From Sphingobium nicotianae (lineage in GTDB: Bacteria > Pseudomonadota > Alphaproteobacteria > Sphingomonadales > Sphingomonadaceae), in contig NZ_JAHGAW010000003.1 in assembly GCF_018603885.1 (NCBI RefSeq), positions 186,001-250,000 of the forward strand: a stretch of DNA of 64,000 nt, given 5' to 3'. This document shows, one piece after another, positions 1 through 64,000 of the stretch. Every line of letters starts with the position of its first letter. The first letter of the stretch is position 1. Below the pieces are notes generated by a model that saw only the letters and a list, made by a program, of their open reading frames with translations, was not told the DNA's origin and searched no databases. Position numbers and translations under genes: made by a program.

Positions 1-87
1 CTTGCCGTCCATCGGAATATAATTGTTCACCAGCCAGAGCAGCACGCCGACGACGATGAGGATGATGACGATATTGAGCAGCGACAT
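1..87 (-). CDS. Thivi_2564-family small membrane protein (partial)
   Basis: The N-terminal 29 codons of a gene that runs off the window edge. The visible protein starts MSLLNIVIILIVVGVLLW and continues with VNNYIPMDGK, one hydrophobic segment followed by the NNYIPMD motif. From memory this matches the opening of the tiny (about 50 residue) Thivi_2564 membrane proteins, whose function is unknown. A GGGAGAG ribosome-binding site sits just upstream of the ATG at 85-87. The rest of the gene lies outside the window. Confidence 0.7.
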   Translation of the reverse strand, partial: MSLLNIVIILIVVGVLLWLVNNYIPMDGK

Positions 88-192
88 CGCTTCTCTCCCT
101 GAGAGCTTGCAGGATCGTTGAGACTCGGGTGAGTCCTGTCGCAAAAACGACCTACGGCTCGTTAAGGTTCCGCATGAAGCAAATGAGTCGGG

Positions 193-735
193 TCATGGCC
201 AACCATGGGGGGCATTGCGCAGCCGGAGGCCGCTGACATGCAGGCCCGAGCCCCACAGGGGCGCCAGTGCGCGCAGGTCGGCGACCGGGCGTAGATCGAC
301 ATCGCAGGCGGCCAGCCGCGCCGGCAGGTCGTCCAGCGCATCGACCCGGTCCGGCACGGCCAGCGCACGCGAGACCCACATGCCGGCATCGTCGAGCGCT
401 TCAAACGTCACGGCCGGCAAGGCATAACGATGGATCGTGGCGCGCGCGATTCGCGCCATCCAGCCCGCCTCTACCCAGGCGATCATGCGCCGGTCCGCAT
501 CCGGCCAGAATCGTGCGCGCGCATCCCCATCCGTCGCATCGGTCGGCCAGGCGAGAATGCGCGGACACTCGCGCGGGAAGAGATACAAGGGCTGATGCCA
601 GTCGTCGATCGCCCAGACCAGTGGCCCGTTGAGCCACGCCATGCCCGGCGCGCGCTTTGTCGGCACGGCCACGCCGCGCGGCGTGAAACGCGCGATCTTG
701 CCATCCTCGCTGAAGTGGAAGAGTGCCGGCTTCAC
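193..735 (-). CDS. DUF6886-like hypothetical protein
   Basis: A 180-residue protein beginning VKPALFHFSEDGKIARF and continuing with a GPLVWAIDDWHQPLYLFPRECPR-like segment. These two blocks are what I recall as the signature of the DUF6886 family, whose function is unknown. I chose the GTG at 733-735 because it overlaps the stop of the upstream gene in a GTGA junction and places the LFHFSED block at the N-terminus. Translational coupling to the thiamine-phosphate-synthase-like gene is therefore likely. There is no signal peptide or membrane segment. The family assignment is from memory of the motif, not a search. Confidence 0.65.
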   Translation of the reverse strand: MKPALFHFSEDGKIARFTPRGVAVPTKRAPGMAWLNGPLVWAIDDWHQPLYLFPRECPRILAWPTDATDGDARARFWPDADRRMIAWVEAGWMARIARATIHRYALPAVTFEALDDAGMWVSRALAVPDRVDALDDLPARLAACDVDLRPVADLRALAPLWGSGLHVSGLRLRNAPHGWP

Positions 736-1292
736 CGCGTCACAAGCCCGTCGATCGCTGCGAACCCTGTCGCGCCGAGCCGCCGCACCAGACCGGCATG
801 ACGCGGGCACACGCCGCCCAGGGCGATCACCGGTACGGACGACCGGCGTGCCAGGGCAGCAAAGCGGACGGGGCCAAGCGGTCGCCCTCCGGGATGCGAG
901 CGCGTGGCGAACAGGGGCGAGATTAGTATGGCATCGGCGCCGGCGCGGAAGGCGGCGAGAAGTTCATGATGGTCATGCACAGACGCGCTGTGAAGCCACG
1001 GCCCGGCCCGGCGCGCCGGTATCGGACCATGATGCCCGTCGGCGCCCCATGCGCGCGCCTGCTCCGGCGATCCGGCCAGCAACAGGCGGCATCGGCGCCC
1101 GACGACGGCACGCAGCCCGTCGAACAAGGCTCGTCGCCCCGCCACATCCCGCCGGTAGTGGCGCACGACGATCGCCGCGCCGCGCGGCAGGCGGCGCGCT
1201 GCGTGCAGCAGGTCCGCGTCCGGGATGCGCGCATCGGTCATCAGCCAGACGGTCGGGACGCGCCGTCGCAATTTGCCTTGGCCTTGGTGCAT
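732..1292 (-). CDS. Thiamine phosphate synthase-like (ThiE/TenI family) protein
   Basis: A 186-residue TIM-barrel-type protein. The middle and C-terminal motifs are those of thiamine phosphate synthase/TenI: a WGADGHHG-like phosphate/pyrimidine region, HSASVHD, the block ILISPLFATRSHPG, and a final VIALGGV strand. It is shorter than classical ThiE (about 210) and no other thiamine gene is nearby, so it may be a TenI-like or substrate-shifted homologue rather than the main ThiE. The ATG at 1290-1292 starts right before the divergent yggS gene, so the two share a very short promoter region. Its stop overlaps the start of the downstream DUF6886-like gene. Confidence 0.7.
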   Translation of the reverse strand: MHQGQGKLRRRVPTVWLMTDARIPDADLLHAARRLPRGAAIVVRHYRRDVAGRRALFDGLRAVVGRRCRLLLAGSPEQARAWGADGHHGPIPARRAGPWLHSASVHDHHELLAAFRAGADAILISPLFATRSHPGGRPLGPVRFAALARRSSVPVIALGGVCPRHAGLVRRLGATGFAAIDGLVTR

Positions 1293-1314
1293 GGCGCCTC
1301 TTATAGCGGCGCCG

Positions 1315-2007
1315 ATGAACGGGGATAGCGACGAGATGGCGGCGGCCGAGCGCCTGACAGCCGTGCGGGACGGCATTGCGCGGGCCGAGCAGGTCGCGCG
1401 CCGCCCGGCCGGATCCGTGGAGTTGATCGCGATCAGCAAGACGCACGACGCCGAGGCGATCGCGCCGCTGATCGCCGCCGGCCAGCGCGTCTTCGGCGAG
1501 AATCGCGTGCAGGAGGCGCAGGCGAAATGGCCGGCGCTCAGGGCCGCGCATCCCGGCATCGCGCTGCATCTGGTCGGCCAGCTCCAGTCCAACAAGGCCG
1601 AGGATGCCGTCGCTTTGTTCGACGCGATCCATTCGCTCGACCGCTCCTCGCTCGTCGAAGCGCTGGCGAAGGCGATGGCCAAGATCGGCCGCCGGCCCGA
1701 CTGCTTCATCCAGGTCAATATCGGCGCGGAAGACCAGAAGGGCGGCTGCGCGATCGCCGATCTGCCGGCGTTGCTGGCGCAGGCGCGCGATGCGGGTCTG
1801 CCGGTCGTCGGCCTGATGTGCGTGCCACCCGCTGATGTCGAACCCGCACCCTATTTCGCCCTGCTCGACAAGCTGGCGCGCGATCATGGCCTGCCCGGAC
1901 GATCGATGGGCATGTCCGGTGACTATGAGACGGCGATCATGCTGGGCGCGACCCATGTCCGCGTCGGCACGGCGCTGTTCGGAGCGCGCCCGCGCGCGAT
2001 GGAATGA
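1315..2007 (+). CDS. yggS: Pyridoxal phosphate homeostasis protein YggS/PLPBP
   Basis: A 230-residue cytoplasmic PLP-binding protein of the YggS/PROSC family, which buffers pyridoxal phosphate and affects amino-acid and vitamin B6 homeostasis. The PLP lysine is in the ELIAISKTH motif (about K42). Family blocks follow in order: FGENRVQEAQAKW, LHLVGQLQSNK, QVNIGAEDQKGG and, near the end, MGMSGDYETAI with VRVGTALFG. Length is normal. I used the ATG at 1315; a second in-frame ATG at 1336 (MAAAERL) is also possible. The stop overlaps the next gene by four bases (ATGA), so the two are co-translated. Confidence 0.93.
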   Translation: MNGDSDEMAAAERLTAVRDGIARAEQVARRPAGSVELIAISKTHDAEAIAPLIAAGQRVFGENRVQEAQAKWPALRAAHPGIALHLVGQLQSNKAEDAVALFDAIHSLDRSSLVEALAKAMAKIGRRPDCFIQVNIGAEDQKGGCAIADLPALLAQARDAGLPVVGLMCVPPADVEPAPYFALLDKLARDHGLPGRSMGMSGDYETAIMLGATHVRVGTALFGARPRAME

Positions 2008-2672
2008 GCCCGGACGCGATCATCTTCGATTTCGACGGCGTGATCGCGGATAGCGAGATGGTCTCCTGCGCGCTTTTCAGCCGGGCGCTGACCGGCATGG
2101 GCCTGCCAACCAGCCCGGAAGAAGCGCATGAGCGCTACCTTGGCCGCAATCGCGCGGATTCGCTCGCCTCGATCCATGCCCAATGGGGCGCTCTCGTGCC
2201 TGCCGACATCGCGGAGCGGATCGAAGCGGAGACGCACGTCCATTTTCTCGCACCGATCCCACCGGTCGCCGGGCTGGACGCCTTTCTCGCGCGCAGCGCC
2301 CATCTTCCGCGCGGCATCGCGTCATCCAATGCCAGCGCCTTCATTCGCCATCATCTCGACGCCTTCGCGCTCGCCCATCATTTTGGCGACCATATCTATT
2401 CGGGCCGCGAGCATGTGACGCGCGGCAAGCCCTTTCCCGATCTTTATTTGCATGCCGCCGCGGCGCTCGGCGTGGCCCCGGCCCGATGCGTGGTCATCGA
2501 GGATTCGCCGATCGGCGCCCGGGCCGCGCTGGCAGCGGGTGCGCGTGTCTTCGGTCTGGCGGCCGGCAGCCATGCCCGCCCGAGCCTGACCGCCGCACTG
2601 CGAGCGGAGGGCGTCGAAGGCGTGTTCGACAGCTACGCCGAACTGTCCGCGCATTTGAGGCTACATCAATAA
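2004..2672 (+). CDS. HAD-superfamily phosphatase (beta-phosphoglucomutase-like, subfamily IA)
   Basis: A 222-residue HAD hydrolase with all four core motifs. Motif I is IIFDFDGVIADSE (nucleophile D9, acid/base D11), motif II is GIASSN, the lysine is in RGKPFPD, and motif IV is VVIEDSPIGARAAL. The cap lies between motif I and motif II, as in beta-phosphoglucomutase and phosphoglycolate phosphatase types. The substrate cannot be read from sequence. The start overlaps the yggS stop by four bases, so it is the second gene of that pair. A palindromic repeat element begins at the stop codon. Confidence 0.85.
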   Translation: MSPDAIIFDFDGVIADSEMVSCALFSRALTGMGLPTSPEEAHERYLGRNRADSLASIHAQWGALVPADIAERIEAETHVHFLAPIPPVAGLDAFLARSAHLPRGIASSNASAFIRHHLDAFALAHHFGDHIYSGREHVTRGKPFPDLYLHAAAALGVAPARCVVIEDSPIGARAALAAGARVFGLAAGSHARPSLTAALRAEGVEGVFDSYAELSAHLRLHQ

Positions 2673-2783
2673 GCCCCTCCCCTTCAGGGGAGGGGTTGGG
2701 GTGGGGTACGACGCTTCCTCCATGCGCAAGCAGGCAAGCTCGAAGCACCACCCCAACCCCTCCTCTAAAGAGGAGGGGCTATA
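2671..2783. repeat. Composite palindromic repeat (BIME-like), copy 1
   Basis: Two hairpins in inverted orientation. The left arm (about 2674-2706) is CCCCTCCCC-TTCA-GGGGAGGGG followed by TTGGGGTGGGG. The right arm (about 2747-2782) is CCACCCCAACCCC followed by CCTCTAAAGAGG and GGGGCTA. Each arm folds on itself, and the two arms also pair with each other. About 40 bases of unrelated sequence separate them. It fills the gap between the HAD gene stop and the 3' end of TonB receptor 1. Related copies lie at 28.09, 44.91 and 55.41 kb. Confidence 0.85.
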
Positions 2784-2792
2784 TTCTAGCGA

Positions 2793-5645
2793 TCAGAACT
2801 TCCCGCGCACCGTGATGCCGTAAGTCCGCGGCTCGGCGAGATAGGCCGAGAAGAGCTGGTTCGACATCGTCCCGAACCGGCCGAGCTGCGCGGTCGACTG
2901 GTTGTTCGGGCTGCTGCTCTGCAGCGGGCTGTTGAAGGCGACCTGCGTGTAGTTGCTGTTGAAGATATTCTGCCCCCACAGCTCGATGCCCCACTTCTGG
3001 TCAGGGCCGCGAATGCCGATGCGGGCATTGGTGACGACGTAGCCGTCCTGGCGCTTCTCCGGATAGAGATCCGAGCCGGTGTTGTAGTCGTCGGTGATGC
3101 GGTTATCGACATAGACGAGGCCGGTCCAGCCGGCGCTGTTGAGCGGCGGCGTCCAGGTCACGCTCGCGGTGGCGACCCAGCGCGGCGCATTGCTGTTGTC
3201 GCTGCCCGGCAGCAGGAACAGGGCGGGATCGAGCGGCGTCTGCCCGTCGGCGCTGCCTACCAACGTCCCGGCGAAGCGGGTCTTGGCATAGGTGACACCG
3301 GCCGTGGCGTGGAAATAGCGCGTCGGCGCGATATAGGCCTCGAGCTCGACACCCTTGCTGGTGAGACCCGCCTTGGTGTCCGAGCAGGTGCCGTTGGCGG
3401 CGAGCGTCGTCTTGCAGCCCTGGATATTCTGCACGACGAAGCTGGTGCCGTTGAAGGTGTTGAGCTGGAAGTTGCTGAACTCCTGCAGGAAGGCCGCGAT
3501 ATTAACGCCCCATTGTCGCTTGTTGACCTTGAGGCCCACTTCAAAGGCATTGACCGTTTCGGGGCCGAACAGCAGCGAGGCCGCGTCCGCATTGGTGCGC
3601 GGCGAGAAATAGGTGATCGGCGAGATCGCCGTGCCGATGCCGGTATTGCCGAGCTCGAACCGGTCGAGATTATAGCCGCCCGCCTTGTAGCCGCGCGAGT
3701 AGCTGCCATAGACCATCAGGCTCGGGACCGGTTTGTAGGAGAGGACACCGGTGCCGGACAATTTGCCGTCGCTATAGGTGTTCTGCAGATTGAGGCTGTT
3801 GAGGCTGGTGCTGGCATTGCCGAGGCAGGCGAGCGTCAGGATGCCTTGGGCAAGCTGCGCGGCGCTACCGAGCTGGGCGTTGGTGGCGATGCCGGCGAGC
3901 TGCGGCTGGAGCGCGGCGCAGGTCGCATTGTTGTTGTTGAGCGCCGCCGAGAACCGCTTGCGCTCATGCGTGTAGCGCAGACCGATGGTCAGATCGATCT
4001 TGTCGGTCAGATGCACGATGTTGTGCGTAAAGAGCGCCCAATTCTCGCTCTTCTGGAAATAGCGCGAGTCGGTGTCTCCAGAGCCCGAGGGAATGTTGGT
4101 GAGCGCTCGCAGACCGCCACCGAGCCCACCCGAAATCGCACCCGCCTGTGCCTGCGCCGTTGCCAGCGGCAGACCGGCATTGAGGAAGGCCTGGGTCAGG
4201 CCGGCATTGAGATTGGCCTGTGTGCCCGCGATCAGATTGCCGATATCGGGCGTCAGGGGATTGGCGTCGATCGGCGCCGCGCACAACGCCAGATTGGCGG
4301 CCGGCAGATTGCTGGTATTGCCGGCACCCGCCATCAGGCGGCAAGCCGCGAACCGGCCATAATCGGCGCCAAAGCGGATATTGTCGCGCAGGGTCAGATC
4401 CTCGTGCGCATAATAGCCGCCGATCAGCCAGTCGAGCTTGTCGGCAAAGGCCGAGCCCTGCAGCCGCAGCTCCTGGGTGAAGGTCTTGAACTGGCGATAG
4501 GTGTTGGGATCGCGATAGAGCAGGTCCGCGGTCGAATAATCATAATCGCCATAGTCGGCCGACTTGTAGTCGCGATAGGCGGTGATGCTGGTCAGCTTGG
4601 CGCCGCCCATGTCATAATTGATCTCGCCGGACAGGCCCCAGTCCTTGAGATCGCTGACATAGTTGCGGCCCGGCGTGATGCTGATCGCGCGATTATAGGG
4701 GTCCTGCGTGTAGGGCGTCGCGCCGTTGGGGAATTTCGTGCCGAGCGCGGAGAGGATCGTGACGATGCGGTTCGTGGCGCTCTGGGTATAGTTGGTGGGG
4801 CTGGTGCCGGTCTCTTCGCCCGTGTCGATATACACCGCGCCGCAGCAGCTCTCGTCGCGGTTGGTATAGTCGCCGATGATGCGGACCGACAGCTCGCTGG
4901 TCGGCTCGAACAGCAGCTGTCCTCGGATGAAGTAGCGATTGCGATCATTGGTGTCGCCGGTCTGGTTGCCGCTGGCGTCGACGATCTTGAGGAAGCCGTC
5001 ACGCTTGGAATAGACGCCCTCAATGCTCGCCGCGATCGTCTTGCTGATCGGGCCGGTGATGCGGGCGGCGGCGCGCCAGTAATCATAATTGCCGTAGCTG
5101 ATCTCGCCGCTGCCACCCAAAGTGAAGCTCGGCGACTTGCTGACGATGTTGAGGAGGCCGGCCGAGCTGTTGCGGCCGAACAACGTGCCCTGCGGTCCGC
5201 GCAAGACCTCGACGCGCTCGATCTCGCCCAGGTCGGTAAGGCCGGCGCCGGTGCGCGAGCGATAGACGCCATCGATGAACACCGAGACCGAGCTTTCCAG
5301 ACCCGGATTGTCGCCGACGGTGCCGATGCCGCGGATGCGCGCGGTGCCATTGGCTTCCGATCCGGTCGAGGAAACGAGCAGCGACGGCGCGAGTTGATTG
5401 AGCTGACGGATGTCGTTGGCACCGCTGTTCTGCATGGAGGCCGACGTGACCGCCGAGACGGCGATCGGCACGTCGGAAAGCGGGCTGGCGCGGCGGGTCG
5501 CGGTGACGATGATGTCGCCCGCATTCTCGCCAGTGTCGGTAACGGCATCAGCGGCCGCTGGCGCGTCCTGGGCCAGGGCCGGCGCGGTCAGCGCGCACAG
5601 CAGGGCCGCAAGGCTGGCCGAAGCGAAAATGGAGGGCCTGCGCAT
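2793..5645 (-). CDS. TonB-dependent outer membrane receptor 1
   Basis: A 950-residue outer membrane receptor. The signal peptide ends ...TAPALAQD (about residue 26). A TonB-box-like DIIVTATRR is at about 48-56, the plug domain carries IRGIGTVGDNPGLESSVSVF and VEVLRGPQGTLFGRNSSAG, and the barrel ends in the sequence RTYGITVRGKF with the terminal phenylalanine of outer membrane proteins. The plug style (VLRGPQGTLFGRN) is the sphingomonad catabolic/organic-ligand type rather than a recognisable siderophore type; the ligand is unknown. It is monocistronic, with a 150-base upstream region containing a TATACT-like -10 candidate near 5708. A long open frame on the opposite strand is a GC-composition shadow. 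Confidence 0.92.
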   Translation of the reverse strand: MRRPSIFASASLAALLCALTAPALAQDAPAAADAVTDTGENAGDIIVTATRRASPLSDVPIAVSAVTSASMQNSGANDIRQLNQLAPSLLVSSTGSEANGTARIRGIGTVGDNPGLESSVSVFIDGVYRSRTGAGLTDLGEIERVEVLRGPQGTLFGRNSSAGLLNIVSKSPSFTLGGSGEISYGNYDYWRAAARITGPISKTIAASIEGVYSKRDGFLKIVDASGNQTGDTNDRNRYFIRGQLLFEPTSELSVRIIGDYTNRDESCCGAVYIDTGEETGTSPTNYTQSATNRIVTILSALGTKFPNGATPYTQDPYNRAISITPGRNYVSDLKDWGLSGEINYDMGGAKLTSITAYRDYKSADYGDYDYSTADLLYRDPNTYRQFKTFTQELRLQGSAFADKLDWLIGGYYAHEDLTLRDNIRFGADYGRFAACRLMAGAGNTSNLPAANLALCAAPIDANPLTPDIGNLIAGTQANLNAGLTQAFLNAGLPLATAQAQAGAISGGLGGGLRALTNIPSGSGDTDSRYFQKSENWALFTHNIVHLTDKIDLTIGLRYTHERKRFSAALNNNNATCAALQPQLAGIATNAQLGSAAQLAQGILTLACLGNASTSLNSLNLQNTYSDGKLSGTGVLSYKPVPSLMVYGSYSRGYKAGGYNLDRFELGNTGIGTAISPITYFSPRTNADAASLLFGPETVNAFEVGLKVNKRQWGVNIAAFLQEFSNFQLNTFNGTSFVVQNIQGCKTTLAANGTCSDTKAGLTSKGVELEAYIAPTRYFHATAGVTYAKTRFAGTLVGSADGQTPLDPALFLLPGSDNSNAPRWVATASVTWTPPLNSAGWTGLVYVDNRITDDYNTGSDLYPEKRQDGYVVTNARIGIRGPDQKWGIELWGQNIFNSNYTQVAFNSPLQSSSPNNQSTAQLGRFGTMSNQLFSAYLAEPRTYGITVRGKF

Positions 5646-5797
5646 CGGGTGTCTCCTCTCGATTGTGATATATCTTTTGGGCGATGTAACGCCGCAACTG
5701 CCCTCAGTATAAGCGAGGCTAAATCCGGCTGGAAATCCCCTTTCATACGCCGGCCGGCTGCCTGTTGCATCCTTGTTACACCATATTCGACTCGTCG

Positions 5798-6469
5798 TCA
5801 GGCAGGCACGGCGAAGCGCAGGAGGCGATCGGAAAGAGGGACGAGCGCTTCGCCACCATGGCCGATCAGCGCACGGATCGGCGCTGCCGCAGCGTCAAGC
5901 CCGCCGGTCAGCGCCCCGAAGGCGGGGATGATGAGCTTGCGCTCGCCCATCACGAAGCAGCGCCGCGAGACCGATCGGCCACGCAAGCTGAGCCGCCATT
6001 TGGGATGAAAATGGCCGGAGATTTCGGGCTGGATTTCACCAGCGCGTGCTTCGTGGCGCAGGATGACGCCGTCGATATGCGCTTCGTCGATCGTTTCGCC
6101 ACCCAGGCCGGGTGCCGGCGCGGGATCGTGATTGCCGGTGATCCAGGTCCAGCGGCAGCGGGCGGTGAGGCGAGCGAGGCGCGCGCGCGTGACCGCGTCC
6201 ATACGATCGGCGGCGTGACCGTCGTGGAAACTGTCGCCCAGGCACCAGATCTCACGCGGGGCGAGGAGATCGACCAGCGCTTCCAGCCCGTCGAGCGTGA
6301 CCTGGCTGTCATAGGGCGGCAGCATCTGCCCGCGCCGGGCATAGGCACTGGCCTTCTCGAAATGCAGGTCGGCCACGATCAACGCCGCCCGCTCGCGCCA
6401 GACCAGCGCCCCTTGCGGCAGCGCGTACCAGCTCTGGCCGGCAAAGGGGAAGGAGGGCGGGGACCGCAT
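5798..6469 (-). CDS. pdeM: Ligase-associated DNA damage response endonuclease PdeM
   Basis: A 223-residue calcineurin-like metallophosphoesterase. The metal-binding motifs are in order: LIVADLHFEK, CLGDSFHD, WITGNHDP and EISGHFHPK. These, with the opening SPPSFPFAGQSWYALPQGAL, fit PdeM, the nuclease that in many proteobacteria is encoded with an Lhr-like helicase, an exonuclease and an ATP-dependent DNA ligase. The ATG at 6467-6469 was chosen because family members begin near this point; a longer frame upstream has no family similarity. The expected helicase partner lies 2 kb upstream on the same strand, but two unrelated genes separate them. Confidence 0.88.
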   Translation of the reverse strand: MRSPPSFPFAGQSWYALPQGALVWRERAALIVADLHFEKASAYARRGQMLPPYDSQVTLDGLEALVDLLAPREIWCLGDSFHDGHAADRMDAVTRARLARLTARCRWTWITGNHDPAPAPGLGGETIDEAHIDGVILRHEARAGEIQPEISGHFHPKWRLSLRGRSVSRRCFVMGERKLIIPAFGALTGGLDAAAAPIRALIGHGGEALVPLSDRLLRFAVPA

Positions 6470-6586
6470 GGTCTTAGCTATGCGCCGGGGGCGAGCGCCT
6501 TTCAATCGGAAACTCGAACAAAGAGAGAACTCGTTCCTCTTCAAAACAAAGTCCGGGCGGTTCTATTTTGAGAGCGGAAGGCTTAG

Positions 6587-7420
6587 ATGCCGATCATGCC
6601 CTTGCTTCCGCCCGCTGTCCGCGTTGCCGCCTTCTACACCTTCGCACCGATTCCCGATCCTGCGGCCCTCGCGCTGGAGTTACGCGCGTTCGGCGCCGGG
6701 CACGGCCTCGTCGGCTCGATCATCCTCGCCACCGAGGGCATGAACGGAACGATTGCCGGCGCGCCCGAGGCGATGGACGCCGCGCTGGCTCGTCTGCGTG
6801 CCGTGCCCGGTTTCGCGACCCTTTCGGCGCGGTGTCACGACGCCGAGCGCCTTCCGTTTGCGCGCTGGAAGGTAAAGGTAAAGCCCGAGATCGTGACGAT
6901 GGGCGTTGCCGACATCGATGCGAGCGCCGCCGGGATCCATGTCCCGCCCGAAGAGTGGAATGCGCTGATCAGTGATCCCGACACGATCCTGATCGATGCG
7001 CGCAACGACTATGAAGTGGCGATCGGCGCGTTCGCGGGCGCGATCGATCCGCAGACCGCGAGCTTCGGCGATTTCCCCGCCTGGTTCGATGCCCAGGTCG
7101 AACAATGGCGCGCCGAGGGGCGCACACCGCGCCTCGCCATGTATTGCACCGGCGGCATACGCTGCGAGAAGTCGACCGCCCTGGCCCGCGCGCGCGGCTT
7201 CGAAGAGGTCTATCATCTCGACGGCGGCATCCTCGCCTATCTGGCGCAGATCGAGGAGCGCGACAGCCTCTGGCAGGGCGAATGCTTCCTGTTCGACGAG
7301 CGGATCGCCATCACCCATGGCGAACGGACCGGCGCGGCCTCGCTCTGCCCGCGCTGCGGCCAGCCGGTCGCGGCCTCAGCGGAAGGTTGCGGCCCCTGCG
7401 TCGAGGCTGGCGAAGCGTGA
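6587..7420 (+). CDS. trhO: tRNA uridine-34 hydroxylase TrhO (rhodanese family)
   Basis: A 277-residue TrhO/YceA protein. It carries the N-terminal ferredoxin-like domain (ILATEGMNGTIAG, about 47-58) and a C-terminal rhodanese domain with ILIDARNDYEV and the catalytic loop YCTGGIRCEK (Cys at about 187). TrhO hydroxylates U34 of tRNAs to 5-hydroxyuridine, the first step of the cmo5U/mcmo5U wobble modifications. The C-terminus keeps a CPRCG...GCGPC four-cysteine group. It lies on the strand opposite its neighbours, and its last 45 bases overlap the 3' end of the convergent aspartic protease gene. Confidence 0.93.
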   Translation: MPIMPLLPPAVRVAAFYTFAPIPDPAALALELRAFGAGHGLVGSIILATEGMNGTIAGAPEAMDAALARLRAVPGFATLSARCHDAERLPFARWKVKVKPEIVTMGVADIDASAAGIHVPPEEWNALISDPDTILIDARNDYEVAIGAFAGAIDPQTASFGDFPAWFDAQVEQWRAEGRTPRLAMYCTGGIRCEKSTALARARGFEEVYHLDGGILAYLAQIEERDSLWQGECFLFDERIAITHGERTGAASLCPRCGQPVAASAEGCGPCVEAGEA

Positions 7421-8428
7421 CGCCCCGGCCGCCTGCGCTGCATCCTTCATGTGGAAGTCGACCCGGCGGTTGCCAAAATCGATCGCGACCTGATCGAACA
7501 GGCGCAGCATACGCATGCCAAGCAGCATCGCCGGCTTGTCGCCCAGGCCCAGCTCGTCGAAGGGCGCCGCGTCCAGGAATACCATCGGCACATTGTCGAG
7601 CGTCACCGCGCCGATGGTGATGCGCCGCACGACGGTGAACTGGGCCGGCACGGTGATGCCGGTGACGCTGGTCAGCGTCGTGGGCTGCGGCGGAATCACC
7701 AGCTTCTTGAGCTTGAGATTGTTGAACAGGGCCATATTGCCGACGCTGAGTTCAGCGCCGGTGTCGAGAATGACATTGACCCTTCGCCCGTCGATCTTCG
7801 AATCGACGAGGATGAGCTGGCCGAACTTGCTGCGCGCCTCCACGACGATGGTGTTGGCATCGTTGCGGTCGCTCCCCCGTCTGCTCCTGCCGACGTCCAT
7901 CTTGCGCCGCTGGAAGTCCATGGTGAGACGTTTGCCCTTGAGGCTGTCCAGCCCGATTATGCCGGCACCCCCGAGATCATTATGCGCGATGCTGAGCGCG
8001 TCGAGATTATCGACGGCATGATCGCCGAAGGTCAGACCGTCCAGCTTCACCGTGTCGACCGTGACGCGTCCGGCCATGCTCACGATCTCGACCGGCGAAA
8101 GCACAGGCAGGGCGAGCCGCTGGGCAATCTCCTTGGCGACGATCGTGCGCTGCGATCCGGTGTCGATCACGAAATCATAGGTGCCACTGGTGCCGATCCG
8201 CACCGGCATGGTCATGCGATCCGCCTGATCCTTGCTGATCGGGACGAACTGATCGGTGAGCTGGAACCGCGCGGGATCGGGCGTCTCGTTAGGCAGGTTC
8301 GGCGTGATGACGAATTTGCCATCCGGCGCGCCGGGCGCGTCTGTCGCACGATTTTCCTGGGCGAATGCCGGGCCGGCCAGCGCCATTGCGGCGAGCGCGG
8401 TCATCATGAGACGGTTCTTGAGCAGCAT
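7376..8428 (-). CDS. Exported retropepsin-like aspartic protease with two DTG motifs
   Basis: A 350-residue protein with a signal peptide (LAGPAFAQE, cleavage about residue 24). It has two retropepsin-like halves. The first has FVIDTGSQ (DTG at about 89-91) with a GIIGLDSLKG flap-like block. The second has VILDTGAELS (DTG at about 222-224) with LLGMRMLRLFDQVAIDF. Retroviral-type enzymes work as dimers of one DTG each, so two in one chain suggest an internally dimeric, pepsin-like enzyme. Likely periplasmic. It lies between pdeM and the Lhr-like helicase gene on the same strand. Substrate unknown. Confidence 0.85.
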   Translation of the reverse strand: MLLKNRLMMTALAAMALAGPAFAQENRATDAPGAPDGKFVITPNLPNETPDPARFQLTDQFVPISKDQADRMTMPVRIGTSGTYDFVIDTGSQRTIVAKEIAQRLALPVLSPVEIVSMAGRVTVDTVKLDGLTFGDHAVDNLDALSIAHNDLGGAGIIGLDSLKGKRLTMDFQRRKMDVGRSRRGSDRNDANTIVVEARSKFGQLILVDSKIDGRRVNVILDTGAELSVGNMALFNNLKLKKLVIPPQPTTLTSVTGITVPAQFTVVRRITIGAVTLDNVPMVFLDAAPFDELGLGDKPAMLLGMRMLRLFDQVAIDFGNRRVDFHMKDAAQAAGASRFASLDAGAATFR

Positions 8429-8485
8429 ATGCCTACCTCTCCATAGGCCGTGATAATATCACGTCCCGGCGTGCATGCAAAAGCC

Positions 8486-10894
8486 TCAATCGGGCGTCAT
8501 GGCCAGCCGGGCCAGCGCCTCCGCCTCGATCAGCAGGGCATCGTCCGTCTCCTGCCTGGCGACCTGTTCGCGCCCGATCATGATCAGCACCGGCACCGCC
8601 AGCGGGCTGACCCGCTGCAAAGGCACGTGAAGCATTGTCTCTGCCGCGCGATCGAGAAGCTCGCCCAGCCGGCCGACATCGGTCATGCGCGCGCGGGCAT
8701 CCGCCCAGGCCGCCTTGAGCAGCAGATGATCCGGCTCGTAGCGGCGCAGCACGTCATAGATGAGATCGGTCGAGAAGCTCACCTGGCGCCCGGTCTTGCG
8801 GGTGCCGGGCCGCTGCCGCTCGATCAGGCCGGAGATGACGGCGACATCGCGAAAGGCGCGCTTCAGCAAGCTCGATTCCTCGACCCAGGCGATGAACTCG
8901 TGATCGAGAATGTCGGCTGAGAAGAGCGCCGCCGGATCGCGCACCGGCTCCAGGCTATAGACGGCGAGTGCATAGTCGTTGGAGACGAAGCCGATCGGCT
9001 TGAGGCCGCGCTCCTCCATGCGCCGCGTCAGCAGCATGCCGAGCGACTGGTGCGCATTCCAGCCCTCAAAGCTGTAGGCGACCATATAATGCAGCCCCTC
9101 GTGCGGGAAGGTCTCGATCAGGAGCTGATCCGGCCGCGGCAGCACCGAGCGGAGCTGCTGCATCGCCAGCCATTCGTGCACGTCGTGAGGAAAGCGATGC
9201 CATTGCGAGGGATCGGCCAGGAACTGGCGCACGCGGCCGGCGAGATGCGTCGACATGGCCATGCGCGTGCCGCCCCAGCTCGGGATCTGCGCCGACCTGG
9301 TGCTGGCCTTGACGATGATCTCGGCCTCGGTCTGGCGGAGCAGCTCCAGCGACATGCCGGAGAAGAAGAACCGATCGCCGGGCGAGAGCGTCGCGGCGAA
9401 CGCTTCCTCGACCGTGCCGAGCTTGCGGCCGTTCAGGAAACGGATGTCGACTGCCGGCTGATCGACGATGATGCCGGCGTTGATGCGGTGCTGCTGGGCG
9501 AAGCGCGGATGGGCGAGGCGCCAGTGGCCATCCCGCTCCTGCACCAGCCGCTGGAACCGGTCATAGGCTCGCAGGGCATAGCCGCCGGTCGAGACGAACC
9601 GGAACATGTCGTCGAGCTGGACGCGGTCCAGCCAGGCATAGGGCGTCGCGCTGGTCACTTCGGCGAGGAACTGCTCGGGGTCGATCGGCCCCGCACAGGC
9701 CAGCGCCATGATATGCTGGGCGAGGACGTCGCGCGCGCCGGGCCGGAAGGTCTCGGCATCGCGCGCGCCGGCCATCACCGCGTCATAAGCGGCCTGCGCC
9801 TCGAGATATTCGAAGCGATTGCCCGGGATCAGGATCGCCTTGCTCGGCTCGTCCATGCGGTGATTGGCGCGGCCGATGCGCTGGAGCAGGCGCGACGAGC
9901 CCTTGGGTGCCCCCATCTGGACGACGCAGTCGATGTCGCCCCAGTCGATGCCGAGATCGAGGCTGGCGGTGGCGACGAGGCCCCGCAGCCGTCCGTCCGC
10001 CATCGCCGCCTCCACCTTGCGCCGCGCCTCGCGGCTGAGGCTGCCATGGTGGATGCCGATCGGCAGATTGTCGTCATTCTCGCTCCACAGCTCCTGGAAG
10101 GTCAGCTCGGCGAGGCTGCGCGTATTGCAGAAGACGAGCGTCATCTTGTGCGCCGCGATGATCTCGATCACCTGCTTGGCGGCATAGACGCCGCTATGGC
10201 CCGACCAGGGCACACGGTCTTCGGGGATCAGGATGGAGAGGTCGGGCGGCGCGCCGGGATCGCCCTCGACCAGCGCGACCTTGTCCGCCTGCCCCGCCGG
10301 CGCGAGCCATTGCCGGTAGAGATTCGGCTCGGCCACGGTAGCCGACAGGCCGACGCGGCGCAGCCCCGGCCGGATGGATTGCAGGCGTGACAGAGACAGG
10401 CTGAGCAAGTCGCCGCGCTTCTCGGCCGCGAAGGCATGGATCTCGTCGATGATCACCGTATCGAGATCTGCGAACAGATATTCGGCGTCGGGATAGGACA
10501 GCAGCAGCGAGAGCGATTCGGGCGTGGTCAGCAGCATCTGCGGCGGGCGGATGCGCTGGCGTGCCTTGCGGTCCGAGGGCGTATCGCCGGTGCGTGTCTC
10601 GACGCGGATGTCGAGGCCCATCTCCTCGATCGGCGTCAGCAGGTTGCGCTGGACGTCGACGGCGAGGGCTTTGAGCGGCGAGATGTAGAGGCTGTGCAGC
10701 CCTTCGCGCGGCGTTTCGATGAGATCGACGAGGTTCGGCAGGAAACCCGCCAGCGTCTTTCCCGCGCCGGTCGGTGCCACCAGCAACGCATGATCACCCC
10801 GCTTCGCGGCCGCGAGCATCTCAAGCTGGTGCCGGCGCGGCGCCCAGCCCCGGCGCGCGAACCAGTTCGTGATGGGAGAAGGCAGATCCGCCAT
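8486..10894 (-). CDS. Ligase-associated Lhr-like DEXH-box helicase
   Basis: An 802-residue superfamily 2 helicase. Walker A is APTGAGKTLAGF (about 40-51), motif II is VIIDEIHAFAAEKRG (DEIH), motif III is VGLSATV, motif V is VATASLDLGIDWGD and motif VI is LQRIGRANHR. The C-terminal Lhr domain follows the helicase core. Length and motifs fit the short ligase-associated Lhr class (about 800 residues) rather than long Lhr (about 1500). In other proteobacteria it is encoded with pdeM, an exonuclease and a DNA ligase; only pdeM is found in this window. An intrinsic terminator upstream insulates it from pgmG. Confidence 0.92.
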   Translation of the reverse strand: MADLPSPITNWFARRGWAPRRHQLEMLAAAKRGDHALLVAPTGAGKTLAGFLPNLVDLIETPREGLHSLYISPLKALAVDVQRNLLTPIEEMGLDIRVETRTGDTPSDRKARQRIRPPQMLLTTPESLSLLLSYPDAEYLFADLDTVIIDEIHAFAAEKRGDLLSLSLSRLQSIRPGLRRVGLSATVAEPNLYRQWLAPAGQADKVALVEGDPGAPPDLSILIPEDRVPWSGHSGVYAAKQVIEIIAAHKMTLVFCNTRSLAELTFQELWSENDDNLPIGIHHGSLSREARRKVEAAMADGRLRGLVATASLDLGIDWGDIDCVVQMGAPKGSSRLLQRIGRANHRMDEPSKAILIPGNRFEYLEAQAAYDAVMAGARDAETFRPGARDVLAQHIMALACAGPIDPEQFLAEVTSATPYAWLDRVQLDDMFRFVSTGGYALRAYDRFQRLVQERDGHWRLAHPRFAQQHRINAGIIVDQPAVDIRFLNGRKLGTVEEAFAATLSPGDRFFFSGMSLELLRQTEAEIIVKASTRSAQIPSWGGTRMAMSTHLAGRVRQFLADPSQWHRFPHDVHEWLAMQQLRSVLPRPDQLLIETFPHEGLHYMVAYSFEGWNAHQSLGMLLTRRMEERGLKPIGFVSNDYALAVYSLEPVRDPAALFSADILDHEFIAWVEESSLLKRAFRDVAVISGLIERQRPGTRKTGRQVSFSTDLIYDVLRRYEPDHLLLKAAWADARARMTDVGRLGELLDRAAETMLHVPLQRVSPLAVPVLIMIGREQVARQETDDALLIEAEALARLAMTPD

Positions 10895-10921
10895 TTCCCC
10901 TATGTGGCAGCCGCGCGGACC

Positions 10922-10950
10922 AAAAAAAAGGCCGCCCCGAAGGACGGCCC
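10922..10950 (-). terminator. Intrinsic terminator downstream of pgmG
   Basis: Read on the minus strand: GGGCCGTCC-TTCG-GGGCGGCC followed by eight T residues, a GC stem with a UUCG-type tetraloop. It ends transcription from pgmG or from a shorter RNA starting in the AT-rich 10960-11080 stretch. Confidence 0.85.
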
Positions 10951-11082
10951 GGAAGTTTTAGGAGAGGATGCCTGAAAGGCTCAGTCTGTATGTCTTACAT
11001 ACTAATATTCTGCAATTGCGAAATGAGACGAATTGATTGCAACTTCTGCATCTTAAGCTTTTGTCAACGCAACTGCTTGGCT

Positions 11083-12465
11083 TCAGTGCCCCGCTTGCGG
11101 CCCTCGCTCGAGACCGGAAAGCGCCAATTGTTCGTCGATTTGTGCCATCAGCCGGTCCAGCCCCGCCTGATCCTTGGCCTCGGCGCGGGCAACCAGCACA
11201 TCCTGCGTGTTCGAGGCACGCAGCAGCCACCAGCCATCGGGCGTGTTGACGCGCGCGCCGTCGGTCGCGTCGACCGTCGCGCCCGAATCGGCCAGACGCG
11301 CCAGCACTTCCTCGATCACGGCGAACTTGCGACTCTCGTCGACCTGGAAGCGCAGTTCGGGCGTATTGACCATCGCCGGCATCTCGCTGCGCAGCTGCGT
11401 CACGCTCTTGCCGAGGTCGCTGGCGGCACGAATGAGCCGCACTGCAGCATAAAGCGCATCGTCATACCCATAATATTGGTGCTTGAAAAAGATATGGCCG
11501 CTCATCTCGCCAGCGAGCGGGCTGCCAGTTTCCTTCATTTTGGACTTGATGAGGCTGTGGCCGGTCTTCCACATCAACGGCTTCCCGCCGAGCGCCGCGA
11601 CGCGGTCGAACAAAGCCTGGCTGGCCTTCACATCGGCGATAATCGTGGCGCCGGGCACGTCCTTCAGCACCGGCTCGGCAAAGATGGCGAGCAGCTGATC
11701 GCCCCAGATGATCCGCCCCTCGCCATCGATCGCGCCGATCCGGTCGCCATCGCCATCGAACGCCACGCCGAAATCGAGCTTCTTCTCCGCGACGAGCCTG
11801 CGCAGATCGGCCAGATTCTTCTCTTCGGTAGGGTCGGGATGATGATTTGGGAAATTGCCGTCGACATCGGTGAAGAGCGTGTAATGCTCACCGGGGAGCA
11901 GCTTGACCAGCTTCTCGACCGCCGGGCCGGCCGCGCCATTGCCGGCATCCCAGCCGACGCGGAAGGCCTTGCCGTCGAACCCCTCGACCAGCCGCCGCGT
12001 GTAGCGGTCCATGATGTCGACTTGTTCGCTGCCGGCCGATCCCTCGACCCAGTCTCCGCTCTCCGCCATGGCGCCGAGCGAGGCGATGTCCGCGCCAAAA
12101 AACGGTCCATGCTGCAGGACCAGCTTGAAGCCATTATAATTGGCGGGATTATGGCTGCCGGTTATCTGGATGCCGCCATCCACATCCAGCACGGCCTCGG
12201 CATAATATAGCATCGGCGTCGGCCCCTCGCCGACCCGCACGGCATGGATGCCACTGTCGTTCAGCCCCTTGACCAGCGCCGCCTCGAGAATGGGCGAGGA
12301 GAGCCGCCCGTCATAGCCGACCACGACCCTGCTGCCGCCCAGCCGCGCGACCCGCGTGCCGAAGCCCCGCCCGATCGCATAGGCATCCGCCTCGCCCAGC
12401 GTCTCGCCGATGATCCCTCTGATGTCATATTCGCGCAGGCTGGTCGGGTGGAATTGATGAGTCAT
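11083..12465 (-). CDS. pgmG: Phosphoglucomutase/phosphomannomutase
   Basis: A 460-residue alpha-D-phosphohexomutase. It interconverts glucose- or mannose-1-phosphate and the 6-phosphates, feeding nucleotide sugars for lipopolysaccharide and exopolysaccharide. The phosphoserine loop ITGSHNP is at about 101-107 (S104), the metal loop FDGDGDRIG is mid-protein, the sugar-binding GEMSGHIFF block is present, and the C-terminal phosphate-binding RASNTQ block closes the protein. Size and motifs match the bifunctional PgmG of sphingan-producing Sphingomonas. The ATG at 12463-12465 follows a GGGAG site; a slightly longer frame upstream is less likely. Confidence 0.9.
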
Positions 12466-12525
12466 GTCGGCTCCCTCGGACAAGATCGTGCAAGTCGTGC
12501 GAAACTGGATGCGATTCCCGGCGCT

Positions 12526-12951
12526 TCACTCTTGTGATTTCAGCAGCAGATCACGCGCGGCGTTGATACGCGCGGCGAGCCCAACCGATCCCCCGGCATC
12601 GGGATGATTGCGCGCCATCAGGCGGCGATAGGCGGCAAGGACGGTCTCGCGATCCGCGTCGGGCGCCACGCCGAGCACATCGGCCGCCTCCGCGCGGCTG
12701 AGCGCGATGGGGGGCCGCGGCGTCGCTGGCTTTCCTGCGCCGGGTATGAGCTGACTGCCATAGCGCAGCCACAGGCCCGATCCTGCCGCGATCAGCGCGC
12801 CCACCACCGGCATGCCCTTGGCCATCATCACCGTGCCGATCAGCGTGCCGCCGATGCCGATCCAGGCGGCGGGAAGCTTCCGCAGACGCTTGAGATCCTT
12901 GCCGAGCCAGAGCCACAGGCCGATCGCGGCCAGGACGGCGATCAGCAGCAT
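12526..12951 (-). CDS. Membrane-anchored J-domain protein
   Basis: A 141-residue protein with one or two N-terminal membrane segments (about 1-17 and 31-62) and a C-terminal DnaJ domain (about 80-141) that keeps the HPD motif (LMARNHPDAGG). The layout resembles Tim14/Pam18-type membrane J proteins, which stimulate Hsp70 ATPase at membranes. The start is four bases after the mipZ stop, so the two genes are probably one transcript. The client is unknown. Confidence 0.82.
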   Translation of the reverse strand: MLLIAVLAAIGLWLWLGKDLKRLRKLPAAWIGIGGTLIGTVMMAKGMPVVGALIAAGSGLWLRYGSQLIPGAGKPATPRPPIALSRAEAADVLGVAPDADRETVLAAYRRLMARNHPDAGGSVGLAARINAARDLLLKSQE

Positions 12952-12955
12952 CGGA

Positions 12956-13759
12956 TCAGGCGGCGCTCTGCTGCGCGGCGCGCTGTCCAGCCAGCATCGG
13001 CAGGGCCAGGCCCGCGATCATCTCGCGCAGTTCCTGTCGCGCGGCGAGGTGGCTGACGCCGAGCTCGCCGAGCTGGCCGCGGTCGAGCAAGGTGAGGCCC
13101 GACGGGAAGAGCTCGCGGAAGATGACGCGCTCCGACAGACCCGGAATGACCCGGAAGCCGACTCGCTTGGAGAGTTCGGTCAACGCCTCGCCGACCCGGC
13201 GCTGGTTGCGCGCTTCCATGTGATGCAGGCGGTTGCGTAGCACGACCCAGTCGATCGCGGTGCCGTCCGCCTTGGCGCGGGTCTTGCGCGTCTCCCACAT
13301 CAGCTCGGAATAGAAGCTCAGGCGCTTCACCTTGAAATTCTCCGGATCGACCTGGCCGATCAGGTCGAAGTCGACGAAGCTGTCGTTCATCGGCGTGACC
13401 AGCGTGTTGGCGGCGGCGGCGGCATAGCGGGCGATCGGATCGTCGCGGCCGGGCGTGTCGAGGATCACGACCTGCGCGCTCATCGCCGCCTGCGCGATCA
13501 TCTCGTTGAGGCCCTGCGTGCTGTCGCCCGCATAGACATGGTGCGCCGGAGTCGGCAGGTCGATCTCGCGGCGCCGCGCCGTTTCCGCGCGATTCTCGAG
13601 ATAGCGCGCGCTGGTCCGCTGGCGATGGTCGAGATCGATCAGCGCGACGGAGATATCCTGCGCGGCGAGGGCCACGGCGGTATGGACGCACGTCGTAGAC
13701 TTGCCAGTGCCGCCCTTTTCATTGGCGAAAACAATAAGGTGCGGAGCGGCGCTGGACAT
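12956..13759 (-). CDS. mipZ: Division-plane positioning ATPase MipZ
   Basis: A 267-residue ParA/MinD-type ATPase. The deviant Walker A is ANEKGGTGKST (about 12-22), followed by LIDLDHRQRT and VVILDTPGRDD (Walker B region). The DHRQR block and the region LPTPAH are typical of MipZ, which forms a bipolar gradient with ParB and inhibits FtsZ away from midcell in alphaproteobacteria. Length fits. It is divergent from panC and followed after four bases by the J-domain gene. Confidence 0.9.
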   Translation of the reverse strand: MSSAAPHLIVFANEKGGTGKSTTCVHTAVALAAQDISVALIDLDHRQRTSARYLENRAETARRREIDLPTPAHHVYAGDSTQGLNEMIAQAAMSAQVVILDTPGRDDPIARYAAAAANTLVTPMNDSFVDFDLIGQVDPENFKVKRLSFYSELMWETRKTRAKADGTAIDWVVLRNRLHHMEARNQRRVGEALTELSKRVGFRVIPGLSERVIFRELFPSGLTLLDRGQLGELGVSHLAARQELREMIAGLALPMLAGQRAAQQSAA

Positions 13760-13869
13760 GGATCGATCGAAACTCGTTGTGCTGGATGCGGCCCCTTGAC
13801 CGCTCGGCCCGGACAGGCGAAGCCAGCGCCCGAACCCTTGCGACGGCCCTTATCGGAGGCGTGATCGGC

Positions 13870-14712
13870 GTGCAAATCTTCCGTGACGTTCGTTCGCTGC
13901 GGGCCGGCATCGCGGCCTTGCGCGCCGATGGTGGCCGTATCGCCATGGTACCGACCATGGGCGCATTGCATGCCGGACACATGGCGCTGGTCGCGCGCGC
14001 ACGGGCGCTCGCGGAGCATGTGGTCGTTTCGATCTTCGTCAATCCGACCCAGTTCGGCCCCAGGGAGGATCTCGCTGCCTATCCCCGCCGCGAGGCGCAG
14101 GATGCGCAGATGCTGGAAGCGGGCCGCGTCGCCGCGCTCTGGGCGCCGAGCGTCGAGGTCATGTATCCGCAGGGCTTCTCCAGCAGCATCCATGTCGCCG
14201 GCGTCTCTGAAGGGCTCGACGGCGACTGGCGCCCCGGCCATTTCGACGGCGTCGCGACCGTCGTCGCCAAGCTGTTCGGGCAGGTGCGGCCCGATATCGC
14301 CTGCTTCGGCGAAAAGGACTTCCAGCAGCTCGCCGTGATCCGCCAGATGGTGCGTGATCTCGATCTCGACGTCGAGATCGTCGGCGTCGAGACGCAGCGC
14401 GACGATGACGGCCTCGCCCTCTCCTCGCGCAATGCCTATCTCAGCGACAATGCCCGCGCGATCGCGGCAGCGCTGCCCGAGACGCTGGTGATGGCCGGCG
14501 AGGCAATCATGGCCGGCAACCCGGTCGCGGACATCATCGCCGAGGCCACCGAACATCTCATCGAGTGCGGATTCGATTCGGTCGACTATCTCGCCCTGTG
14601 CGACGTGGGCACGCTGGCGCCGCTCGCCAGCCTCGATCGGCCCGCCCGGCTGCTTGTCGCCGCCCGCCTCGGCAGCACCCGGCTCATCGACAATATCGCC
14701 GTTAACCCTTGA
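13870..14712 (+). CDS. panC: Pantothenate synthetase
   Basis: A 280-residue PanC, which condenses pantoate and beta-alanine with ATP hydrolysis in the last step of pantothenate synthesis. Class I nucleotidyl transferase motifs are visible: MVPTMGALHAGHM (HxGH at about 34-37), FVNPTQFGPREDL, CFGEKDFQQLAVIRQM and the KMSKS-like region LALSSRNAYLS. I chose GTG at 13870 (VQIFRDV) because a GGAGG site lies ten bases upstream and homologues begin with a near-identical peptide; a second GTG at 13861 is too close to that site. No panB or panD is nearby. Confidence 0.93.
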   Translation: MQIFRDVRSLRAGIAALRADGGRIAMVPTMGALHAGHMALVARARALAEHVVVSIFVNPTQFGPREDLAAYPRREAQDAQMLEAGRVAALWAPSVEVMYPQGFSSSIHVAGVSEGLDGDWRPGHFDGVATVVAKLFGQVRPDIACFGEKDFQQLAVIRQMVRDLDLDVEIVGVETQRDDDGLALSSRNAYLSDNARAIAAALPETLVMAGEAIMAGNPVADIIAEATEHLIECGFDSVDYLALCDVGTLAPLASLDRPARLLVAARLGSTRLIDNIAVNP

Positions 14713-14837
14713 ATATTGCCGCCTGCGCGGGGTCGCGCGATCATCACGCCATGTAAACTCTTAAGGGCGTTAACCATTTCTCAAGGCGGCCATGGAAATT
14801 TCCCCCCATTCACGAACTTAACCGCTGGGGGTTGGTA

Positions 14838-15134
14838 GTGGCGAATAGCATGGCAAGTGCCCGTTTTCTGATCGAGAGCCGCAAGCATGACGCGGCTCTG
14901 GGCGACGCGCAGGCGCGTTTCGATCTGGGTGTGGCGTTCAGTTGCGGCACGGGTGGCGTCGAAGTCGACCTCATCGAGGCGCATATGTGGTTCAATCTGG
15001 CGGCGCAGGCCGGCAGCGAGGAAGGCCAGCACTGCCGCGCGGAAATCGCCGAAGAGATGACCGCCCGCGAAATCGCCGAGGCCCAGCGCCAGGCCCGCGC
15101 CTGGATCGTTCAGACGAGCCGTCGCGCCGCCTGA
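14838..15134 (+). CDS. Small Sel1-repeat-like protein
   Basis: A 98-residue protein with one Sel1-like repeat: AALGDAQARFDLGVAFSCG followed by EAHMWFNLAAQAGSEEG. Sel1 repeats mediate protein-protein contacts. No signal peptide. The start is uncertain: a GTG at 14838 lies six bases after a GGGGG run, and an ATG at 14850 is in frame. The stop overlaps the 3' end of the convergent PEP-CTERM gene by 25 bases. Function unknown. Confidence 0.75.
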   Translation: MANSMASARFLIESRKHDAALGDAQARFDLGVAFSCGTGGVEVDLIEAHMWFNLAAQAGSEEGQHCRAEIAEEMTAREIAEAQRQARAWIVQTSRRAA

Positions 15135-16408
15135 TACACCGGCCGCCGGCGCAACATGCCGCCGGCCATGGCAAATCCCGCGATCAGCAGCGCCCAGCTT
15201 GCCGGCTCCGGCACGGCGGGGCGGACCCCATCGGAACCGAGCCGGTAAAGCGCCGTGCTTCCAAAGCTATAGCGCGTCGCGACGATCTCGCCGTCCACCG
15301 TCTCTCCGAAGCCGACCAGGGAAGGCAGGTTGCCGAGCAGCGACTTGCTGCCGACGAAGGCGCCGTTGGCATAGCCAATCGCCCAGATATTGCCCGAGAC
15401 CTGATCCCCGAACACATATTTGCCGAACAGTTCCGGCACCGCGCTGCCACGATAGACGAATCCGCCGATGATCGCCGCGCCCTCGCTATGATCATAGACG
15501 AGGTCCGGCGCCTGATAATCCACTGGCGCCACGCCGCCCGCAGGGGCCGGACCGGGAATATCCCCCTCGCGCAGTGCCCAGCCGAGATTGCGGGCAGCGC
15601 TGCCCGTTTCGACAATCGTCAGTTCCTCGCGCATATTCTCACCGACATCGGCGACGATGAGGTTTCCGTCGGGCGCGACCGAATTGCGAAAGGGATTGCG
15701 CAGACCATAAGCGAAAACTTCGGCGGCCCCACCGGCGATGGCGGGATTATCTGCCGGAATCGCGTAATTCTCGGTCGGATCGGCAAAGTCATCGCCGTGC
15801 GGATCGATGCGCAGGATCGAGCCGAACCAGTCCACCGGATTCTGCCCGGTGCCTCGGCTGTCCGGCGTCACGCCATTGCCGCCGTCGCCGATGGAGATCA
15901 GCAGCCTGCCCGTCGCGTCAAAGTCGATCCAGCCACCGACATGATGGGTCGCGCCGTCCAGATCCATCGTCCAGACCGTCTGCTCCGGCGCCGAGGCGAT
16001 CAGCGGATCGGTAAAGCGAATTACCTGTGCTTGAACCGGGTCGCTTGGGCTCGTTCGGCCGGTCAGATAAACATAATATTGGCCGTTGCTGGCATAGCCG
16101 GGATCGAAGGCGAGGCCGAGCAGCCCCAGTTCGTTGGAGGAGTTGCCGACGATCCGCGCACTCAGATTCTGGAAAGTCGAATAAGTGCTGGTGTCGATGT
16201 CATAGGCCGTGATCAGCCCATTCTTGCGCGTCATGAACAGCCGGGTTTCGCCGGCCCGATGCGTATTGCCGGTGATGCCTGTATAAACTGCGCTCAATGT
16301 CGGCGAGGGCGCCGCCAGCGTTTCGATGATGACGGCGGCATGAGCCCCCTGCGACATAGCACAAAAGCTCACGCACACGGCAAGCGCCGTGATTTTCCCC
16401 ACGCTCAT
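15110..16408 (-). CDS. Glucose/sorbosone dehydrogenase-like beta-propeller protein with PEPxxWA-CTERM tail
   Basis: A 432-residue exported protein. The signal peptide ends GAHAAVI (about 24). The body is a soluble-glucose-dehydrogenase-type propeller with blocks ELGLLGLAFDPGYASNGQYYV, ISIGDGGNG, GSILRIDPHGDD, YGLRNPFR and VADVGENMREE. The C-terminus is VPEPASWALLIAGF followed by a short basic tail (MLRRR), the PEPxxWA-CTERM sorting signal recognised by exosortase. I chose the ATG at 16406-16408 after a GGAGAC site; another in-frame ATG is 12 bases upstream. No exosortase gene is in the window. PQQ dependence and substrate are family-level guesses. Confidence 0.88.
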   Translation of the reverse strand: MSVGKITALAVCVSFCAMSQGAHAAVIIETLAAPSPTLSAVYTGITGNTHRAGETRLFMTRKNGLITAYDIDTSTYSTFQNLSARIVGNSSNELGLLGLAFDPGYASNGQYYVYLTGRTSPSDPVQAQVIRFTDPLIASAPEQTVWTMDLDGATHHVGGWIDFDATGRLLISIGDGGNGVTPDSRGTGQNPVDWFGSILRIDPHGDDFADPTENYAIPADNPAIAGGAAEVFAYGLRNPFRNSVAPDGNLIVADVGENMREELTIVETGSAARNLGWALREGDIPGPAPAGGVAPVDYQAPDLVYDHSEGAAIIGGFVYRGSAVPELFGKYVFGDQVSGNIWAIGYANGAFVGSKSLLGNLPSLVGFGETVDGEIVATRYSFGSTALYRLGSDGVRPAVPEPASWALLIAGFAMAGGMLRRRPVYQAARRLV

Positions 16409-16550
16409 GACCGTCTCCATTATGAAGGCGTTTTTGACCGTGGAGGAGCATAGCGCATTCCGGCGCGGCAGAAAGAGCACCGCTGGCTGAACCGAGCGGA
16501 ACCGGAGCGAAACCGGACATTTGTTCCATTTTGGGGCAGAAATCCCGCCT

Positions 16551-17687
16551 TCATTCGCTCCTGCGGAATGGTGTGCGCTCGTCGAGCCATTCGCGGTCGC
16601 TGGCCAGCGCCAGTGCCTCGCGCTCGACATAGTCGGCGACCGCGCGGCGGAAGCTCGGGTTGGGGATGTAATGCGCCGAGTAGGTCGCCACCGGACGATA
16701 ACCCCGCGAGAGCTTGTGTTCTCCCTGCGCCCCGGCCTCGACCCGCGCCAGCCCGCGCGTGATAGCGGCATCGATCGCCTGATAATAGCACAGCTCGAAA
16801 TGGAGGAACGGCACCTCCTCGATGCAACCCCAATAACGCCCGTAAAGCGCGTCACCGCCGATCAGATTGAGCGCGCCTGCGATCGGCCGCCCATCTCGCA
16901 GCGCCAGCATCAGCAGCACCTTGTCGGCCATGTGCTCGGACAGCAGGGAGAAGAAGCGCCGCGTGAGATAAGGCCGGCCCCATTTGCGGCTGCCCGTATC
17001 CTGATAGAAATGCCAGAAAGCATTCCAATGCGCATCGGTGAGGTCGCTGCCGGTCAGATGGACGATCTCCAGCCCCGCCTGTGCCCTGGCGCGCTCCTTG
17101 CGGACATCCTTGCGATGCCGGCTCGACATGACGCCGAGGAAATCGTCGAAGCTGCCATAGCCCTCATTGGCCCAGTGAAACTGGTTACCCTGGCGAATCA
17201 GCCAGTCGGCCGCGCGAAAAGTCTCGCACTGCTCGGGCGTGATGAAGGTCGCGTGGGCAGAGGACAGATTATTCTGATCCGTCACCGCCTCGATGCCCGC
17301 GATCAGCGTCGGCCCGGCGGCAGGATCGCGCAGCAGCAGTCGCGGCCCCGGTACCGGCGAGAAGGGTGAAGCGATCTGCAGCTTCGGATAATAATCGCCG
17401 CCCGCTCGTTCCCAGGCATCGGCCCAGCCATGATCGAAGACATATTCGCCCTGGCTGTGGCTCTTGAGATAGCCGGGCGCCGCCGCCAGCATCGTGCCGG
17501 ATGCGTCCGTGACCGTGATCGGCGCGGGCGACCAGCCGGTGCCGGGGCCAACGCTGCCCGATTCTTCCAGGATGGCGAGAAAGTCATGACAGACGAAGGG
17601 ATTGTCCGACCCCGCGCAGGCGTCCCACTCTGCCCTGTCGAGCGCGGCGACCGAATCGCACAACCGGACCGTCATCGCCTCGCTCAT
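16551..17687 (-). CDS. FemAB-like/DUF482 peptidoglycan-associated N-acyltransferase family protein
   Basis: A 378-residue protein of the PF04339 type with the acetyltransferase fold of FemAB proteins. Visible blocks are WDACAGSDNPFVCHDFL near the start, EYVFDHGWADAWERAGGDYYPKLQ, MSSRHRKDVRKERARA, and FELCYYQAIDAAI with EHKLSRGYRP near the end. The family is linked by annotation to peptidoglycan recognition or biosynthesis; the acceptor is unproven. Its ATG follows the stop of the upstream GDPD gene with no spacer, so it is the last gene of the RidA-GDPD-acyltransferase unit. Confidence 0.85.
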   Translation of the reverse strand: MSEAMTVRLCDSVAALDRAEWDACAGSDNPFVCHDFLAILEESGSVGPGTGWSPAPITVTDASGTMLAAAPGYLKSHSQGEYVFDHGWADAWERAGGDYYPKLQIASPFSPVPGPRLLLRDPAAGPTLIAGIEAVTDQNNLSSAHATFITPEQCETFRAADWLIRQGNQFHWANEGYGSFDDFLGVMSSRHRKDVRKERARAQAGLEIVHLTGSDLTDAHWNAFWHFYQDTGSRKWGRPYLTRRFFSLLSEHMADKVLLMLALRDGRPIAGALNLIGGDALYGRYWGCIEEVPFLHFELCYYQAIDAAITRGLARVEAGAQGEHKLSRGYRPVATYSAHYIPNPSFRRAVADYVEREALALASDREWLDERTPFRRSE

Positions 17688-18410
17688 TCAGGAAGCCATC
17701 TCGAAGATGATCTGGTCGGCGTCATGCGCCCGCAACCGGTCCCGCGCGCTACGCACGGTCCAGCACAGCAACGGCAGGCGGCGCCGCCGGGGAATCGCAC
17801 GGGCTTTGGGAAGGTCGCGCACGTCACAGGCGATGAAATGGGGCATGGCGCGCGCGATTGCCAGAGCAAGATCACGCCGCGCGGTGATCCCGGTGCGATG
17901 CCGCCGACCGATGACGAGGCCGCGCGCGACATCGGGCCGGTGCCGGGCGAACCAGTGGCACATCAGAGGGTCGAAGCTCATCACGGCGGCCAGCGCGCCG
18001 CGATGAGCGCTCAAGTCCCGTGCCACGGCGGCGCAGAGCCGCGCGCAACCGTGCGGGCCGTCGTCCGACTTGAGTTCGATAAGCAGGGGCGTCTGCGTGC
18101 CGGTCAGCGCCAGCAACGCTGAGAGGCTTGGCACCGCTTCCTCGCTTCCCATCAGACGCAGGGCCTGGCGCATGTCAGCCGCCAGCCCGGCGAATCGCCC
18201 GCGACGCCCAGTCAGCCGGTCGGTCCGCCGGTCGTGAAACACATAGGCGATGCCATCGCGGCTCAGGCGCACATCGCATTCGACACCATAGCCCGCCGCG
18301 ATCGCATCGCGCACGGCGGCGAGGCTGTTCTCCGGCACGCCCCCCTTGTGCAGGCCGCGATGCGCGAAGGGCCGGTCTGTCAGGAAATCGCGCGGCGCGG
18401 ACGCCCGCAT
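17688..18410 (-). CDS. Glycerophosphodiester phosphodiesterase family protein
   Basis: A 240-residue GDPD TIM barrel. The catalytic region is FAHRGLHKGGVPENSLAAV, then GVECDVRLSRDGIAYVFHDRRTDRLTG, giving the H-R..E..E-D..HD set, and LLIELKSDD. The C-terminal CWTVR strand is also typical. No signal peptide, so probably cytosolic, releasing glycerol-3-phosphate from glycerophosphodiesters. It starts two bases after the upstream RidA gene stop and abuts the next gene, so it is the middle of a three-gene transcript. Confidence 0.88.
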   Translation of the reverse strand: MRASAPRDFLTDRPFAHRGLHKGGVPENSLAAVRDAIAAGYGVECDVRLSRDGIAYVFHDRRTDRLTGRRGRFAGLAADMRQALRLMGSEEAVPSLSALLALTGTQTPLLIELKSDDGPHGCARLCAAVARDLSAHRGALAAVMSFDPLMCHWFARHRPDVARGLVIGRRHRTGITARRDLALAIARAMPHFIACDVRDLPKARAIPRRRRLPLLCWTVRSARDRLRAHDADQIIFEMAS

Positions 18411-18412
18411 GA

Positions 18413-18877
18413 TCAGGGGCGGACGAGGACGATCGCGTCGATCTCGACCGACGCATCGAGCGGCAACACCGGCACACTCACAGCACTGCGGGCGTGACGC
18501 CCGGCCTCGCCGAAGATGCGCACCATCATCTCGGAGGCACCATTGGCGACCTTGGGCTGGTCCGTGAAATCGGCGGTGCTGGCAATGAAGGCACCAAGCT
18601 TGACGATTCGCTCGACCCGGTCGAGGTCGCCCAGCGCGCCCTTCATCTGCGCGACCAGCATCAGCGCGCAGCGCTCCGCCGCCGCCTGGCCCCAGGCGAG
18701 ATCATGATCGCTGCCGATCTTGCCGGTCATGAGGACGCCGTCAGGCCCGAACGGCAACTGCCCGGAGATATGGAGCAGATTGCCCGCCAGCACGGTCGGC
18801 ACATAGGCCGCCACGGGGGCAGCGGGCGCGGGCAGGGCAATGCCCTCGGCGGCGAGATGAAGTTCGATCCGGCTCAT
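18413..18877 (-). CDS. RidA family (YjgF/YER057c/UK114) protein
   Basis: A 154-residue protein of the RidA superfamily in the longer YjgH/YoaB-like class. Blocks are LLHISGQLPFGPDG, TGKIGSD, AAERCALMLVAQMKGALGDLD, VERIVKLGAFIAS and ARSAVSVPVLPLDASVEIDAIV. The last contains the conserved hydrophobic strand but not the catalytic arginine context of canonical RidA (R-x-A at the usual site reads RSAV), so deaminase activity is uncertain. The ATG at 18875-18877 has only a weak ribosome site. First gene of the RidA-GDPD-acyltransferase unit; the 260 bases upstream hold no gene I can support. Confidence 0.87.
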   Translation of the reverse strand: MSRIELHLAAEGIALPAPAAPVAAYVPTVLAGNLLHISGQLPFGPDGVLMTGKIGSDHDLAWGQAAAERCALMLVAQMKGALGDLDRVERIVKLGAFIASTADFTDQPKVANGASEMMVRIFGEAGRHARSAVSVPVLPLDASVEIDAIVLVRP

Positions 18878-19138
18878 GCCGCGAGCCACAGCATGAGCCG
18901 CAAGGAAGGTCAAGCGGCGTCGCGGCCGGACGGCAAAGGCGCGGGGCCGCAGGGGCGTGTGCCGAGCCTGCCATCCGGTCCGATATCTTGCCAAGGCCGA
19001 GGCGCGCCGATCCGCAAGCCGGCAAACAGGCCGGCGTGCGCCCTGCCACCGCACCCCTCCTGTCGGGAGCCGGTCTCGCCGACCCGCTCATGCCCTCGCG
19101 ATGCTGACAACCCTGCCTCAATCCCGCGCTGGTTCGCG

Positions 19139-19777
19139 CTAAATTGCGGCAATCACCTCGTCATGCTCATCCAGCCGCGCGGTGATCCACGCCTCCGTGC
19201 GCGCCCAGTCGTCGATCCGGGCATGGGCGTCCCTCGCGGTCTCGACGTGCGGCGCCATTTCCGGCTCGCCGACCATATGCAGCCGCCACACCTGCGGCGC
19301 ATCCCTGGCGACGGACACGTGGTTGCTGGCGAGATCGTCCAGGAAGAAGGCAAGCGATGGCCGTCTTTCCGCGATCAGTCGGGCGACGGTCGGCCCCTTC
19401 GCGCTACCCCGGCCATTGCCGATCACCTGGTAGGGCAGGCCGTGGGCGTGGATCTGGTCCGCCCGCGCCTGGCCGAGCGTCTCGGCGATGTTGGTGACGA
19501 TCACGATGTCAGCGCGCTTCGCCAGCCGCGCCGTCGCCTCGACCGCCCCCGCGATCGGCGTCTGGCGGTGCATCTCGGTTTCGAAGAAGGCCGACAGCAG
19601 AGCCCAGATCTGCGCGCGTTCGACCGGATCACCGCTGTCCTTGTGTTGCAGCGCCCGCTCGAAGCCTTGCGTGAAGTCGAAATGGATGCCGTGCAACTCT
19701 TCGAGCCAGCCGCGAAACGGCACGACCATGTGCATCAGCACTTCGTCGCAATCGCTGATGATGAGCGGGCGGGTCAC
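19139..19777 (-). CDS. HAD-like hydrolase
   Basis: A 212-residue HAD-type protein with motif I LIISDCDEVLMHM (D9 and D11), motif II VIVTNIAE, a lysine in GNGRGSAKGP and an acidic motif IV in AFFLDDLASNHVSVA. Between motif I and II is a helical cap. Substrate unknown. The ATG overlaps the stop of the upstream DUF3572 gene by four bases, so the two are translationally coupled. Confidence 0.8.
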   Translation of the reverse strand: MTRPLIISDCDEVLMHMVVPFRGWLEELHGIHFDFTQGFERALQHKDSGDPVERAQIWALLSAFFETEMHRQTPIAGAVEATARLAKRADIVIVTNIAETLGQARADQIHAHGLPYQVIGNGRGSAKGPTVARLIAERRPSLAFFLDDLASNHVSVARDAPQVWRLHMVGEPEMAPHVETARDAHARIDDWARTEAWITARLDEHDEVIAAI

Positions 19778-20046
19778 CGGCCTATCCGCCCGCGCACCGC
19801 GATGATGTCTGCGGGCCTCACCTCCAGCGCCTCCGCGCAGGCGATCAGATCTGGCTCATGGTTGATCACGAAGTCCATAAGCGCACACAGGGTCACGCGA
19901 TTGCCCAGGCCCGCGCGCAGATCGTCTGGCGTGAGACCGGTGAGCGCCAGCATTCGTTCCGCACGTGCGAGATCCGCCACGATCCATCCGATAAGGAGCA
20001 GTGCCATGCTTTCGTCGGCATCGCTGTTCGGATAGGGGTGGCGCAT
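19774..20046 (-). CDS. DUF3572 domain protein
   Basis: A 90-residue helical protein. The pattern MALLLIGWIVADLARAERMLALTGLTPDDLRAGLGN and then ALMDFVINHEPDLIACAEAL fits DUF3572, a small alphaproteobacterial family of unknown function. It is coupled to the HAD gene and divergent from divK, with only about 60 bases between the two starts. This arrangement suggests a shared promoter region. Confidence 0.83.
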   Translation of the reverse strand: MRHPYPNSDADESMALLLIGWIVADLARAERMLALTGLTPDDLRAGLGNRVTLCALMDFVINHEPDLIACAEALEVRPADIIAVRGRIGR

Positions 20047-20109
20047 CTGGCTGGTTTGCTTTCGGCATCATTGCCAATGAACGGCACGTCCGTTGGTGTG
20101 GGAGAATTC

Positions 20110-20484
20110 GTGTCAAAACGCGTCCTGGTTGTCGAGGATAATGAGCTCAACCTGAAGCTCTTTTGCGACCTGCTCCGTGCCCATGGCCATGAGACGGCCG
20201 CGGTACGCGACGGGCGCGATGCGTTCGGTCGCGCCAACGAGTTCCTTCCCGATCTCATCATCACCGATATCCAGCTGCCGCACGTGACCGGGCTCGATCT
20301 CATCGCCTCGTTCCGCGCCGACCCGGTTCTCGCCACTGTCCCCATCATGGCGGTGACGGCCTATGCGGGTCTGGGCGATGAGGAGCGCATCCGCGCGGCG
20401 GGCGCCAGCGCCTATGTCTCCAAGCCGATCTCGGTGCTGCGCTTCATGGATGTCGTGAACGGGCTGATCAGTCAGCCCGCTTGA
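20110..20484 (+). CDS. divK: Single-domain response regulator DivK
   Basis: A 124-residue receiver domain with no output domain. It starts SKRVLVVEDNELNLKLFCDLL, with acidic pocket E9/D10, phospho-acceptor D53 in LIITDIQLPHVTGL, T83 in AVTAY and K105 in VSKPISV. This matches DivK, the cell-fate regulator that modulates DivL/CckA in alphaproteobacteria. The start is GTG at 20110 after a GGGAGA site. No pleD follows it here, unlike in Caulobacter. It is convergent with rpmG. Confidence 0.87.
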   Translation: MSKRVLVVEDNELNLKLFCDLLRAHGHETAAVRDGRDAFGRANEFLPDLIITDIQLPHVTGLDLIASFRADPVLATVPIMAVTAYAGLGDEERIRAAGASAYVSKPISVLRFMDVVNGLISQPA

Positions 20485-20509
20485 AAACGGCCGAGCGCAA
20501 ACGAACCAA

Positions 20510-20533
20510 GGCCCGGATCTTTCGACCCAGGCC
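20510..20533. terminator. Possible shared terminator between divK and rpmG
   Basis: An imperfect hairpin, GGCCCGGATC-TTTC-GACCCAGGCC, between the convergent genes. On the minus strand it is followed by a modest T-rich stretch, on the plus strand by CTTCCC, so it is a weak call. Confidence 0.35.
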
Positions 20534-20589
20534 CTTCCCGTCGAGTCGCAGATTGCTCGGGCGGCCGATCGGACGCCCGGCACAGCGGC

Positions 20590-20757
20590 TTACTTGATCT
20601 TGGCTTCCTTGAACTCGACGTGCTTGCGCGCGACGGGATCATACTTCCGGAAGCTCATCTTCTCGGTCGTGTTGCGCGGATTCTTCTTCGTCACGTAGAA
20701 AAAACCCGTGTCAGCCGAGCTGACCAGCTTGATCTTCACTGTGGCTGGCTTCGCCAT
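20590..20757 (-). CDS. rpmG: 50S ribosomal protein L33
   Basis: A 55-residue basic protein, [18 protein letters not shown]..., with [10 protein letters not shown] and a [20 protein letters not shown] tail, the full L33 pattern. It contains no cysteine, so it is the zinc-free (C-) form. The ATG is at 20755-20757; an in-frame extension upstream is not conserved. L33 sits near the ribosomal E site of the large subunit. It is convergent with divK. Confidence 0.97.
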
Positions 20758-21066
20758 GGCCCGGTTCCTCAACAAAAAGCGCGCCAGCCTGCGCGAGACA
20801 GGGGAAGACGCTGAAGCTCATCGAAATATGGACGCCGCCTTGCGCGCAACGTCCGGTTCGGCGGCGGCCAATGCGGGAATCGCAAGGCTTTGTCAAGCTT
20901 GCGGCCGTTCCGCTCCGTCTTGCAACGGGATGGGTCGGATGCGCTCGCCAAGGGCAACGGGGTGTTAACCCTGATCGTGCAGGATGCGAAGCGTCATGGG
21001 GAAGCCACATACGGCTGCCACGGAACAAGGCCAGAGGGTTGGCCATCGCTTTGGGGGGAGGGATGC
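20758..21066. other. Intergenic region between rpmG and the 21067 gene
   Basis: About 310 bases without a gene I can support. It must hold the rpmG promoter (minus strand) and the promoter of the 21067 gene (plus strand). The latter gene has a strong G-rich ribosome site, GGGGGGAGGG, at about 21052-21061. Confidence 0.5.
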
Positions 21067-21381
21067 ATGCGACATGATGCGGCATTGGTAATCCAGAGCC
21101 AGCTACTAAGCCGAATCGAGGCACTGCAGGGCAGTTGCGCCACCCTCTCGCTCGCCAGCCTGTGTGACCAGCTCGACGATCTGCGCGGCTTCGCGCGGCA
21201 CAACGGCTTCGAGGCAGTGGAAGGGCTTGCGAGCCTCCTTGAGTCCGTCGTCGCCTATAACGGCCATCGCCAAGTGGCGCTCACCTATTTCTCGCTAATG
21301 CTCGAAGCCGCACAGGGCGACGCGACGCCCGATTCGGCACGCGTGTTCCTCGCTGCCGCGGCGCTGCGCGGCTGCCGCTGA
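21067..21381 (+). CDS. Small helical protein of unknown function
   Basis: A 104-residue protein starting MRHDAALVIQSQLLSRIEALQG. It is predicted all-helical, with no signal peptide or membrane segment, and two cysteines in the middle region (GSCATLSLASLCDQL) plus one at the C-terminus. The strong GGGGGGAGGG site a few bases before the ATG makes the start convincing. It is separated by 12 bases from the downstream GDT1-like membrane gene, so they are likely co-transcribed. I do not recognise the family; it looks like a conserved sphingomonad hypothetical. Confidence 0.65.
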   Translation: MRHDAALVIQSQLLSRIEALQGSCATLSLASLCDQLDDLRGFARHNGFEAVEGLASLLESVVAYNGHRQVALTYFSLMLEAAQGDATPDSARVFLAAAALRGCR

Positions 21382-21393
21382 ACGCGGCGCGTC

Positions 21394-21933
21394 ATGGACG
21401 CCCTGCTGCTCGCCCTGCTGCTCGGGCTCGCGCTCGATCAGGGTGATCGCTCGCAGCGCCTCGCACGCGAACTCGGTCCCCGCCAACTGGTCCCAGTCAC
21501 GCTGGTGATCGTTGCAAGCGCCGTCATCGCGGTCCTGCTCGGCCTTAGCATCGCATCCTTCCTGAAGGGACCGGCAGGCCTCCTGTTCTTCGCCATCGCG
21601 CTCGGGCTCGGTGCCTCCGGCCTGCTGCTGCCTCCGAGCCCGGCCAAGGCATCGGCGCCGGCCGGCAGAACGTCCCTCATCATCCAGCTCCTGGCCCATC
21701 GGCTCGGCAATGGCTCCTCCTTCCTGCTCGTCGGCATCGTGGCGCTCACCGGCAATGGCTGGGCGACGGCGCTCGGTGGATCGCTTGGCGGCCTCGCCGC
21801 ACTGCTGCCGCTCCTGCTCGCCGGGCACGCTTACGAGAAGGCGCTGCCGCTGTGTGTCATCCGCCCGTTGCTCGGCGGCCTGCTGTTGCTGGCAGGTCTC
21901 GGCTGCGCCCTGGGTGCGCTGGGACTGGTCTGA
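21394..21933 (+). CDS. GDT1/UPF0016-like membrane protein with degenerate motifs
   Basis: A 179-residue protein that is almost entirely membrane segments (about six). Near the start is DQGDRSQRLA, which resembles the first E-x-G-D-K/R-S/T-Q motif of UPF0016/GDT1 cation transporters, with the leading glutamate shifted to DQ. The matching place in the second half reads AHRLGNGSSF, where the charged E-x-G-D-K-T residues are largely replaced. The length fits the family (about 190). So this is probably a diverged GDT1-like protein, and transport activity is doubtful. It follows the 21067 gene closely. Confidence 0.6.
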   Translation: MDALLLALLLGLALDQGDRSQRLARELGPRQLVPVTLVIVASAVIAVLLGLSIASFLKGPAGLLFFAIALGLGASGLLLPPSPAKASAPAGRTSLIIQLLAHRLGNGSSFLLVGIVALTGNGWATALGGSLGGLAALLPLLLAGHAYEKALPLCVIRPLLGGLLLLAGLGCALGALGLV

Positions 21934-22053
21934 CCGGACGATCGGCGCAGTCGATCAATCTATGCGAAGGGATTGGTTCGTCGGGCCGGATCCAGCATGG
22001 CATATTGCGCGTATTGCGTAAAACCAGCCGAACTCGGCATCCAGACGGAGGCG

Positions 22054-22548
22054 ATGATGACCAACAATGCGCTCAAGACACCGACAGATCTCAAGGCGAA
22101 TGCCGTCGCGGCCGTGGCGGACGCGCTCAATGGCCTGCTTGCCGACAGCTTCGCGCTCTACCTCAAGACCAAGAATTTCCACTGGCACGTATCAGGTCCA
22201 CATTTCCGCGACTATCATCTGATGTTCGACGAGCAGGCGGCGGAGATCTTTGCGACGACCGACCTCATCGCCGAGCGCGTGCGCAAGACGGGCAATACCA
22301 CCCTGCGTTCCATCGGCGACATCGCCAAGCGGCAGAGCGTCAAGGATAATGACCAGGATTTCGTGACGCCGGCCGACATGCTGGCGGAATTGCGCGCAGA
22401 CAACCTCGCTTTTGTCCAGGCGCTGCGCGCCGCCAAAGAAGTGGCCGGCGCGGCGGGCGACAATGCCACTGACAGCCTGATCGACGACTGGACGGATGCT
22501 GCCGAGCGGCGCGCCTGGTTCCTGTTCGAGGCTGGCCGCGGGGCGTAA
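22054..22548 (+). CDS. dps: Dps ferritin-like DNA-protection protein
   Basis: A 164-residue Dps/bacterioferritin-type four-helix protein. The ferroxidase ligands are in KNFHWHVSGPHFRDYHLMFDEQAAEIF, with the partner DLIAERVR and later D/E residues. Dps dodecamers oxidise and store iron and shield DNA under oxidative stress. The double ATG at 22054/22057 follows a GGAGG site. A symmetric terminator follows the stop. Confidence 0.93.
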   Translation: MMTNNALKTPTDLKANAVAAVADALNGLLADSFALYLKTKNFHWHVSGPHFRDYHLMFDEQAAEIFATTDLIAERVRKTGNTTLRSIGDIAKRQSVKDNDQDFVTPADMLAELRADNLAFVQALRAAKEVAGAAGDNATDSLIDDWTDAAERRAWFLFEAGRGA

Positions 22549-22565
22549 GGCGATCAGACGGAAAC

Positions 22566-22605
22566 GAAAAACGGGCCGGAAGCATCGCTCCCGGCCCGTT
22601 TTTCT
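22566..22605. terminator. Bidirectional intrinsic terminator between dps and the cold-shock gene
   Basis: A hairpin ACGGGCCGG...CCGGCCCGT with an AAAA run on the left and TTTTT on the right, so both strands read as stem plus U-run. It serves the two convergent genes. Confidence 0.9.
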
Positions 22606-22632
22606 TGGGACGATCCAATCGAATCGACCGAA

Positions 22633-23448
22633 TCAGTCGGCCTTGCTGTTCAGATTGACGGCGGCATATTTGCCGCGACGATCGACCTCGAGCTCGAAGT
22701 CCAGCCGGTCGCCTTCCTGCAGCGAGCTCATGCCCGCGCGCTCGACGGCGCTGATGTGCACGAAGGCATCGGGCTGACCATCGTCGCGCTGGATGAAGCC
22801 GAAGCCCTTCATGGCGTTGAAGAACTTGACCGTGCCGCTTGCGCGCTCGCCGGTGAGCTGACGTTGCGGGCCACGATCACCACCGCCGCCCGGGCCGCCA
22901 CGATCACCGCGATCTTCGCGCTCCGGAACCGGCAGGGGCTCACCCTCGATCTGCAGCTCGGTCGCCGAGATCTTGCCGCCGCGATCGACGAGCGTGAACT
23001 TGAGCTGCTGACCCTCGGCCAGACCGGTCAGGCCCGCCTGCTCGACAGCGCTGATGTGCACGAACACGTCCTCGCCGCCATCGTCACGGACGATGAAGCC
23101 GAAGCCCTTCTGGCCATTGAAGAATTTGACGACACCAGACCCTTCGCCGACGACCTGGGCCGGCATGCCGCCACGGGCACCGCCACCACCACCGCCGCCG
23201 CCGCCGCCGCCGCGGAAACCACCGCCGCCACCGCCGCTGCGGAAACCGCCGCCGCCACCGCCGCCGCGATCACCAAAACCGCCGCCGCCAAAGCCGCCGC
23301 GGTCACCACCATAGCCACCGCCACCGCCGAAACGATCACCGCCGCCGAAGCCGCCACGATCGCTACCATATCCGCCGTCAAAACTCGGTTCCCCGAAGCC
23401 GTCCCGCTTGTCCTTGCCGCGCCCGCGGCGTCCTCTGTCGAAACTCAT
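22633..23448 (-). CDS. Glycine-rich double cold-shock-domain protein
   Basis: A 271-residue RNA-binding protein. Residues about 20-95 are a glycine/arginine-rich, RGG-like tract (GGYGSDRGGFGGGDRFGG and long glycine runs). Two cold-shock domains follow: GSGVVKFFNGQKGFGFIVRD...DVFVHIS (about 102-168) and SGTVKFFNAMKGFGFIQRD...AFVHISAVERAG (about 203-268). Both keep the RNP-1 (KGFGFI) and RNP-2 (VFVHIS/AFVHIS) motifs. A double cold-shock domain is usual in alphaproteobacteria; the long N-terminal glycine tract is not. It could drive RNA condensation or annealing by inference. Confidence 0.88.
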   Translation of the reverse strand: MSFDRGRRGRGKDKRDGFGEPSFDGGYGSDRGGFGGGDRFGGGGGYGGDRGGFGGGGFGDRGGGGGGGFRSGGGGGGFRGGGGGGGGGGGARGGMPAQVVGEGSGVVKFFNGQKGFGFIVRDDGGEDVFVHISAVEQAGLTGLAEGQQLKFTLVDRGGKISATELQIEGEPLPVPEREDRGDRGGPGGGGDRGPQRQLTGERASGTVKFFNAMKGFGFIQRDDGQPDAFVHISAVERAGMSSLQEGDRLDFELEVDRRGKYAAVNLNSKAD

Positions 23449-23726
23449 GCCCTGTTAGTCACTTTCGCTCGTCCACCAATGATCCTCGCCTATGCTGGAC
23501 GACCTGCACAGGGACTCGGCCGGAGCCAAACTCAGCCAAGTTTCGCTATAACGCTATTTATCCACAAGCGCGAATGATTTTGGTGCGACTCACCGTGCGT
23601 CAGCGTTTCATTGTCGCAAGTCTCGAAATTCCGCGATTCAGGGAAGATCTCTTCACGCGATTCGGACGTTTGGTGTCTTTGTCAGGAAGGTTTCCCTGTG
23701 GGCAACAACTGTCTAAGGAAGCGGGC

Positions 23727-24344
23727 ATGAGCGTATATCTTCATGAAGAAGACCTGCCCGCTGGCGTGCTCGCCGATGGCCCGGTCGCAATCGATACCGA
23801 AACCATGGGTCTGATCACACCGCGCGATCGTCTCTGCCTTGTGCAGATCAGCGATGGCAAGGGCGACGAGCATCTCGTCCGCTTCCAGCCGGGCAGCAGC
23901 TACGCCGCGCCCAACCTGCGCGCGATCGTCGCCGATCCGAACCGGATCAAGCTCTTTCATTTCGGCCGCTTCGATATCGCCGCCCTCCAGCATTATCTGG
24001 GGGTGCTGGCCGCGCCGGTCTATTGCACCAAGATCGCGTCACGCCTGGTCCGCACCTATACGGACCGGCACGGCCTCAAGGAGATCGTGCGCGAGCTGCT
24101 CGGCTTCGACATCAGCAAGCAGCAGCAGAGTTCGGACTGGGGCGGCCCGGTGTTGAGCGATGCCCAGCGCGATTATGCCGCATCCGACGTACGCTATCTG
24201 CACGCGCTCAAGGCCGAACTCGACGTGCGGCTGGAGCGCGAAGGGCGCATGGCGCTCGCTCAGGCCTGTTTCGATTTTCTGCCGCATCGTGCTCTGCTCG
24301 ATCTTGCCGGCTGGCCGGAGATCGACATCTTCGCCCATGCCTAG
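23727..24344 (+). CDS. Ribonuclease D-like 3'-5' exonuclease (no HRDC domain)
   Basis: A 205-residue DEDDy exonuclease. Motif Exo I is VAIDTETMGL, Exo II is FHFGRFDIAAL, and Exo III is RDYAASDVRYL with the tyrosine. Classical RNase D is about 375 residues with HRDC domains; this is the short single-domain form common next to lptC in alphaproteobacteria. The ATG follows AAGGAAGCGG; a longer frame upstream is not conserved. Its stop overlaps the lptC start by eight bases, so it heads the lptC-lptA transcript. Confidence 0.9.
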   Translation: MSVYLHEEDLPAGVLADGPVAIDTETMGLITPRDRLCLVQISDGKGDEHLVRFQPGSSYAAPNLRAIVADPNRIKLFHFGRFDIAALQHYLGVLAAPVYCTKIASRLVRTYTDRHGLKEIVRELLGFDISKQQQSSDWGGPVLSDAQRDYAASDVRYLHALKAELDVRLEREGRMALAQACFDFLPHRALLDLAGWPEIDIFAHA

Positions 24345-25020
24345 CGGAAATATCCTGACCGGTGACGAGCTGCAGCTCTCCGCGCAAGCGACGGCTCAGC
24401 GCAGCAAGCGGCAGCACTGGGCCGCGCCGGGCGGCGGCCATGATCGTCTCGTCACCCTGCTCAAACGCAGTCTGCCGGTGGTGGCGCTCGCCCTTGGCGT
24501 GCTGCTGTTGGCAGCGCCCTTCACACATGAGACCGAAGTCAGCTTCGTACTCGACAAGAACAAGGTCGATATGGCGAGCGAGCGGCTGAAAGTCGTGGAA
24601 GCGCTCTACCGCGGCGAGGATTCGCGCGGCCGCCCATTTTCGCTGCGCGCCGGCTCGGCGCTCCAGCGCAGCTCGCGCGATCCAATCGTGGAACTGAACG
24701 AGCTCGAAGCGCGTCTGCAGATGGAAAATGGCGGCGCCGTCGTCACGGCCCAGCGGGGCAACTACAATCTCGATAAGGAAACCGTGGGTATCGTCGGCCC
24801 GATTCAGTTTCAGAGCGCTGACGGCTATCGACTGACCACGCGCGACGTCGACATTCAGCTCGAGCAGCGCAAGCTGCATAGCCGGGGCAGCGTCGAAGGG
24901 CGCATGCCGACCGGCACGTTCCGCGCCGACCATCTGAATGCCGATCTGGAAGGGCGCACGGTCACGCTGGAGGGCAACGCCCGCTTGCGCATCGAACAAT
25001 TTGGACGCAAAGGGCCGTGA
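24337..25020 (+). CDS. lptC: LPS export ABC transporter periplasmic protein LptC
   Basis: A 227-residue single-pass inner membrane protein. The membrane segment SLPVVALALGVLLLAAPF is at about 46-63 after a basic cytosolic tail. The periplasmic LptC/OstA-like fold follows (SERLKVVEALYRGEDSRGRPFSLRAG; GYRLTTRDVDIQLEQRKLHSRGSVEG). LptC joins the LptBFG machine to the LptA bridge. It overlaps the upstream exonuclease gene and, by one base, the lptA start (TGATG). Confidence 0.9.
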   Translation: MPSGNILTGDELQLSAQATAQRSKRQHWAAPGGGHDRLVTLLKRSLPVVALALGVLLLAAPFTHETEVSFVLDKNKVDMASERLKVVEALYRGEDSRGRPFSLRAGSALQRSSRDPIVELNELEARLQMENGGAVVTAQRGNYNLDKETVGIVGPIQFQSADGYRLTTRDVDIQLEQRKLHSRGSVEGRMPTGTFRADHLNADLEGRTVTLEGNARLRIEQFGRKGP

Positions 25021-25550
25021 TGCTGCGCAGATCGCTGCCCCTTCTCGCCGCCGGCGCCGGCCTCGTCCTGCTGGGCACCGCGAACGCGCAGGTGCTCAAG
25101 GGGCACAATACCAGCGCGCCGGTCGATTTTTCGGCCGACCGCATCGAAGTGCAGGATCGCGCCGATCGCGTCGTCGTCTCCGGCAATGTACAGGTCACCC
25201 AGGCTGGCCTCACCCTGACGGCGCAACGACTGACCGTCGCCTATCATGATGCCAAGGGCATCGAGATCGACCGGCTCGACGCTTCGGGCGGCGTGGTGGT
25301 GACGCGCGGCGACGAGCGGGCGAGCGGCTCGGTCGCGATTTACGATCTCAACCGCAGGCTTATCACTCTGCTCGGTGGCGTGCAGTTGAGCCAGGGCGCC
25401 AACCGGCTTGCCGGCTCGCGCCTTGTCATCGATCTTGCCACTGGACGCTCGACCGTAGACGGGTCTGCCGCCAGCGGACCATCAGGCACCAGCACGTCGT
25501 CCAATGGCCGCGTCTCGGGCACGTTCAAGGTCCGCCAGCGTCCCAACTGA
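25020..25550 (+). CDS. lptA: LPS transport periplasmic protein LptA
   Basis: A 176-residue periplasmic protein with a signal peptide ending GTANAQV (about 24). It has an OstA/LptA beta-jellyroll: PVDFSADRIEVQDRADRVVVSGNVQVTQ, ITLLGGVQLSQGANRL, and SRLVIDLATGRSTV. LptA forms the bridge that carries lipopolysaccharide across the periplasm. The start overlaps the lptC stop. The tail is serine- and threonine-rich. A 158-base gap precedes lptB, so lptB may have its own promoter. Confidence 0.9.
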   Translation: MLRRSLPLLAAGAGLVLLGTANAQVLKGHNTSAPVDFSADRIEVQDRADRVVVSGNVQVTQAGLTLTAQRLTVAYHDAKGIEIDRLDASGGVVVTRGDERASGSVAIYDLNRRLITLLGGVQLSQGANRLAGSRLVIDLATGRSTVDGSAASGPSGTSTSSNGRVSGTFKVRQRPN

Positions 25551-25708
25551 CGACGACGGCGGGGGCGCCCGCCCGAAACTTTTTTCCGACAGTGCAATGC
25601 GGCTCGCCATGCAAATTTCCTGCCAGACCGAGATTGCAGCGCGCTTCGTAACGTGCCAGCAACGCATTTTGGGGCATATGGCGCAAGCATGGCGATGAGG
25701 ACGCGTAC

Positions 25709-26485
25709 ATGAATGATCTTGCAGTGGCAGCCCGCCCGAATGGCTCTGGTCCGGAAGCGGGTGAGCATCGGCTCCAGGTCATCTCGATCGCCAAAAGTTA
25801 TGACAAGCGCACCGTGCTGGCCGATGTCAGCCTGGAGGTCGGTCATGGCGAGGTTGTCGGCCTGCTCGGCCCCAACGGCGCGGGCAAAACGACCTGCTTC
25901 TATTCGATCATGGGGTTGGTAAAGCCCGACTCCGGCCGCATCCTGCTCGAAGGCCTCGATATTACCGGTCTTCCCATGTATCGCCGCGCGATCCTGGGCC
26001 TCGGCTACCTGCCACAGGAAACCTCCATTTTCCGGGGCATGACCGTCGAGCAGAACATCCTTTCCGTGCTGGAGCTGGCCGAGCCGGACAAGGCCGCGCG
26101 CGCCGAGAAGCTGGAGACCCTGCTCGCCGATTTCGGCCTTGCCCGGCTGCGCGCCAGCTCGGCCATGGCGCTCTCGGGCGGCGAGCGCCGCCGCGCCGAG
26201 ATCGCCCGCGCCCTGGCGGCCAATCCCTCCATCGTGCTGCTCGACGAGCCCTTTGCCGGCATCGATCCGCTCTCCATCGCCGACATTCGCGATCTGGTGA
26301 AGGATCTCAAGAATCGCGGCATCGGCGTGCTCATCACCGACCATAACGTCCGCGAGACGCTGGAGATCGTCGATCGCGCGTGCATCATCTATGACGGCAA
26401 GGTGCTGTTCGCCGGCAATCCGGACGAACTGGTCGCCAATGCCGAGGTACGGCGGCTCTATCTCGGCGAGAGTTTCTCGCTGTGA
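25709..26485 (+). CDS. lptB: LPS export ABC transporter ATP-binding protein LptB
   Basis: A 258-residue ABC ATPase. Walker A is GPNGAGKTTCFY, the Q-loop is YLPQETSIF, the signature is LSGGERRRAEIARAL, Walker B is IVLLDEPFAGIDP and the switch is VLITDHNVRETL. The NVRETL and FAGIDP blocks are typical of LptB. It drives LPS extraction with LptF and LptG, which are not in the window. A 20-residue N-terminal extension precedes the usual start. It is followed by rpoN after 29 bases. Confidence 0.95.
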   Translation: MNDLAVAARPNGSGPEAGEHRLQVISIAKSYDKRTVLADVSLEVGHGEVVGLLGPNGAGKTTCFYSIMGLVKPDSGRILLEGLDITGLPMYRRAILGLGYLPQETSIFRGMTVEQNILSVLELAEPDKAARAEKLETLLADFGLARLRASSAMALSGGERRRAEIARALAANPSIVLLDEPFAGIDPLSIADIRDLVKDLKNRGIGVLITDHNVRETLEIVDRACIIYDGKVLFAGNPDELVANAEVRRLYLGESFSL

Positions 26486-26514
26486 CGACGGCGGGCTGAA
26501 GGAGGCCATCGGCC

Positions 26515-28032
26515 ATGGCGCTCGCGCCTCGCCTCGACCTGCGGCAGAGCCAGTCGCTAGTGATGACGCCGCAGCTCCAGCAGGCGATCAAGCTGCTGGC
26601 GCTCTCGAACCTGGAGCTTGAAGCCTTCATCGGCAGCGAGCTCGAGCGCAATCCGTTGCTCGAAGCCGGCGATCTCGTCGCGCGGGCGACGCCGGAACAG
26701 CCGGAACCCATCGAAGGCGCCGAGCCGAGCCGGGGGCCGGATGCCGGTGCGGACACCTTGATCGAGCGCGGCGCGGGGGCGGCGGACGCGCCGCTCGATG
26801 TCGATTATTCGGCCGAGACCTTCATCGACGACAGCCCGGCCGATGCGGGCCAGGGCCAGCGCGGTTCGGGCAGCGATCTGATGAACGCGGGGGTGCAGTC
26901 GAGCGGCGGCTCGGAGGACGGGCCCGACTTCGACAGCTTCGCCGCGCCCGAGATCGGGCTTTACGAGCATCTGCTGCAACAGGCCGGCGCCGTTTTTTCC
27001 GGCACCGACCACATGATTGCGGGCCAACTCATCGGCCAGATCGACGATGCCGGCTATCTTGAGGCCAACCTGCTCGAAACCGCCTATCGATTGGGTGTGC
27101 CGCTGGCCGAAGTCGAAAAGGTGCTGGCCATCGTCCAGACCTTCGACCCCTCCGGTGTCGGTGCGCGCAGCCTCTCGGAATGCATCGCCATCCAGGCGCG
27201 CGAGGCGGATCGCTACGATCCGGCGATGGCGACGCTGATCGACAATCTCGATCTGCTCGCGCGGGGCCAGATCGCGCATCTGCGGCGCATCTGCGGAGTC
27301 GACGAGGAAGATATGGCGGACATGATCCGCGAGTTGCGCGGCTATGATCCCAAGCCCGGCCTGCAATATGGCGGCGATCGGCCGGCGGCTGTCCAGCCGG
27401 ACGTGTTCGTGACGCCGCAAGGCAAGGGCTGGGCGATCGAGATCAATAGTGCGACCTTGCCGCGGCTGCTGATCAACCGCCGCTATCATGCCCAGCTCGC
27501 GGCCGGCGCGCGCGACAAGACCGCCAAGACCTGGCTGTCGGACAGCCTCGCCAGCGCCAACTGGCTGATCAAGGCCCTCGACCAGCGGCAGCGCACCATC
27601 CTGCGCGTGACCGAGGAGATCGTCCGCCGGCAGGAAGGCTTCTTCCAGCATGGCGTCACCCATTTGCGGCCGCTGACGCTCAAGGCGATCGCGGAGGAGG
27701 TGGACCTGCACGAGTCGACGATCAGCCGCGTCACCAGCAACAAATATCTCGCCTGCCCGCGCGGCACCTTCGAGCTCAAATATTTCTTCACCTCGGCGAT
27801 CCAGTCGGCCGATGGCGGCGAGGCGGCATCGGCTGAAGCGGTCAAGAGCCATATCCGCGCGCTGATCGCCGAGGAGAAGCCCGACGCGATCCTCAGCGAC
27901 GACACGCTCGTCGACCTGCTGCGGAAAAAGGGCTTCGACATTGCCCGGCGCACCGTCGCCAAATATCGCGAGGCGATCGGCCTCGGCTCGTCCGTGCAGC
28001 GCCGCCGTCAGAAAGCGATGATGGGCAATTGA
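26515..28032 (+). CDS. rpoN: RNA polymerase sigma-54 factor
   Basis: A 505-residue sigma-54. Region I is the glutamine/leucine-rich start (QSLVMTPQLQQAIKLLAL, ELERNPLLE), region II is acidic (about 60-150), and region III has the core-binding part and the DNA-binding HTH (LKAIAEEVDLHESTISRVTSNKYL). The RpoN box is ARRTVAKYREAIGL near the C-terminus. It directs transcription from -24/-12 promoters with enhancer activators. The order lptB-rpoN is the alphaproteobacterial norm, but the usual following genes hpf/raiA and ptsN are absent here. Confidence 0.96.
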   Translation: MALAPRLDLRQSQSLVMTPQLQQAIKLLALSNLELEAFIGSELERNPLLEAGDLVARATPEQPEPIEGAEPSRGPDAGADTLIERGAGAADAPLDVDYSAETFIDDSPADAGQGQRGSGSDLMNAGVQSSGGSEDGPDFDSFAAPEIGLYEHLLQQAGAVFSGTDHMIAGQLIGQIDDAGYLEANLLETAYRLGVPLAEVEKVLAIVQTFDPSGVGARSLSECIAIQAREADRYDPAMATLIDNLDLLARGQIAHLRRICGVDEEDMADMIRELRGYDPKPGLQYGGDRPAAVQPDVFVTPQGKGWAIEINSATLPRLLINRRYHAQLAAGARDKTAKTWLSDSLASANWLIKALDQRQRTILRVTEEIVRRQEGFFQHGVTHLRPLTLKAIAEEVDLHESTISRVTSNKYLACPRGTFELKYFFTSAIQSADGGEAASAEAVKSHIRALIAEEKPDAILSDDTLVDLLRKKGFDIARRTVAKYREAIGLGSSVQRRRQKAMMGN

Positions 28033-28091
28033 CCGAAAAGCGGTCGTTTCCCGACCATGTTGAATGTCCGCCACCGTGGATACCAGCCATT

Positions 28092-28119
28092 AGCCCCTCC
28101 CCTGAGGGGCGGCGCTAAA
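28092..28119. repeat. Degenerate single hairpin of the CCCCTCC repeat family, copy 2
   Basis: TAGCCCCTCCCCT followed directly by GAGGGGCGGCGCTA, an imperfect hairpin sharing the TAGCCCCTCC arm with the other copies but lacking the second arm. It lies 60 bases after the rpoN stop and could also act as a weak terminator or mRNA end structure. Confidence 0.55.
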
Positions 28120-28363
28120 ATGTCCGCTATGTCACCGGAAGCCAGTCTAATCTATTCGCTGTCCTGCAGGGTGCAGATCATGCCGCTGCGGATAGCCCTT
28201 GCGCCCGTCTGCCGGCGCCTCCAGAAAACGGAAAGTGGCGGGGACACAGTGCCTCTTTCGTCGCCTTTCAGCCTCTTGTCGCACAGAAATGACGCAGGGC
28301 GAGCGATGGCAACAGGGCGTCGTCAGCGGTCATTCGGCAGCCGAACTTCGCACGTGACATGGT

Positions 28364-28396
28364 CGAAAAAGGGGGCTGCCCAGCTAGGGCAGCCCA
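28364..28396 (-). terminator. Intrinsic terminator on the minus strand
   Basis: Read on the minus strand: GGGCTGCCC-TAGCT-GGGCAGCCC followed by CCTTTTTC, a nine-base-pair perfect stem. The nearest minus-strand gene is exbD, which ends at 28932, so either the exbD transcript runs antisense through the 28503 lipoprotein gene or a short minus-strand RNA ends here. Confidence 0.75.
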
Positions 28397-28502
28397 ACGA
28401 AGTCGGCAATGAAGAGGCCGATCTGGAGCGCGCCCCGGCCTGAGCATCGCTTGCCAGCCCGGCCCGCATCCTCTATTTCTACTTCGTCGGTTTGAAAGGG
28501 GC

Positions 28503-28925
28503 ATGATGAAGATCCACGCGCAGCTTCTCGCACTCTTCCTGCTGGCGCTCGCCGGCTGCAATCAGATGACCGCGTCGAACGAGGCCGGCGGCATGGGCGA
28601 TGGCAATGGCCGCTATGCCGGCGTCGGCATCTATCCCGCCGATCGGCTCTGGAACGAAGTGCAGGGCGCGCCGGAGGAGAAGGACGCCGCCGCCGCGAAG
28701 CTGGCCGACGATGGCCAGATCATCGTGCTGGTCGACCGCCAGACCGGCGAGGTCCGCCAGTGCGGCAATCGCAGCGGCTTCTGCACGGCGATGAATCCCT
28801 GGTCGGGCCGGTCGGCCGGTGATGTGCCGAGCGCGCCCGTCCGTCTCTCCAGACATGCCGACCAGCTCGACGCGGCTGACAATGTAGCGGCCGTCGCCGA
28901 GCCGGCCAACAGCGCCCGGCGCTGA
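28503..28925 (+). CDS. Putative lipoprotein of unknown function
   Basis: A 140-residue protein with a lipoprotein signal (LLALFLLALAGCNQ, lipobox LAGC). A short ordered part follows with blocks YAGVGIYPADRLWNEVQG and IIVLVDRQTGEVRQCGNRSGFCTAMNPW, which contains two cysteines. The last 40 residues are low complexity. Two ATGs (28503, 28506) are possible. It converges on exbD with six bases between the stops. I do not recognise the family. Confidence 0.7.
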   Translation: MMKIHAQLLALFLLALAGCNQMTASNEAGGMGDGNGRYAGVGIYPADRLWNEVQGAPEEKDAAAAKLADDGQIIVLVDRQTGEVRQCGNRSGFCTAMNPWSGRSAGDVPSAPVRLSRHADQLDAADNVAAVAEPANSARR

Positions 28926-28931
28926 CGCGCG

Positions 28932-29345
28932 TCAGAACGCGCCATAAGCCTCGTTGCCCGGCAGGCCGAGCTTGGTGACGCCGGCGCGCTTGATGTCCGC
29001 CATCACCGCATCGACCACCACATAGCGCGCGTTCGCTTCCGGCTGCAGGTCGAGCGCCGGCTCGACGGCGAGCGTCATGCTCTGCCGCAGCAAGGTGCGC
29101 AGCTGCGCTTCGCTGACCGCCGCGCCGTTCCAGCGGATGACGCTGGCGCCGTCGATCGTGATCCGGTTGCGCACCGTATCGGGCTGGAGGCGCGTCGGCG
29201 CCGATGCCGGCAGGTCGATGCCGACCTTGTGGGTCTGCAGCGGGATGGTGAGGATGAACATGACGAGGAGCACGAGCAGCACGTCGATTAACGGCGTCGT
29301 GTTGAGATCGGAGATGGGGCGTGCATCGAGGAACCGGTCCGTCAT
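28932..29345 (-). CDS. ExbD/TolR-family biopolymer transport protein
   Basis: A 137-residue ExbD/TolR protein. It starts MTDRFLDARPISDLNTTPLIDV, in which the conserved aspartate lies in NTTPLIDVLLVLLVMFIL, the single membrane helix. A periplasmic domain follows (IDLPASAP, RYVVVDAVMADIKRAGVTKLGL). ExbD works with ExbB and TonB as a proton-driven motor for TonB receptors, but no exbB or tonB is nearby, so this is an orphan copy. The ATG at 29343-29345 follows GGGAGAGCGACC. A 15-base palindrome overlaps its promoter. Confidence 0.88.
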   Translation of the reverse strand: MTDRFLDARPISDLNTTPLIDVLLVLLVMFILTIPLQTHKVGIDLPASAPTRLQPDTVRNRITIDGASVIRWNGAAVSEAQLRTLLRQSMTLAVEPALDLQPEANARYVVVDAVMADIKRAGVTKLGLPGNEAYGAF

Positions 29346-29362
29346 TGGTCGCTCTCCCGCAT

Positions 29363-29377
29363 TGTTATAGTATAACA
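29363..29377. promoter_or_regulatory. Perfect palindrome at the exbD promoter
   Basis: TGTTATA-G-TATAACA is exactly symmetric around the central base at 29370. It lies 18 bases upstream of the exbD start codon, and its TATACT/TATAAC core could itself be a -10 box on the minus strand. A repressor bound here would block exbD. The cognate regulator is not evident. Confidence 0.5.
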
Positions 29378-29533
29378 TAACTACCCCGAATCCGCGGCGT
29401 TTGCAAGTCGGTGAATGACCCGCCGATCCGACACCACGTTTCAGCCTGGAGAGGCGGTTGTCCGTTGATCCCGAGGGAACATCCATGCCGTTTCGGGCGT
29501 TTCAGCGCGGGAATTTCAAGGAAGGACCGAGCG

Positions 29534-29725
29534 ATGAAATCGATACTGATCCCGCTGGCGATGGCCGGTGCCCTGGCGGTGTCCGGCTGCGCAACATTGA
29601 AGGGCGCGGGCATCGGCGCCGCCGCCGGTGCAGGGGTCGCCGCCGTGACCGGTCATGACGCCGGCAAGGGCGCGGCCGTCGGCGGCGCGACCGGCGCGGT
29701 GGTGGGCACGGTCGTCGGAGACTAG
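29534..29725 (+). CDS. Small glycine-zipper lipoprotein
   Basis: A 63-residue protein. The signal ends AVSGCATLKGAG (lipobox VSGC), and the rest is a glycine-zipper of the 17 kDa surface antigen type: GAGIGAAAGAGVAAVTG and GKGAAVGGATGAVVGTVVGD. Such domains insert in or line the outer membrane. The ATG at 29534 follows AAGGACCGAGC. It is very short compared with other glycine-zipper lipoproteins. It is convergent with hisN. Confidence 0.8.
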   Translation: MKSILIPLAMAGALAVSGCATLKGAGIGAAAGAGVAAVTGHDAGKGAAVGGATGAVVGTVVGD

Positions 29726-29762
29726 GCGGCGTGGACAGCCCCATAATCGCGCGGACCGGACC

Positions 29763-30539
29763 TCAATGATGATGCGCGAGCGCTTCGATGACGTCGTCGA
29801 GCCGGGCGGGGTCGCCGATCGCGATGACATTGCCGTCGCTGGCGTCGGTCAACGGATCGCCCGCCCAGTCGCACATGCGCCCGCCCGCGCCCTCGACGAC
29901 CGGCACCAGCGCGGCGATGTCGTAGAGCTTAAGCCCGGCCTCGACCACGATGTCGACATGTCCGCTCGCGAGCAGCGCGTAATTATAGCAGTCTCCGCCC
30001 CACACCGTGTCGCGGCACTGGCCGGCGAGGATCGAGAAATGCTCGGCGCTGTGGCCCGGGAAATATTGCGGCCCGGTCGTCGCGAGGATCGCCTGGTCGA
30101 GATCGCGGCAGGCGCGCGTCGTCATCGACTTGCCGTTTAGCGTGGTCGGCAGCCCCATCGCGCCCACCCAGCGTTCGCCGCTGATCGGCTGGTCGATGAT
30201 ACCGAGCACCGGCCAGCCGTCCTGCATCAGCGCGATCAGGGTGCCGAAGATCGGCCGCCCGGCGATGAAGCTGCGCGTGCCGTCGATCGGATCGACCACC
30301 CATTGCCGTCCGGCCTCCTCGCGCACCGCGCCAAATTCCTCGCCGATGATGCCGTCGCGCGGTCGCTCCGCCTCGATCAGCCTGCGGATCGCCAGTTCCG
30401 CCGCGCGGTCGGCCTCGGTCACGGGCGAGGCGTCCGTCTTGGTCTCGATGTCGTAGCGGGCGCGGAAGAAGGGGCGGATCGCGGCGCCCGCAGCGTCGGC
30501 CAGGGCGTGGGCGAGGGCGATGTCATCGGCTTGGCTCAT
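29763..30539 (-). CDS. hisN: Histidinol-phosphatase (inositol monophosphatase family)
   Basis: A 258-residue IMPase-family enzyme. Metal motifs are GIIGEEFGAV (E in GEEFG) and VVDPIDGTRSFIAG (DPIDGT), with the C-terminal GLKLYDIAALVPVVEGAGG block. This form, with RSFI after DPIDGT, matches HisN of alphaproteobacteria and actinobacteria, which removes phosphate from histidinol-phosphate. No other his gene is nearby, so inositol or other phosphatase activity is not excluded. Confidence 0.87.
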   Translation of the reverse strand: MSQADDIALAHALADAAGAAIRPFFRARYDIETKTDASPVTEADRAAELAIRRLIEAERPRDGIIGEEFGAVREEAGRQWVVDPIDGTRSFIAGRPIFGTLIALMQDGWPVLGIIDQPISGERWVGAMGLPTTLNGKSMTTRACRDLDQAILATTGPQYFPGHSAEHFSILAGQCRDTVWGGDCYNYALLASGHVDIVVEAGLKLYDIAALVPVVEGAGGRMCDWAGDPLTDASDGNVIAIGDPARLDDVIEALAHHH

Positions 30540-30620
30540 GCCGCCTCATGCCGGAGAGCCGCGCGCCTGCATAGGGGCTTGCGGCCTAAAGAGCGGCCGC
30601 GGTGATCCGTCCTATAAGGA

Positions 30621-30881
30621 ATGCGCCTCATCATGTGGCTCCTGACGATCGCCTTCGCGCTCACCGGCCTCAGCCTGTGGGTCGGGGGCGGATTCGTGGG
30701 TGCGCGCGAGGTCGCCAAGGGCTGCGGGTTCCTCGCCATGCTGGCCTGCCCCTTCCTCTGGGCGCGGCCGACCGGCCTGGTGCCGGACGAGATCGCGATC
30801 GGCGGCAAGCGCCGCCTGATGATCGGCCTCGCGCTGATCGCGGCGGCGCCGCTGCTGCTTCCCTGGCAATTGTGGATCTGA
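30621..30881 (+). CDS. Small inner-membrane protein of unknown function
   Basis: An 86-residue protein with three hydrophobic segments (about 4-25, 34-47 and 66-84). No recognised domain. Either the ATG at 30621, which is very close to an AAGGA site, or the ATG at 30633 (MWLLTIAF) could be the start; the second has better spacing. It precedes mutM by 42 bases and may be co-transcribed with it. Confidence 0.6.
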   Translation: MRLIMWLLTIAFALTGLSLWVGGGFVGAREVAKGCGFLAMLACPFLWARPTGLVPDEIAIGGKRRLMIGLALIAAAPLLLPWQLWI

Positions 30882-30922
30882 TGCCGGTTGGCGGACGCTC
30901 CCGCACCGCCTAGACAGGGTCG

Positions 30923-31732
30923 ATGCCCGAGCTTCCCGAAGTCGAGACCACCGTGGCCGGCCTGCGCGCCGTGCTGGAGGATGCGCCGCTCACGCTGGTC
31001 GAGCCGCGCCGCGCCGACATGCGCTTTCCCTTCCCGGCCGATCTGCGCCAGCGGCTCACCGGCGCCACCGTCACCGGCCTCGGTCGCCGCGCCAAATATG
31101 GGCTGATCGAGACCGATCGCGGCGACACGATGATCTTCCACCTCGGCATGTCCGGCCGCTGGCGGATCGATCCGTCCGAGATCGGCAAGCATGACCATCT
31201 GATCGTGGAGACGCCGCGCCACCGCCTCGCTCTCCACGATCCGCGCCGCTTCGGCTTCGTCCATCTGGTCGAGAGCGCGGCCATCGACGCCTATCCCGCC
31301 TTCGCCGCACTCGGGCCGGAACCGCTGGGGGACGGCCTCACCGCCGAGTATCTGGCGCAGGCGCTGAAAGGCCGCGTCGCGCCGATCAAGGCGATGCTGC
31401 TCGATCAGCGCATCGTCGCCGGCCTCGGCAACATCTATGTCTGCGAGGCGCTCAACATCGCCGGCATTTCGCCGACGCGCGAAGCGGGCAAGGTCAGCAA
31501 GCCTGGCCTGCGCAAGCTGGTCGACGCCATCCGGTCAGTGTTGCGCGCCGCGATCCTCGCTGGCGGCTCAACCCTGCGTGATTATGCCCGGCCGGACGGC
31601 GAGCTCGGCTATTTCGCGAAGGACTGGCGCGTCTATGGCCGCGAGGGCGAGCCATGCCCCTGCGGCGGCACGGTGCGCCGGCGGATCGATTCCGGCCGCT
31701 CGACATTCTACTGTCCGAGCTGTCAGAAATAG
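30923..31732 (+). CDS. mutM: Formamidopyrimidine-DNA glycosylase
   Basis: A 269-residue Fpg/MutM. The catalytic N-terminus is PELPEVETTVAGLR (P2, E3), followed by FHLGMSGRW, HDPRRFGF, the helix-two-turn-helix GLGNIYVCEAL, and a C-terminal four-cysteine zinc finger (CPCGGTVRRRIDSGRSTFYCPSC). The GNIY block favours Fpg over Nei. It removes 8-oxoguanine and formamidopyrimidines. The usual length is 270. No coaE or dut is adjacent. Confidence 0.97.
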   Translation: MPELPEVETTVAGLRAVLEDAPLTLVEPRRADMRFPFPADLRQRLTGATVTGLGRRAKYGLIETDRGDTMIFHLGMSGRWRIDPSEIGKHDHLIVETPRHRLALHDPRRFGFVHLVESAAIDAYPAFAALGPEPLGDGLTAEYLAQALKGRVAPIKAMLLDQRIVAGLGNIYVCEALNIAGISPTREAGKVSKPGLRKLVDAIRSVLRAAILAGGSTLRDYARPDGELGYFAKDWRVYGREGEPCPCGGTVRRRIDSGRSTFYCPSCQK

Positions 31733-31745
31733 GGAGGACCAAGCG

Positions 31746-32405
31746 ATGACCCTGTCACCGGTAGCGCGCATCGCGGCCTTTCTGGTGGCTCTCATCGCCG
31801 TCGCGGGACTCGCCATTCAGGTCACCGTCTCGCTGGAGAAGACCGGCGCCGTCCCCGCCGCGCTCTGGTCGATGCTGCGCTTCTTCACGATCATCGGCAA
31901 CGGCGTGACGGCGCTGGTGCTGCTCGGCGCCGCGCTCGGGCTGCGCTGGCCGAGCCGGCCCGCCGTGCTGGGCGGCGTCACGCTCATCATGGGGCTGATC
32001 GGCGTCGTCTATGCGACGCTGCTACGCAACACCGAGCATCTGGTTGGCCATGCCCAGATCGCCAATTACCTCATGCATTATGCCATGCCGGCGGCGATCG
32101 CCCCGTTCTGGCTGCTCCTCGTGCCGAAGGGCGGCCTGACGCGGATCGATCCGCTCAACTGGGCGCTGCTGCCGCTGGCTTATTTCCCTTATGCGCTGGT
32201 GCGTGCGCATCTGGACGGCAAATATCCTTATCCGTTCATCAATGTCGCCCAGCTCGGCTGGGCGCACGTGCTGACCACCGCCGCGATCATCACGATGGCC
32301 TTCCTGCTGACAGGGCTGGCGATGGTGTGGCTGGACCGGATGCTGGGACGGTCGAGGAAGGCGAAGGCCCCGGTGGAAGCCGCCGCAATGGCGTCAGAAG
32401 CGTAA
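31746..32405 (+). CDS. Pr6Pr family membrane protein
   Basis: A 219-residue protein with about six membrane segments. The blocks LWSMLRFFTIIGNGVTALVL, HYAMPAAIAPFWLLLVPKGGL, LPLAYFPYALVRAHLDGKYPYPFINV and GWAHVLTTAAII are typical of the Pr6Pr group of bacterial proteins related to the androgen-induced AIG1/FAR-17a fold. That fold has hydrolase members in animals; the bacterial function is unknown. The ATG follows GGGAGGACC, 13 bases after the mutM stop. The 3' end overlaps the convergent GNAT gene by 12 bases. Confidence 0.82.
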   Translation: MTLSPVARIAAFLVALIAVAGLAIQVTVSLEKTGAVPAALWSMLRFFTIIGNGVTALVLLGAALGLRWPSRPAVLGGVTLIMGLIGVVYATLLRNTEHLVGHAQIANYLMHYAMPAAIAPFWLLLVPKGGLTRIDPLNWALLPLAYFPYALVRAHLDGKYPYPFINVAQLGWAHVLTTAAIITMAFLLTGLAMVWLDRMLGRSRKAKAPVEAAAMASEA

Positions 32406-32867
32406 CCCCATGAACACGGTGCCCTCCGGCGTCGGCGCATAATAAGCCGGGATGCGCACGAAGCCCATGCGCTCGTAGAGAGCGATCGGCCCGGTCATCG
32501 ATGCCAGCGTGTCGAGCCGCATCTCGCGATAGCCCGCGCCGCGCGCCACCGCGACGATCGCCTCGGCCAGCGACCGCCCGAGGCCCAGCCCCCGCGCCAC
32601 CGGCGTCAGGAACAGCCGCTTCATCTCGCAGCAGCCCTCGTCCGCCAGCGGTCGCACGCCGACGCAGCCGAGCGGCGCGCCGTCCCCGCCGCGCGCCAGC
32701 AGCAGTTCCCCACCGGGCGGCGCATAGTTGCCCGGCAGCCCCGCCAGCTCGGCCTCGAACCCCTGGTAGCCAAGGTCGATCGGCAGCCAGGCCGCATAGT
32801 CGACGAAGAGCGCCGCGACGTCGCGCAGATCCTGCGCGGAGCGCGCCGGGAGGATCGTCGCGGTCAT
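32394..32867 (-). CDS. GNAT family N-acetyltransferase
   Basis: A 157-residue GNAT enzyme. The acetyl-CoA site is LFLTPVARGLGLGRSLAEAI (R/Q-x-x-G-x-G/A) and the C-terminal strand is IALYERMGFVRIPAYYA. The blocks CEMKRLFL and YAPPGGELLLA fit a group annotated as small-molecule or protein acetyltransferases of unknown substrate. The ATG is seven bases after the upstream aminopeptidase stop, so they form one unit. Confidence 0.85.
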   Translation of the reverse strand: MTATILPARSAQDLRDVAALFVDYAAWLPIDLGYQGFEAELAGLPGNYAPPGGELLLARGGDGAPLGCVGVRPLADEGCCEMKRLFLTPVARGLGLGRSLAEAIVAVARGAGYREMRLDTLASMTGPIALYERMGFVRIPAYYAPTPEGTVFMGLRF

Positions 32868-32874
32868 CCTCGCG

Positions 32875-34668
32875 TCAGAGCGGCGCGCAGGCCGCCTCGA
32901 GCCAGGCCCGGGTCTCTGATGCGTCAGCGCCGTCGAGCTGCGGGCCGACAATCTCCAGCGTCCTGGCGTGATAGGCATCGACCCACGCCCGCTCGCTGTC
33001 GCTCAGCAGCGAGACGTCGATGAGGGCGCGGTCGATCGGCGCGTGGCTCTGCGTCTCGAAGGCCAAGAAGGGCTTTTCCGCCCCGGCAATCTCCCGCTCC
33101 ACCACCAGCACCAGATTCTCGATGCGGATGCCGTAGGCGCCGGTCTTGTAGTAGCCCGGCTCGTTGGAGAGGATCATGCCCGACTGCAGCGGCTCGTCGC
33201 CGCCGCCGAAGGTCGCGATGCGCTGCGGTCCTTCATGCACCGAGAGGAAGCTACCGACGCCATGGCCGGTGCCGTGCGCATAATCGAGGCCTTGCGCCCA
33301 GAGATATTGCCGCGCCAGCACGTCGAGCTGGCTGCCGCGCGTGCCGGTCGGGAAGACCGCTTGCGCCAACGCGACATGGCCCTTGAGCACCAGCGTGAAA
33401 TGGGTCTTCATCTCCGCGCTCGGCGCGCCGATCGCCATGGTGCGGGTGATGTCGGTCGTGCCGTCGCGATATTGCCCGCCGCTGTCGACCAGCAGCAGCG
33501 TGCCCGCCTCCACTGGCCGGCTGGTGCTTTCGCTGGCCTTGTAGTGGACGATCGCGCCGTTCGGCCCCGATCCGGCGATCGTGTCGAAGCTCAGGTCCAT
33601 CAGTGCGCCAGTCGCCTCGCGGAAGCCCTGCAGCTTGTCGGCGACGGTGAGCTCGGTCTGCCCGCCCTTCGGCCCTTCGACCGAGAGCCAGTGGAGAAAG
33701 CGCGAGAGCGCCGCGCCGTCGCGCGCCTGCGCGCTCTTGTGCCCGGCAATCTCCGTGGCGTTCTTGATCGCCTTGGGCAGCACGGCCGGGTCGCGCACGG
33801 AGCGGATCGTCGCTTTCGCCTTGTCCAGCGTTTCGAAGATCGCCGCCACCGCCCGCTCCGGGTCGACCGCCACGGCCTTGCCGCCAAGGTCGCTCAGCGC
33901 GCTCGTGAATTCGGCGCGATCGCGAATCGTGACCGCATTGCCGAGATGCGCGCGCACATCTGCGTCGATCTTCTCGGGCTCAACGAACAGCTCGGCTTTC
34001 CCGTCGGCATGCAGCAGCGCGTAGGCCAGTGCGACGGGCGTACGCGAGACATCGGCGCCGCGAATGTTGAAGGTCCAGGCGATCGAATCCAGCGCGGTCA
34101 GCACCGTCGCGTCGATGCCTTCCGCCTTCATCCAGTCGCCGATCTCACTGCGCTTGGTCGCGCTGGTCTTGCCGGCATAGCGCTCCTGGTGCGGCACCAG
34201 CTTGGCCTTGCTCGGCTCCGGCCGGTCGTCCCACACCGCGTCGACCGGGTTAGTCTCGACGGCAACGAGGGTCGCATCTTTCTTGCCGAGCGCCTTGGTG
34301 GCGTCCTCCACCCAGCGGCGCGTGTGCAGCCAGGGATCATAGCCGATCCGCGCACCGTCCGGCGCGTGTTCGCCGAGCCAAGCGGCGACGCTGGTCTGCG
34401 GCACGCTCTGATAGTCCCAATGGGTGCCGTCGACCTGATCGCGCACCTGCAGCGTGTAGCGCCCGTCGATGAAGATAGCGGCTTCCTCGGGCATGACGAC
34501 TGCGCTGCCCGCCGAACCGAGGAAGCCGGTCAGCCAGGCGAGGCGCTGCGCATAGCCGCCGACATATTCGGAAAGATGCTCATCGGTGAGCGGCACGACG
34601 AAACCGTCCAGCGACTGGCGCTTCAATTGCGCGCGCAGGGCTTTCAGACGGTCTTCATATGTGGACAT
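32875..34668 (-). CDS. Xaa-Pro aminopeptidase (M24B, long eukaryote-like form)
   Basis: A 597-residue creatinase-type metallopeptidase. Two creatinase N-domains (about 1-130 and 150-300) precede the pita-bread catalytic domain (about 310-530), with metal ligands in LLLVDSGGQYRDGTTDITRT (D, D), GTGHGVGSFLSVHEGPQ (H), SNEPGYY (E) and RIENLVLV (E). A C-terminal extension ending WLEAACAPL follows. Length matches APP1-type enzymes (about 600) rather than short PepP (about 440). It releases N-terminal residues ahead of proline. It is followed by the GNAT gene. Confidence 0.92.
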   Translation of the reverse strand: MSTYEDRLKALRAQLKRQSLDGFVVPLTDEHLSEYVGGYAQRLAWLTGFLGSAGSAVVMPEEAAIFIDGRYTLQVRDQVDGTHWDYQSVPQTSVAAWLGEHAPDGARIGYDPWLHTRRWVEDATKALGKKDATLVAVETNPVDAVWDDRPEPSKAKLVPHQERYAGKTSATKRSEIGDWMKAEGIDATVLTALDSIAWTFNIRGADVSRTPVALAYALLHADGKAELFVEPEKIDADVRAHLGNAVTIRDRAEFTSALSDLGGKAVAVDPERAVAAIFETLDKAKATIRSVRDPAVLPKAIKNATEIAGHKSAQARDGAALSRFLHWLSVEGPKGGQTELTVADKLQGFREATGALMDLSFDTIAGSGPNGAIVHYKASESTSRPVEAGTLLLVDSGGQYRDGTTDITRTMAIGAPSAEMKTHFTLVLKGHVALAQAVFPTGTRGSQLDVLARQYLWAQGLDYAHGTGHGVGSFLSVHEGPQRIATFGGGDEPLQSGMILSNEPGYYKTGAYGIRIENLVLVVEREIAGAEKPFLAFETQSHAPIDRALIDVSLLSDSERAWVDAYHARTLEIVGPQLDGADASETRAWLEAACAPL

Positions 34669-34836
34669 CGGGTCGTTCCTGTATTTCTTGGCCTGATCGG
34701 CGGCGGATGAGGGTTGACGGCACCATAGGCATTTTGTCGCAACGCGCTAGCGCCTGACGCGATCCTGCGCCATGGTCGACGCTCTCTAACACCCGGTTAA
34801 CCCACGGAAGATAGAAAGGGGAAAAAGAGGTTCGCC

Positions 34837-35319
34837 GTGACTGCCATCGCTTCCCTGCCGCTCACGCATAGCTGGCCAATCTATGAGGCCACCCTGCGCC
34901 TGCCGCTCGGGCACCTCCTGGCCGAAGTCGATGAACCCGATGCGCCGCCGCTCGCGGAAGACCCCTTCGCTGCCCAGGGCATCGGCATCTGGCAATGCGA
35001 TTTGCAAACCAATCGCCTCAACTGGACCCCAGCCGTCTATAATCTGTTCGGCATTCCCGTGGGCATGGAAGTGCATCGCGCGCTTGCGGTCTCGCTTTAT
35101 GTGCAGGAGTCGCGCAGCGCCATGGAGGAGCTGCGCGCTTACGCCATCCGCCACCGGCGTGGCTTCACGCTCGATGCGCAGATCCGCCGCCCCGATGGCG
35201 ATCTGCGCTGGATGCGCCTCTCCGCCATTCCGGTGATGGAGGGCCGCAAGGTCGTGCGCCTGTGCGGCACCAAGCAGGATGTCACAGTGGAATATGACGG
35301 CCCGGGCCGATCCGCGTAG
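34837..35319 (+). CDS. Stand-alone PAS domain protein
   Basis: A 160-residue protein with a single PAS fold (about 45-155): GIGIWQCDLQTNRLNWTPAVYNLFGIP, RRPDGDLRWMRLSAIPVMEGRKVVRLCGTKQDVT. It has no kinase, GGDEF or DNA-binding output domain, so it would sense or scaffold rather than signal alone. The GTG at 34837 follows an AGAGG site. In many sphingomonads similar PAS-only proteins occur next to no fixed partner; no partner is evident here. Confidence 0.8.
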   Translation: MTAIASLPLTHSWPIYEATLRLPLGHLLAEVDEPDAPPLAEDPFAAQGIGIWQCDLQTNRLNWTPAVYNLFGIPVGMEVHRALAVSLYVQESRSAMEELRAYAIRHRRGFTLDAQIRRPDGDLRWMRLSAIPVMEGRKVVRLCGTKQDVTVEYDGPGRSA

Positions 35320-35327
35320 GCCGGGTG

Positions 35328-35617
35328 GACAAATTCCCGTTTCAATGATGGTCCGGTCTTACGCGCTGACAATCCCCGCCGGATGGCTGAAAGTCGATGG
35401 GACGCTGCCTCTGCCGCCGACGTCGCCCCGGGCTTAACCCGGAGCCCAACTGCTCTTTCCGCACATTCGCGGGCATGCCTTCGACGTCGCTCAGCGGAAG
35501 CGAGACCCCGGATCAAGTCCGGGGTGACGGCAATCTCAATGTCCGATTTGTCGTGTCCTGACTGCCCAATTCCGGGGAAAATGCCGGATCGCCGTCGTTC
35601 GAACTTGTCCACGCCGC
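35328..35617. repeat. Repeat-rich segment with two hairpins and imperfect outer inverted repeats
   Basis: A 290-base gap without a gene. Two palindromes occur: CCGGGCTTAACCCGG (about 35428-35442) and CCCCGGATCAAGTCCGGGG (35506-35524). The second, followed by GTGACGG, is of the type seen in dispersed alphaproteobacterial repeats. The outer edges are roughly inverted: GGGTGGACAAATTC at the left and GAACTTGTCCACGCC at the right. It may be the remains of a small non-autonomous element. Confidence 0.5.
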
Positions 35618-36016
35618 CTAGCGGAGGCGCGCCTCTGTGAGCAGGGCGGGAGAGAGCTCACAACCGATCCCCGGCCCCACGAACAGGGTAATGCCCAGAT
35701 CGGGCGCGATGCTGCGGATCAGCCAGTCGCCTGCGACTTGCAGGCAATAGGGCGCCTTCGCGCTCAATTCCGGGCCGATCCGGCTTATATCGTCGAAGAG
35801 GAGAACCATCCGGCTGCTGAAGCGCGTGCTGGTCACCAGCAGCGGCGTCAATCCCGCACCGCTCGCCTGGACCTCGCTTGCCGATGGCACACAGATGTCC
35901 GAAGCCAGGAGCTCGGTCAGCACGGCAGTTTCGTCACCATGGCCGGCCATGGCGTGGCGCACGGCGGCTTCGAGCGCGGTGAGCGGCTGATAGCGTGCTG
36001 ATTCGTCAATCGACAT
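35618..36016 (-). CDS. SseB-like hypothetical protein
   Basis: A 132-residue protein, MSIDESARYQPLTALEAAVRHA..., with ELLASDICVPSA, LTPLLVTSTRFSSRMVLLFDD and, at the end, ITLFVGPGIGCELSPALLTEAR. The last two blocks resemble the SseB N-terminal fold, in which a hydrophobic strand precedes a GxELxxxxL motif. Role unknown. The ATG at 36014-36016 lies inside the 3' end of pyrD, an 11-base overlap; a GTG six bases upstream is an alternative. So it is likely co-translated with pyrD. Confidence 0.6.
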   Translation of the reverse strand: MSIDESARYQPLTALEAAVRHAMAGHGDETAVLTELLASDICVPSASEVQASGAGLTPLLVTSTRFSSRMVLLFDDISRIGPELSAKAPYCLQVAGDWLIRSIAPDLGITLFVGPGIGCELSPALLTEARLR

Positions 36017-37040
36017 CGACACCCACCGCGTCGCTTATGCGCGTGAAGCCGTCCCGCCGCAGCAGGGACGCCAGTCCAGTGTTGATCCGAGCCGGCAGAT
36101 AGGGGCCTTTATAGACCAGCGCCGAGTAGAGCTGGACGAGGCTGGCACCGGCGCGGATGCGCGCATAGGCCTGCGCCGCGTTCGCGATACCGCCGGCGCC
36201 GATCAGCGGCAATCGAGTGCCCAGCCGCTGGCGGAAATCGCGTAGCCTCTCCAGGGCGAGGTCGTGCAGGGGCGCGCCGGAGAGGCCGCCGGCCTCTTTG
36301 GCCTGCGGGGACCGCAGCGGCGGCCGGCTGATGGTCGTGTTGCTGACAATCAGCGCGTCGATGCCGTGCGCGAGGCTCAACTCGGCGATGTCATCGATAT
36401 CGATCGGTTCGAGATCCGGCGCGACCTTCAGCAGGATCGGCGGTCCGCCCGCCGGGCGCGCAGCCATGACGCGGGCGAGCAGCTCGTTCAGCGCGCCGCG
36501 GTCCTGGAGCGCCCGCAGGCCCGGCGTGTTGGGCGAGGAAATGTTGATCGTCAGATAGTCCGCAAACGGGCTCATCGCCCGCACCCCCGTCTCATAATCG
36601 GCGATCCGGTCGGCCGCGTCCTTGTTCGCGCCGATGTTGATTCCAAGAACCAGACCTCCGCTCACGCCACGAAGTGCCAGCCGCTCGATCGCGGCGGCTT
36701 GCCCGCCATTGTTGAAGCCCATCCGGTTGATCACGGCCTCGTCCTCGACCAGGCGGAACAGGCGCGGGCGCGGATTACCGGTCTGGGGCAACGGCGTCAG
36801 CGTGCCAAGCTCGGCAAAGCCGAAGCCCAATACGCCGACTCGGCGCGCCACCACGCCGTCCTTGTCAAAACCCGCCGCGAGTCCCACCGGGCTGGCAAAA
36901 TCGAGGCCGAACAGCGTCTGCGCCAGCATCGGGTCCGGCGCCGCCGCGCGCGGCAAGGGCAGCCGCAACGCCGAGAGCGCGAGACCATGGGCGCGCTCGA
37001 CATCGAACGCGAAGAGCAGGGGACGCAGCAGCCGATACAT
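36006..37040 (-). CDS. pyrD: Dihydroorotate dehydrogenase (quinone), class 2
   Basis: A 344-residue class 2 PyrD. It has the N-terminal membrane-associating helices (MYRLLRPLLFAFDVERAHGL), FMN and substrate blocks (AAGFDKDG, VINRMGFNNGG), the catalytic serine region ITINISSPNTPGLR, KVAPDL, VSNTTISRP and the C-terminal IGAGGI and GASLVQLYSALVYKGP blocks. It oxidises dihydroorotate to orotate with quinone at the inner membrane in pyrimidine synthesis. A pair with the SseB-like gene. The normal length is about 340. Confidence 0.95.
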   Translation of the reverse strand: MYRLLRPLLFAFDVERAHGLALSALRLPLPRAAAPDPMLAQTLFGLDFASPVGLAAGFDKDGVVARRVGVLGFGFAELGTLTPLPQTGNPRPRLFRLVEDEAVINRMGFNNGGQAAAIERLALRGVSGGLVLGINIGANKDAADRIADYETGVRAMSPFADYLTINISSPNTPGLRALQDRGALNELLARVMAARPAGGPPILLKVAPDLEPIDIDDIAELSLAHGIDALIVSNTTISRPPLRSPQAKEAGGLSGAPLHDLALERLRDFRQRLGTRLPLIGAGGIANAAQAYARIRAGASLVQLYSALVYKGPYLPARINTGLASLLRRDGFTRISDAVGVDVD

Positions 37041-37439
37041 GGGAACGGCCTATGCCAGCGCATATCCTCTCGGTCAAAGGCGCGGAAAAACGAGACATCG
37101 CCGCGCAATCGACAGCATCTCGCAAAAAATCACGTGAACGGAGGCAATGACGATTCCGTCCAATCAAGCCGCTGCGAATCAAGCTATCTCACCCCTGCGA
37201 CCCGAAGGGCTCTCAGTCGTCCGGCTTAGAGACCTTGAACTTAGGCGGTCTGGCTGGCTTTTGCTGGCTGGACCGCTTTTTTCGTTCCATTCAGGTCGAT
37301 TTCGTGCGAAAACTGGGTTCAATATACGGGGGGACAGCGCAAAATCTGTGGTCTTGCCGTCTGTCCTGAGGTTCGGATTTCCTGTGGGTTTGGGGCATCC
37401 GGATGGTCGTCACTCATGTGGAGCGGTCAGGGTCGCTGA
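37041..37439. other. 399-base gap between pyrD and the AraC-type gene
   Basis: No protein gene is convincing. A GGAGG-preceded ATG at 37147 opens a frame that only runs as a shadow through the AraC gene. A very strong plus-strand terminator stands at 37245-37282, so a short plus-strand RNA probably ends there. The downstream 150 bases, with TTCAATATACGG near 37320, likely carry the AraC gene promoter. Confidence 0.5.
37245..37282 (+). terminator. Strong isolated intrinsic terminator
   Basis: GCGGTCTGGCTGGC-TTTT-GCTGGCTGGACCGC followed by TTTTTT. Counting G-U pairs, the 14-base-pair stem is complete. No plus-strand protein gene lies upstream (the neighbour, pyrD, runs away from it), so it ends an unannotated short transcript or attenuates AraC gene expression. 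Confidence 0.85.
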
Positions 37440-38318
37440 ATGCGTCACAGATTCTCCGTCGCCGATGCGGCCAACATGGTCGCGCTCAGCTATTTCGTGC
37501 CGCCGGCCGAGTTGGCCGAGTATTTCGGCGCCATGTATCTGTTCACGGCTGACCGCCCGAACGTCTCCGATCATACCCGCGCCGACTTTGCACAGATTCG
37601 CTTCATGCTCACCGGTGTCGGCTCCTATCATTTCAGCGATGGCCGCACGGTGGCGACGCCGGAGGCCTGCCTGCTCGGCCCGACCAGCATGGCGACGCAT
37701 TTCGACGTTGCAGGCCCGATGCAGGTGGTCGGCGTCACTGTCCTGCCACTCGGCTGGGCGGCTTTGCGGGCCGGCGATGCAGACAGCGCCGCAGACGATG
37801 CCTTCGATCTCAGCGTGCGGTTCGGCCCAGCCTGGCGCGACCTGCTGCTGCTGCTGCGCACGATCGAGGATCCGGGCAAGGGCGCAGATGCCTTCTGGAC
37901 CTTCATGCGCACCCAGCTCCATCCGGTCTCGGAGAGCGAGCGCCGTTTCGTCGCCGAGACCGACCGCTGGCTTGCCGACGAACAGTCGCCGCGCGTGGAG
38001 GCACTGCAGGAGGCGACCGGCCTCTCGGCCCGGCAACTGGCGCGCTGGTGCAACCGGCTCTATGGCGCCCCGCCCAAATATCTCGCCCGCAAATATCGCG
38101 CCCTGCGCTGCGCGCAGGTGCTGGCGCGCGAGGAGCTTGACTGGTCGGAGGTAAGCGGCGACGCCTTCTATGACCAGTCGCACTTCATCCGCGAGATCAA
38201 GCATTTCACCGGCCTCACCCCGACCGAACTGCGCGAGCGCGCGAGCATCGTCATCCGCCTGTCGATGGATCGCGCCGACCTGAAGGACGAGATCGCCAAG
38301 CTGAGCCGGATCAGCTAG
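37440..38318 (+). CDS. AraC family transcriptional regulator
   Basis: A 292-residue regulator. The N-terminal half (about 1-180) is a ligand or dimer domain with FDVAGPMQVVGVTVLPLGW. The C-terminal half holds two helix-turn-helix motifs: LQEATGLSARQLARWCNRLYGAPPKYLARKYRALR, and SGDAFYDQSHFIREIKHFTGLTPTELR, the AraC/XylS signature. Target genes are not evident; it stands alone between pyrD and the suf operon. An ATG start at 37440 is preceded by a weak ribosome site. Confidence 0.87.
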   Translation: MRHRFSVADAANMVALSYFVPPAELAEYFGAMYLFTADRPNVSDHTRADFAQIRFMLTGVGSYHFSDGRTVATPEACLLGPTSMATHFDVAGPMQVVGVTVLPLGWAALRAGDADSAADDAFDLSVRFGPAWRDLLLLLRTIEDPGKGADAFWTFMRTQLHPVSESERRFVAETDRWLADEQSPRVEALQEATGLSARQLARWCNRLYGAPPKYLARKYRALRCAQVLAREELDWSEVSGDAFYDQSHFIREIKHFTGLTPTELRERASIVIRLSMDRADLKDEIAKLSRIS

Positions 38319-38340
38319 GCGGTGCTGTCGCCTTGTCCTC

Positions 38341-38367
38341 CGTCATTCCCGCGTTGGCGGGATGACG
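38341..38367. repeat. CGTCATTCCCGC hairpin
   Basis: CGTCATTCCCGC-GTTG-GCGGGATGACG, a near-perfect inverted repeat 22 bases after the AraC gene stop. It resembles a dispersed proteobacterial palindrome and may act as a transcript end. There is no T-run. Confidence 0.55.
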
Positions 38368-38432
38368 AAGAGCCGCAGGGTAAGCTCGGCCAGAAACAGC
38401 TTGATTTCTCACCCCGCGCAGCCCATCTGCCC

Positions 38433-38455
38433 AATCAGACTGATTTACTCTGATT
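38433..38455. promoter_or_regulatory. Candidate operator of the suf operon
   Basis: AATCAGA-N9-TCTGATT, a perfect seven-base inverted repeat with a nine-base spacer (left half 38433-38439, right half 38449-38455), 17 bases upstream of the Rrf2 regulator start. Its AT content and position fit a binding site for the Rrf2 protein encoded directly downstream, which would make the operon autoregulated in response to iron-sulphur status. This is inference; no consensus was compared. Confidence 0.55.
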
Positions 38456-38471
38456 TGAGAATCGTTCGCAG

Positions 38472-38941
38472 ATGCGCCTTTCGAGTCTTGCCGACTATGC
38501 CGTGCTGATGATGCGCACCGCCGCGACACATTGCGGCGGCGCGCGGGCCAATGCCGCGAGCCTCGGCATGGAGGCGGGCATTCCGGTGCCGACCGCACAG
38601 AAGTTGGCGAGCATGCTGGGCCGCGCCGGCCTGATCAAGGCGACGCGCGGCACCGGCGGCGGCATCAAGCTGGCCCGGCCGGCGGCTGCCATCACTTTGG
38701 CTGACATCATCGAGGCGGTGGACGGGCCGATCGCGCTCACCGGCTGCCTGGACGCGGAGGGCGCGGATTGTTGCGCGTTGGAGCGGCCCTGCGCGATCCG
38801 ACCGCACTGGGTCGGCGTCAATGGACTGGTCCGCGGCGCGTTGGCGCAGGTGACGCTAGCGCATATGATCGCGGCACCCGATCGCATTCCCGTCGCGGCT
38901 TATGCGCCCGCTCCGCGCCCGCTGGCGATGGAGGCGCTGTC

Positions 38942-38945
<4 letters not shown>
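38472..38945 (+). CDS. Rrf2-family regulator of the SUF operon
   Basis: A 157-residue Rrf2/IscR-type regulator. The winged helix-turn-helix is [16 protein letters not shown]...[45 protein letters not shown]. The cluster-binding cysteines are in [19 protein letters not shown], giving three usable ligands of the C-x8-C-x6-C kind. It belongs to the SUF regulator class found at the head of sphingomonad suf operons. A palindrome lies just upstream. Its stop overlaps the sufB start by four bases (ATGA). Confidence 0.9.
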
Positions 38946-40413
<1,468 letters not shown>

Positions 40414-40417
<4 letters not shown>

Positions 40418-40890
40418 GCCTCGCCTTCTTTCTCCTGACGCAAGCGGCCATCGGTATCCCCACCGGCCCCGATCTTGCCGAGGTCGAGCGCGCGGTCGGC
40501 AAGTGCGACAGCGGCACGATGACCAAAATTTTCGCTGGCGAGCCGCAGCGACGGCGTGCGGCAATGATCGCCATCTTCAACGAGCAGCAGGCGGTGGTCG
40601 AGGCGCGACGGGCGCTGGCTCAGCGGCGGTTCGAGGCGATGAACAGGCCACCGGCTCCCGTACAGCCCAGCCAGTCCATTCCCGCTCAGCCCGGCGCGAC
40701 ACCCGTTCCGGCGGTCGCCGCTGCCGCACCATCACCGAATTTCGACATGGAGGCCCAGCAGCTCGCCGATCGCCAGCAAGCACTGGACGATGCGCGAATG
40801 CTGGGCGGCATGCGCGACAATGCCCTCGACATGATGCGCCAGCAATATCTGATCGGTTGCAATGGGAGCCTCGCCAGTGCCGGGAAATGA
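40414..40890 (+). CDS. Hypothetical protein in the suf operon (1)
   Basis: A 158-residue protein beginning [18 protein letters not shown], a short hydrophobic stretch that may be a signal or membrane anchor. A helical part ([31 protein letters not shown]) is followed by a proline/alanine-rich linker (about 75-108) and a second helical part ([20 protein letters not shown]) ending near YLIGCNGSL. Two cysteines lie far apart. The GTG start overlaps the sufB stop (GTGA), so it is translated with sufB. No family recognised. Its position in a suf operon is unusual. Confidence 0.72.
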
Positions 40891-40903
40891 CAGAGGGACA
40901 CCC

Positions 40904-41281
40904 ATGGTGAAGGCGCTCTGCGGCAGCGTCCTGCTCCTTGCCGGTGCGCAGGCGCCCGCCACGACCTATGCCGCCGATTTCGGCTTTCCCGAGCTCTATC
41001 GCGGCGAATGGGCGACGAGCCCGAAAAGCTGCAACGGGGAAGGCCGCGGCTATATGCGGATCAACATCACCGTCATGGGCTTCACCGACGCGGTCGGGCA
41101 TCTGCAGACGCTCAAGCCGCGCGGCACCAACGCGATCGAGGTGGCGCTCGATTATCAGGCGCAGGGCAAGCACTGGCCCGAAACCAACATCCTCACCCTC
41201 TCCGCCAAGGGCGACAGGCTCACCCTCAGCGGCCACGGCAAGACCCGCAGCTACATGCGCTGCCCCAGCAAGAACAGGTAA
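40904..41281 (+). CDS. Hypothetical exported protein in the suf operon (2)
   Basis: A 125-residue protein starting MVKALCGSVLLLAGAQAPATTYAADF, which looks like a signal peptide with cleavage after TYA. The mature part has the blocks ELYRGEWATSPKSCNGEGRGYMRINITVMGFTDAVG and ILTLSAKGDRLTLSGHGKTRSYMRC, predicted mostly strands, with two cysteines that could form one disulphide. AGAGGGAC precedes the ATG. It lies between suf hypothetical 1 and sufC. Function unknown. Confidence 0.72.
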   Translation: MVKALCGSVLLLAGAQAPATTYAADFGFPELYRGEWATSPKSCNGEGRGYMRINITVMGFTDAVGHLQTLKPRGTNAIEVALDYQAQGKHWPETNILTLSAKGDRLTLSGHGKTRSYMRCPSKNR

Positions 41282-41287
41282 GACAAC

Positions 41288-42034
41288 GTGCTGACTATCG
41301 ACAATCTCACGACACAGATCGACGGCAAGACCATTCTCAAGGGTCTCAGCCTGTCGATCAAGACGGGAGAGATTCACGCGATCATGGGCCCCAATGGCGC
41401 GGGCAAATCCACACTGGCGTACACGCTGGGCGGCCGGCCGGGCTATGAGCCGACGGGCGGCGGCGTGACGTTCGAGGGCGCGGACCTGCTGGAGATGGCG
41501 CCCCACGAGCGGGCTGCGGCCGGGCTGTTCCTCGGCTTCCAGTATCCTGTCGAGATCCCCGGCATCTCCAACGTGCAGTTCCTGCGGGAGGCGCTTAACA
41601 GCCAGCGCAAGGCGCGGGGTGAAGCGCCGCTTTCGGCCGCCGATTTCCTGCGCCTGGCGCGCGAGAAAGCGGCCCTGCTCGGCATGGACATGGACATGAT
41701 GAAGCGGCCGGTGAATGTCGGCTTCTCGGGCGGCGAGAAGAAGCGAGCCGAGATGGTTCAGATGGGGATTCTCGATCCGAAGCTGGCGATTCTCGACGAG
41801 ACCGACAGCGGCCTCGATATCGATGCGCTCAAGACCGTCGGCGCGGGCATCAACGCAATCATGCGCGCGCCTGACAAGGCCGTACTGCTGATCACCCATT
41901 ATCAGCGCCTGCTCGATTATGTACGGCCCGACTTCGTGCATATCCTGGCTGACGGTCGCATCGTGAAATCGGGCGGACCGGAGTTAGCGCTCGAACTGGA
42001 GCGCGAGGGCTATGCGGAGGTGATCGCGGCATGA
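41288..42034 (+). CDS. sufC: Fe-S assembly ATPase SufC
   Basis: A 248-residue ABC ATPase. Walker A is MGPNGAGKSTLAYTLGG, the Q-loop is FLGFQYPVEIPGISN, the signature is FSGGEKKRAEMVQMG, Walker B is LAILDETDSGLDIDAL and the switch is LITHYQRLLDYV. The FQYPVEIPGI and ETDSGLDIDAL blocks identify SufC, which powers the SufBCD scaffold. The start is the GTG at 41288, six bases after the previous stop. Its stop overlaps the next gene by four bases (ATGA). Confidence 0.95.
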   Translation: MLTIDNLTTQIDGKTILKGLSLSIKTGEIHAIMGPNGAGKSTLAYTLGGRPGYEPTGGGVTFEGADLLEMAPHERAAAGLFLGFQYPVEIPGISNVQFLREALNSQRKARGEAPLSAADFLRLAREKAALLGMDMDMMKRPVNVGFSGGEKKRAEMVQMGILDPKLAILDETDSGLDIDALKTVGAGINAIMRAPDKAVLLITHYQRLLDYVRPDFVHILADGRIVKSGGPELALELEREGYAEVIAA

Positions 42035-42375
42035 TGCTGCTCGCCGCCATGCTTCTGCTGCAGGCGCCGGCCGAGGCAGAGCCACCCGACAGCGACTTCG
42101 ATGAAGTCCAGGACATCACCGTGATCGCATCGAAGCTTCGGCAGATTTCGGTCGCGGTGACGCGCAATGCGCAGGGCAAATATCAGTGCGACCTCAGTGC
42201 GTCGACCGGCCTGACCAAACTCGACGGAGAGCTGTGTAAGGCGACGACGCGTTGCGTGCGCAAGGGCAAGGACAGCGAGAAAGATGTCAAGGCCTGTGTC
42301 GAGAAAGCGAAGCCGACCCTGATCGCGCGCATTCGCGACTATCTGGTGGCGCAGCGCGCGGGGACCGGGGTGTGA
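42031..42375 (+). CDS. Hypothetical exported protein in the suf operon (3)
   Basis: A 114-residue protein with a short N-terminal signal (MMLLAAMLLLQAPAEAEPP). The mature part has four cysteines, in KYQCDLSAS, ELCKATTRC and VKACVEKAK, suggesting two disulphides in the periplasm. The blocks DEVQDITVIASKLRQISVAVTRN suggest strands before helices. It is translationally coupled with sufC upstream and sufD downstream. Not a known Suf component; function unknown. Confidence 0.75.
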   Translation: MMLLAAMLLLQAPAEAEPPDSDFDEVQDITVIASKLRQISVAVTRNAQGKYQCDLSASTGLTKLDGELCKATTRCVRKGKDSEKDVKACVEKAKPTLIARIRDYLVAQRAGTGV

Positions 42376-43127
42376 GCGCGCTTGCCGTTCTGCCGACGCG
42401 CCGCGACGAGGCGTGGCGCTACAGCGATCTTGCCGCCGCCGCACGTGTCTGGCCGGTCGACGAACCGGTCCGGTTGTCAGTCGCGGCGGGCGGGACAAGG
42501 ACGCTCGCTATCCTCCAGGACGCCGATGCGGGCGAGACGGTCATTCGCGATCATCGGATCGAGGTCGAGGCGGGCGGGTCGCTCAGCGTTCATCTGCTCA
42601 ACATCGGCGGCGCGCTCGGGCGGGTGACGTTCGACGTCACGCTTGGCGAAGGCGCGCATTTCGAGCTCAAGGCTGCCCTGATCGGCGGTGACGAGCAGAC
42701 CATCGAGCTGGTCACGACCCTGCGCCATGCCGAGCCGGGCGCGACCAGCGCCCAGACGGTGCGCGCCATCGCGGCGGGCAAGGCGACGACCAGCTATCTC
42801 GGCCAGATCAAGGTCGCGCGCGGAGCGCAGAAGACAGACGCGGCGCAGAGCTTCAAGGCGATGCTGCTGGGCCGCACCGCCACGGCCAACGCCAAGCCTG
42901 AGCTGGAGATCTTCGCCGACGACGTGAAATGCGCGCACGGCGCCAGCGTGGGCGAGCTGGACAAGGCGGCGCTCTTCTACATGGCCTCGCGTGGGCTGGA
43001 TCCCGCCAGCGCACGGGCGCTGATGCTGCAGGCCTTCATCGCCGGGCTGTTCGACGACATGGCGGATGAGGCCGAGCGCGCGCGCTTCGATGCGGCGGCG
43101 CTGGCCAAGCTGGAGCGGCTGGAATGA
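42372..43127 (+). CDS. sufD: Fe-S cluster assembly protein SufD
   Basis: A 251-residue SufD, shorter than enterobacterial SufD (about 420) but of the alphaproteobacterial size class. It starts VSALAVLPTRRDEAWRYSDLA. The core has VEAGGSLSVHLLNIGGALGR, TSAQTVRAIAAGKATTSYLGQIKVARGAQKTDAAQSFKAMLLG and PELEIFADDVKCAHGASVGELDKAALFYMASRGL, the typical SufB/D signature with the conserved histidine and cysteine (VKCAHGA). Start GTG overlaps the previous stop. It forms SufBC2D with its operon partners. Confidence 0.92.
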   Translation: MSALAVLPTRRDEAWRYSDLAAAARVWPVDEPVRLSVAAGGTRTLAILQDADAGETVIRDHRIEVEAGGSLSVHLLNIGGALGRVTFDVTLGEGAHFELKAALIGGDEQTIELVTTLRHAEPGATSAQTVRAIAAGKATTSYLGQIKVARGAQKTDAAQSFKAMLLGRTATANAKPELEIFADDVKCAHGASVGELDKAALFYMASRGLDPASARALMLQAFIAGLFDDMADEAERARFDAAALAKLERLE

Positions 43128-44422
43128 CGATAGAGGCAAGCGTCCCGTTCGTGTCGAGCGATGTCGAGACACGGCCCGAGCCGACGTCGTTCGACGCGGA
43201 CGGCGGAATTCCGCTGCCGGGACGAAATGTCAGAGCCGACTTCCCCGGCCTCGTCACCGCCGACGGTCGCCTCTGGCATTATCTCGACACCGCCGCCACA
43301 GCGCAGAAGCCGCAAGCGGTGATCGACGCCACCGTCCGCGCTATGGGCGCCGATTATGCGACCGTGCATCGCGGTGTCTACGCGCGCTCGGCCGACATGA
43401 CGCTCGCTTACGAGGCGGCGCGGGTGCGGGTCGCGCGCTTCATCAATGCTGGCGGGACGGACGAGATCGTCTTCGTGCGCGGCGCGACCGAAGGGATCAA
43501 TCTCATCGCGCAGAGTTGGGGCGGGGCGAACCTCAAGCCCGGCGACCGCATCCTGCTCTCGCAGCTGGAGCATCACAGCAATATCGTGCCATGGCAGCTC
43601 ATCGCCGAGCGGACCGGCGCGGCCATCGACGTGGTGCCGCTGACCGAAGACGGCCGCATCGACCTCGACGCCATGGCCGCGATGATCACGCCCGCGCACA
43701 AGCTTGTCGCGCTCGCCCATGTCTCCAACGTCCTGGGCTCCGTTCTGGACGTGCAACACGCCGCCCATATTGCGCACGACGCCGGGGCGCTACTGCTGGT
43801 CGACGGCTGCCAGGCCGCGCCGCGCATGAAGATCGACGTGGCCGCGCTCGGCTGCGATTTCTATCTCTTCTCCGGCCACAAGCTCTACGGGCCGACCGGC
43901 ATCGGCGTGCTCTGGGCGCGCGCGGCGATCCTCGCCAACATGCCGCCTTATCATGGCGGCGGCGCGATGATCGACAAGGTGACTTTCAGGCGCACAACCT
44001 ATGCGCCGCCGCCTGCCCGTTTCGAAGCGGGGACGCCGGCGATCGTCGAAACGATTGGGCTGGCCGCCGCGCTCGATTATGTCGATGCGATCGGGCTGGA
44101 TCGCATCGCCGCCCATGAGGATGCGCTGGTGCGCCGGACGCGCGATGCGCTGCGCGGGATCAATTCGATCCGCCTGCTCGGCCCCGAGGACAGCGCTGGC
44201 ATCGTCTCCTTCGAGATGGCAGGGGTGCATCCCCACGACATCGGCACCATATTGGACGAGAGCGATGTGGCGATCCGCGCCGGGCATCATTGTGCGCAGC
44301 CACTGATGACGCAGCTCGGCGTCGATGCGACCGCGCGGGTGAGTTTTGGATTGTACAATGACGAGAGCGATATCGAGGCGCTTCTGAAGGGCCTCGATCG
44401 CGTGAGGGCATTATTCGGATGA
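43124..44422 (+). CDS. sufS: Cysteine desulfurase SufS
   Basis: A 432-residue group II cysteine desulfurase. After a 30-residue extension come the PLP blocks: LDTAATAQKPQAV, VHRGVYARS, FVRGATEGINLIAQSW, SQLEHHSNIVPWQL, VDGCQAAPR, LFSGHKLYGPTGIGVLW (K is the PLP lysine) and the active-site cysteine in RAGHHCAQPLM. SufS releases sulphur from cysteine for SufU/SufE. No sufE is seen in this operon. Start ATG overlaps the sufD stop by four bases and the stop overlaps sufT by four bases. Confidence 0.95.
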   Translation: MTIEASVPFVSSDVETRPEPTSFDADGGIPLPGRNVRADFPGLVTADGRLWHYLDTAATAQKPQAVIDATVRAMGADYATVHRGVYARSADMTLAYEAARVRVARFINAGGTDEIVFVRGATEGINLIAQSWGGANLKPGDRILLSQLEHHSNIVPWQLIAERTGAAIDVVPLTEDGRIDLDAMAAMITPAHKLVALAHVSNVLGSVLDVQHAAHIAHDAGALLLVDGCQAAPRMKIDVAALGCDFYLFSGHKLYGPTGIGVLWARAAILANMPPYHGGGAMIDKVTFRRTTYAPPPARFEAGTPAIVETIGLAAALDYVDAIGLDRIAAHEDALVRRTRDALRGINSIRLLGPEDSAGIVSFEMAGVHPHDIGTILDESDVAIRAGHHCAQPLMTQLGVDATARVSFGLYNDESDIEALLKGLDRVRALFG

Positions 44423-44904
44423 ACGAGGAAACAAAGATCAAGACCGAGCAGGTCGACAGCGTCGCGCCGGCGCCGCGCGCCCGCGTGAGCGATGCGGACG
44501 GTGCGCTGGAAACGGCTGCCCAGACGTTCGAGCGCAAGCGCGACTATCTCGAAGGTTTTCTCAAGCAGCGTCCTACGGACGCTCCGGCTGACGAGCCGGG
44601 CGGCGCGACCTACGACGCGGTGATCGACGCACTCAAGGACATTTACGATCCCGAGATCCCGGTGAATATTTACGATCTCGGCCTTATCTACGGGGTCGAG
44701 GTGAGCGAAGGCAGCCATGTCGCCATCACCATGACGTTGACCACGCCGCATTGCCCGGTCGCCGAATCCATGCCGGGCGAGATCGAGATGCGGGTCGGCG
44801 CGGTGCCGGGCGTCGGAACCGTCGACGTCAATCTGGTGTGGGACCCGCCTTGGGATCCGCAGAAGATGAGCGACGAGGCCAAGCTCGAATTGGGAATGCT
44901 GTAA
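44419..44904 (+). CDS. sufT: Fe-S assembly protein SufT (DUF59/MIP18 family)
   Basis: A 161-residue DUF59 protein. An N-terminal charged region (about 1-70) precedes the DUF59 core: VIDALKDIYDPEIPVNIYDLGLIYGVEV, ITMTLTTPHCPVAESMPGEIEMRVG and VDVNLVWDPPWDPQKMSDEAKLELGML. The DPEIPVNIYDLGLIY and single cysteine of TTPHCP are diagnostic. SufT takes part in Fe-S maturation or repair in several bacteria. It is coupled to sufS upstream and followed by a palindromic repeat before sufA. Confidence 0.92.
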   Translation: MNEETKIKTEQVDSVAPAPRARVSDADGALETAAQTFERKRDYLEGFLKQRPTDAPADEPGGATYDAVIDALKDIYDPEIPVNIYDLGLIYGVEVSEGSHVAITMTLTTPHCPVAESMPGEIEMRVGAVPGVGTVDVNLVWDPPWDPQKMSDEAKLELGML

Positions 44905-44909
44905 CAGCA

Positions 44910-44936
44910 TAGCCCCTCCTCTTCAGAGGAGGGGTG
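44910..44936. repeat. Single hairpin of the CCCCTCC repeat family, copy 3
   Basis: TAGCCCCTCCTC-TTCA-GAGGAGGGG, one arm of the composite repeat seen at 2.67 and 55.41 kb, sitting between sufT and sufA in the middle of the suf transcript. It could stabilise the sufT end of the mRNA or attenuate sufA. Confidence 0.8.
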
Positions 44937-44950
44937 AAGGAGGAAGAGAG

Positions 44951-45313
44951 ATGAACGCACCGACGACCACGACCCGCGCCCGTCCCGCCGCCGTCATCCT
45001 GACGCCGAATGCGGAAAAGCGCGTTGCCGACCTGATGGCGGTGGCGCCCGATGGCGCGATCGGCGTCAAGCTCTCAACCCCGCGCCGCGGCTGCTCGGGC
45101 CTCGCTTATTCGGTCGATTATGTGACCGAGGCCGGGAAGTTCGACGAGAAGATCGAGACGCCCGGCGGCACCTTCTTCATCGATGCAGCCTCGGTGCTCT
45201 ATCTGATCGGCTCGACGATGGACTGGGTCGAGGATGATTTCGCCGCCGGCTTCACCTTCGCCAATCCTAACGCCAAGGGCAGCTGCGGCTGCGGCGAGAG
45301 CTTCACGGTCTGA
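44951..45313 (+). CDS. sufA: A-type Fe-S carrier SufA-like
   Basis: A 120-residue HesB/IscA family protein. The three conserved cysteines are in RRGCSGLAY and GSCGCGESF, and the core block ITEGA-type sequence reads VILTPNAEKRVADLM. SufA carries assembled clusters to target proteins. ATG follows GGAAGAGAG. It is the last clear Suf component of the operon; the next gene starts 13 bases later. Confidence 0.92.
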   Translation: MNAPTTTTRARPAAVILTPNAEKRVADLMAVAPDGAIGVKLSTPRRGCSGLAYSVDYVTEAGKFDEKIETPGGTFFIDAASVLYLIGSTMDWVEDDFAAGFTFANPNAKGSCGCGESFTV

Positions 45314-45326
45314 CCGGAGCGGCCGG

Positions 45327-45650
45327 CTGAAGCGATTTCTCTTCGTCTGCAGCCAGAACCGGCTGCGCAGTCCCACGGCCGAGCAGATTTTCGCCGGGCG
45401 GCCCGGCGTTGACGTCGCCTCCGCCGGCACGAACAATGATGCCGAAAATCCGCTGACGGACGAGCTGGTCCGCTGGGCCGACACGATCGTCGTCATGGAG
45501 GCCATGCATCGCGGCAAGCTGCGGCAACGCTTCCGCGAAGCGATCGACGGCAAGCGGATCATCTGCCTGGATATTCCTGACCGCTATCGCTTCATGGACC
45601 CGACCCTGATCGATCTGCTCGAAGCGCGCATGGCCCGGCATTTGCCGTAA
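45327..45650 (+). CDS. Low-molecular-weight phosphotyrosine phosphatase-like protein
   Basis: A 107-residue protein with an LMW-PTP-like start (FLFVCSQNRLRSPTAEQIFA; P-loop C-x5-R-S) and VASAGTNNDAENPLTDELVRWADTIVVM. It is shorter than classical LMW-PTPs (about 150) and lacks the usual DP-x-x-G acid loop in recognisable form, although DIPDRYRFMDPTL may replace it. No ATG or GTG fits; I placed the start at CTG 45327, but an ATG at 45234, inside sufA, is possible. Activity unproven. Confidence 0.7.
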   Translation: MKRFLFVCSQNRLRSPTAEQIFAGRPGVDVASAGTNNDAENPLTDELVRWADTIVVMEAMHRGKLRQRFREAIDGKRIICLDIPDRYRFMDPTLIDLLEARMARHLP

Positions 45651-45666
45651 GGCCAGGGTGCGGACG

Positions 45667-47985
45667 TCAGAAGCCGATCGACCAGCGTAGTGCCATGCCG
45701 AGATCGTCGGGCATGTCGGCGATGTTGCCGCTCTGCTTGCGCAGGAAGAGGTTGGCGCCGAGCCAGCCCGGGCCGATGCCGCGGCCATAGCTCAGCTCAT
45801 AGTCGCGCTGGCGGCCACTGGGCGTGAGGTCGAGCGGGACGATGTGGTCGGTGGCGATCCCGCTCTCCCAGTCCCAGGCATCGGGCAGCGTCAGGTCGAA
45901 GCGGCTGGCCGTGACGCGCAGCGGCTGCGAGATGCGCAGGCCGACAAGATCACCGGGCACGAAGACACCGGGCCGCGCCAGGTCCGCCGACCAGCTCTGG
46001 CTGGCCAGCGATCCGCCGTGGCGCAGCGCGCCGCCGGCCGCCGCGCGGGTCCAGCCGCGCTGCCAGTTTGCGGTGAGCGTGATGCCTGCGCCGGGCTCGA
46101 TCGTCGCACCGAGCCGCGCGAAGAGACTGCGCGCGGACTGCGCGCCGAGCGTCGGGCTGAACCGGGCGCCGAGCGCGCTGGCAGGCTCATCGAGCAGGGT
46201 AAGGCCGGCGGTGAGGCCGAAAGCGCGACGCTCCAGACCCAGCGTCATCGAAATGGCGTGATAGGGCGCGGCCCTGTTGGGCAACCCATCGGGCGTCGCT
46301 GTCCGCCGCGTGAAGCCGGTCATGTCGCCGCTCTCGAAGCCGGTGGTCAGATCGAGGCCCGGTGCCAGGCTCTGCGACAAAGCGAGCGCGGAGATGGCGC
46401 GCATGTCGCTCTGGCCGGCATCGAAGCCGTGCCGGGCCATGATGAAGCTGGGTGCCGGGCGATCGGAAAAGCGATGCTCCATTGAGGCCAGACCGGTGCG
46501 CAGGCCGAGCATGACGCTGGCGGCCGGCGACAGCCGGGCCATGATCGTGCCGCCAAGCAGACGCGCCTGCGTCGCGTCCTGCGTCGTCAGCGCCAGCGGG
46601 CCGGCCAAGGGCACGCCGCCATTGCCCGGCGCGATGCTGAGCGCGAGGCGGAGCGTGGACGTGCCGACATCGACATGCCTCTGGCTGACGTCGAGCACGC
46701 CGGTCAATGATCGGACGAGCCCGGGTCGCCGAAAGTCCGGCGTCAGGTCGACGCGGTAGGCGCGCTGCATTTGATCGAGCGCGACGGCGCTGAGTGCGGC
46801 GGCGCGTGCATCGCCCATCGGCGCGGACAGGGCGCTGGTGGTCGACTGGGCGAGCGCGACGCCGGTACCGGCAAGGCTCAGCGTGCCCTTCGGCGCGAAG
46901 GCGGCGGCGATGTCGAGAATGCCCATGCCATAGCGCGCATCGGCGCCCGGCGCGCCGACGTCGCGGGCGGTGGAGAGCAGCAGGTCGACGATCTGCTTGC
47001 TGGTGAGATTGGGGAAGGCCTGCGCCAGCAGCGCGATCGCGCCCGAAATCTGCGGCGCCGCGAAGGAGGTGCCGCTGTAGAGAAATTCCTCGCCATTCTG
47101 GTTGAGGGTCAGGACGCCGTTGCCGAGCGCCGCGAGGCTCACATGCTCGAAGCCCTGCACGCCGGCCGAGAAGCTGCTGACGGTGTCGTTGCTGTTGACC
47201 GACGAGGCGATGATGACGAGGCCGTGGCTATAAGTCGGATCGGCAAAGGATTGCGCGAAGCCGTCGGGCACGACGAGCGGGGCCTCGCCGGCCGGATTAT
47301 TGCCCGCGACGACGACAATGATCGTGCCGGCGGCGGTCGCCCGGCTCACAGCCTGCAGCACCTGGGCAGAGGCAGCCCCGCCGCCCAGCGAGACATTGAC
47401 GACGCGCGCGCCGTGTTGCCAGGCATAGTCGATGGCGCTGGCGATCGCAGCGAGGGGGTGGACGCAGCCGTCCGGATCGCAGTTGCTGCGATCCTCCGTG
47501 CGGAGCGCCAGGACGGTCGATCCCCAGGCGACGCCCATGATGTGCTGGTCATTGCGGGCGGCGGCGATGACGTTGGCGACGGCCGTGCCATGGCCGTTGG
47601 CGTCGCTATAGTCGGCATTGCCGGCAAAATCGCGCGAGAGCGGGCTGATCCGCCCGGCCAGCTCGCCGGCGGGGTCGGAGAGGCCGCTGTCGACGATGCC
47701 GACGGTGATGCCCTCCCCGTTCGCGCCGGCCTGATAGGCTGTGATCGCATGATGATAGGACAGGCCGTTCGAACGGCGATACTCGGCCGTATCGTAGTTT
47801 GCCGGTGGTGTCGGCGTGGGTGTTGGCAGTGGCGTCGGTGTCGCCGTAGGGGCTGGCGTGGGGGTCGGCGTCGAGCTGACACCTCCGTCGCCACCGCAGG
47901 CGGACAGTGCCAGGGTCAGCGCCGACAGTGCGCAAATGCCGGTCCGGCACGTCATGCCTGGTGTAGTCCTCTTGTCCCGGATCAT
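45667..47985 (-). CDS. Subtilisin-like (S8) lipoprotein with C-terminal barrel-like domain
   Basis: A 772-residue protein. The N-terminus has a lipobox (LALSACGG, Cys about 30) and a threonine-proline linker (about 38-62). The subtilisin domain follows with the triad D99 (VGIVDSGL), H132 (DANGHGTAVA) and S307 (YSGTSFAAP). After about residue 410 comes a 360-residue region rich in alternating strands, ending LRWSIGF with a terminal phenylalanine, as in autotransporter or outer membrane barrels. Starts at 47985 or 47955 are possible. Substrate unknown; a lipidated autotransporter would be unusual. Confidence 0.85.
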   Translation of the reverse strand: MIRDKRTTPGMTCRTGICALSALTLALSACGGDGGVSSTPTPTPAPTATPTPLPTPTPTPPANYDTAEYRRSNGLSYHHAITAYQAGANGEGITVGIVDSGLSDPAGELAGRISPLSRDFAGNADYSDANGHGTAVANVIAAARNDQHIMGVAWGSTVLALRTEDRSNCDPDGCVHPLAAIASAIDYAWQHGARVVNVSLGGGAASAQVLQAVSRATAAGTIIVVVAGNNPAGEAPLVVPDGFAQSFADPTYSHGLVIIASSVNSNDTVSSFSAGVQGFEHVSLAALGNGVLTLNQNGEEFLYSGTSFAAPQISGAIALLAQAFPNLTSKQIVDLLLSTARDVGAPGADARYGMGILDIAAAFAPKGTLSLAGTGVALAQSTTSALSAPMGDARAAALSAVALDQMQRAYRVDLTPDFRRPGLVRSLTGVLDVSQRHVDVGTSTLRLALSIAPGNGGVPLAGPLALTTQDATQARLLGGTIMARLSPAASVMLGLRTGLASMEHRFSDRPAPSFIMARHGFDAGQSDMRAISALALSQSLAPGLDLTTGFESGDMTGFTRRTATPDGLPNRAAPYHAISMTLGLERRAFGLTAGLTLLDEPASALGARFSPTLGAQSARSLFARLGATIEPGAGITLTANWQRGWTRAAAGGALRHGGSLASQSWSADLARPGVFVPGDLVGLRISQPLRVTASRFDLTLPDAWDWESGIATDHIVPLDLTPSGRQRDYELSYGRGIGPGWLGANLFLRKQSGNIADMPDDLGMALRWSIGF

Positions 47986-48491
47986 GATAGGGCCGGTCCT
48001 AGAGGCAAGATGGTTAAGGACCGATGCATCTATCTCGTCGGTGTTGGGTCCGTAGCGGTTGGGCCTCCCCTGTCCCATAAGGTCGGCGGCCGCCCGCCCC
48101 TCCGGAACAGGTTCTTCCGTCAACCATGAGCTCCAGAATAGGGCGGATTTCCAAGCCTCGCGACCAAAATGCAGAGGCGCCATTTTTTTGGGAACCGATT
48201 AGCCGCCAAGGTGTTGTCGCCGGTTAGAGCAGAGAGCTCGCGGGTGGGTTGGAAGGCGCAGGAGCGAATCAGCGGATTCGCGTACGGGCCGGCGAGGTGG
48301 TTGGACGAACCGCCCGTCAGGTCCGTTTCCTGATTGACCGGACTAATTCACGGCGGGGTCTCGGCAACTTCGTGCTTGCCGTGGTGGGAACGGGCAACAG
48401 CGCGGAGGTGCAGGCAAGCTGCTGCGCATGCAACCGCGCGCCTTGCCGCTATTGGGGTGCCAGGCTTGGTCGTCTGGCACCCCATTTCTTT
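47986..48491. other. 506-base gap with an isolated plus-strand terminator
   Basis: No protein gene is convincing. It contains the promoter of the S8 gene and, at 48454-48493, a strong hairpin with a T-rich tail on the plus strand. The stretch GGTTAGAGCAGAGAGC at about 48222 only superficially resembles a tRNA D-arm. A candidate for an unannotated small RNA. Confidence 0.45.
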
Positions 48492-48493
48492 CT
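48454..48493 (+). terminator. Isolated intrinsic terminator, plus strand
   Basis: GGGGTGCCAG-N10-CTGGCACCCC followed by ATTTCTTTCT. Perfect ten-base-pair stem. On the minus strand the hairpin has no T-run, so it does not serve the ribonuclease gene beside it. No plus-strand protein gene ends here. Confidence 0.75.
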
Positions 48494-49886
48494 AGTGGTC
48501 CTGATGCACGACCGAGAACTGCGATGTCCGATGCGCAAGATCGGTCGCATCAAGCCGGACCGTGACGGCATCGCCCGGCATCTTGCCCGGCGCGTCGATG
48601 CGCGAGACCACCGGCATGGCGCGCAATTGGATGCGCGCGCCGCGCTCGTCGATATCGGTGATGATCGCCGGGAAGGTCTCGCCTTCCCGGCCTTGCAGCA
48701 AGGCGACTTCGGCCAGGTCGATGGCGGCGCGGTCGATCCGCCCGCCCAGCGCGTCGGCGCGGGCCATGATCTTGGACAGGCGGGCGAAGGCTGCCGCCGT
48801 TTCGTCAGGCACCGGTCGACCATTGGCGATGGCCAGTGTCGCGTCCACGACATAGCGGTCGGCGAGGCGGCGCAGCGGCGCGGTGGCATGGGCATAGGTC
48901 GCGGCGACTGCGACATGCCAGGGGATGACGCCCGCCTGATAGGAATCGTAGCGCGCGCCATTGCCTGCGCGATGCACCGCGGCGCCGAAAGCGGCCTCGC
49001 GCGGCTTGTTCGGGTCGAGTGTGCGCTGGAACTGCGCGAGGCTCGCCTGCGCCGGCCAACTCAGGCCATAGGCGCGGGCGGTATTCCGCAGCCTCTTGAC
49101 GACGCGCTCGTCCGGCGCGTCCATCGTGCGGAAGAGGCCGGTATGATGCGCGAGCAGCACTTGTCCGATGGCGATATTGGTCGAAAGCGACAGCATCGCG
49201 TTGCGATCCTCGGCGATGGCGCGCGGCCGGAAGCGCAGATGGAAATACCCGTCGGCGCCCCGGACGACCTCCTGCTGCGGCACGTCGACGCGCGCGGCGC
49301 CGCGCTTATCTTCCGCGATACATGCCCGTCGCGCGAATTCGGGCAGAAGCGGCGGCAGATCGGCCTCGCGTGCTGTCTCATAGGCGAGCTTGGCGCGGCT
49401 CTTGATAATCGCGCGCTCGGCACCGTCGAGCTGGGCACTACCCTGCGGATCGAGCCGGACGGTGAAGATCACAGCCGGACGCAGACCATCGGGCAGCAGG
49501 CTCGCAGCCTGCTCGCTCAGGATGGCCGGATAGAGACTGATTTTGCCATCGGGCAGATATTGGCTGGTGCCCCGTGCCCAGGCTTCCATATCGATCAGGT
49601 CGCCATCGCGCACGAACCAGCCGACATCGGCAATCGCATAATGTAGCAGCAGATCGTTGCCGCTCGCCTCGATGGCGAAGGCCTGATCGAGATCAGTCGA
49701 GCTTGCCGGATCGAGCGTGACGAACGGCTGGTCGGTGCGGTCGACATGCTCGCTCGGCGCGCGCTTGGCCGCCGCTTCGGCCGCCGCGATCACCTCGGGC
49801 GGGAAGCTTGCGGGAAGCTGCATCTCCACCCGGATGCGGGCGAGCCCGTCGCTAAGGACGGAGCCGGGATCGGCGAGCGCCTTCAT
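48492..49886 (-). CDS. RNB-domain ribonuclease (short RNase II/R family)
   Basis: A 464-residue exoribonuclease-like protein. The catalytic RNB centre is FVTLDPASSTDLDQAFAIE (the four acidic residues lie here), followed by HYAIADVGWFVRDGDLIDMEA, SLYPAILSEQAASLLPDG, YFHLRFRPRAIAEDRNAML and HATAPLRRLADRYV. It lacks the clear N-terminal cold-shock and C-terminal S1 domains of RNase II/R, so it is the short group found in alphaproteobacteria and actinobacteria. RNA substrates unknown. A weak ribosome site precedes the ATG. Confidence 0.85.
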   Translation of the reverse strand: MKALADPGSVLSDGLARIRVEMQLPASFPPEVIAAAEAAAKRAPSEHVDRTDQPFVTLDPASSTDLDQAFAIEASGNDLLLHYAIADVGWFVRDGDLIDMEAWARGTSQYLPDGKISLYPAILSEQAASLLPDGLRPAVIFTVRLDPQGSAQLDGAERAIIKSRAKLAYETAREADLPPLLPEFARRACIAEDKRGAARVDVPQQEVVRGADGYFHLRFRPRAIAEDRNAMLSLSTNIAIGQVLLAHHTGLFRTMDAPDERVVKRLRNTARAYGLSWPAQASLAQFQRTLDPNKPREAAFGAAVHRAGNGARYDSYQAGVIPWHVAVAATYAHATAPLRRLADRYVVDATLAIANGRPVPDETAAAFARLSKIMARADALGGRIDRAAIDLAEVALLQGREGETFPAIITDIDERGARIQLRAMPVVSRIDAPGKMPGDAVTVRLDATDLAHRTSQFSVVHQDH

Positions 49887-49945
49887 GCGGTGTGCGCGCA
49901 GCCGTCGAGCGAACCGGCCATGATTGTCTCTCCTTCGTTCTCAGT

Positions 49946-50872
49946 TCAGCCGGCCTGGCTTGGCCGCTGCCGTTTGGTGATTTCCGTGATGAGCAGCCGC
50001 TCCAGCGCTTCGGTTGCGCGCGGCGCGAGCGGCGAGCGCGCGACGATGCGGCGCATCGGCTCCAGATCCGGCCCGAAGCGGGCGAGCCGCCCCTGCGCGA
50101 GCGCCGGCGCGACCTGCTCTTCCATCAGGATGCTGACGCCCAGCCCATCCTCGACGATGCTCTGGATAACGTCGGCAAATTCCAGATAGCGGACCGGGCG
50201 GCGTGGCCGGATGCCGTGCAGGGCCATCTGACGTTCGAGCCATTGCTCGGCAATGACGCCGAGATCAGGCAGGATATATTGCAGATCCTCCATGGCCAGC
50301 GTGCCCGTCGAGAGCAGGGTCGCCGTCTCGGGTGCTGCGACCATCAGGATCGGTACCTCGCCCAGCCCATGGCTGTTGGGCAGCCGCAGTGACGGACCCC
50401 CAACCGCATAGAGCAGCAGGTCGATGTCCCGCTTTGCGAATGCCGTGGCGATCTGCGCAGCGGGCAGCGTCGGGACGATTTCCAGCTCGACGTGGGGAAG
50501 TTCGGTATAGATGCGGGCGAGCAGGGGTTTCAGATAAGTATCGCGGGAGTGATTTCCGATCGACAGGCGGATACGCACTTTCTCTTCCGTTCGTCGCACA
50601 TCTTCATGACCGCGCATCGCACGACTGGTCGAGAGCAGGGCCTCGGCGCGGTGCAACATGTCGATCCCCTGGCGTGTCAGGGTCGGCGTCGTGCCGCGTC
50701 GGCGATCAAACAGCTTATGGCCGAGATGGCGCTCGAGCGTGGTGATATGGTCGCTGACCGCGGGTTGCGAGATGCCGAGCTGGTCGGCCGCCAGTGCAAA
50801 GCTGCCGTTGCGCGCTGCGCAGACGAACGTGTCGAGCTGACGCAAGGTGAAATCGCCTTCCCGTCGCCGCAC
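49946..50872 (-). CDS. LysR family transcriptional regulator
   Basis: A 308-residue LysR regulator. The N-terminal winged helix is LRQLDTFVCAARNGSFALAADQLGISQPAVSDHITTLERHLGHKLF, and the periplasmic-binding-like effector domain follows. I chose the GTG at 50872 after a GGGAGGG site; a TTG 30 bases upstream is possible. Its own promoter region carries three ATAAGC half-sites. The TonB receptor 2 gene lies 430 bases upstream on the same strand and could be a target. Confidence 0.88.
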   Translation of the reverse strand: MRRREGDFTLRQLDTFVCAARNGSFALAADQLGISQPAVSDHITTLERHLGHKLFDRRRGTTPTLTRQGIDMLHRAEALLSTSRAMRGHEDVRRTEEKVRIRLSIGNHSRDTYLKPLLARIYTELPHVELEIVPTLPAAQIATAFAKRDIDLLLYAVGGPSLRLPNSHGLGEVPILMVAAPETATLLSTGTLAMEDLQYILPDLGVIAEQWLERQMALHGIRPRRPVRYLEFADVIQSIVEDGLGVSILMEEQVAPALAQGRLARFGPDLEPMRRIVARSPLAPRATEALERLLITEITKRQRPSQAG

Positions 50873-51239
50873 AAACCCTCCCGACCCATCTGAATAAGCC
50901 AAAGCTTATGTCTCTAATAAGCTCTTAATCACTTGCTTTGGCAATGGTAAATTCGCCTAATGCTCACAGCTTAAGCGCAAGGGGGCGCGGGACCCGCCGG
51001 AGGGGCGTTTTGTGGTCGACCAGAGTCAGCCCGTCGCGCAGAATCAGATCCGGTCCGTCGCCGGCAGGGTGGCTGATGAGGGTGCTGCTCGCTTCTCGGA
51101 TGTTTCAGTTTCAATGGCTTATCGAATCCACGTCAAGACGCACATGAGAATCCGGCGCTGACGGGTCGCACGGGCTGCGCCGGTCGCTGCCGGCGCGGCC
51201 CACAACCTGACCGACGTTCCTCCTTCCTCACAAACACAG
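50873..51239. other. Gap between the LysR gene and the TonB receptor 2 terminator
   Basis: Without a supported gene. The LysR promoter and operator-like half-sites (50894-50922) lie at the left edge. The remainder shows no clear feature. Confidence 0.45.
50894..50922. promoter_or_regulatory. LysR-type operator candidate
   Basis: ATAAGC-CAAA-GCTTAT (50894-50909) followed by a third ATAAGC at 50917-50922, upstream of the LysR gene start. Repeated half-sites at a LysR promoter suggest autoregulation. Confidence 0.5.
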
Positions 51240-51270
51240 AAAAGGGCCATCGCATTGCGACGGCCCCTTC
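51240..51270 (-). terminator. Intrinsic terminator of TonB receptor 2
   Basis: Minus-strand GGGGCCGTCGC-AAT-GCGATGGCCC followed by TTTTC, 30 bases after the stop codon. Confidence 0.8.
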
Positions 51271-51301
51271 CTCGGATGGGCGAATAATCGCCGAGCCGCC
51301 C

Positions 51302-53740
51302 TCAGAACGTCTTGCTGAGCGTGATGCCGTAGGTGCGCGGATCGGCGGGCTGGCCGACGATCAGGCCGGTGCTGCCGGACTGCGCCGAGAGCAGCTCGAA
51401 ATAGTCGCGATCGAAGGCGTTGCGGACCCAGCCGAAGACGTTGAAATTATCCTCGACGCGATAGCCCAGCCGGAAATTATGGACCGAGCCGCCGCCGATC
51501 CAGGTGTAGGCCGAGGGCGAGGGATTGGACGAGAAGCGGGTGCGATAGCTCGCATCATAGCCCAGATAGGCCTCACCATTGCCGACCGGCACATTATATT
51601 CGCCGCCCCAGGCGAAGGAAAAGCGCGAGATGCCGGGCAGGCGCTGCCCGGAAATGTCGCAGAAGGCCGGGCTGAGGCCGCCCGGCGTGCCCGGGGCGCT
51701 CGGCACCTGGGTGCCCGTCACGGTCGTGCCGCCGGAGAGCTCGGGCGGACAGGGTGCATCCTTGAAGCTCACATATTTGGCGTCGGTGAAGGCGCCGTTG
51801 AGGTAGCTGCGGAAGCGGTCGCTCGGTCGGAAGCTCGCATCGAACTCGAAGCCGCGCACCCGCACCTTCTCGGCATTGGCGAGATAGCCGCGGATGACGC
51901 CGAGCTGGCCGTTGGTGACGGTCGCCTGATAGTCGCCGACCTCGGTCCAGAAGCCCGCTATGTTGAGCGTCACCCGGCGATCGAGGAACTGGGTCTTGAG
52001 GCCGATCTCATAATGATTGACCGATTCGGGCTTCACCGTCTGGGTGCTCAGGATCGGGTTGTTGGTCGCGTCGAGCGGCAGGCCGGAGAGGTTGATACCG
52101 CCCGACTTGAAGCTCTTCGCGTAGGTCGCATAGGCATTGATGTCGCGCGTGACATTATAGGAGACAGTGAAGTCGCCCGAGAGGTTCCAGTCGCTGAAGC
52201 TGGGCTTGTAGCTCTGCGGCGCGAGGACGCCGCGCTGGTCGGCGTTCAGCGTCGTGCTGCCCGCCCCGGTGGTGACCACCGAGACATAGGATCCGTCCTT
52301 CCTGTCATAGTTGAGGCGCAGGCCCGGCTGGATGTGCAGCCCCTCGATCGGCTGCCAGTTGAGCTTGCCGAACACGGCGAAGCTCTTGTTGCTGAAGCCG
52401 ATGGTGTTGGTCGAGGTCAGGCCGTTCAGCACCGAGGGATTGCAGGCATTGGCCGTCAGCGTCGCGCAGCCGTTGGCCAGGAAGGGCGGGTTGCCCGGAT
52501 TGAGCAACCAGCGGCTTGCCGCCGGGCCCTGCACCTGCGAGCCCTGCGTGTCGATCTTCTGCCAGAAGTAGAAGGCGCCGATCGTGTAATCGAGCTTGCC
52601 GCCGCTGTTCGAGGCGAGCCGCACTTCCTGGCTGAACTGCTTCTGCTGCGAGGGATTCTGCGACACGGTCGTGATCGGCAGGCCGACGAAGTCGCGGTCG
52701 TTGGCCGGCTTCCAGTCCCAGTAGCGCCACGCCGAAACCGAAGTCAGCGTCACGAAGCCGAGATCCCAGTTGGCGGTCAGCGAGGCGCCGCCCATTTCCT
52801 GCCGGCTGTTGCTCGCCGCATCGAGATCGGTCACGCGATCGAACGGATTGAGGCTCGGCGGCGTATAGCCGAACGCGGCGGCAAGCGCGGCATATTGCCG
52901 GCTGAGCGGACGCTGCGTGGCGCCGGTGCGCGCGTAGATCTGGACGCAGCAGAGCGGGTTCTGGACGTTATAGTCGCCGGCCAGGGTCAGATCGAGGTTC
53001 GGGCTGGCGCGCCACAGCAGCTGGCCGCGGAAGGTGACGTTGTCGAGCCGGTGCACGTCCGTCCTGGTCGTGACGTCATAGATGGTGCCGTCGCGCCTGG
53101 TGAGCGAGGTCGAAAGGCGGACGGCCAGCTTGTCCGCGACCAGCGGGCCGGAGATCGATCCCTTGAACTGCATGAAGTCGTAGTTGCCGTAGCTCGCCTC
53201 GGCCTGGCCGCCCCAGTCGAAGCTCGGCGCCTTGGTGGTGATGTTGACCGCGCCGGCGGTCGTGTTCTTGCCGTAGAGCGTGCCCTGCGGCCCGCGCAGC
53301 ACCTCGACGCGCTCGACATCGACGAAATCGAAGGTCGAGGCGCCGACGCGACCGACATAGACCCCGTCCAGATAGAAGCCGACGCCCTGCTCCAGGCCGT
53401 CATTGGTGAGGCCGAACGGCGCGCCGAGGCCGCGAATGTTGATCGCGCTGTTGCGCGGATTGGACGAGTAGAATTGCAGCGCCGGCTGCTGCTGCTGCAG
53501 GCGATTGAGATTGAACGCGCCGGTCCTGGCAAGCTCCTGCCCGGTGACGATCGACATGGCGATCGGCACATCCTGCGCGCGCTCCTCGCGGCGACGGGCG
53601 GTCACGACGATCTCACCCGTATTGGCCTGCGCCTGCGGGATGGCCGGATCGTCCTGCGGCGCGTCCTGGGCAAGCGCGGGAAACGGAAACAGCAGAGACG
53701 CGGCCAGCGCGCTCGACGAAAGAATGGACCTGCGGACCAT
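51302..53740 (-). CDS. TonB-dependent outer membrane receptor 2
   Basis: An 812-residue receptor. The signal peptide ends PALAQD (about 25), a TonB-box-like EIVVTARRR is at about 43-51, the plug has INIRGLGAPFGLTNDGLEQGVGFYLDGVYVGR and VEVLRGPQGTLYGKNTTAG, and the barrel ends RTYGITLSKTF. Its plug resembles receptor 1 and other catabolic-type receptors of sphingomonads. Upstream on the same strand lies a YezD/DUF2292 gene. Its ligand could be a sulphur-containing organic compound by that context, but this is an inference. Confidence 0.92.
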   Translation of the reverse strand: MVRRSILSSSALAASLLFPFPALAQDAPQDDPAIPQAQANTGEIVVTARRREERAQDVPIAMSIVTGQELARTGAFNLNRLQQQQPALQFYSSNPRNSAINIRGLGAPFGLTNDGLEQGVGFYLDGVYVGRVGASTFDFVDVERVEVLRGPQGTLYGKNTTAGAVNITTKAPSFDWGGQAEASYGNYDFMQFKGSISGPLVADKLAVRLSTSLTRRDGTIYDVTTRTDVHRLDNVTFRGQLLWRASPNLDLTLAGDYNVQNPLCCVQIYARTGATQRPLSRQYAALAAAFGYTPPSLNPFDRVTDLDAASNSRQEMGGASLTANWDLGFVTLTSVSAWRYWDWKPANDRDFVGLPITTVSQNPSQQKQFSQEVRLASNSGGKLDYTIGAFYFWQKIDTQGSQVQGPAASRWLLNPGNPPFLANGCATLTANACNPSVLNGLTSTNTIGFSNKSFAVFGKLNWQPIEGLHIQPGLRLNYDRKDGSYVSVVTTGAGSTTLNADQRGVLAPQSYKPSFSDWNLSGDFTVSYNVTRDINAYATYAKSFKSGGINLSGLPLDATNNPILSTQTVKPESVNHYEIGLKTQFLDRRVTLNIAGFWTEVGDYQATVTNGQLGVIRGYLANAEKVRVRGFEFDASFRPSDRFRSYLNGAFTDAKYVSFKDAPCPPELSGGTTVTGTQVPSAPGTPGGLSPAFCDISGQRLPGISRFSFAWGGEYNVPVGNGEAYLGYDASYRTRFSSNPSPSAYTWIGGGSVHNFRLGYRVEDNFNVFGWVRNAFDRDYFELLSAQSGSTGLIVGQPADPRTYGITLSKTF

Positions 53741-53853
53741 GATAGGAACCCCTTGTTTTTGGAAGAAAAAGGGATGCCTCCGGTGGTCCGGTCAGCATCA
53801 AGCTACGGGAACGCAGCTGAAAGGCGTCGGCCGGAATCGTCCCGGCGCGTGCG

Positions 53854-54042
53854 TCAGGCGGTCAGGCGAGTCTTCTCGGTGACTTCGATCTGCACGAGCC
53901 GCCCTTCATGGACGGTCAGATGGACAGCGCCGAACTTGAGTTTTTCCAGCGCTTGCCGAACGAGCGCGAGTGCGCCCGCTTCATGGTCGATCCGCTCCGG
54001 TGCGGCGGATGGCCCGGCGGGTTGGGGCGATGACTGCGACAT
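53854..54042 (-). CDS. YezD family (DUF2292) protein
   Basis: A 62-residue protein whose C-terminal half, EKLKFGAVHLTVHEGRLVQIEVTEKTRL, is the DUF2292/YezD signature (FGxVxLxVHxGxxVQIExTEK). These proteins are often encoded among sulphur or sulphonate assimilation genes. ATG at 54040-54042 follows GGAGA. It is 113 bases upstream of TonB receptor 2 on the same strand, so they could be one transcript. The IS remnant immediately upstream may have cut off further partners. Confidence 0.85.
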   Translation of the reverse strand: MSQSSPQPAGPSAAPERIDHEAGALALVRQALEKLKFGAVHLTVHEGRLVQIEVTEKTRLTA

Positions 54043-54182
54043 GGTTTCTCCTCGTACGCGGCCTGAATGGAGTCGCACGGATGTGCGAGCGCAAACTTAA
54101 CTCAATCGATAGAATTGACAATCTGCCTGCGGCGAAGATTTGCTTTTCTGCGAGGAACTGCAGCTTGCGGTGAGTGGAGGTA

Positions 54183-54945
54183 CTAGGTTGGGGACTCATA
54201 AGCGCGAAGCCACAGCCGCATTGAGGCCAGCTGGACCATGGCGAGGAAGTTTGCGGCAAGTTTGTCGTAGCGGGTGGCGACGCGGCGGAAGTGCTCAACT
54301 TGGAGAAGAACCGCTCGATCAGGTTGCGCTCGCGGTAGAGCCGCTTGCTGAAGCACGGCTTCCAACGTCGGTTGATCTTGGGCGGGATGTTGGGTGTGGC
54401 GCCCTGATCCTGGATCAGCCCGCGGATGCGGTCGGCATCATAGGCCTCGTCGGCCAGCACGATGGTGCGCGGGCCGAGATGGTCGAGCAGCGTGTCGGCG
54501 ATCTGCCCATCGTGCGCCTGCCGGCGGTCAGGCCGAGCCGGATCGGGAGGCCCTGCGCGTCGACGACGACGTGGATCTTGGTCGTGAGCCCGCCTCGGCT
54601 GCGACCGAGACAATGATCTGGACCCCTTTTTGCCGTCGCGGCCTGCTGATGCGCGCGAACGGAAGTGCTGTCGATCATCTGGATGTCGCCGTCATGGGCG
54701 GCGGTGATAGCGTCCATCAGCCGGTCCCACACACCTGCCTTTCGCCATCGCACGAAGCGGTTGTAGCAGGTGGTGCGCGGGCCATAGCGCTCGGGCAGGT
54801 CGCGCCACGGCGCGCCGGAGCGCAGCACCCAGAAAATGCCGTTCAGCACGCGCCGGTCATCGACGCGCGGCACGCCTCGCGGCTTGTTGGGCAGCAGCGG
54901 CTCGACCACACGCCACTCGAAGTCGGTCAGGTCATATCGGCTCAT
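54183..54945 (-). pseudogene. IS5-family transposase, broken by two frameshifts
   Basis: Reads as one transposase in three frames. First piece: MSRYDLTDFEWRVVEPLL, then RSGAPWRDLPERYG and the DDE region IDSTSVRAHQ, to GLTAG. After a shift, DGQIADTLLDHLGPRTIVLADEAYDADRIR and FSKRLYRERNLIERFFSKL. After a second shift, HFRRVATRYDKLAANFLA to the end RAYESPT. Each shift is explained by one missing base (at a GG and an AG context), not by a slippery programmed site. So the element is inactive, unless the deletions are homopolymer sequencing errors. Confidence 0.85.
54183..54945 (-). mobile_element. IS5-family insertion sequence remnant
   Basis: The transposase-bearing part of the element. I could not find matching terminal inverted repeats or a target-site duplication: GAATCAG near 54957 resembles an IS5-type end, but no partner is seen on the left side (54100-54185). 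The outer limits are therefore not defined. Confidence 0.7.
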
Positions 54946-55032
54946 ACCGACCCTGAATCAGATACCGCCGCAATGTGAAAGCCAACATCGCCGCCCTGTT
55001 GCGATCATGCGCCAGCGATGTAGGGTTGGCTT

Positions 55033-55353
55033 GTGGATGGCAATGTATCGGATTGGCGGATCAAAGGTGCTGGGGGCTTCCGTCCCCTTGTTCCGTCACG
55101 CGCGACCTATTGGCTCTGGTTTGGGCTCGCAGCGATCCTTGTCTTTGGTATGTTCGCGTATCTACTATGGGCACATTCGCGCGGCCTTCTTGGCTGGAGC
55201 GAACTGTGGACCATCGAAATCAACTTCATAGTTGGCGGGCTGATCAGCTCGGCAATCGGAGCGACGTTCCGCTGGCGATGGTCGAGGAAGCGGAAGGCCC
55301 TCAACGATTACGAGCAGATGCTCGAGTCATTGGCTCGCTCCTCCGGTGGCTAA
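55033..55353 (+). CDS. Small membrane protein of unknown function
   Basis: A 106-residue protein. Two membrane segments (about 26-48: YWLWFGLAAILVFGMFAYLLW; about 60-80: IEINFIVGGLISSAIGATF) are followed by a basic cytosolic tail (RWRWSRKRKALNDYEQML). The GTG at 55033 is a plausible start. Base composition is visibly lower in GC than the flanks, which, with the IS remnant and repeat on either side, hints at horizontal arrival. No family recognised. Confidence 0.6.
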   Translation: MDGNVSDWRIKGAGGFRPLVPSRATYWLWFGLAAILVFGMFAYLLWAHSRGLLGWSELWTIEINFIVGGLISSAIGATFRWRWSRKRKALNDYEQMLESLARSSGG

Positions 55354-55412
55354 GCACGTTTTCGTGAACGCCGTTTATGGGTTCACGACCTAGGGTGCGT
55401 GGGGAGCCGTCA

Positions 55413-55534
55413 TAAGCCCCTCCTCTTCAGAGGAGGGGTTGGGGTGGTGCTTGCGACGTCGCGGTCATTCGCTTCGCGAGCGATGCTGCGCATCGCCACC
55501 ACCTCCTACCCCTCCTCTAAAGAGGAGGGGCTAT
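55413..55534. repeat. Composite palindromic repeat (BIME-like), copy 4
   Basis: Left arm (about 55413-55449): TAAGCCCCTCCTC-TTCA-GAGGAGGGG then TTGGGGTGG. Right arm (about 55495-55533): CCACCACCTCCTA then CCCCTCCTCTAAAGAGGAGGGGCTA-like. The two arms face each other as in the copy at 2671, with about 45 unrelated bases between. It lies between the 55033 gene and the NTF2-like array. The flanking 55354-55412 and 55535-55672 stretches hold no gene I can support. Confidence 0.85.
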
Positions 55535-55672
55535 GATGTCCGCAAAGCCGTCGAGTCCAGACATGCAGCTATGGCCGACGCTGCTGTAATCAAATGTGTC
55601 CACGCGGCCCAGAGTCGGTTTCGATGAGATGGGATCACTCACTCAGGGACAGATGCCAGCGACCGGAGCGCG

Positions 55673-56113
55673 TTACGAAAGCGGAGCAGGCGGCCCGTTT
55701 GTGATCGGCTTGAGCGTCCGCCGCGCGAAGACCCAGCGGCCATCCTCGCGCACCAGCTCGTCGTCATAATGGGCGGAGACGGCCACGGTCGGGCGCTTGG
55801 TCTCCTTGTCGGGCGTCATGAACACGCAGGTCGATCTGGCGCGGGCGCGGTCCGGCCCGTCGAAGGTCACCACCTCGTTGAAGAAGAGGTGGAAATTGGG
55901 CGTGTTGGTCGCGTTGGGGCCAGTGGCGAAAATGTTGCGCATCAGCGGGCCGGCTTCCGCGCCCCTGGTCGTCGACGGGCCGGCCTCGTAAATGCCGTCC
56001 TTGCCGAACAGCTTGCCGAACCCGTCGAAGTCGCGCCGGTCGAGCGCCGCGCCATATTCGATGAGCAGCTCATGGATGGCGACGCGATCCGCCATCTCGG
56101 TTGCGTGGGTCAT
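55673..56113 (-). CDS. NTF2/SnoaL-like protein E (cytosolic member of the array)
   Basis: A 146-residue NTF2-fold protein, MTHATEMADRVAIHELLIEYGAALDRRDFDGFGKLFGKDGIYEAG..., ending VFARRTLKPITNGP. The first block is the SnoaL-like_4 pattern, and it resembles member D closely (ITNGP, FDGFxKLFGxDGxY). Unlike D, it has no signal peptide. Members of this fold act as small isomerases, dehydratases or hydrolases, or only bind ligands. It is the last gene of the five, 21 bases after D. Confidence 0.85.
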   Translation of the reverse strand: MTHATEMADRVAIHELLIEYGAALDRRDFDGFGKLFGKDGIYEAGPSTTRGAEAGPLMRNIFATGPNATNTPNFHLFFNEVVTFDGPDRARARSTCVFMTPDKETKRPTVAVSAHYDDELVREDGRWVFARRTLKPITNGPPAPLS

Positions 56114-56134
56114 GATGTCTTCCTTCCCGTTGGA

Positions 56135-56635
56135 TTATTTCGCCGCGGCCGGGCCGTTGGTGATCGGCTTGACGGTGCGGCGAGCGAACAGCCACTTGCC
56201 GCCCTTGCGCACCAGCGCATCCTCATAGCGGGCCGAGAGCAGGGGCGTCGGGCGCTTGGTCTCCTTGTCCGGCACCACCCACAGCGACATGGAGGTTGCG
56301 TGGGCCTTGTCCGGCCCGTCGAAGGTCACGACCTCATTGTAGAAGAGATGGAAATTCGGCTCGCCGACGCCGCTCGGATTGTTGGCGAACACGCCGCGCA
56401 TCATCTCGCCGGTGGCGGCGCCCTTGGCCTCGCGGCCGCCGCCCGCGACATAGACACCGTCCGCGCCGAACAGCTTGCTGAAGCCGTCGAAATCGCGCGC
56501 ATCGAGCGTCGCGCCATAGGCCATCAGCAGCGCATGGATGGCGGCGCGATCGGCCGCCTCGTTGCGCTGCGCTGACGCTGGCACCGCGCCGGCGAGGAGC
56601 GCCGCGGCCGCGGCAAGACTGGTCAAGGCTCTCAT
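56135..56635 (-). CDS. NTF2/SnoaL-like protein D (exported)
   Basis: A 166-residue protein with a signal peptide (LLAGAVPASAQ, about 23). The NTF2 block ADRAAIHALLMAYGATLDARDFDGFSKLFGADGVYVAG and the block FHLFYNEVVTFDGPDKAHATSMSLWVVPDKETKRP are shared with E. Same C-terminal RRTVKPITNGP. Its ATG overlaps the stop of C by four bases. It is the exported version of E, so the D/E pair probably arose by duplication, with loss or gain of the signal. Confidence 0.85.
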   Translation of the reverse strand: MRALTSLAAAAALLAGAVPASAQRNEAADRAAIHALLMAYGATLDARDFDGFSKLFGADGVYVAGGGREAKGAATGEMMRGVFANNPSGVGEPNFHLFYNEVVTFDGPDKAHATSMSLWVVPDKETKRPTPLLSARYEDALVRKGGKWLFARRTVKPITNGPAAAK

Positions 56636-57186
56636 TTCTGCTGCGCCCTCCGTTCCCTGATATATTTGCCCCATTCCTCGGGCGTCGGCATGATCGGATA
56701 GTCGATGCGCTTCAGGATCTTCCAGGCGCCGTCCTCGCGGATGAGCTGGTCCTCGTAGCGCCCGGCCAGCACAGGCTCGGGCTGGCCGCTGGGTCCGCGC
56801 ATGATCAGCAGGTGCCGCGAACGCGCCGTCGCCCGGTCGCCGTCGATGTCGACCTGCAGGTTGGTCGTGATGTGATAGCTCTCATTGTTGACGTAGCCGG
56901 CCGGCGTCGCGCCATAGAGGTCGATCAGCATCTTGTGGATGGCGTCGCGGCCCTTCTTGACCGTCGGCCCGTTCGCCCATTCGCCCTCTTTGGCGAACAG
57001 GGCGGTGTAGCCCTCATAGTCGTGCGCATCCTGGGTGAAGCTATAGTCCAGCAGGATCCGGCGAATGGCCAGCTCGTCCTCGACGCGTTGCACGCGCTGC
57101 GCGAAGTCCGGCTTCGGCGGCGCCTTGGCGACGACGGGGGTGGTGACGGCCAGCAGGGCGACCCCGGCGATGAGCGCCCGCATCAT
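56632..57186 (-). CDS. NTF2/SnoaL-like protein C (exported)
   Basis: A 184-residue protein. The signal peptide ends TTPVVAKA. The core QRVQRVEDELAIRRILLDYSFTQDAHDYEGYTALFAKEGEW and LAGRYEDQLIREDGAWKILKRIDYPIMPTPEEWGKYIRER are shared with members A and B. An acidic-aromatic C-terminal motif MPT-P/Q-E-E-W is present in all three. A double ATG at 57186/57183. Its start overlaps the stop of B by four bases. Enzymatic residues are unknown. Confidence 0.85.
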   Translation of the reverse strand: MMRALIAGVALLAVTTPVVAKAPPKPDFAQRVQRVEDELAIRRILLDYSFTQDAHDYEGYTALFAKEGEWANGPTVKKGRDAIHKMLIDLYGATPAGYVNNESYHITTNLQVDIDGDRATARSRHLLIMRGPSGQPEPVLAGRYEDQLIREDGAWKILKRIDYPIMPTPEEWGKYIRERRAQQK

Positions 57187-57752
57187 GGCCGGGTCTGCGC
57201 CGGCATGCGGGAGGACATGATCTTCTGCCATTCCTCCTGCGTGGGCATGACGGGGAAATCGGTGCGGCGCTGGATCTTCCAAACGCCATTCTCGCGGATC
57301 AGCGCGTCCTCGTAGCGGCCGGCAAGGTTGGGGAAGGGCTTCCCGTCCGGCCCGCGCTTCACCATCAGATGACGCGACCAGGCCGTGGCATGGTCGCCAT
57401 GCAGATCGATCCGCATGTTGGTCGTGTGCGTGTAGAGGATCGTGCCGGGGTCCGGATCGCCGGGCCTGGGCGTGCCCCAGATGCCGCGGAGCAGCTTGAC
57501 GATCTCGTCATGCCCCTTGTGCGGCACGCCGCCATTCACCCAGGCGCCGTCCCTGGCGAAGAGATTGGCGTAGCCCTCGGCATCATGCGCATCGAGATAA
57601 TGATGATAGTCGATCAGGATGCGGCGGATGGCGAGCTCATCCTCGACGCGCTGGACACGCTGCGCGAAGCTGGGCTTGGATACGGACGCCTTGGCAAGGG
57701 CCGGTGCCGGCGCGATCAGCAGCAGCGCCAGGCCCGCGGCGATCGCGCGCAT
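57183..57752 (-). CDS. NTF2/SnoaL-like protein B (exported)
   Basis: A 189-residue protein with a signal peptide (LLLIAPAPALAKA). Shared core QRVQRVEDELAIRRILIDYHHYLDAHDAEGYANLFARDGAWVNG, with an extra 10-residue loop (PRPGDPDPG) not present in C, then LAGRYEDALIRENGVWKIQRRTDFPVMPTQEEWQKIM. ATG at 57750-57752 overlaps the stop of A by one base. B and C are clearly tandem duplicates. Confidence 0.85.
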   Translation of the reverse strand: MRAIAAGLALLLIAPAPALAKASVSKPSFAQRVQRVEDELAIRRILIDYHHYLDAHDAEGYANLFARDGAWVNGGVPHKGHDEIVKLLRGIWGTPRPGDPDPGTILYTHTTNMRIDLHGDHATAWSRHLMVKRGPDGKPFPNLAGRYEDALIRENGVWKIQRRTDFPVMPTQEEWQKIMSSRMPAQTRP

Positions 57753-58294
57753 CAGGGTTTGGCCTGCGGCGCCGTCGCCTTCTTCCATTCGTCGGGCGTC
57801 GGCATGACATTCTCGGCGACGCGGCGCTTGATCTTCCAGACGCCGTTCAGCTTGACGAACTCGTCGCGATAAATGCCGGCCAGCGCCGGCTGCGGATGGC
57901 CGCCCTCGCCGCGCATCACGAAGAGGAAGCGAGACCAGGCCGTCGCCGTGTTGCCGGTCACGTCGACGCGCGGATTGGTGATGATGTGATAGTTGGAATG
58001 ATTCTCCGCCATGGCCGGGCCGAGCATGCCGGAGAGCATGTCGTGGATCGCCTTCTGGCCCTTGTGGGTGCCGGCCGGATTGACCCATTCGGCGTCGGGC
58101 GTGAACAGGCCGACATAATGGTCGTAATCGCGGGTATCGAGATAATAGGCATAGTCGACGAGCACGCGATCGATCGCCAACTCGCTTTCCGCGCGCTCGA
58201 GCCTTTGCTCGGCGGAGAGGGCCTTTGCCCTGGGTTGCGCGCCTGCGGCGACCGGCATCGCGACGAGCGCGGCGGTCAGGATCCAACGGATCAT
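57752..58294 (-). CDS. NTF2/SnoaL-like protein A (exported, first of the array)
   Basis: A 180-residue protein with a signal peptide (ALVAMPVAAGAQP). The core AEQRLERAESELAIDRVLVDYAYYLDTRDYDHYVGLFTPDAEW and LAGIYRDEFVKLNGVWKIKRR with VMPTPDEWKK matches B and C, but it is the most diverged of the three. It heads the operon, divergent from the aldo/keto reductase gene with a 125-base regulatory region. Likely periplasmic. Confidence 0.85.
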   Translation of the reverse strand: MIRWILTAALVAMPVAAGAQPRAKALSAEQRLERAESELAIDRVLVDYAYYLDTRDYDHYVGLFTPDAEWVNPAGTHKGQKAIHDMLSGMLGPAMAENHSNYHIITNPRVDVTGNTATAWSRFLFVMRGEGGHPQPALAGIYRDEFVKLNGVWKIKRRVAENVMPTPDEWKKATAPQAKP

Positions 58295-58359
58295 CTCGAC
58301 TCCTCTCCTTAACTTGTTCAGTATTTCTCTAGCGCATCAAGTCTGGGCTTGTCACGATC

Positions 58360-58371
58360 GATCGCGCGATC
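58360..58371. promoter_or_regulatory. Palindrome between the NTF2 array and the aldo/keto reductase gene
   Basis: GATCGCGCGATC, a perfect 12-base palindrome, within the 125-base divergent promoter region. On the minus strand a GTGACA and a TAGAGA lie near-correctly spaced as a promoter. A shared operator is plausible but unproven. Confidence 0.4.
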
Positions 58372-58419
58372 AATAGCAAGCGCACGACCTGCCTGCTTGA
58401 TTGGAGAGGAACCGCCGAC

Positions 58420-59427
58420 ATGGACTATCGCTATCTGGGCGGCAGCGCCCTTCGCATCTCGCCGCTGTGCCTGGGCGCCATGATGTTCGGGGACGCCACC
58501 GACGAGCCGACCGCCAAGCGCATCATCGACAAGGCGCGCGAGCAGGGCTTCAACTTCATCGACACCGCCGATGGCTATAATGACGGCCGCTCCGAGGAAT
58601 ATGTCGGCCGCTCGATCAAGCATGACCGCGATCACTGGGTCGTCGCCACCAAGTTCGGCCACCGCATGGGGCCGGGGGCCAATCAGGGCGGCCAGTCGCG
58701 CAAGTGGATCGTGCAGGATGTCGAGGCGAGCCTGAAGAAGCTCGGCGCCGACTATATCGACCTGCTCTATTTCCATAAGGCGGATATCAATGCGCCCTTC
58801 GAGGAAGGCCTGCGCGCGATCGACGACCTGATCGAGCAGGGCAAGCTGCGCTATTATGGCGTATCCAACTTCAAGGGCTGGCGGATCGCGGACGTCTGCC
58901 GCGCCGCCGATGCGCTCAACATGGATCGCCCCGTCGCCAGCCAGCCGCTCTACAATATGGTCGATCGCCTGTCGGAAGTGGAGCAGCTCCCCGCCGCCGG
59001 CCATTATGGCCTGGGCGTCGTGCCCTACAGCCCGCTGGCGCGCGGTGTGCTGAGCGGGAAATATACGCCGGGCGCCGAGCCGCCCGCTGACTCGCGTCTC
59101 GCGCGGGGCGACGTGCGCATCAAGCAGACCGAGTGGCGGCCGGAATCGGTCGACATCGCGCAGGCCGTCAACAAGCATGCCGCGGCGAAAGGCGTCAGCA
59201 CGGTCGCCTTCGCGATCGCCTGGGTGCTGCGCAACCGCTTCGTCAGCGCGGCCATCGTCGGGCCGCGCACGGAAGCGCAGTGGGACGCCTATCTGGAAGC
59301 GCTCACCGTCCAGCTTGGCCCGGAGGACGAGGCCTTCGCCGACAGCCTGGTGACGCCCGGCTATGCCTCGACCTATGGCTATGTCGATCCTGCCTACCCG
59401 ATCGAGGGACGGCAGCTGCGGGGATAA
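58420..59427 (+). CDS. Aldo/keto reductase
   Basis: A 335-residue AKR TIM barrel. Catalytic tetrad: D48 (FIDTADGYN), Y53, K78 (VATKFGH) and H119 (LLYFHKAD). NADPH-binding features lie near the C-terminus (VPYSPLARGVLSGKY, AIVGPRT). This is the YajO/MocA-like class that reduces aldehydes and ketones; substrate unknown. ATG follows TTGGAGAGGAAC. It is divergent from the NTF2 array and followed by the dioxygenase-like gene after 75 bases, so the two and TonB receptor 3 may form a unit. Confidence 0.92.
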   Translation: MDYRYLGGSALRISPLCLGAMMFGDATDEPTAKRIIDKAREQGFNFIDTADGYNDGRSEEYVGRSIKHDRDHWVVATKFGHRMGPGANQGGQSRKWIVQDVEASLKKLGADYIDLLYFHKADINAPFEEGLRAIDDLIEQGKLRYYGVSNFKGWRIADVCRAADALNMDRPVASQPLYNMVDRLSEVEQLPAAGHYGLGVVPYSPLARGVLSGKYTPGAEPPADSRLARGDVRIKQTEWRPESVDIAQAVNKHAAAKGVSTVAFAIAWVLRNRFVSAAIVGPRTEAQWDAYLEALTVQLGPEDEAFADSLVTPGYASTYGYVDPAYPIEGRQLRG

Positions 59428-59502
59428 CGCATCGACCTGCCGTCGGGAGTGTGCGAGAAATCCGGACCTTGATTTCCCGTCCCGCCCGCCGATCTTCCCG
59501 TC

Positions 59503-60393
59503 ATGTACAGCGTCCCGCCGCCTGATCCCGACGCCCTTCATGAGGCGCTTTATGAAGGCGCGATCGTGCGGTTCGGCGATCTCCCGGCGATGCGCGACAT
59601 CGTCGCTTATGCGCGCGCCTTCCTCGCCGATCAGCTCGGGTCGCAGGATCCGGTGCGCATCCACGAGGCGTTCGACCGGCAGGCCCTCGCACAGACTCTG
59701 TCCGATGTGCAGCGCGCCTTCGCCAATGCGCCCGAAGCCAAGCGACTGTGGCGCGCCCTTCTGGAGGAACTCGGCTTCGATCCGCGGGACATGGCGCGAG
59801 ACCGGCTGATCCTGCGCTTTCAGCCCCCGATCCCGCCGGACGGCGATCCGCATCACGCCCGGTCGACCGCGACCGTCGGTTTCCATCGCGACAGCTGGGG
59901 GTCCAACCTCTACGCGCAGGTGAACTGGTGGGCGCCCATCTATCCGATCACGGCCGGGCGCACATTCGCTTTCCTGCCGGACCATTTCGCGAAGGTCATC
60001 CCCAACGACAGCGCGCAGTTCGACCTTGCCGAGCTGATGGCGCACAACCGCGCTGCGCCAGCGCAGGCGCCGCGCAAGCCGATGACGCCGCGCCCGCTCG
60101 ACCCCGTCGATCCGGCGCTCGGTCAGCCGGTCGTGATCGATCCGGGCGAGGTCATCGCCTTCTCCGCCCAGCATGCCCATGTCGGCGTGCCCAATCGCAC
60201 CGGGCTGACCCGGATCTCGCTGGACACGCGGACACTGCGCCTGTCCGATCAGCGCGCCGGGCGCGGCGCGCGCAATGTCGACGGGCGAGCGCTCTGGACC
60301 GCATATGGCATGTTCCGCCGCGTGTCCGACGGCGCGCCATTGCCCGATGTGCTCCAGGTGCCACAGTTGGAGCCCTTTCGGCACGATCTGTAA
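59503..60393 (+). CDS. Fe(II)/2-oxoglutarate dioxygenase-like protein (PhyH-like fold)
   Basis: A 296-residue protein with a double-stranded beta-helix iron site. The facial triad is H128-x-D130 in TVGFHRDSWGS and a distal His in SAQHAHVGVP (H224 or H226). A conserved arginine candidate is in NRTGLTRISLDTR, where 2-oxoglutarate binds. The first 100 residues are helical. The fold resembles phytanoyl-CoA dioxygenase-like proteins, but overall identity is not recognisable to me. It likely hydroxylates or otherwise oxidises a small molecule. It lies between the AKR and TonB receptor 3. Confidence 0.72.
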   Translation: MYSVPPPDPDALHEALYEGAIVRFGDLPAMRDIVAYARAFLADQLGSQDPVRIHEAFDRQALAQTLSDVQRAFANAPEAKRLWRALLEELGFDPRDMARDRLILRFQPPIPPDGDPHHARSTATVGFHRDSWGSNLYAQVNWWAPIYPITAGRTFAFLPDHFAKVIPNDSAQFDLAELMAHNRAAPAQAPRKPMTPRPLDPVDPALGQPVVIDPGEVIAFSAQHAHVGVPNRTGLTRISLDTRTLRLSDQRAGRGARNVDGRALWTAYGMFRRVSDGAPLPDVLQVPQLEPFRHDL

Positions 60394-60483
60394 CGGGCAT
60401 CCGCCATTTCGCGGGCTGCTTGCTATCAAACCCTCATCATTCAGCTTGAAATTGCTATCTAGCTATGCTGTGCGCCGGCCAGA

Positions 60484-60499
60484 AGGTAGGTACCTACCT
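60484..60499. promoter_or_regulatory. Perfect 16-base palindrome upstream of TonB receptor 3
   Basis: AGGTAGGTACCTACCT is fully symmetric and 57 bases upstream of the receptor start codon. Its size and internal repeats are typical of a TetR- or MarR-type operator. No such regulator is encoded in the window, so a distant gene or one just outside may act here. Confidence 0.6.
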
Positions 60500-60556
60500 A
60501 TTGCATCCTTGGTCCGCAATCACCCGTCCGCGTCGACCGACAACTGGGAGAGAGAC

Positions 60557-63475
60557 ATGCTTCGCTTCGCAACATCTCGTTTTCGTATGCAGGGCCTGAG
60601 CCATGCGGCGCTCGCCGCCGCGCTGATGCTCGGTGCCGCGCATCCGGCGCTCGCGCAAGACGAGACTGCCGCACCGGCCGCCGCGGATGAGCCCGCCGCC
60701 GCGCCCGCCCAGGGCGAAGAAGAGGCCATCGTGGTCACCGGCTCGCGCATCGCCCGCTCAGGCTTCGATCAGCCCACGCCGGTCACCGTGTTCGGCGCCG
60801 AGCGCGCCCAGACGCTGGGCATCACCAACATCGCCGACGGCCTGAACCAACTCCCCAGCTTCCGCGCGTCCGGCTCGCCGAGCAACGTCCAGTCCGCCGG
60901 TGGCAATATCGGCGCGCGCATTCTCGATCTGCGCGCGCTCGGTGCGCCGCGCACCCTGGTGCTGGTCGATGGCCGCCGCTTCGTGCCGAGCACGGGCGAG
61001 GGCACGGTCGACGTCAACCTCATTCCTTCGGGCCTGGTGCAGCGCACCGAGGTCGTCACCGGCGGCGCCTCGGCCGTCTACGGTTCGGACGCGGTCGCGG
61101 GCGTGGTCAACTTCATCCTCGATCGCAAGTTCGAGGGGCTGAAGGCCGAGATCCAGTCCGGCTTCTCGCAGCGCGCCGACGACACCAACTGGTTCGCCAG
61201 CTTCACCGGCGGCTTCAAGATCGGCGATCGCGGTCACTTCGTCATCTCGGGCGAATATGAGGACAATAGCGGCCTGGGCGATTGCTACTCGGCCCGCGCC
61301 TGGTGTGCGCAGGAGCGCTCGATCGTCGGCAATACGCCGGCCGGCACCGGCGGTCAGCCGTCCAGCATCATCACCTCGAACGTCCATGTCTCGACCATGT
61401 CGCCGACCGGCCTCATCAACCGCTCGCTCGACGCGGCCGGCAAGCCGGTCTATGCCAATGCGGCCAATGACCCGCTGCGCGGCACCACCTTCACGGACAA
61501 TGGCACGCCGCGCCAGTTCCAGTACGGCCAGTTCGCCGGCCCGCTCTTCATGATCGGCGGCGAGGGGAAGGGCGTCAATCCATTCCTCTCCAGCCTGCTG
61601 CTCAAGGTGCCGGTCGAGCGCCAGAGCCTCTACGGCGCGCTTTCCTATGAGCTGACCGACACGATCGAAGCTTATGCCGACCTTTCCTACGGTCGCGTGG
61701 CGGGCAAGACCCTGTCGTCGACCTTCCGGGATTTCAACGGCTCGATCATCGGCAACATCAAGGTCGACAATCCCTATATCCCGGCCTCGGTGCTGGCGAC
61801 GATGCAGCAAAATGGCATCGCCCAGCTGCAGCTCGGCCGCTCGGGCTTCGACCTCGGCAGTCCGGTCGGCCTGGCGCGGACGGAGACGATGCGCTTCGTC
61901 GGCGGCTTCAAGGGCAACCTGGGCGGCAGCTGGAAGTGGGACGTCTACTATCAGTATGGCAAGACCAGCTTCCGCCAGGACACGTATAACGACCCGATCA
62001 ACGCCCGCATGAAGAATGCGGTCGACGCGGTCCGCGACGGCAACGGCAACATCGTGTGCCGCATCAATGCCGACGCGATCACCACCAATGACGATCCGGC
62101 CTGCGCGCCGCTCAACCTGTTCGGCCAGGGCCAGTTCAGCGCGGCCGCCCGCAACTATGTGACCGGCTCGGGCTTCCAGCGCACGATCAACACCCAGCAT
62201 GTCGTTGCGGCGAACGTCAGCGGCGACCTGTTCAGCATCACCAGCCGGCCGGTCTCGGTCGCGGTGGGCGCCGAGTGGCGTCGCAACACCATCTCGGGCA
62301 CGACGGATCCCATCTCCGCCGCGCTCGGCTTCTGGGTGCTCAACGGGCAGGCCGTGTCGGGCAAGCAATCGGTCAAGGAAGCCTATGGCGAAGTCGTCGT
62401 GCCGCTGCTCGCCGACATGACGGCTGTCGAGAATCTCGAGCTCAACGGCGCCTTCCGCGTCACCGACTATAGCGACAGCGGCGAGGTCGAGACCTGGAAG
62501 GTCGGCGGCGTCTATGAGCCGGTGCAGGGCATCCGCTTCCGCGTCACCCAGTCGCGCGACATTCGTGCGCCGAACCTCACGGAGCTGCGCGGCCCGCAGC
62601 AGAAGACGACGATCGGCCTCACCGATCCGGTCACCGGCCTGCAGGCCAATCCGGTCGTCATCCGCGGCTCCAACCCGAACCTGAAGCCCGAGAAGGCGGA
62701 CAGCTTCACCGCCGGCATCGTCATCGCGCCGCGCGGTGGCGGCTTCCTGTCGCGCACGCGCCTGTCGGTCGATTATTACAGCATCCAGGTGAAGCAGGCG
62801 ATCGGCCAGCTCGGCGCGCAGACCCTGGTCCAGCGCTGCAAGGACGGCGCGACCGAGTTCTGCCCGCTGATCACGCGCGACGTGAACAACAATGTCATTC
62901 AGGTGAATGACATTCTGGTGAACGCCAACCAGCTCAAGACGCGCGGCGTCGACGTCGAGTTCGATTATCGCCAGCCGCTCGGCGATCTGGGCACGGTCAC
63001 GCTGCGTGGTCTCGCGACCTTCTACATGGACCTGATCACGACCGACAGCGCGGGCGCCACCGAGCGCGCGGGCCAGACCGGCTCGCGCTCGGGCACGTTG
63101 CTCGGCGTTCCCGATTATTCGCTGGACGGCACGCTGAGCTGGACGCGCGGGCCGGTGACGCTGACCGGGCACAGCCGCTACATTCCCGGTGGCAGCTACA
63201 ACGTCGCCTTCATCGGGCCGGACGATCCACGCTATTCGGTCACGCTGCCGACCAGCGTCAACGACAACCGCGTCCAGGGCCGTTACTATCTGGACCTGTC
63301 CGGCTCGTACAAGTTCGCGCTGGCCTCGGGCCGGGAGATCGAGCTGTTCGGCGCCATCAACAATGTGTTCGATCGCGATCCGCCGGTCATTCCGTCGGGC
63401 AATCTCGGCACCAATCAGGTGCTGTTCGATCCGGTCGGCCGCGCCTTCAAGATTGGCGCGCGCGTCAAGCTCTGA
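60557..63475 (+). CDS. TonB-dependent outer membrane receptor 3
   Basis: A 972-residue receptor. The signal peptide ends ALAQD (about 34), then a proline/alanine-rich linker and a TonB-box-like EEAIVVTGSRI. The plug has LDLRALGAPRTLVLVDGRRFVPS and VVTGGASAVYGSDAVAGVVNFIL. The barrel ends AFKIGARVKL (not phenylalanine). This is the VTGSRI/LDLRxLG subclass abundant in sphingomonads, Caulobacter and Xanthomonas, differing from receptors 1 and 2. The ATG follows GGGAGAGAGAC. It is followed by a strong terminator. Confidence 0.92.
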   Translation: MLRFATSRFRMQGLSHAALAAALMLGAAHPALAQDETAAPAAADEPAAAPAQGEEEAIVVTGSRIARSGFDQPTPVTVFGAERAQTLGITNIADGLNQLPSFRASGSPSNVQSAGGNIGARILDLRALGAPRTLVLVDGRRFVPSTGEGTVDVNLIPSGLVQRTEVVTGGASAVYGSDAVAGVVNFILDRKFEGLKAEIQSGFSQRADDTNWFASFTGGFKIGDRGHFVISGEYEDNSGLGDCYSARAWCAQERSIVGNTPAGTGGQPSSIITSNVHVSTMSPTGLINRSLDAAGKPVYANAANDPLRGTTFTDNGTPRQFQYGQFAGPLFMIGGEGKGVNPFLSSLLLKVPVERQSLYGALSYELTDTIEAYADLSYGRVAGKTLSSTFRDFNGSIIGNIKVDNPYIPASVLATMQQNGIAQLQLGRSGFDLGSPVGLARTETMRFVGGFKGNLGGSWKWDVYYQYGKTSFRQDTYNDPINARMKNAVDAVRDGNGNIVCRINADAITTNDDPACAPLNLFGQGQFSAAARNYVTGSGFQRTINTQHVVAANVSGDLFSITSRPVSVAVGAEWRRNTISGTTDPISAALGFWVLNGQAVSGKQSVKEAYGEVVVPLLADMTAVENLELNGAFRVTDYSDSGEVETWKVGGVYEPVQGIRFRVTQSRDIRAPNLTELRGPQQKTTIGLTDPVTGLQANPVVIRGSNPNLKPEKADSFTAGIVIAPRGGGFLSRTRLSVDYYSIQVKQAIGQLGAQTLVQRCKDGATEFCPLITRDVNNNVIQVNDILVNANQLKTRGVDVEFDYRQPLGDLGTVTLRGLATFYMDLITTDSAGATERAGQTGSRSGTLLGVPDYSLDGTLSWTRGPVTLTGHSRYIPGGSYNVAFIGPDDPRYSVTLPTSVNDNRVQGRYYLDLSGSYKFALASGREIELFGAINNVFDRDPPVIPSGNLGTNQVLFDPVGRAFKIGARVKL

Positions 63476-63496
63476 CGTCCGGCACGACAATGCTCG

Positions 63497-63534
63497 AAAA
63501 GGGGGCGCGGCCTTGCGGTCGCGCCCCCTTTTCG
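63497..63534 (+). terminator. Intrinsic terminator of TonB receptor 3
   Basis: GGGGGCGCG-GCCTTGCGGT-CGCGCCCCC followed by TTTTC, 22 bases after the stop. Confidence 0.92.
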
Positions 63535-64000
63535 CCTTGGGCAGGTCGGCGTGCATTTCAACATGCTGCGCTGGGCCCGCAACAAATTTCCGCAGCAAAA
63601 TCGGTGCCTTCGCGTCCGAGTGACGCCCATGTCGTTCCTGTGTTAAGTAGTTTTTCGATACCGGACGGCTGCGTATCAAAACGGCACTAAGGCTTGATCT
63701 TTTCCGCCGGAAGCCGCGTGCGGGCTATTGGTCCCGGTGACGCGGCGGTCATCATCAAAGCTCGCCCGTCGCGAGGCAAAGCGCGAGAATCTCAGCAAAA
63801 CTGCGGGTTTCCAACGGCTTGCATGATGCGCAGTCATCCATTCTGCTGGCGGTCGAGACGCCCTTTTGCAGGGAGAAAATCAAATCCCCGCAAATGGTTG
63901 CCGGTCTTGATCACTTCCCTTGAAATGATTGCTCATTGACATGGTTTCAACGCGCATATAGTTATCATGTTATGTTTTGTGGCGAGGCTGCAACACATGC
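63535..64000. other. Window-end region with a promoter candidate
   Basis: No gene that I can support in 466 bases. Near the end TTGACA (63936-63941) with TATAGT or TAGTTA 15 to 17 bases later (63957-63964) looks like a plus-strand sigma-70 promoter for a gene beyond the window. The surrounding sequence is unusually AT-rich for this genome. Confidence 0.45.

Follow-up and report, generated by a model that had tools for sequence, protein, structure and literature searches.

Five adjacent SnoaL-like genes of Sphingobium nicotianae look like part of an uncharacterized import and breakdown pathway

The stretch of Sphingobium nicotianae DNA analyzed here (64,000 nucleotides; the window) holds a row of five SnoaL_4 genes, A to E, that looks like part of an uncharacterized pathway of import and breakdown, possibly for a plant aromatic. 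The data themselves show that the five products belong to SnoaL_4, that gene order is conserved, that dN/dS lies below 1, and that Asp, Tyr, and Arg positions are conserved and His and Asn positions mostly so; the folds are predicted. Our best explanation, held tentatively, is that the array encodes diverged, mostly periplasmic NTF2-fold lyases or dehydratases in a pathway for an imported hydrophobic compound.

A packed row of SnoaL_4 genes

The five genes lie head-to-tail on the minus strand, divergent from genes for an aldo/keto reductase (AKR), a dioxygenase-like protein, and a TonB receptor (receptor 1) on the plus strand, as the initial annotation had it. Its assignment of all five products to the NTF2/SnoaL-like proteins was borne out by PF13577 scores of 77.5 to 106.6 bits against a gathering cutoff of 24: A (57752 to 58294; 180 amino acids [aa]; 106.6 bits), B (57183 to 57752; 189 aa; 84.8 bits), C (56632 to 57186; 184 aa; 90.2 bits), D (56135 to 56635; 166 aa; 77.5 bits), and E (55673 to 56113; 146 aa; 85.6 bits), with B scanned one codon short and D two codons short at the N terminus. 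The packing that it described also stands, with A and B overlapping by 1 base, B and C by 4, and C and D by 4, and a 21-base gap between D and E, as do the C-terminal endings that set A, B, and C (MPTPDEW, MPTQEEW, and MPTPEEW, respectively) apart from D and E (ITNGP). By a script heuristic, A to D have signal-peptide-like N termini and E does not, in agreement with the four signal peptides counted earlier. SnoaL_4 matches number 59 in the window's genome, many of them in rows.

D is the most constant array member, intact in eight other genomes and frameshifted in G073 (which we take to be SYK-6). In the tree, the C type occurs in eight genomes, the window's included, and E has two relatives in G028. 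The intergenic region between A and the AKR gene (58295 to 58419) spans 125 bases, and a 9-mer count over nine such divergent regions found no conserved operator, only the ribosome-binding-site motif exceeding 20 shuffles.

Gene order around the array

The most conserved neighbors of the array, an OscA-like gene and a second TonB receptor gene, lie outside the span covered by the initial annotation. The OscA-like gene (53854 to 54042, minus strand; 62 aa; DUF2292, PF10055, 55.3 bits) adjoins receptor 2 (51302 to 53740, minus strand; 812 aa; PF00593 and PF07715, plug and beta-barrel) on the same strand at all 86 genus loci, within 600 bases at 84. In the window, 1.6 kb with an IS4/5-family transposase gene separates E from this pair. 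SnoaL genes, two to seven of them, adjoin the pair at 10 of the 86 loci, in genomes that we grouped as related by their common genus and locus; the other 76 pairs have none. The constant partners are the D-type SnoaL gene, the OscA-like gene, and receptor 2. A candidate regulator is a LysR-type gene (49946 to 50845, minus strand; PF00126 and PF03466) that 6 of the 10 genomes have close to receptor 2 (orthologues L042, L068, L090, L091, and L140). A hydantoinase/oxoprolinase-family gene is found near the locus in G028 and G073.

The divergent side is less constant: across the 10 SnoaL loci, the AKR gene is beside the array in 8 (including G094, where it is one gene away), the dioxygenase-like gene in 5, and receptor 1 in 4. 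Conserved gene order, the check suggested in the initial annotation, was found within the genus, with the AKR gene by SnoaL genes in eight genomes; the array was not found in the neighborhoods inspected from other genera. The AKR served as the marker there (E ≤ 1e-135 in 15 of 397 family genomes, 4 of them with the locus); among the 11 remaining genomes, 10 neighborhoods were inspected (all but G399; 3 on contigs that are short or end near the AKR gene), and none had the array, one carrying a lone SnoaL-like gene. A scan of the wider contig set with A as the query gave no match.

The AKR (58420 to 59427; 335 aa; PF00248, 222.9 bits) has 7utf, DepB (8hwn), and 9wk1 as its best solved matches. 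The dioxygenase-like protein (59503 to 60393; 296 aa) matches neither Pfam nor NCBIfam at E 0.001, but its model (pLDDT 75.5, and low confidence in stretches near the HxD motif) is predicted to adopt the double-stranded beta-helix fold of Fe(II)/2-oxoglutarate (2OG)-dependent oxygenases. Foldseek matched it to SptF/PtlH at E 1.9e-7 and to 234 PDB entries at E ≤ 0.001; the best 50 of these 234 are Fe(II)/2OG or related non-heme oxygenases, at 8 to 17% identity, TM 0.35 to 0.5, and rmsd 6 to 14 Å. The HxD...H metal triad (H128, D130, and H226) and R237 are invariant in seven homologues, and R237 may be the 2OG-binding arginine. The protein is like PtlH, SptF, GriE, and KanJ in predicted fold, HxD...H motif, and a putative distal arginine, and unlike them in its low identity to the best 50 matches and its want of a family match. 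Its gene was dropped as a diagnostic marker of the array: homologues occur in 6 of 94 genus genomes and at seven loci of the wider contig set, three of which are the array locus, and no SnoaL gene was called near the other four or in G066.

Receptor 1 (60557 to 63475; 972 aa; PF00593 and PF07715, plug and beta-barrel) has relatives about 57% identical in four other genomes, where they are followed by genes for an MFS transporter, a TauD/TfdA-family oxygenase, and a 2-hydroxyacid dehydrogenase (Pfam assignments from the G117 genes). This 2OG oxygenase differs from the one in the window, and its presence with a dehydrogenase after these homologues fits import followed by oxidation and reduction. 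The initial annotation had proposed this order of events for the window's genes, and the homologues and the Fe(II)/2OG model match lend it partial support; the AKR, dioxygenase-like, and receptor 1 genes are the less constant side of the locus.

These patterns also allow the two sides to be mere neighbors, with receptor 1, the 2OG oxygenase, and the AKR importing, oxidizing, and reducing one compound while the array goes with receptor 2, an alternative that we consider rather unlikely. In its favor, the oxygenase and receptor 1 genes are missing from the locus in G097, G073, G074, G086, and G095, all of which keep the SnoaL genes, OscA-like gene, and receptor 2; G086 carries its receptor 1 orthologue on another contig; and the 57% identical receptors have an oxygenase-dehydrogenase train of their own. 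Yet the array and AKR gene diverge over a short intergenic region in G000, G028, G034, G105, and G097, and the AKR gene stays beside the array in G073, G074, and G097, which have no oxygenase there.

Sulfur scavenging is less probable still. When sulfur is limiting, receptor 2 and its OscA-like partner would take up an organosulfur compound whose sulfur-bearing group the exported SnoaL proteins would free or bind, any aromatic link being incidental. The constancy of the pair, which all 10 SnoaL loci adjoin (across an insertion sequence in the window), speaks for this, as do the NCBIfam name of the OscA family, sulfur starvation response protein, and the hydantoinase/oxoprolinase-family gene in two genomes. 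However, the OscA-like protein scores 44.8 bits against an NCBIfam OscA (NF033785) cutoff of 85 and, judged by this score, may not be OscA; it shares with OscA/DUF2292 proteins a DUF2292 domain above the Pfam cutoff and differs from them in this score and in its pairing with a TonB receptor. Moreover, the 76 pairs that lack SnoaL genes show the pair to be independent of them, and at the locus, where most flanking genes were surveyed by eye, genes for a sulfatase, a sulfonate monooxygenase, or a sulfate transporter did not come to notice.

Descent and selection

In the tree, each of A to E has its closest relative at the same locus in one or more other species, with weak support for the A group, and dN/dS between A to E and these locus relatives is 0.17 to 0.54. 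Together, these two results indicate that the array is more than a chance assembly. Recent tandem duplication of one gene was rejected, since A to E each cluster with proteins of other species and not with each other (A-type nodes being weak). The tree leaves out two genes, the third of G073, which is frameshifted, and the first of G095, which is cut off by its contig.

Conserved residues and predicted fold

Tyr48, Asp53, Tyr142, and Arg158 are invariant in all 39 aligned proteins, and His103 is present in 33. In A, Asp53, His103, and Asn107 stand at positions where the same three residues are found in LinA, the gamma-HCH dehydrochlorinase, whose Asp-His pair is catalytic. The pair is present at the LinA-aligned positions in A, C, D, and E; in B the His comes one residue later (YTHTTN), a displacement common to its relative G028_4. 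LinA is among the best sequence and fold matches of A (model pLDDT 86.5; Z 18.1), at 26 to 28% identity in structure alignments; unlike the array proteins, LinA chains have Lys or Gln where the array has Tyr48, and A to D look exported.

The structure search also found scytalone dehydratase, BaiE (Z 17.2 to 16.1), and LdpA. The BaiE matches are consistent with the SnoaL proteins being steroid, bile-acid, or terpenoid dehydratases, as is the presence of DepB and a deoxynivalenol (DON) 3-epimerase chain among the nearest solved relatives of the AKR; the substrates of these two enzymes are a polycyclic alcohol or ketone. This reading is nonetheless improbable: inspecting the loci by eye turned up no steroid-ring genes, and likeness of fold does not discriminate function here. 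Equally doubtful is that they are noncatalytic periplasmic binders keeping a hydrophobic ligand after its import. They are small, single-domain, and exported-looking, come in several diverged copies, and share their fold with CaMKII hubs (Z about 16.5) and designed binders, but invariant Asp53, Tyr48, and Arg158 and the mostly conserved His103 favor catalysis.

Relation to lignin catabolism

A review describes 62 NTF2-superfamily homologues in Sphingobium SYK-6, most without assigned specificity, and further lignin-associated pathways still to be characterized (PMC12997858). The NTF2 enzymes LdpA and PcfL, 44% identical to each other (PMC11323797), form stilbenes that lignostilbene dioxygenases then cleave (PMC12997858, PMC11323797). 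The initial annotation knew of no described system with such an array; the array was likewise not found described in open-licence papers, but SnoaL rows are common in the window's genome, and NTF2-fold lyases in lignin-dimer catabolism are known from the same two papers.

A to E are not members of the LdpA/PcfL group. They share with these gamma-formaldehyde lyases the NTF2/SnoaL fold and an Asp aligned in the same helix, but they are weakly similar (A against LdpA chains, E 1.8e-6 to 3.8e-5) and shorter (146 to 189 aa) and are arranged as a row, whereas the genome has a separate LdpA orthologue (526 bits; 242 aa), a single gene elsewhere whose N terminus does not look exported. In a profile alignment, the LdpA His, named as NaLdpA His97 from the title of an H97Q entry, falls two residues before His103 of A.

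Lignostilbene-dioxygenase-family genes lie within 10 kb of SnoaL genes in 5 of the 10 loci. No such gene is on the locus contig in G000, G028, G034 (a 6.6-kb contig), G086, or G095, and the window's locus is one of these five. The window's genome has six, three of them within 10 kb of a SnoaL gene (P = 0.046 in a test that ignores descent). Across 94 genomes, the copy numbers of SnoaL_4 (counted as at least 40 in four genomes) and lignostilbene-dioxygenase-family genes correlate weakly (rho = 0.34; again ignoring descent), and among the 81 genomes that have fewer than four of the latter, 10 have at least 20 SnoaL_4 matches.

As for import, one study counts 74 TonB receptors in SYK-6, 17 of them induced by lignin-derived aromatics (PMC6874591); a later paper from the same group gives 12 as induced (PMC8599685). 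The DdvT locus of SYK-6, which serves the lignin-derived dimer DDVA, similarly places a TonB receptor gene beside catabolic and regulator genes (PMC6874591) but differs from the array locus, which encodes a 2OG-oxygenase-like protein and several SnoaL proteins that look exported.

Discussion

Under the lyase or dehydratase reading, the compound would be hydrophobic, an aromatic of plant or lignin origin being the likeliest candidate, and would enter via receptor 2, with receptor 1 adding a route in some genomes. A to E would act as acid-base enzymes of the LinA, scytalone dehydratase, or LdpA type, mostly in the periplasm, the diverged copies handling related forms or stereoisomers of the compound; products would be completed in the cytosol, and the 2OG oxygenase and AKR would be an accessory oxidation-reduction pair in only some genomes. 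We infer here that the proteins are exported and catalytic and that the genes serve one joint pathway, as well as which class the substrate belongs to and in what order the steps run. Weighing against this reading, A to E are not LdpA orthologues, and four of the five look exported whereas the LdpA orthologue does not; the fold is common to non-enzymes, His103 is displaced in B, and the OscA link points to sulfur; and SnoaL genes are missing next to the AKR gene in G095, G086 (array 11 kb off), and G113 and at 9 of 10 loci of other genera.

A long shot is that receptor 2 imports sulfonated or sulfated plant aromatics (e.g., lignosulfonate-type dimers) and that the exported LinA-like SnoaL proteins, one per stereo- or regioisomer, split off sulfite or sulfate by an elimination that takes place outside the cytosol, yielding sulfur and a stilbene-type product for lignostilbene dioxygenases; if true, a single system would account for the OscA link and the LinA-like residues as well as for the variable number of enzymes and the lignostilbene dioxygenases nearby.

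With five protein types bearing conserved residues, defined receptors, and a candidate regulator, the locus is a compact target, and its relatives occur in strains such as SYK-6, in which TonB receptor genes have been deleted (PMC6874591). If the SnoaL proteins are periplasmic lyases as we tentatively propose, then part of aromatic breakdown would take place before inner-membrane transport, unlike that by LdpA, whose orthologue has no evident signal peptide.

The SnoaL_4 array belongs to a locus conserved in ten genomes

The initial annotation had described five overlapping minus-strand genes with common C-terminal motifs and three divergent plus-strand genes, an arrangement borne out by reading of the sequence. 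All five proteins, A (57752-58294) through E (55673-56113), matched SnoaL_4 (PF13577) well over the Pfam cut-off. The plus-strand genes encode an aldo/keto reductase (AKR; 58420-59427; PF00248), a dioxygenase-like protein (here, the oxygenase; 59503-60393), for which Pfam and NCBIfam scans returned no significant match, and a large protein that Pfam identified as a TonB receptor (receptor 1; 60557-63475). Signal peptides had been claimed for four of the five array proteins; by a script rule, the N termini of A to D were signal-peptide-like and that of E was not, in agreement with this count. Applied to 28 locus proteins from eight genomes, the same rule was positive for 24, of which two, E-type proteins of G028, are judged to be false positives; start codons are doubtful in three of the four negatives. 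In fetched stretches of the window's genome, 11 of 38 SnoaL proteins were positive. A REP-like pair (55415-55442 and 55505-55532) was also observed, with 28-base inverted repeat arms that are 93% complementary and 62 bases apart.

The array proved real and conserved, and its boundaries had been drawn incompletely. Across the genus, 86 DUF2292 (OscA-like) genes were detected, one each in 86 of 94 genomes; the window's copy lies at 53854-54042 (minus strand), next to a second TonB receptor (receptor 2; 51302-53740, minus strand). A receptor 2 homolog (50% identity or more) was found on the strand of the OscA-like gene at all 86 genus loci (L127-L210 and window 51302-54042), no more than 600 bases away at 84 of them. 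SnoaL genes were present near the OscA-like gene at exactly 10 of the 86 loci (spans of 7 to 20 kb around that gene; 64-kb window for G000, the window's genome, and a 6.6-kb contig for G034): seven in G028, five in G000, three each in G034, G094, G074, and G073 (the third frameshifted), two each in G105, G097, and G086, and at least two in G095, where the contig ends. The frameshifted G073 gene (L089, about 16327-16900) is of the D type, and related genomes carry intact copies.

The AKR adjoins the array in eight genomes (G000, G028, G034, G094, G105, G097, G073, and G074), with a dihydroxy-acid-dehydratase-like gene between the two in G094. It is followed by the oxygenase in the first five of these, and the oxygenase by receptor 1 in four (G000, G028, G034 [contig end], and G094). 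A LysR-type gene (49946-50845 in the window, minus strand), a candidate regulator, follows receptor 2 in G000, G028, G073, G074, and G086; in G094, a lignostilbene-dioxygenase-family gene comes between them. Within the window, an IS4/5-family transposase gene (53981-54945, minus strand; PF13340 and PF01609 on 54415-54945) separates E from the OscA-like gene. By reading, its C-terminal part runs on in another frame (open reading frame 53981-54613), which makes it a split or frameshifted gene. In five genomes, a block resembling TTTCCAYCTGCG...ATTAG, possibly a promoter or operator, was seen by eye 5' of the leading SnoaL gene (L063 8725-8996, L069 8875-9079, L092 16902-17097, L089 15057-15170, and L091 14352-14517), and none was seen in the window.

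Most array proteins share a putative acid-base active site

In a FastTree phylogeny of 30 locus proteins and 9 paralogs (39 in all), types D and E lie opposite C, B, A, and an additional type (G028_1, G073_1, and G074_1). Among the genomes of the tree, D is present in nine, C in eight, A in five, and B and E in two each (G028 has two E copies). Node support was 1.0 for D and E jointly, 1.0 for E, 0.94 for C, and 0.81 for B; A-type nodes were weak (0.16 to 0.79), and paralogs from other loci fall among the A type. Nei-Gojobori (NG86) dN/dS values of A to E against locus relatives ranged from 0.17 (D) to 0.54 (A).

Tyr48, Asp53, Tyr142, and Arg158 (A numbering) are invariant across the 39 aligned proteins. 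Position 103 is His in 33, Glu in four other-locus paralogs, and Thr in B and G028_4, where the next residue is a His; Asn107 is replaced by His in these same four and by Thr in one protein. Asp53, His103, and Asn107 align with an Asp, a His, and an Asn of LinA, and this Asp and His form the catalytic pair of LinA. By profile alignment, His97 of NaLdpA (a residue known from an H97Q entry title) lies two residues N-terminal to His103, so that the two may or may not correspond. The structure modeled for A had a mean pLDDT of 86.5 and matched NTF2-fold chains, namely, 2rfr (Z 19.3), LinA (18.1), scytalone-dehydratase-like 3ef8 (17.7), BaiE type (17.2), and LdpA (16.4 to 16.7); since CaMKII hubs (about 16.5) also matched, function cannot be named from the fold alone. 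We tentatively favor a reading in which the array encodes exported lyases or dehydratases that use acid-base chemistry on a hydrophobic compound taken up by the cell, perhaps one derived from lignin. The main rivals are two independent neighboring units and sulfur scavenging.

Receptor 1, the oxygenase, and the AKR may form their own unit

The oxygenase model (pLDDT 75.5, low near residues 115-134) matched Fe(II)/2OG oxygenases, among them SptF, PtlH, and GriE (best E 1.9e-7; TM 0.35 to 0.5; rmsd 6 to 14 Å), and H128, D130, H224, H226, and R237 are invariant in seven homologs. The family, which lacks a Pfam or NCBIfam match, extends to Rhizobiales, gammaproteobacterial, Actinomycetota, and Nitriliruptorales metagenome-assembled genomes (L064-L067); no SnoaL genes were called near those homologs. 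In G117, G108, G015, and G064, receptor 1 homologs (about 57% identity) precede genes for an MFS transporter, a TauD/TfdA-family oxygenase, and a 2-hydroxyacid dehydrogenase (Pfam on the G117 genes; others named from near-identical N termini); a fifth fetched locus, in G102, stops after the MFS gene. This recurring pattern of receptor, 2OG oxygenase, and reductase supports receptor 1, the oxygenase, and the AKR as a single import-oxidize-reduce unit; its substrate and that of the array may be the same or different. That the two are independent neighbors is in our judgment unlikely, and would be compatible with exported lyases or dehydratases.

Links to sulfur and to lignin chemistry

Sulfur scavenging is suggested by the OscA-like gene, NCBIfam describing OscA as a sulfur starvation response protein. 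The gene exceeds the cut-off for Pfam DUF2292; against the NCBIfam OscA model, it scored 44.8 bits, under the cut-off of 85. At 76 of 86 loci, the OscA-receptor 2 pair has no accompanying SnoaL genes; receptor 2 may therefore function in acquiring sulfur, and the array may be an addition in some genomes. Sulfur genes in the locus flanks were checked for mostly by eye, and among the papers listed in a literature search on DUF2292/OscA, none dealt with the pairing of an OscA-like gene with a TonB receptor. We consider sulfur scavenging somewhat more doubtful than two independent units.

A lignin-derived substrate for the favored lyases or dehydratases is suggested by other NTF2-family enzymes: LdpA and PcfL convert beta-1 and beta-5 dimers to stilbenes, releasing formaldehyde, and these stilbenes are substrates that lignostilbene dioxygenases cut (PMC12997858 and PMC11323797). 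In G105 and G094, the gene adjoining receptor 2, ~3 kb from the SnoaL genes, has lignostilbene dioxygenase isozyme I as its nearest solved relative; G105 carries a second family member ~14 kb away, and those of G073, G074, and G097 lie 8.5 to 9.6 kb away (assignment tested on the G105, G094, and G073 genes). Judging by its position, the family member in G073 may be LSD2 (SLG_36640; PMC8191317). The locus contigs of G000, G028, G034, G086, and G095 carry no family member. Median SnoaL_4 matches, among those listed, were 31 in the 13 genomes with at least four lignostilbene-dioxygenase-family genes versus 11 in the other 81; copy numbers correlated weakly (Spearman rho 0.34 for matches listed; 0.38 in 83 better assemblies), with shared descent ignored and clear exceptions. 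Of the six family genes in the window's genome, three have a SnoaL match within 10 kb (binomial P = 0.046). This co-occurrence is supportive of a lignin link but not decisive.

The locus lies within a larger SnoaL_4 expansion

The window's genome (4.43 Mb) holds 59 SnoaL_4 matches, 58 over the cut-off, counted as domains rather than genes. Seven are on contig C7, seven at C23:163-168 kb (three of them one three-domain protein), three at C23:280-282 kb, three each on C25 and C26 (a single three-domain protein in each case), and five at the window locus (the window spans C20:186001-250000). Chains with three SnoaL_4 domains by Pfam at other loci of this genome (L008:6923-8320 and L014:8263-10380) represent fused rows. 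A second SnoaL row, on C23 (L008:4241-18100), perhaps belongs to another aromatic pathway; reading alone identifies its companions as CMD-like proteins (CMD from Pfam on a similar G034 protein), an SDR, a Rieske-type dioxygenase pair, and an AKR. Matches per genome range from 0 to at least 40 across the 94 genus genomes, and a review counts 62 NTF2 and eight lignostilbene dioxygenase homologs in SYK-6 (PMC12997858). The array is part of a locus of ten related genomes, which sits among NTF2-fold genes whose large expansion was already known.
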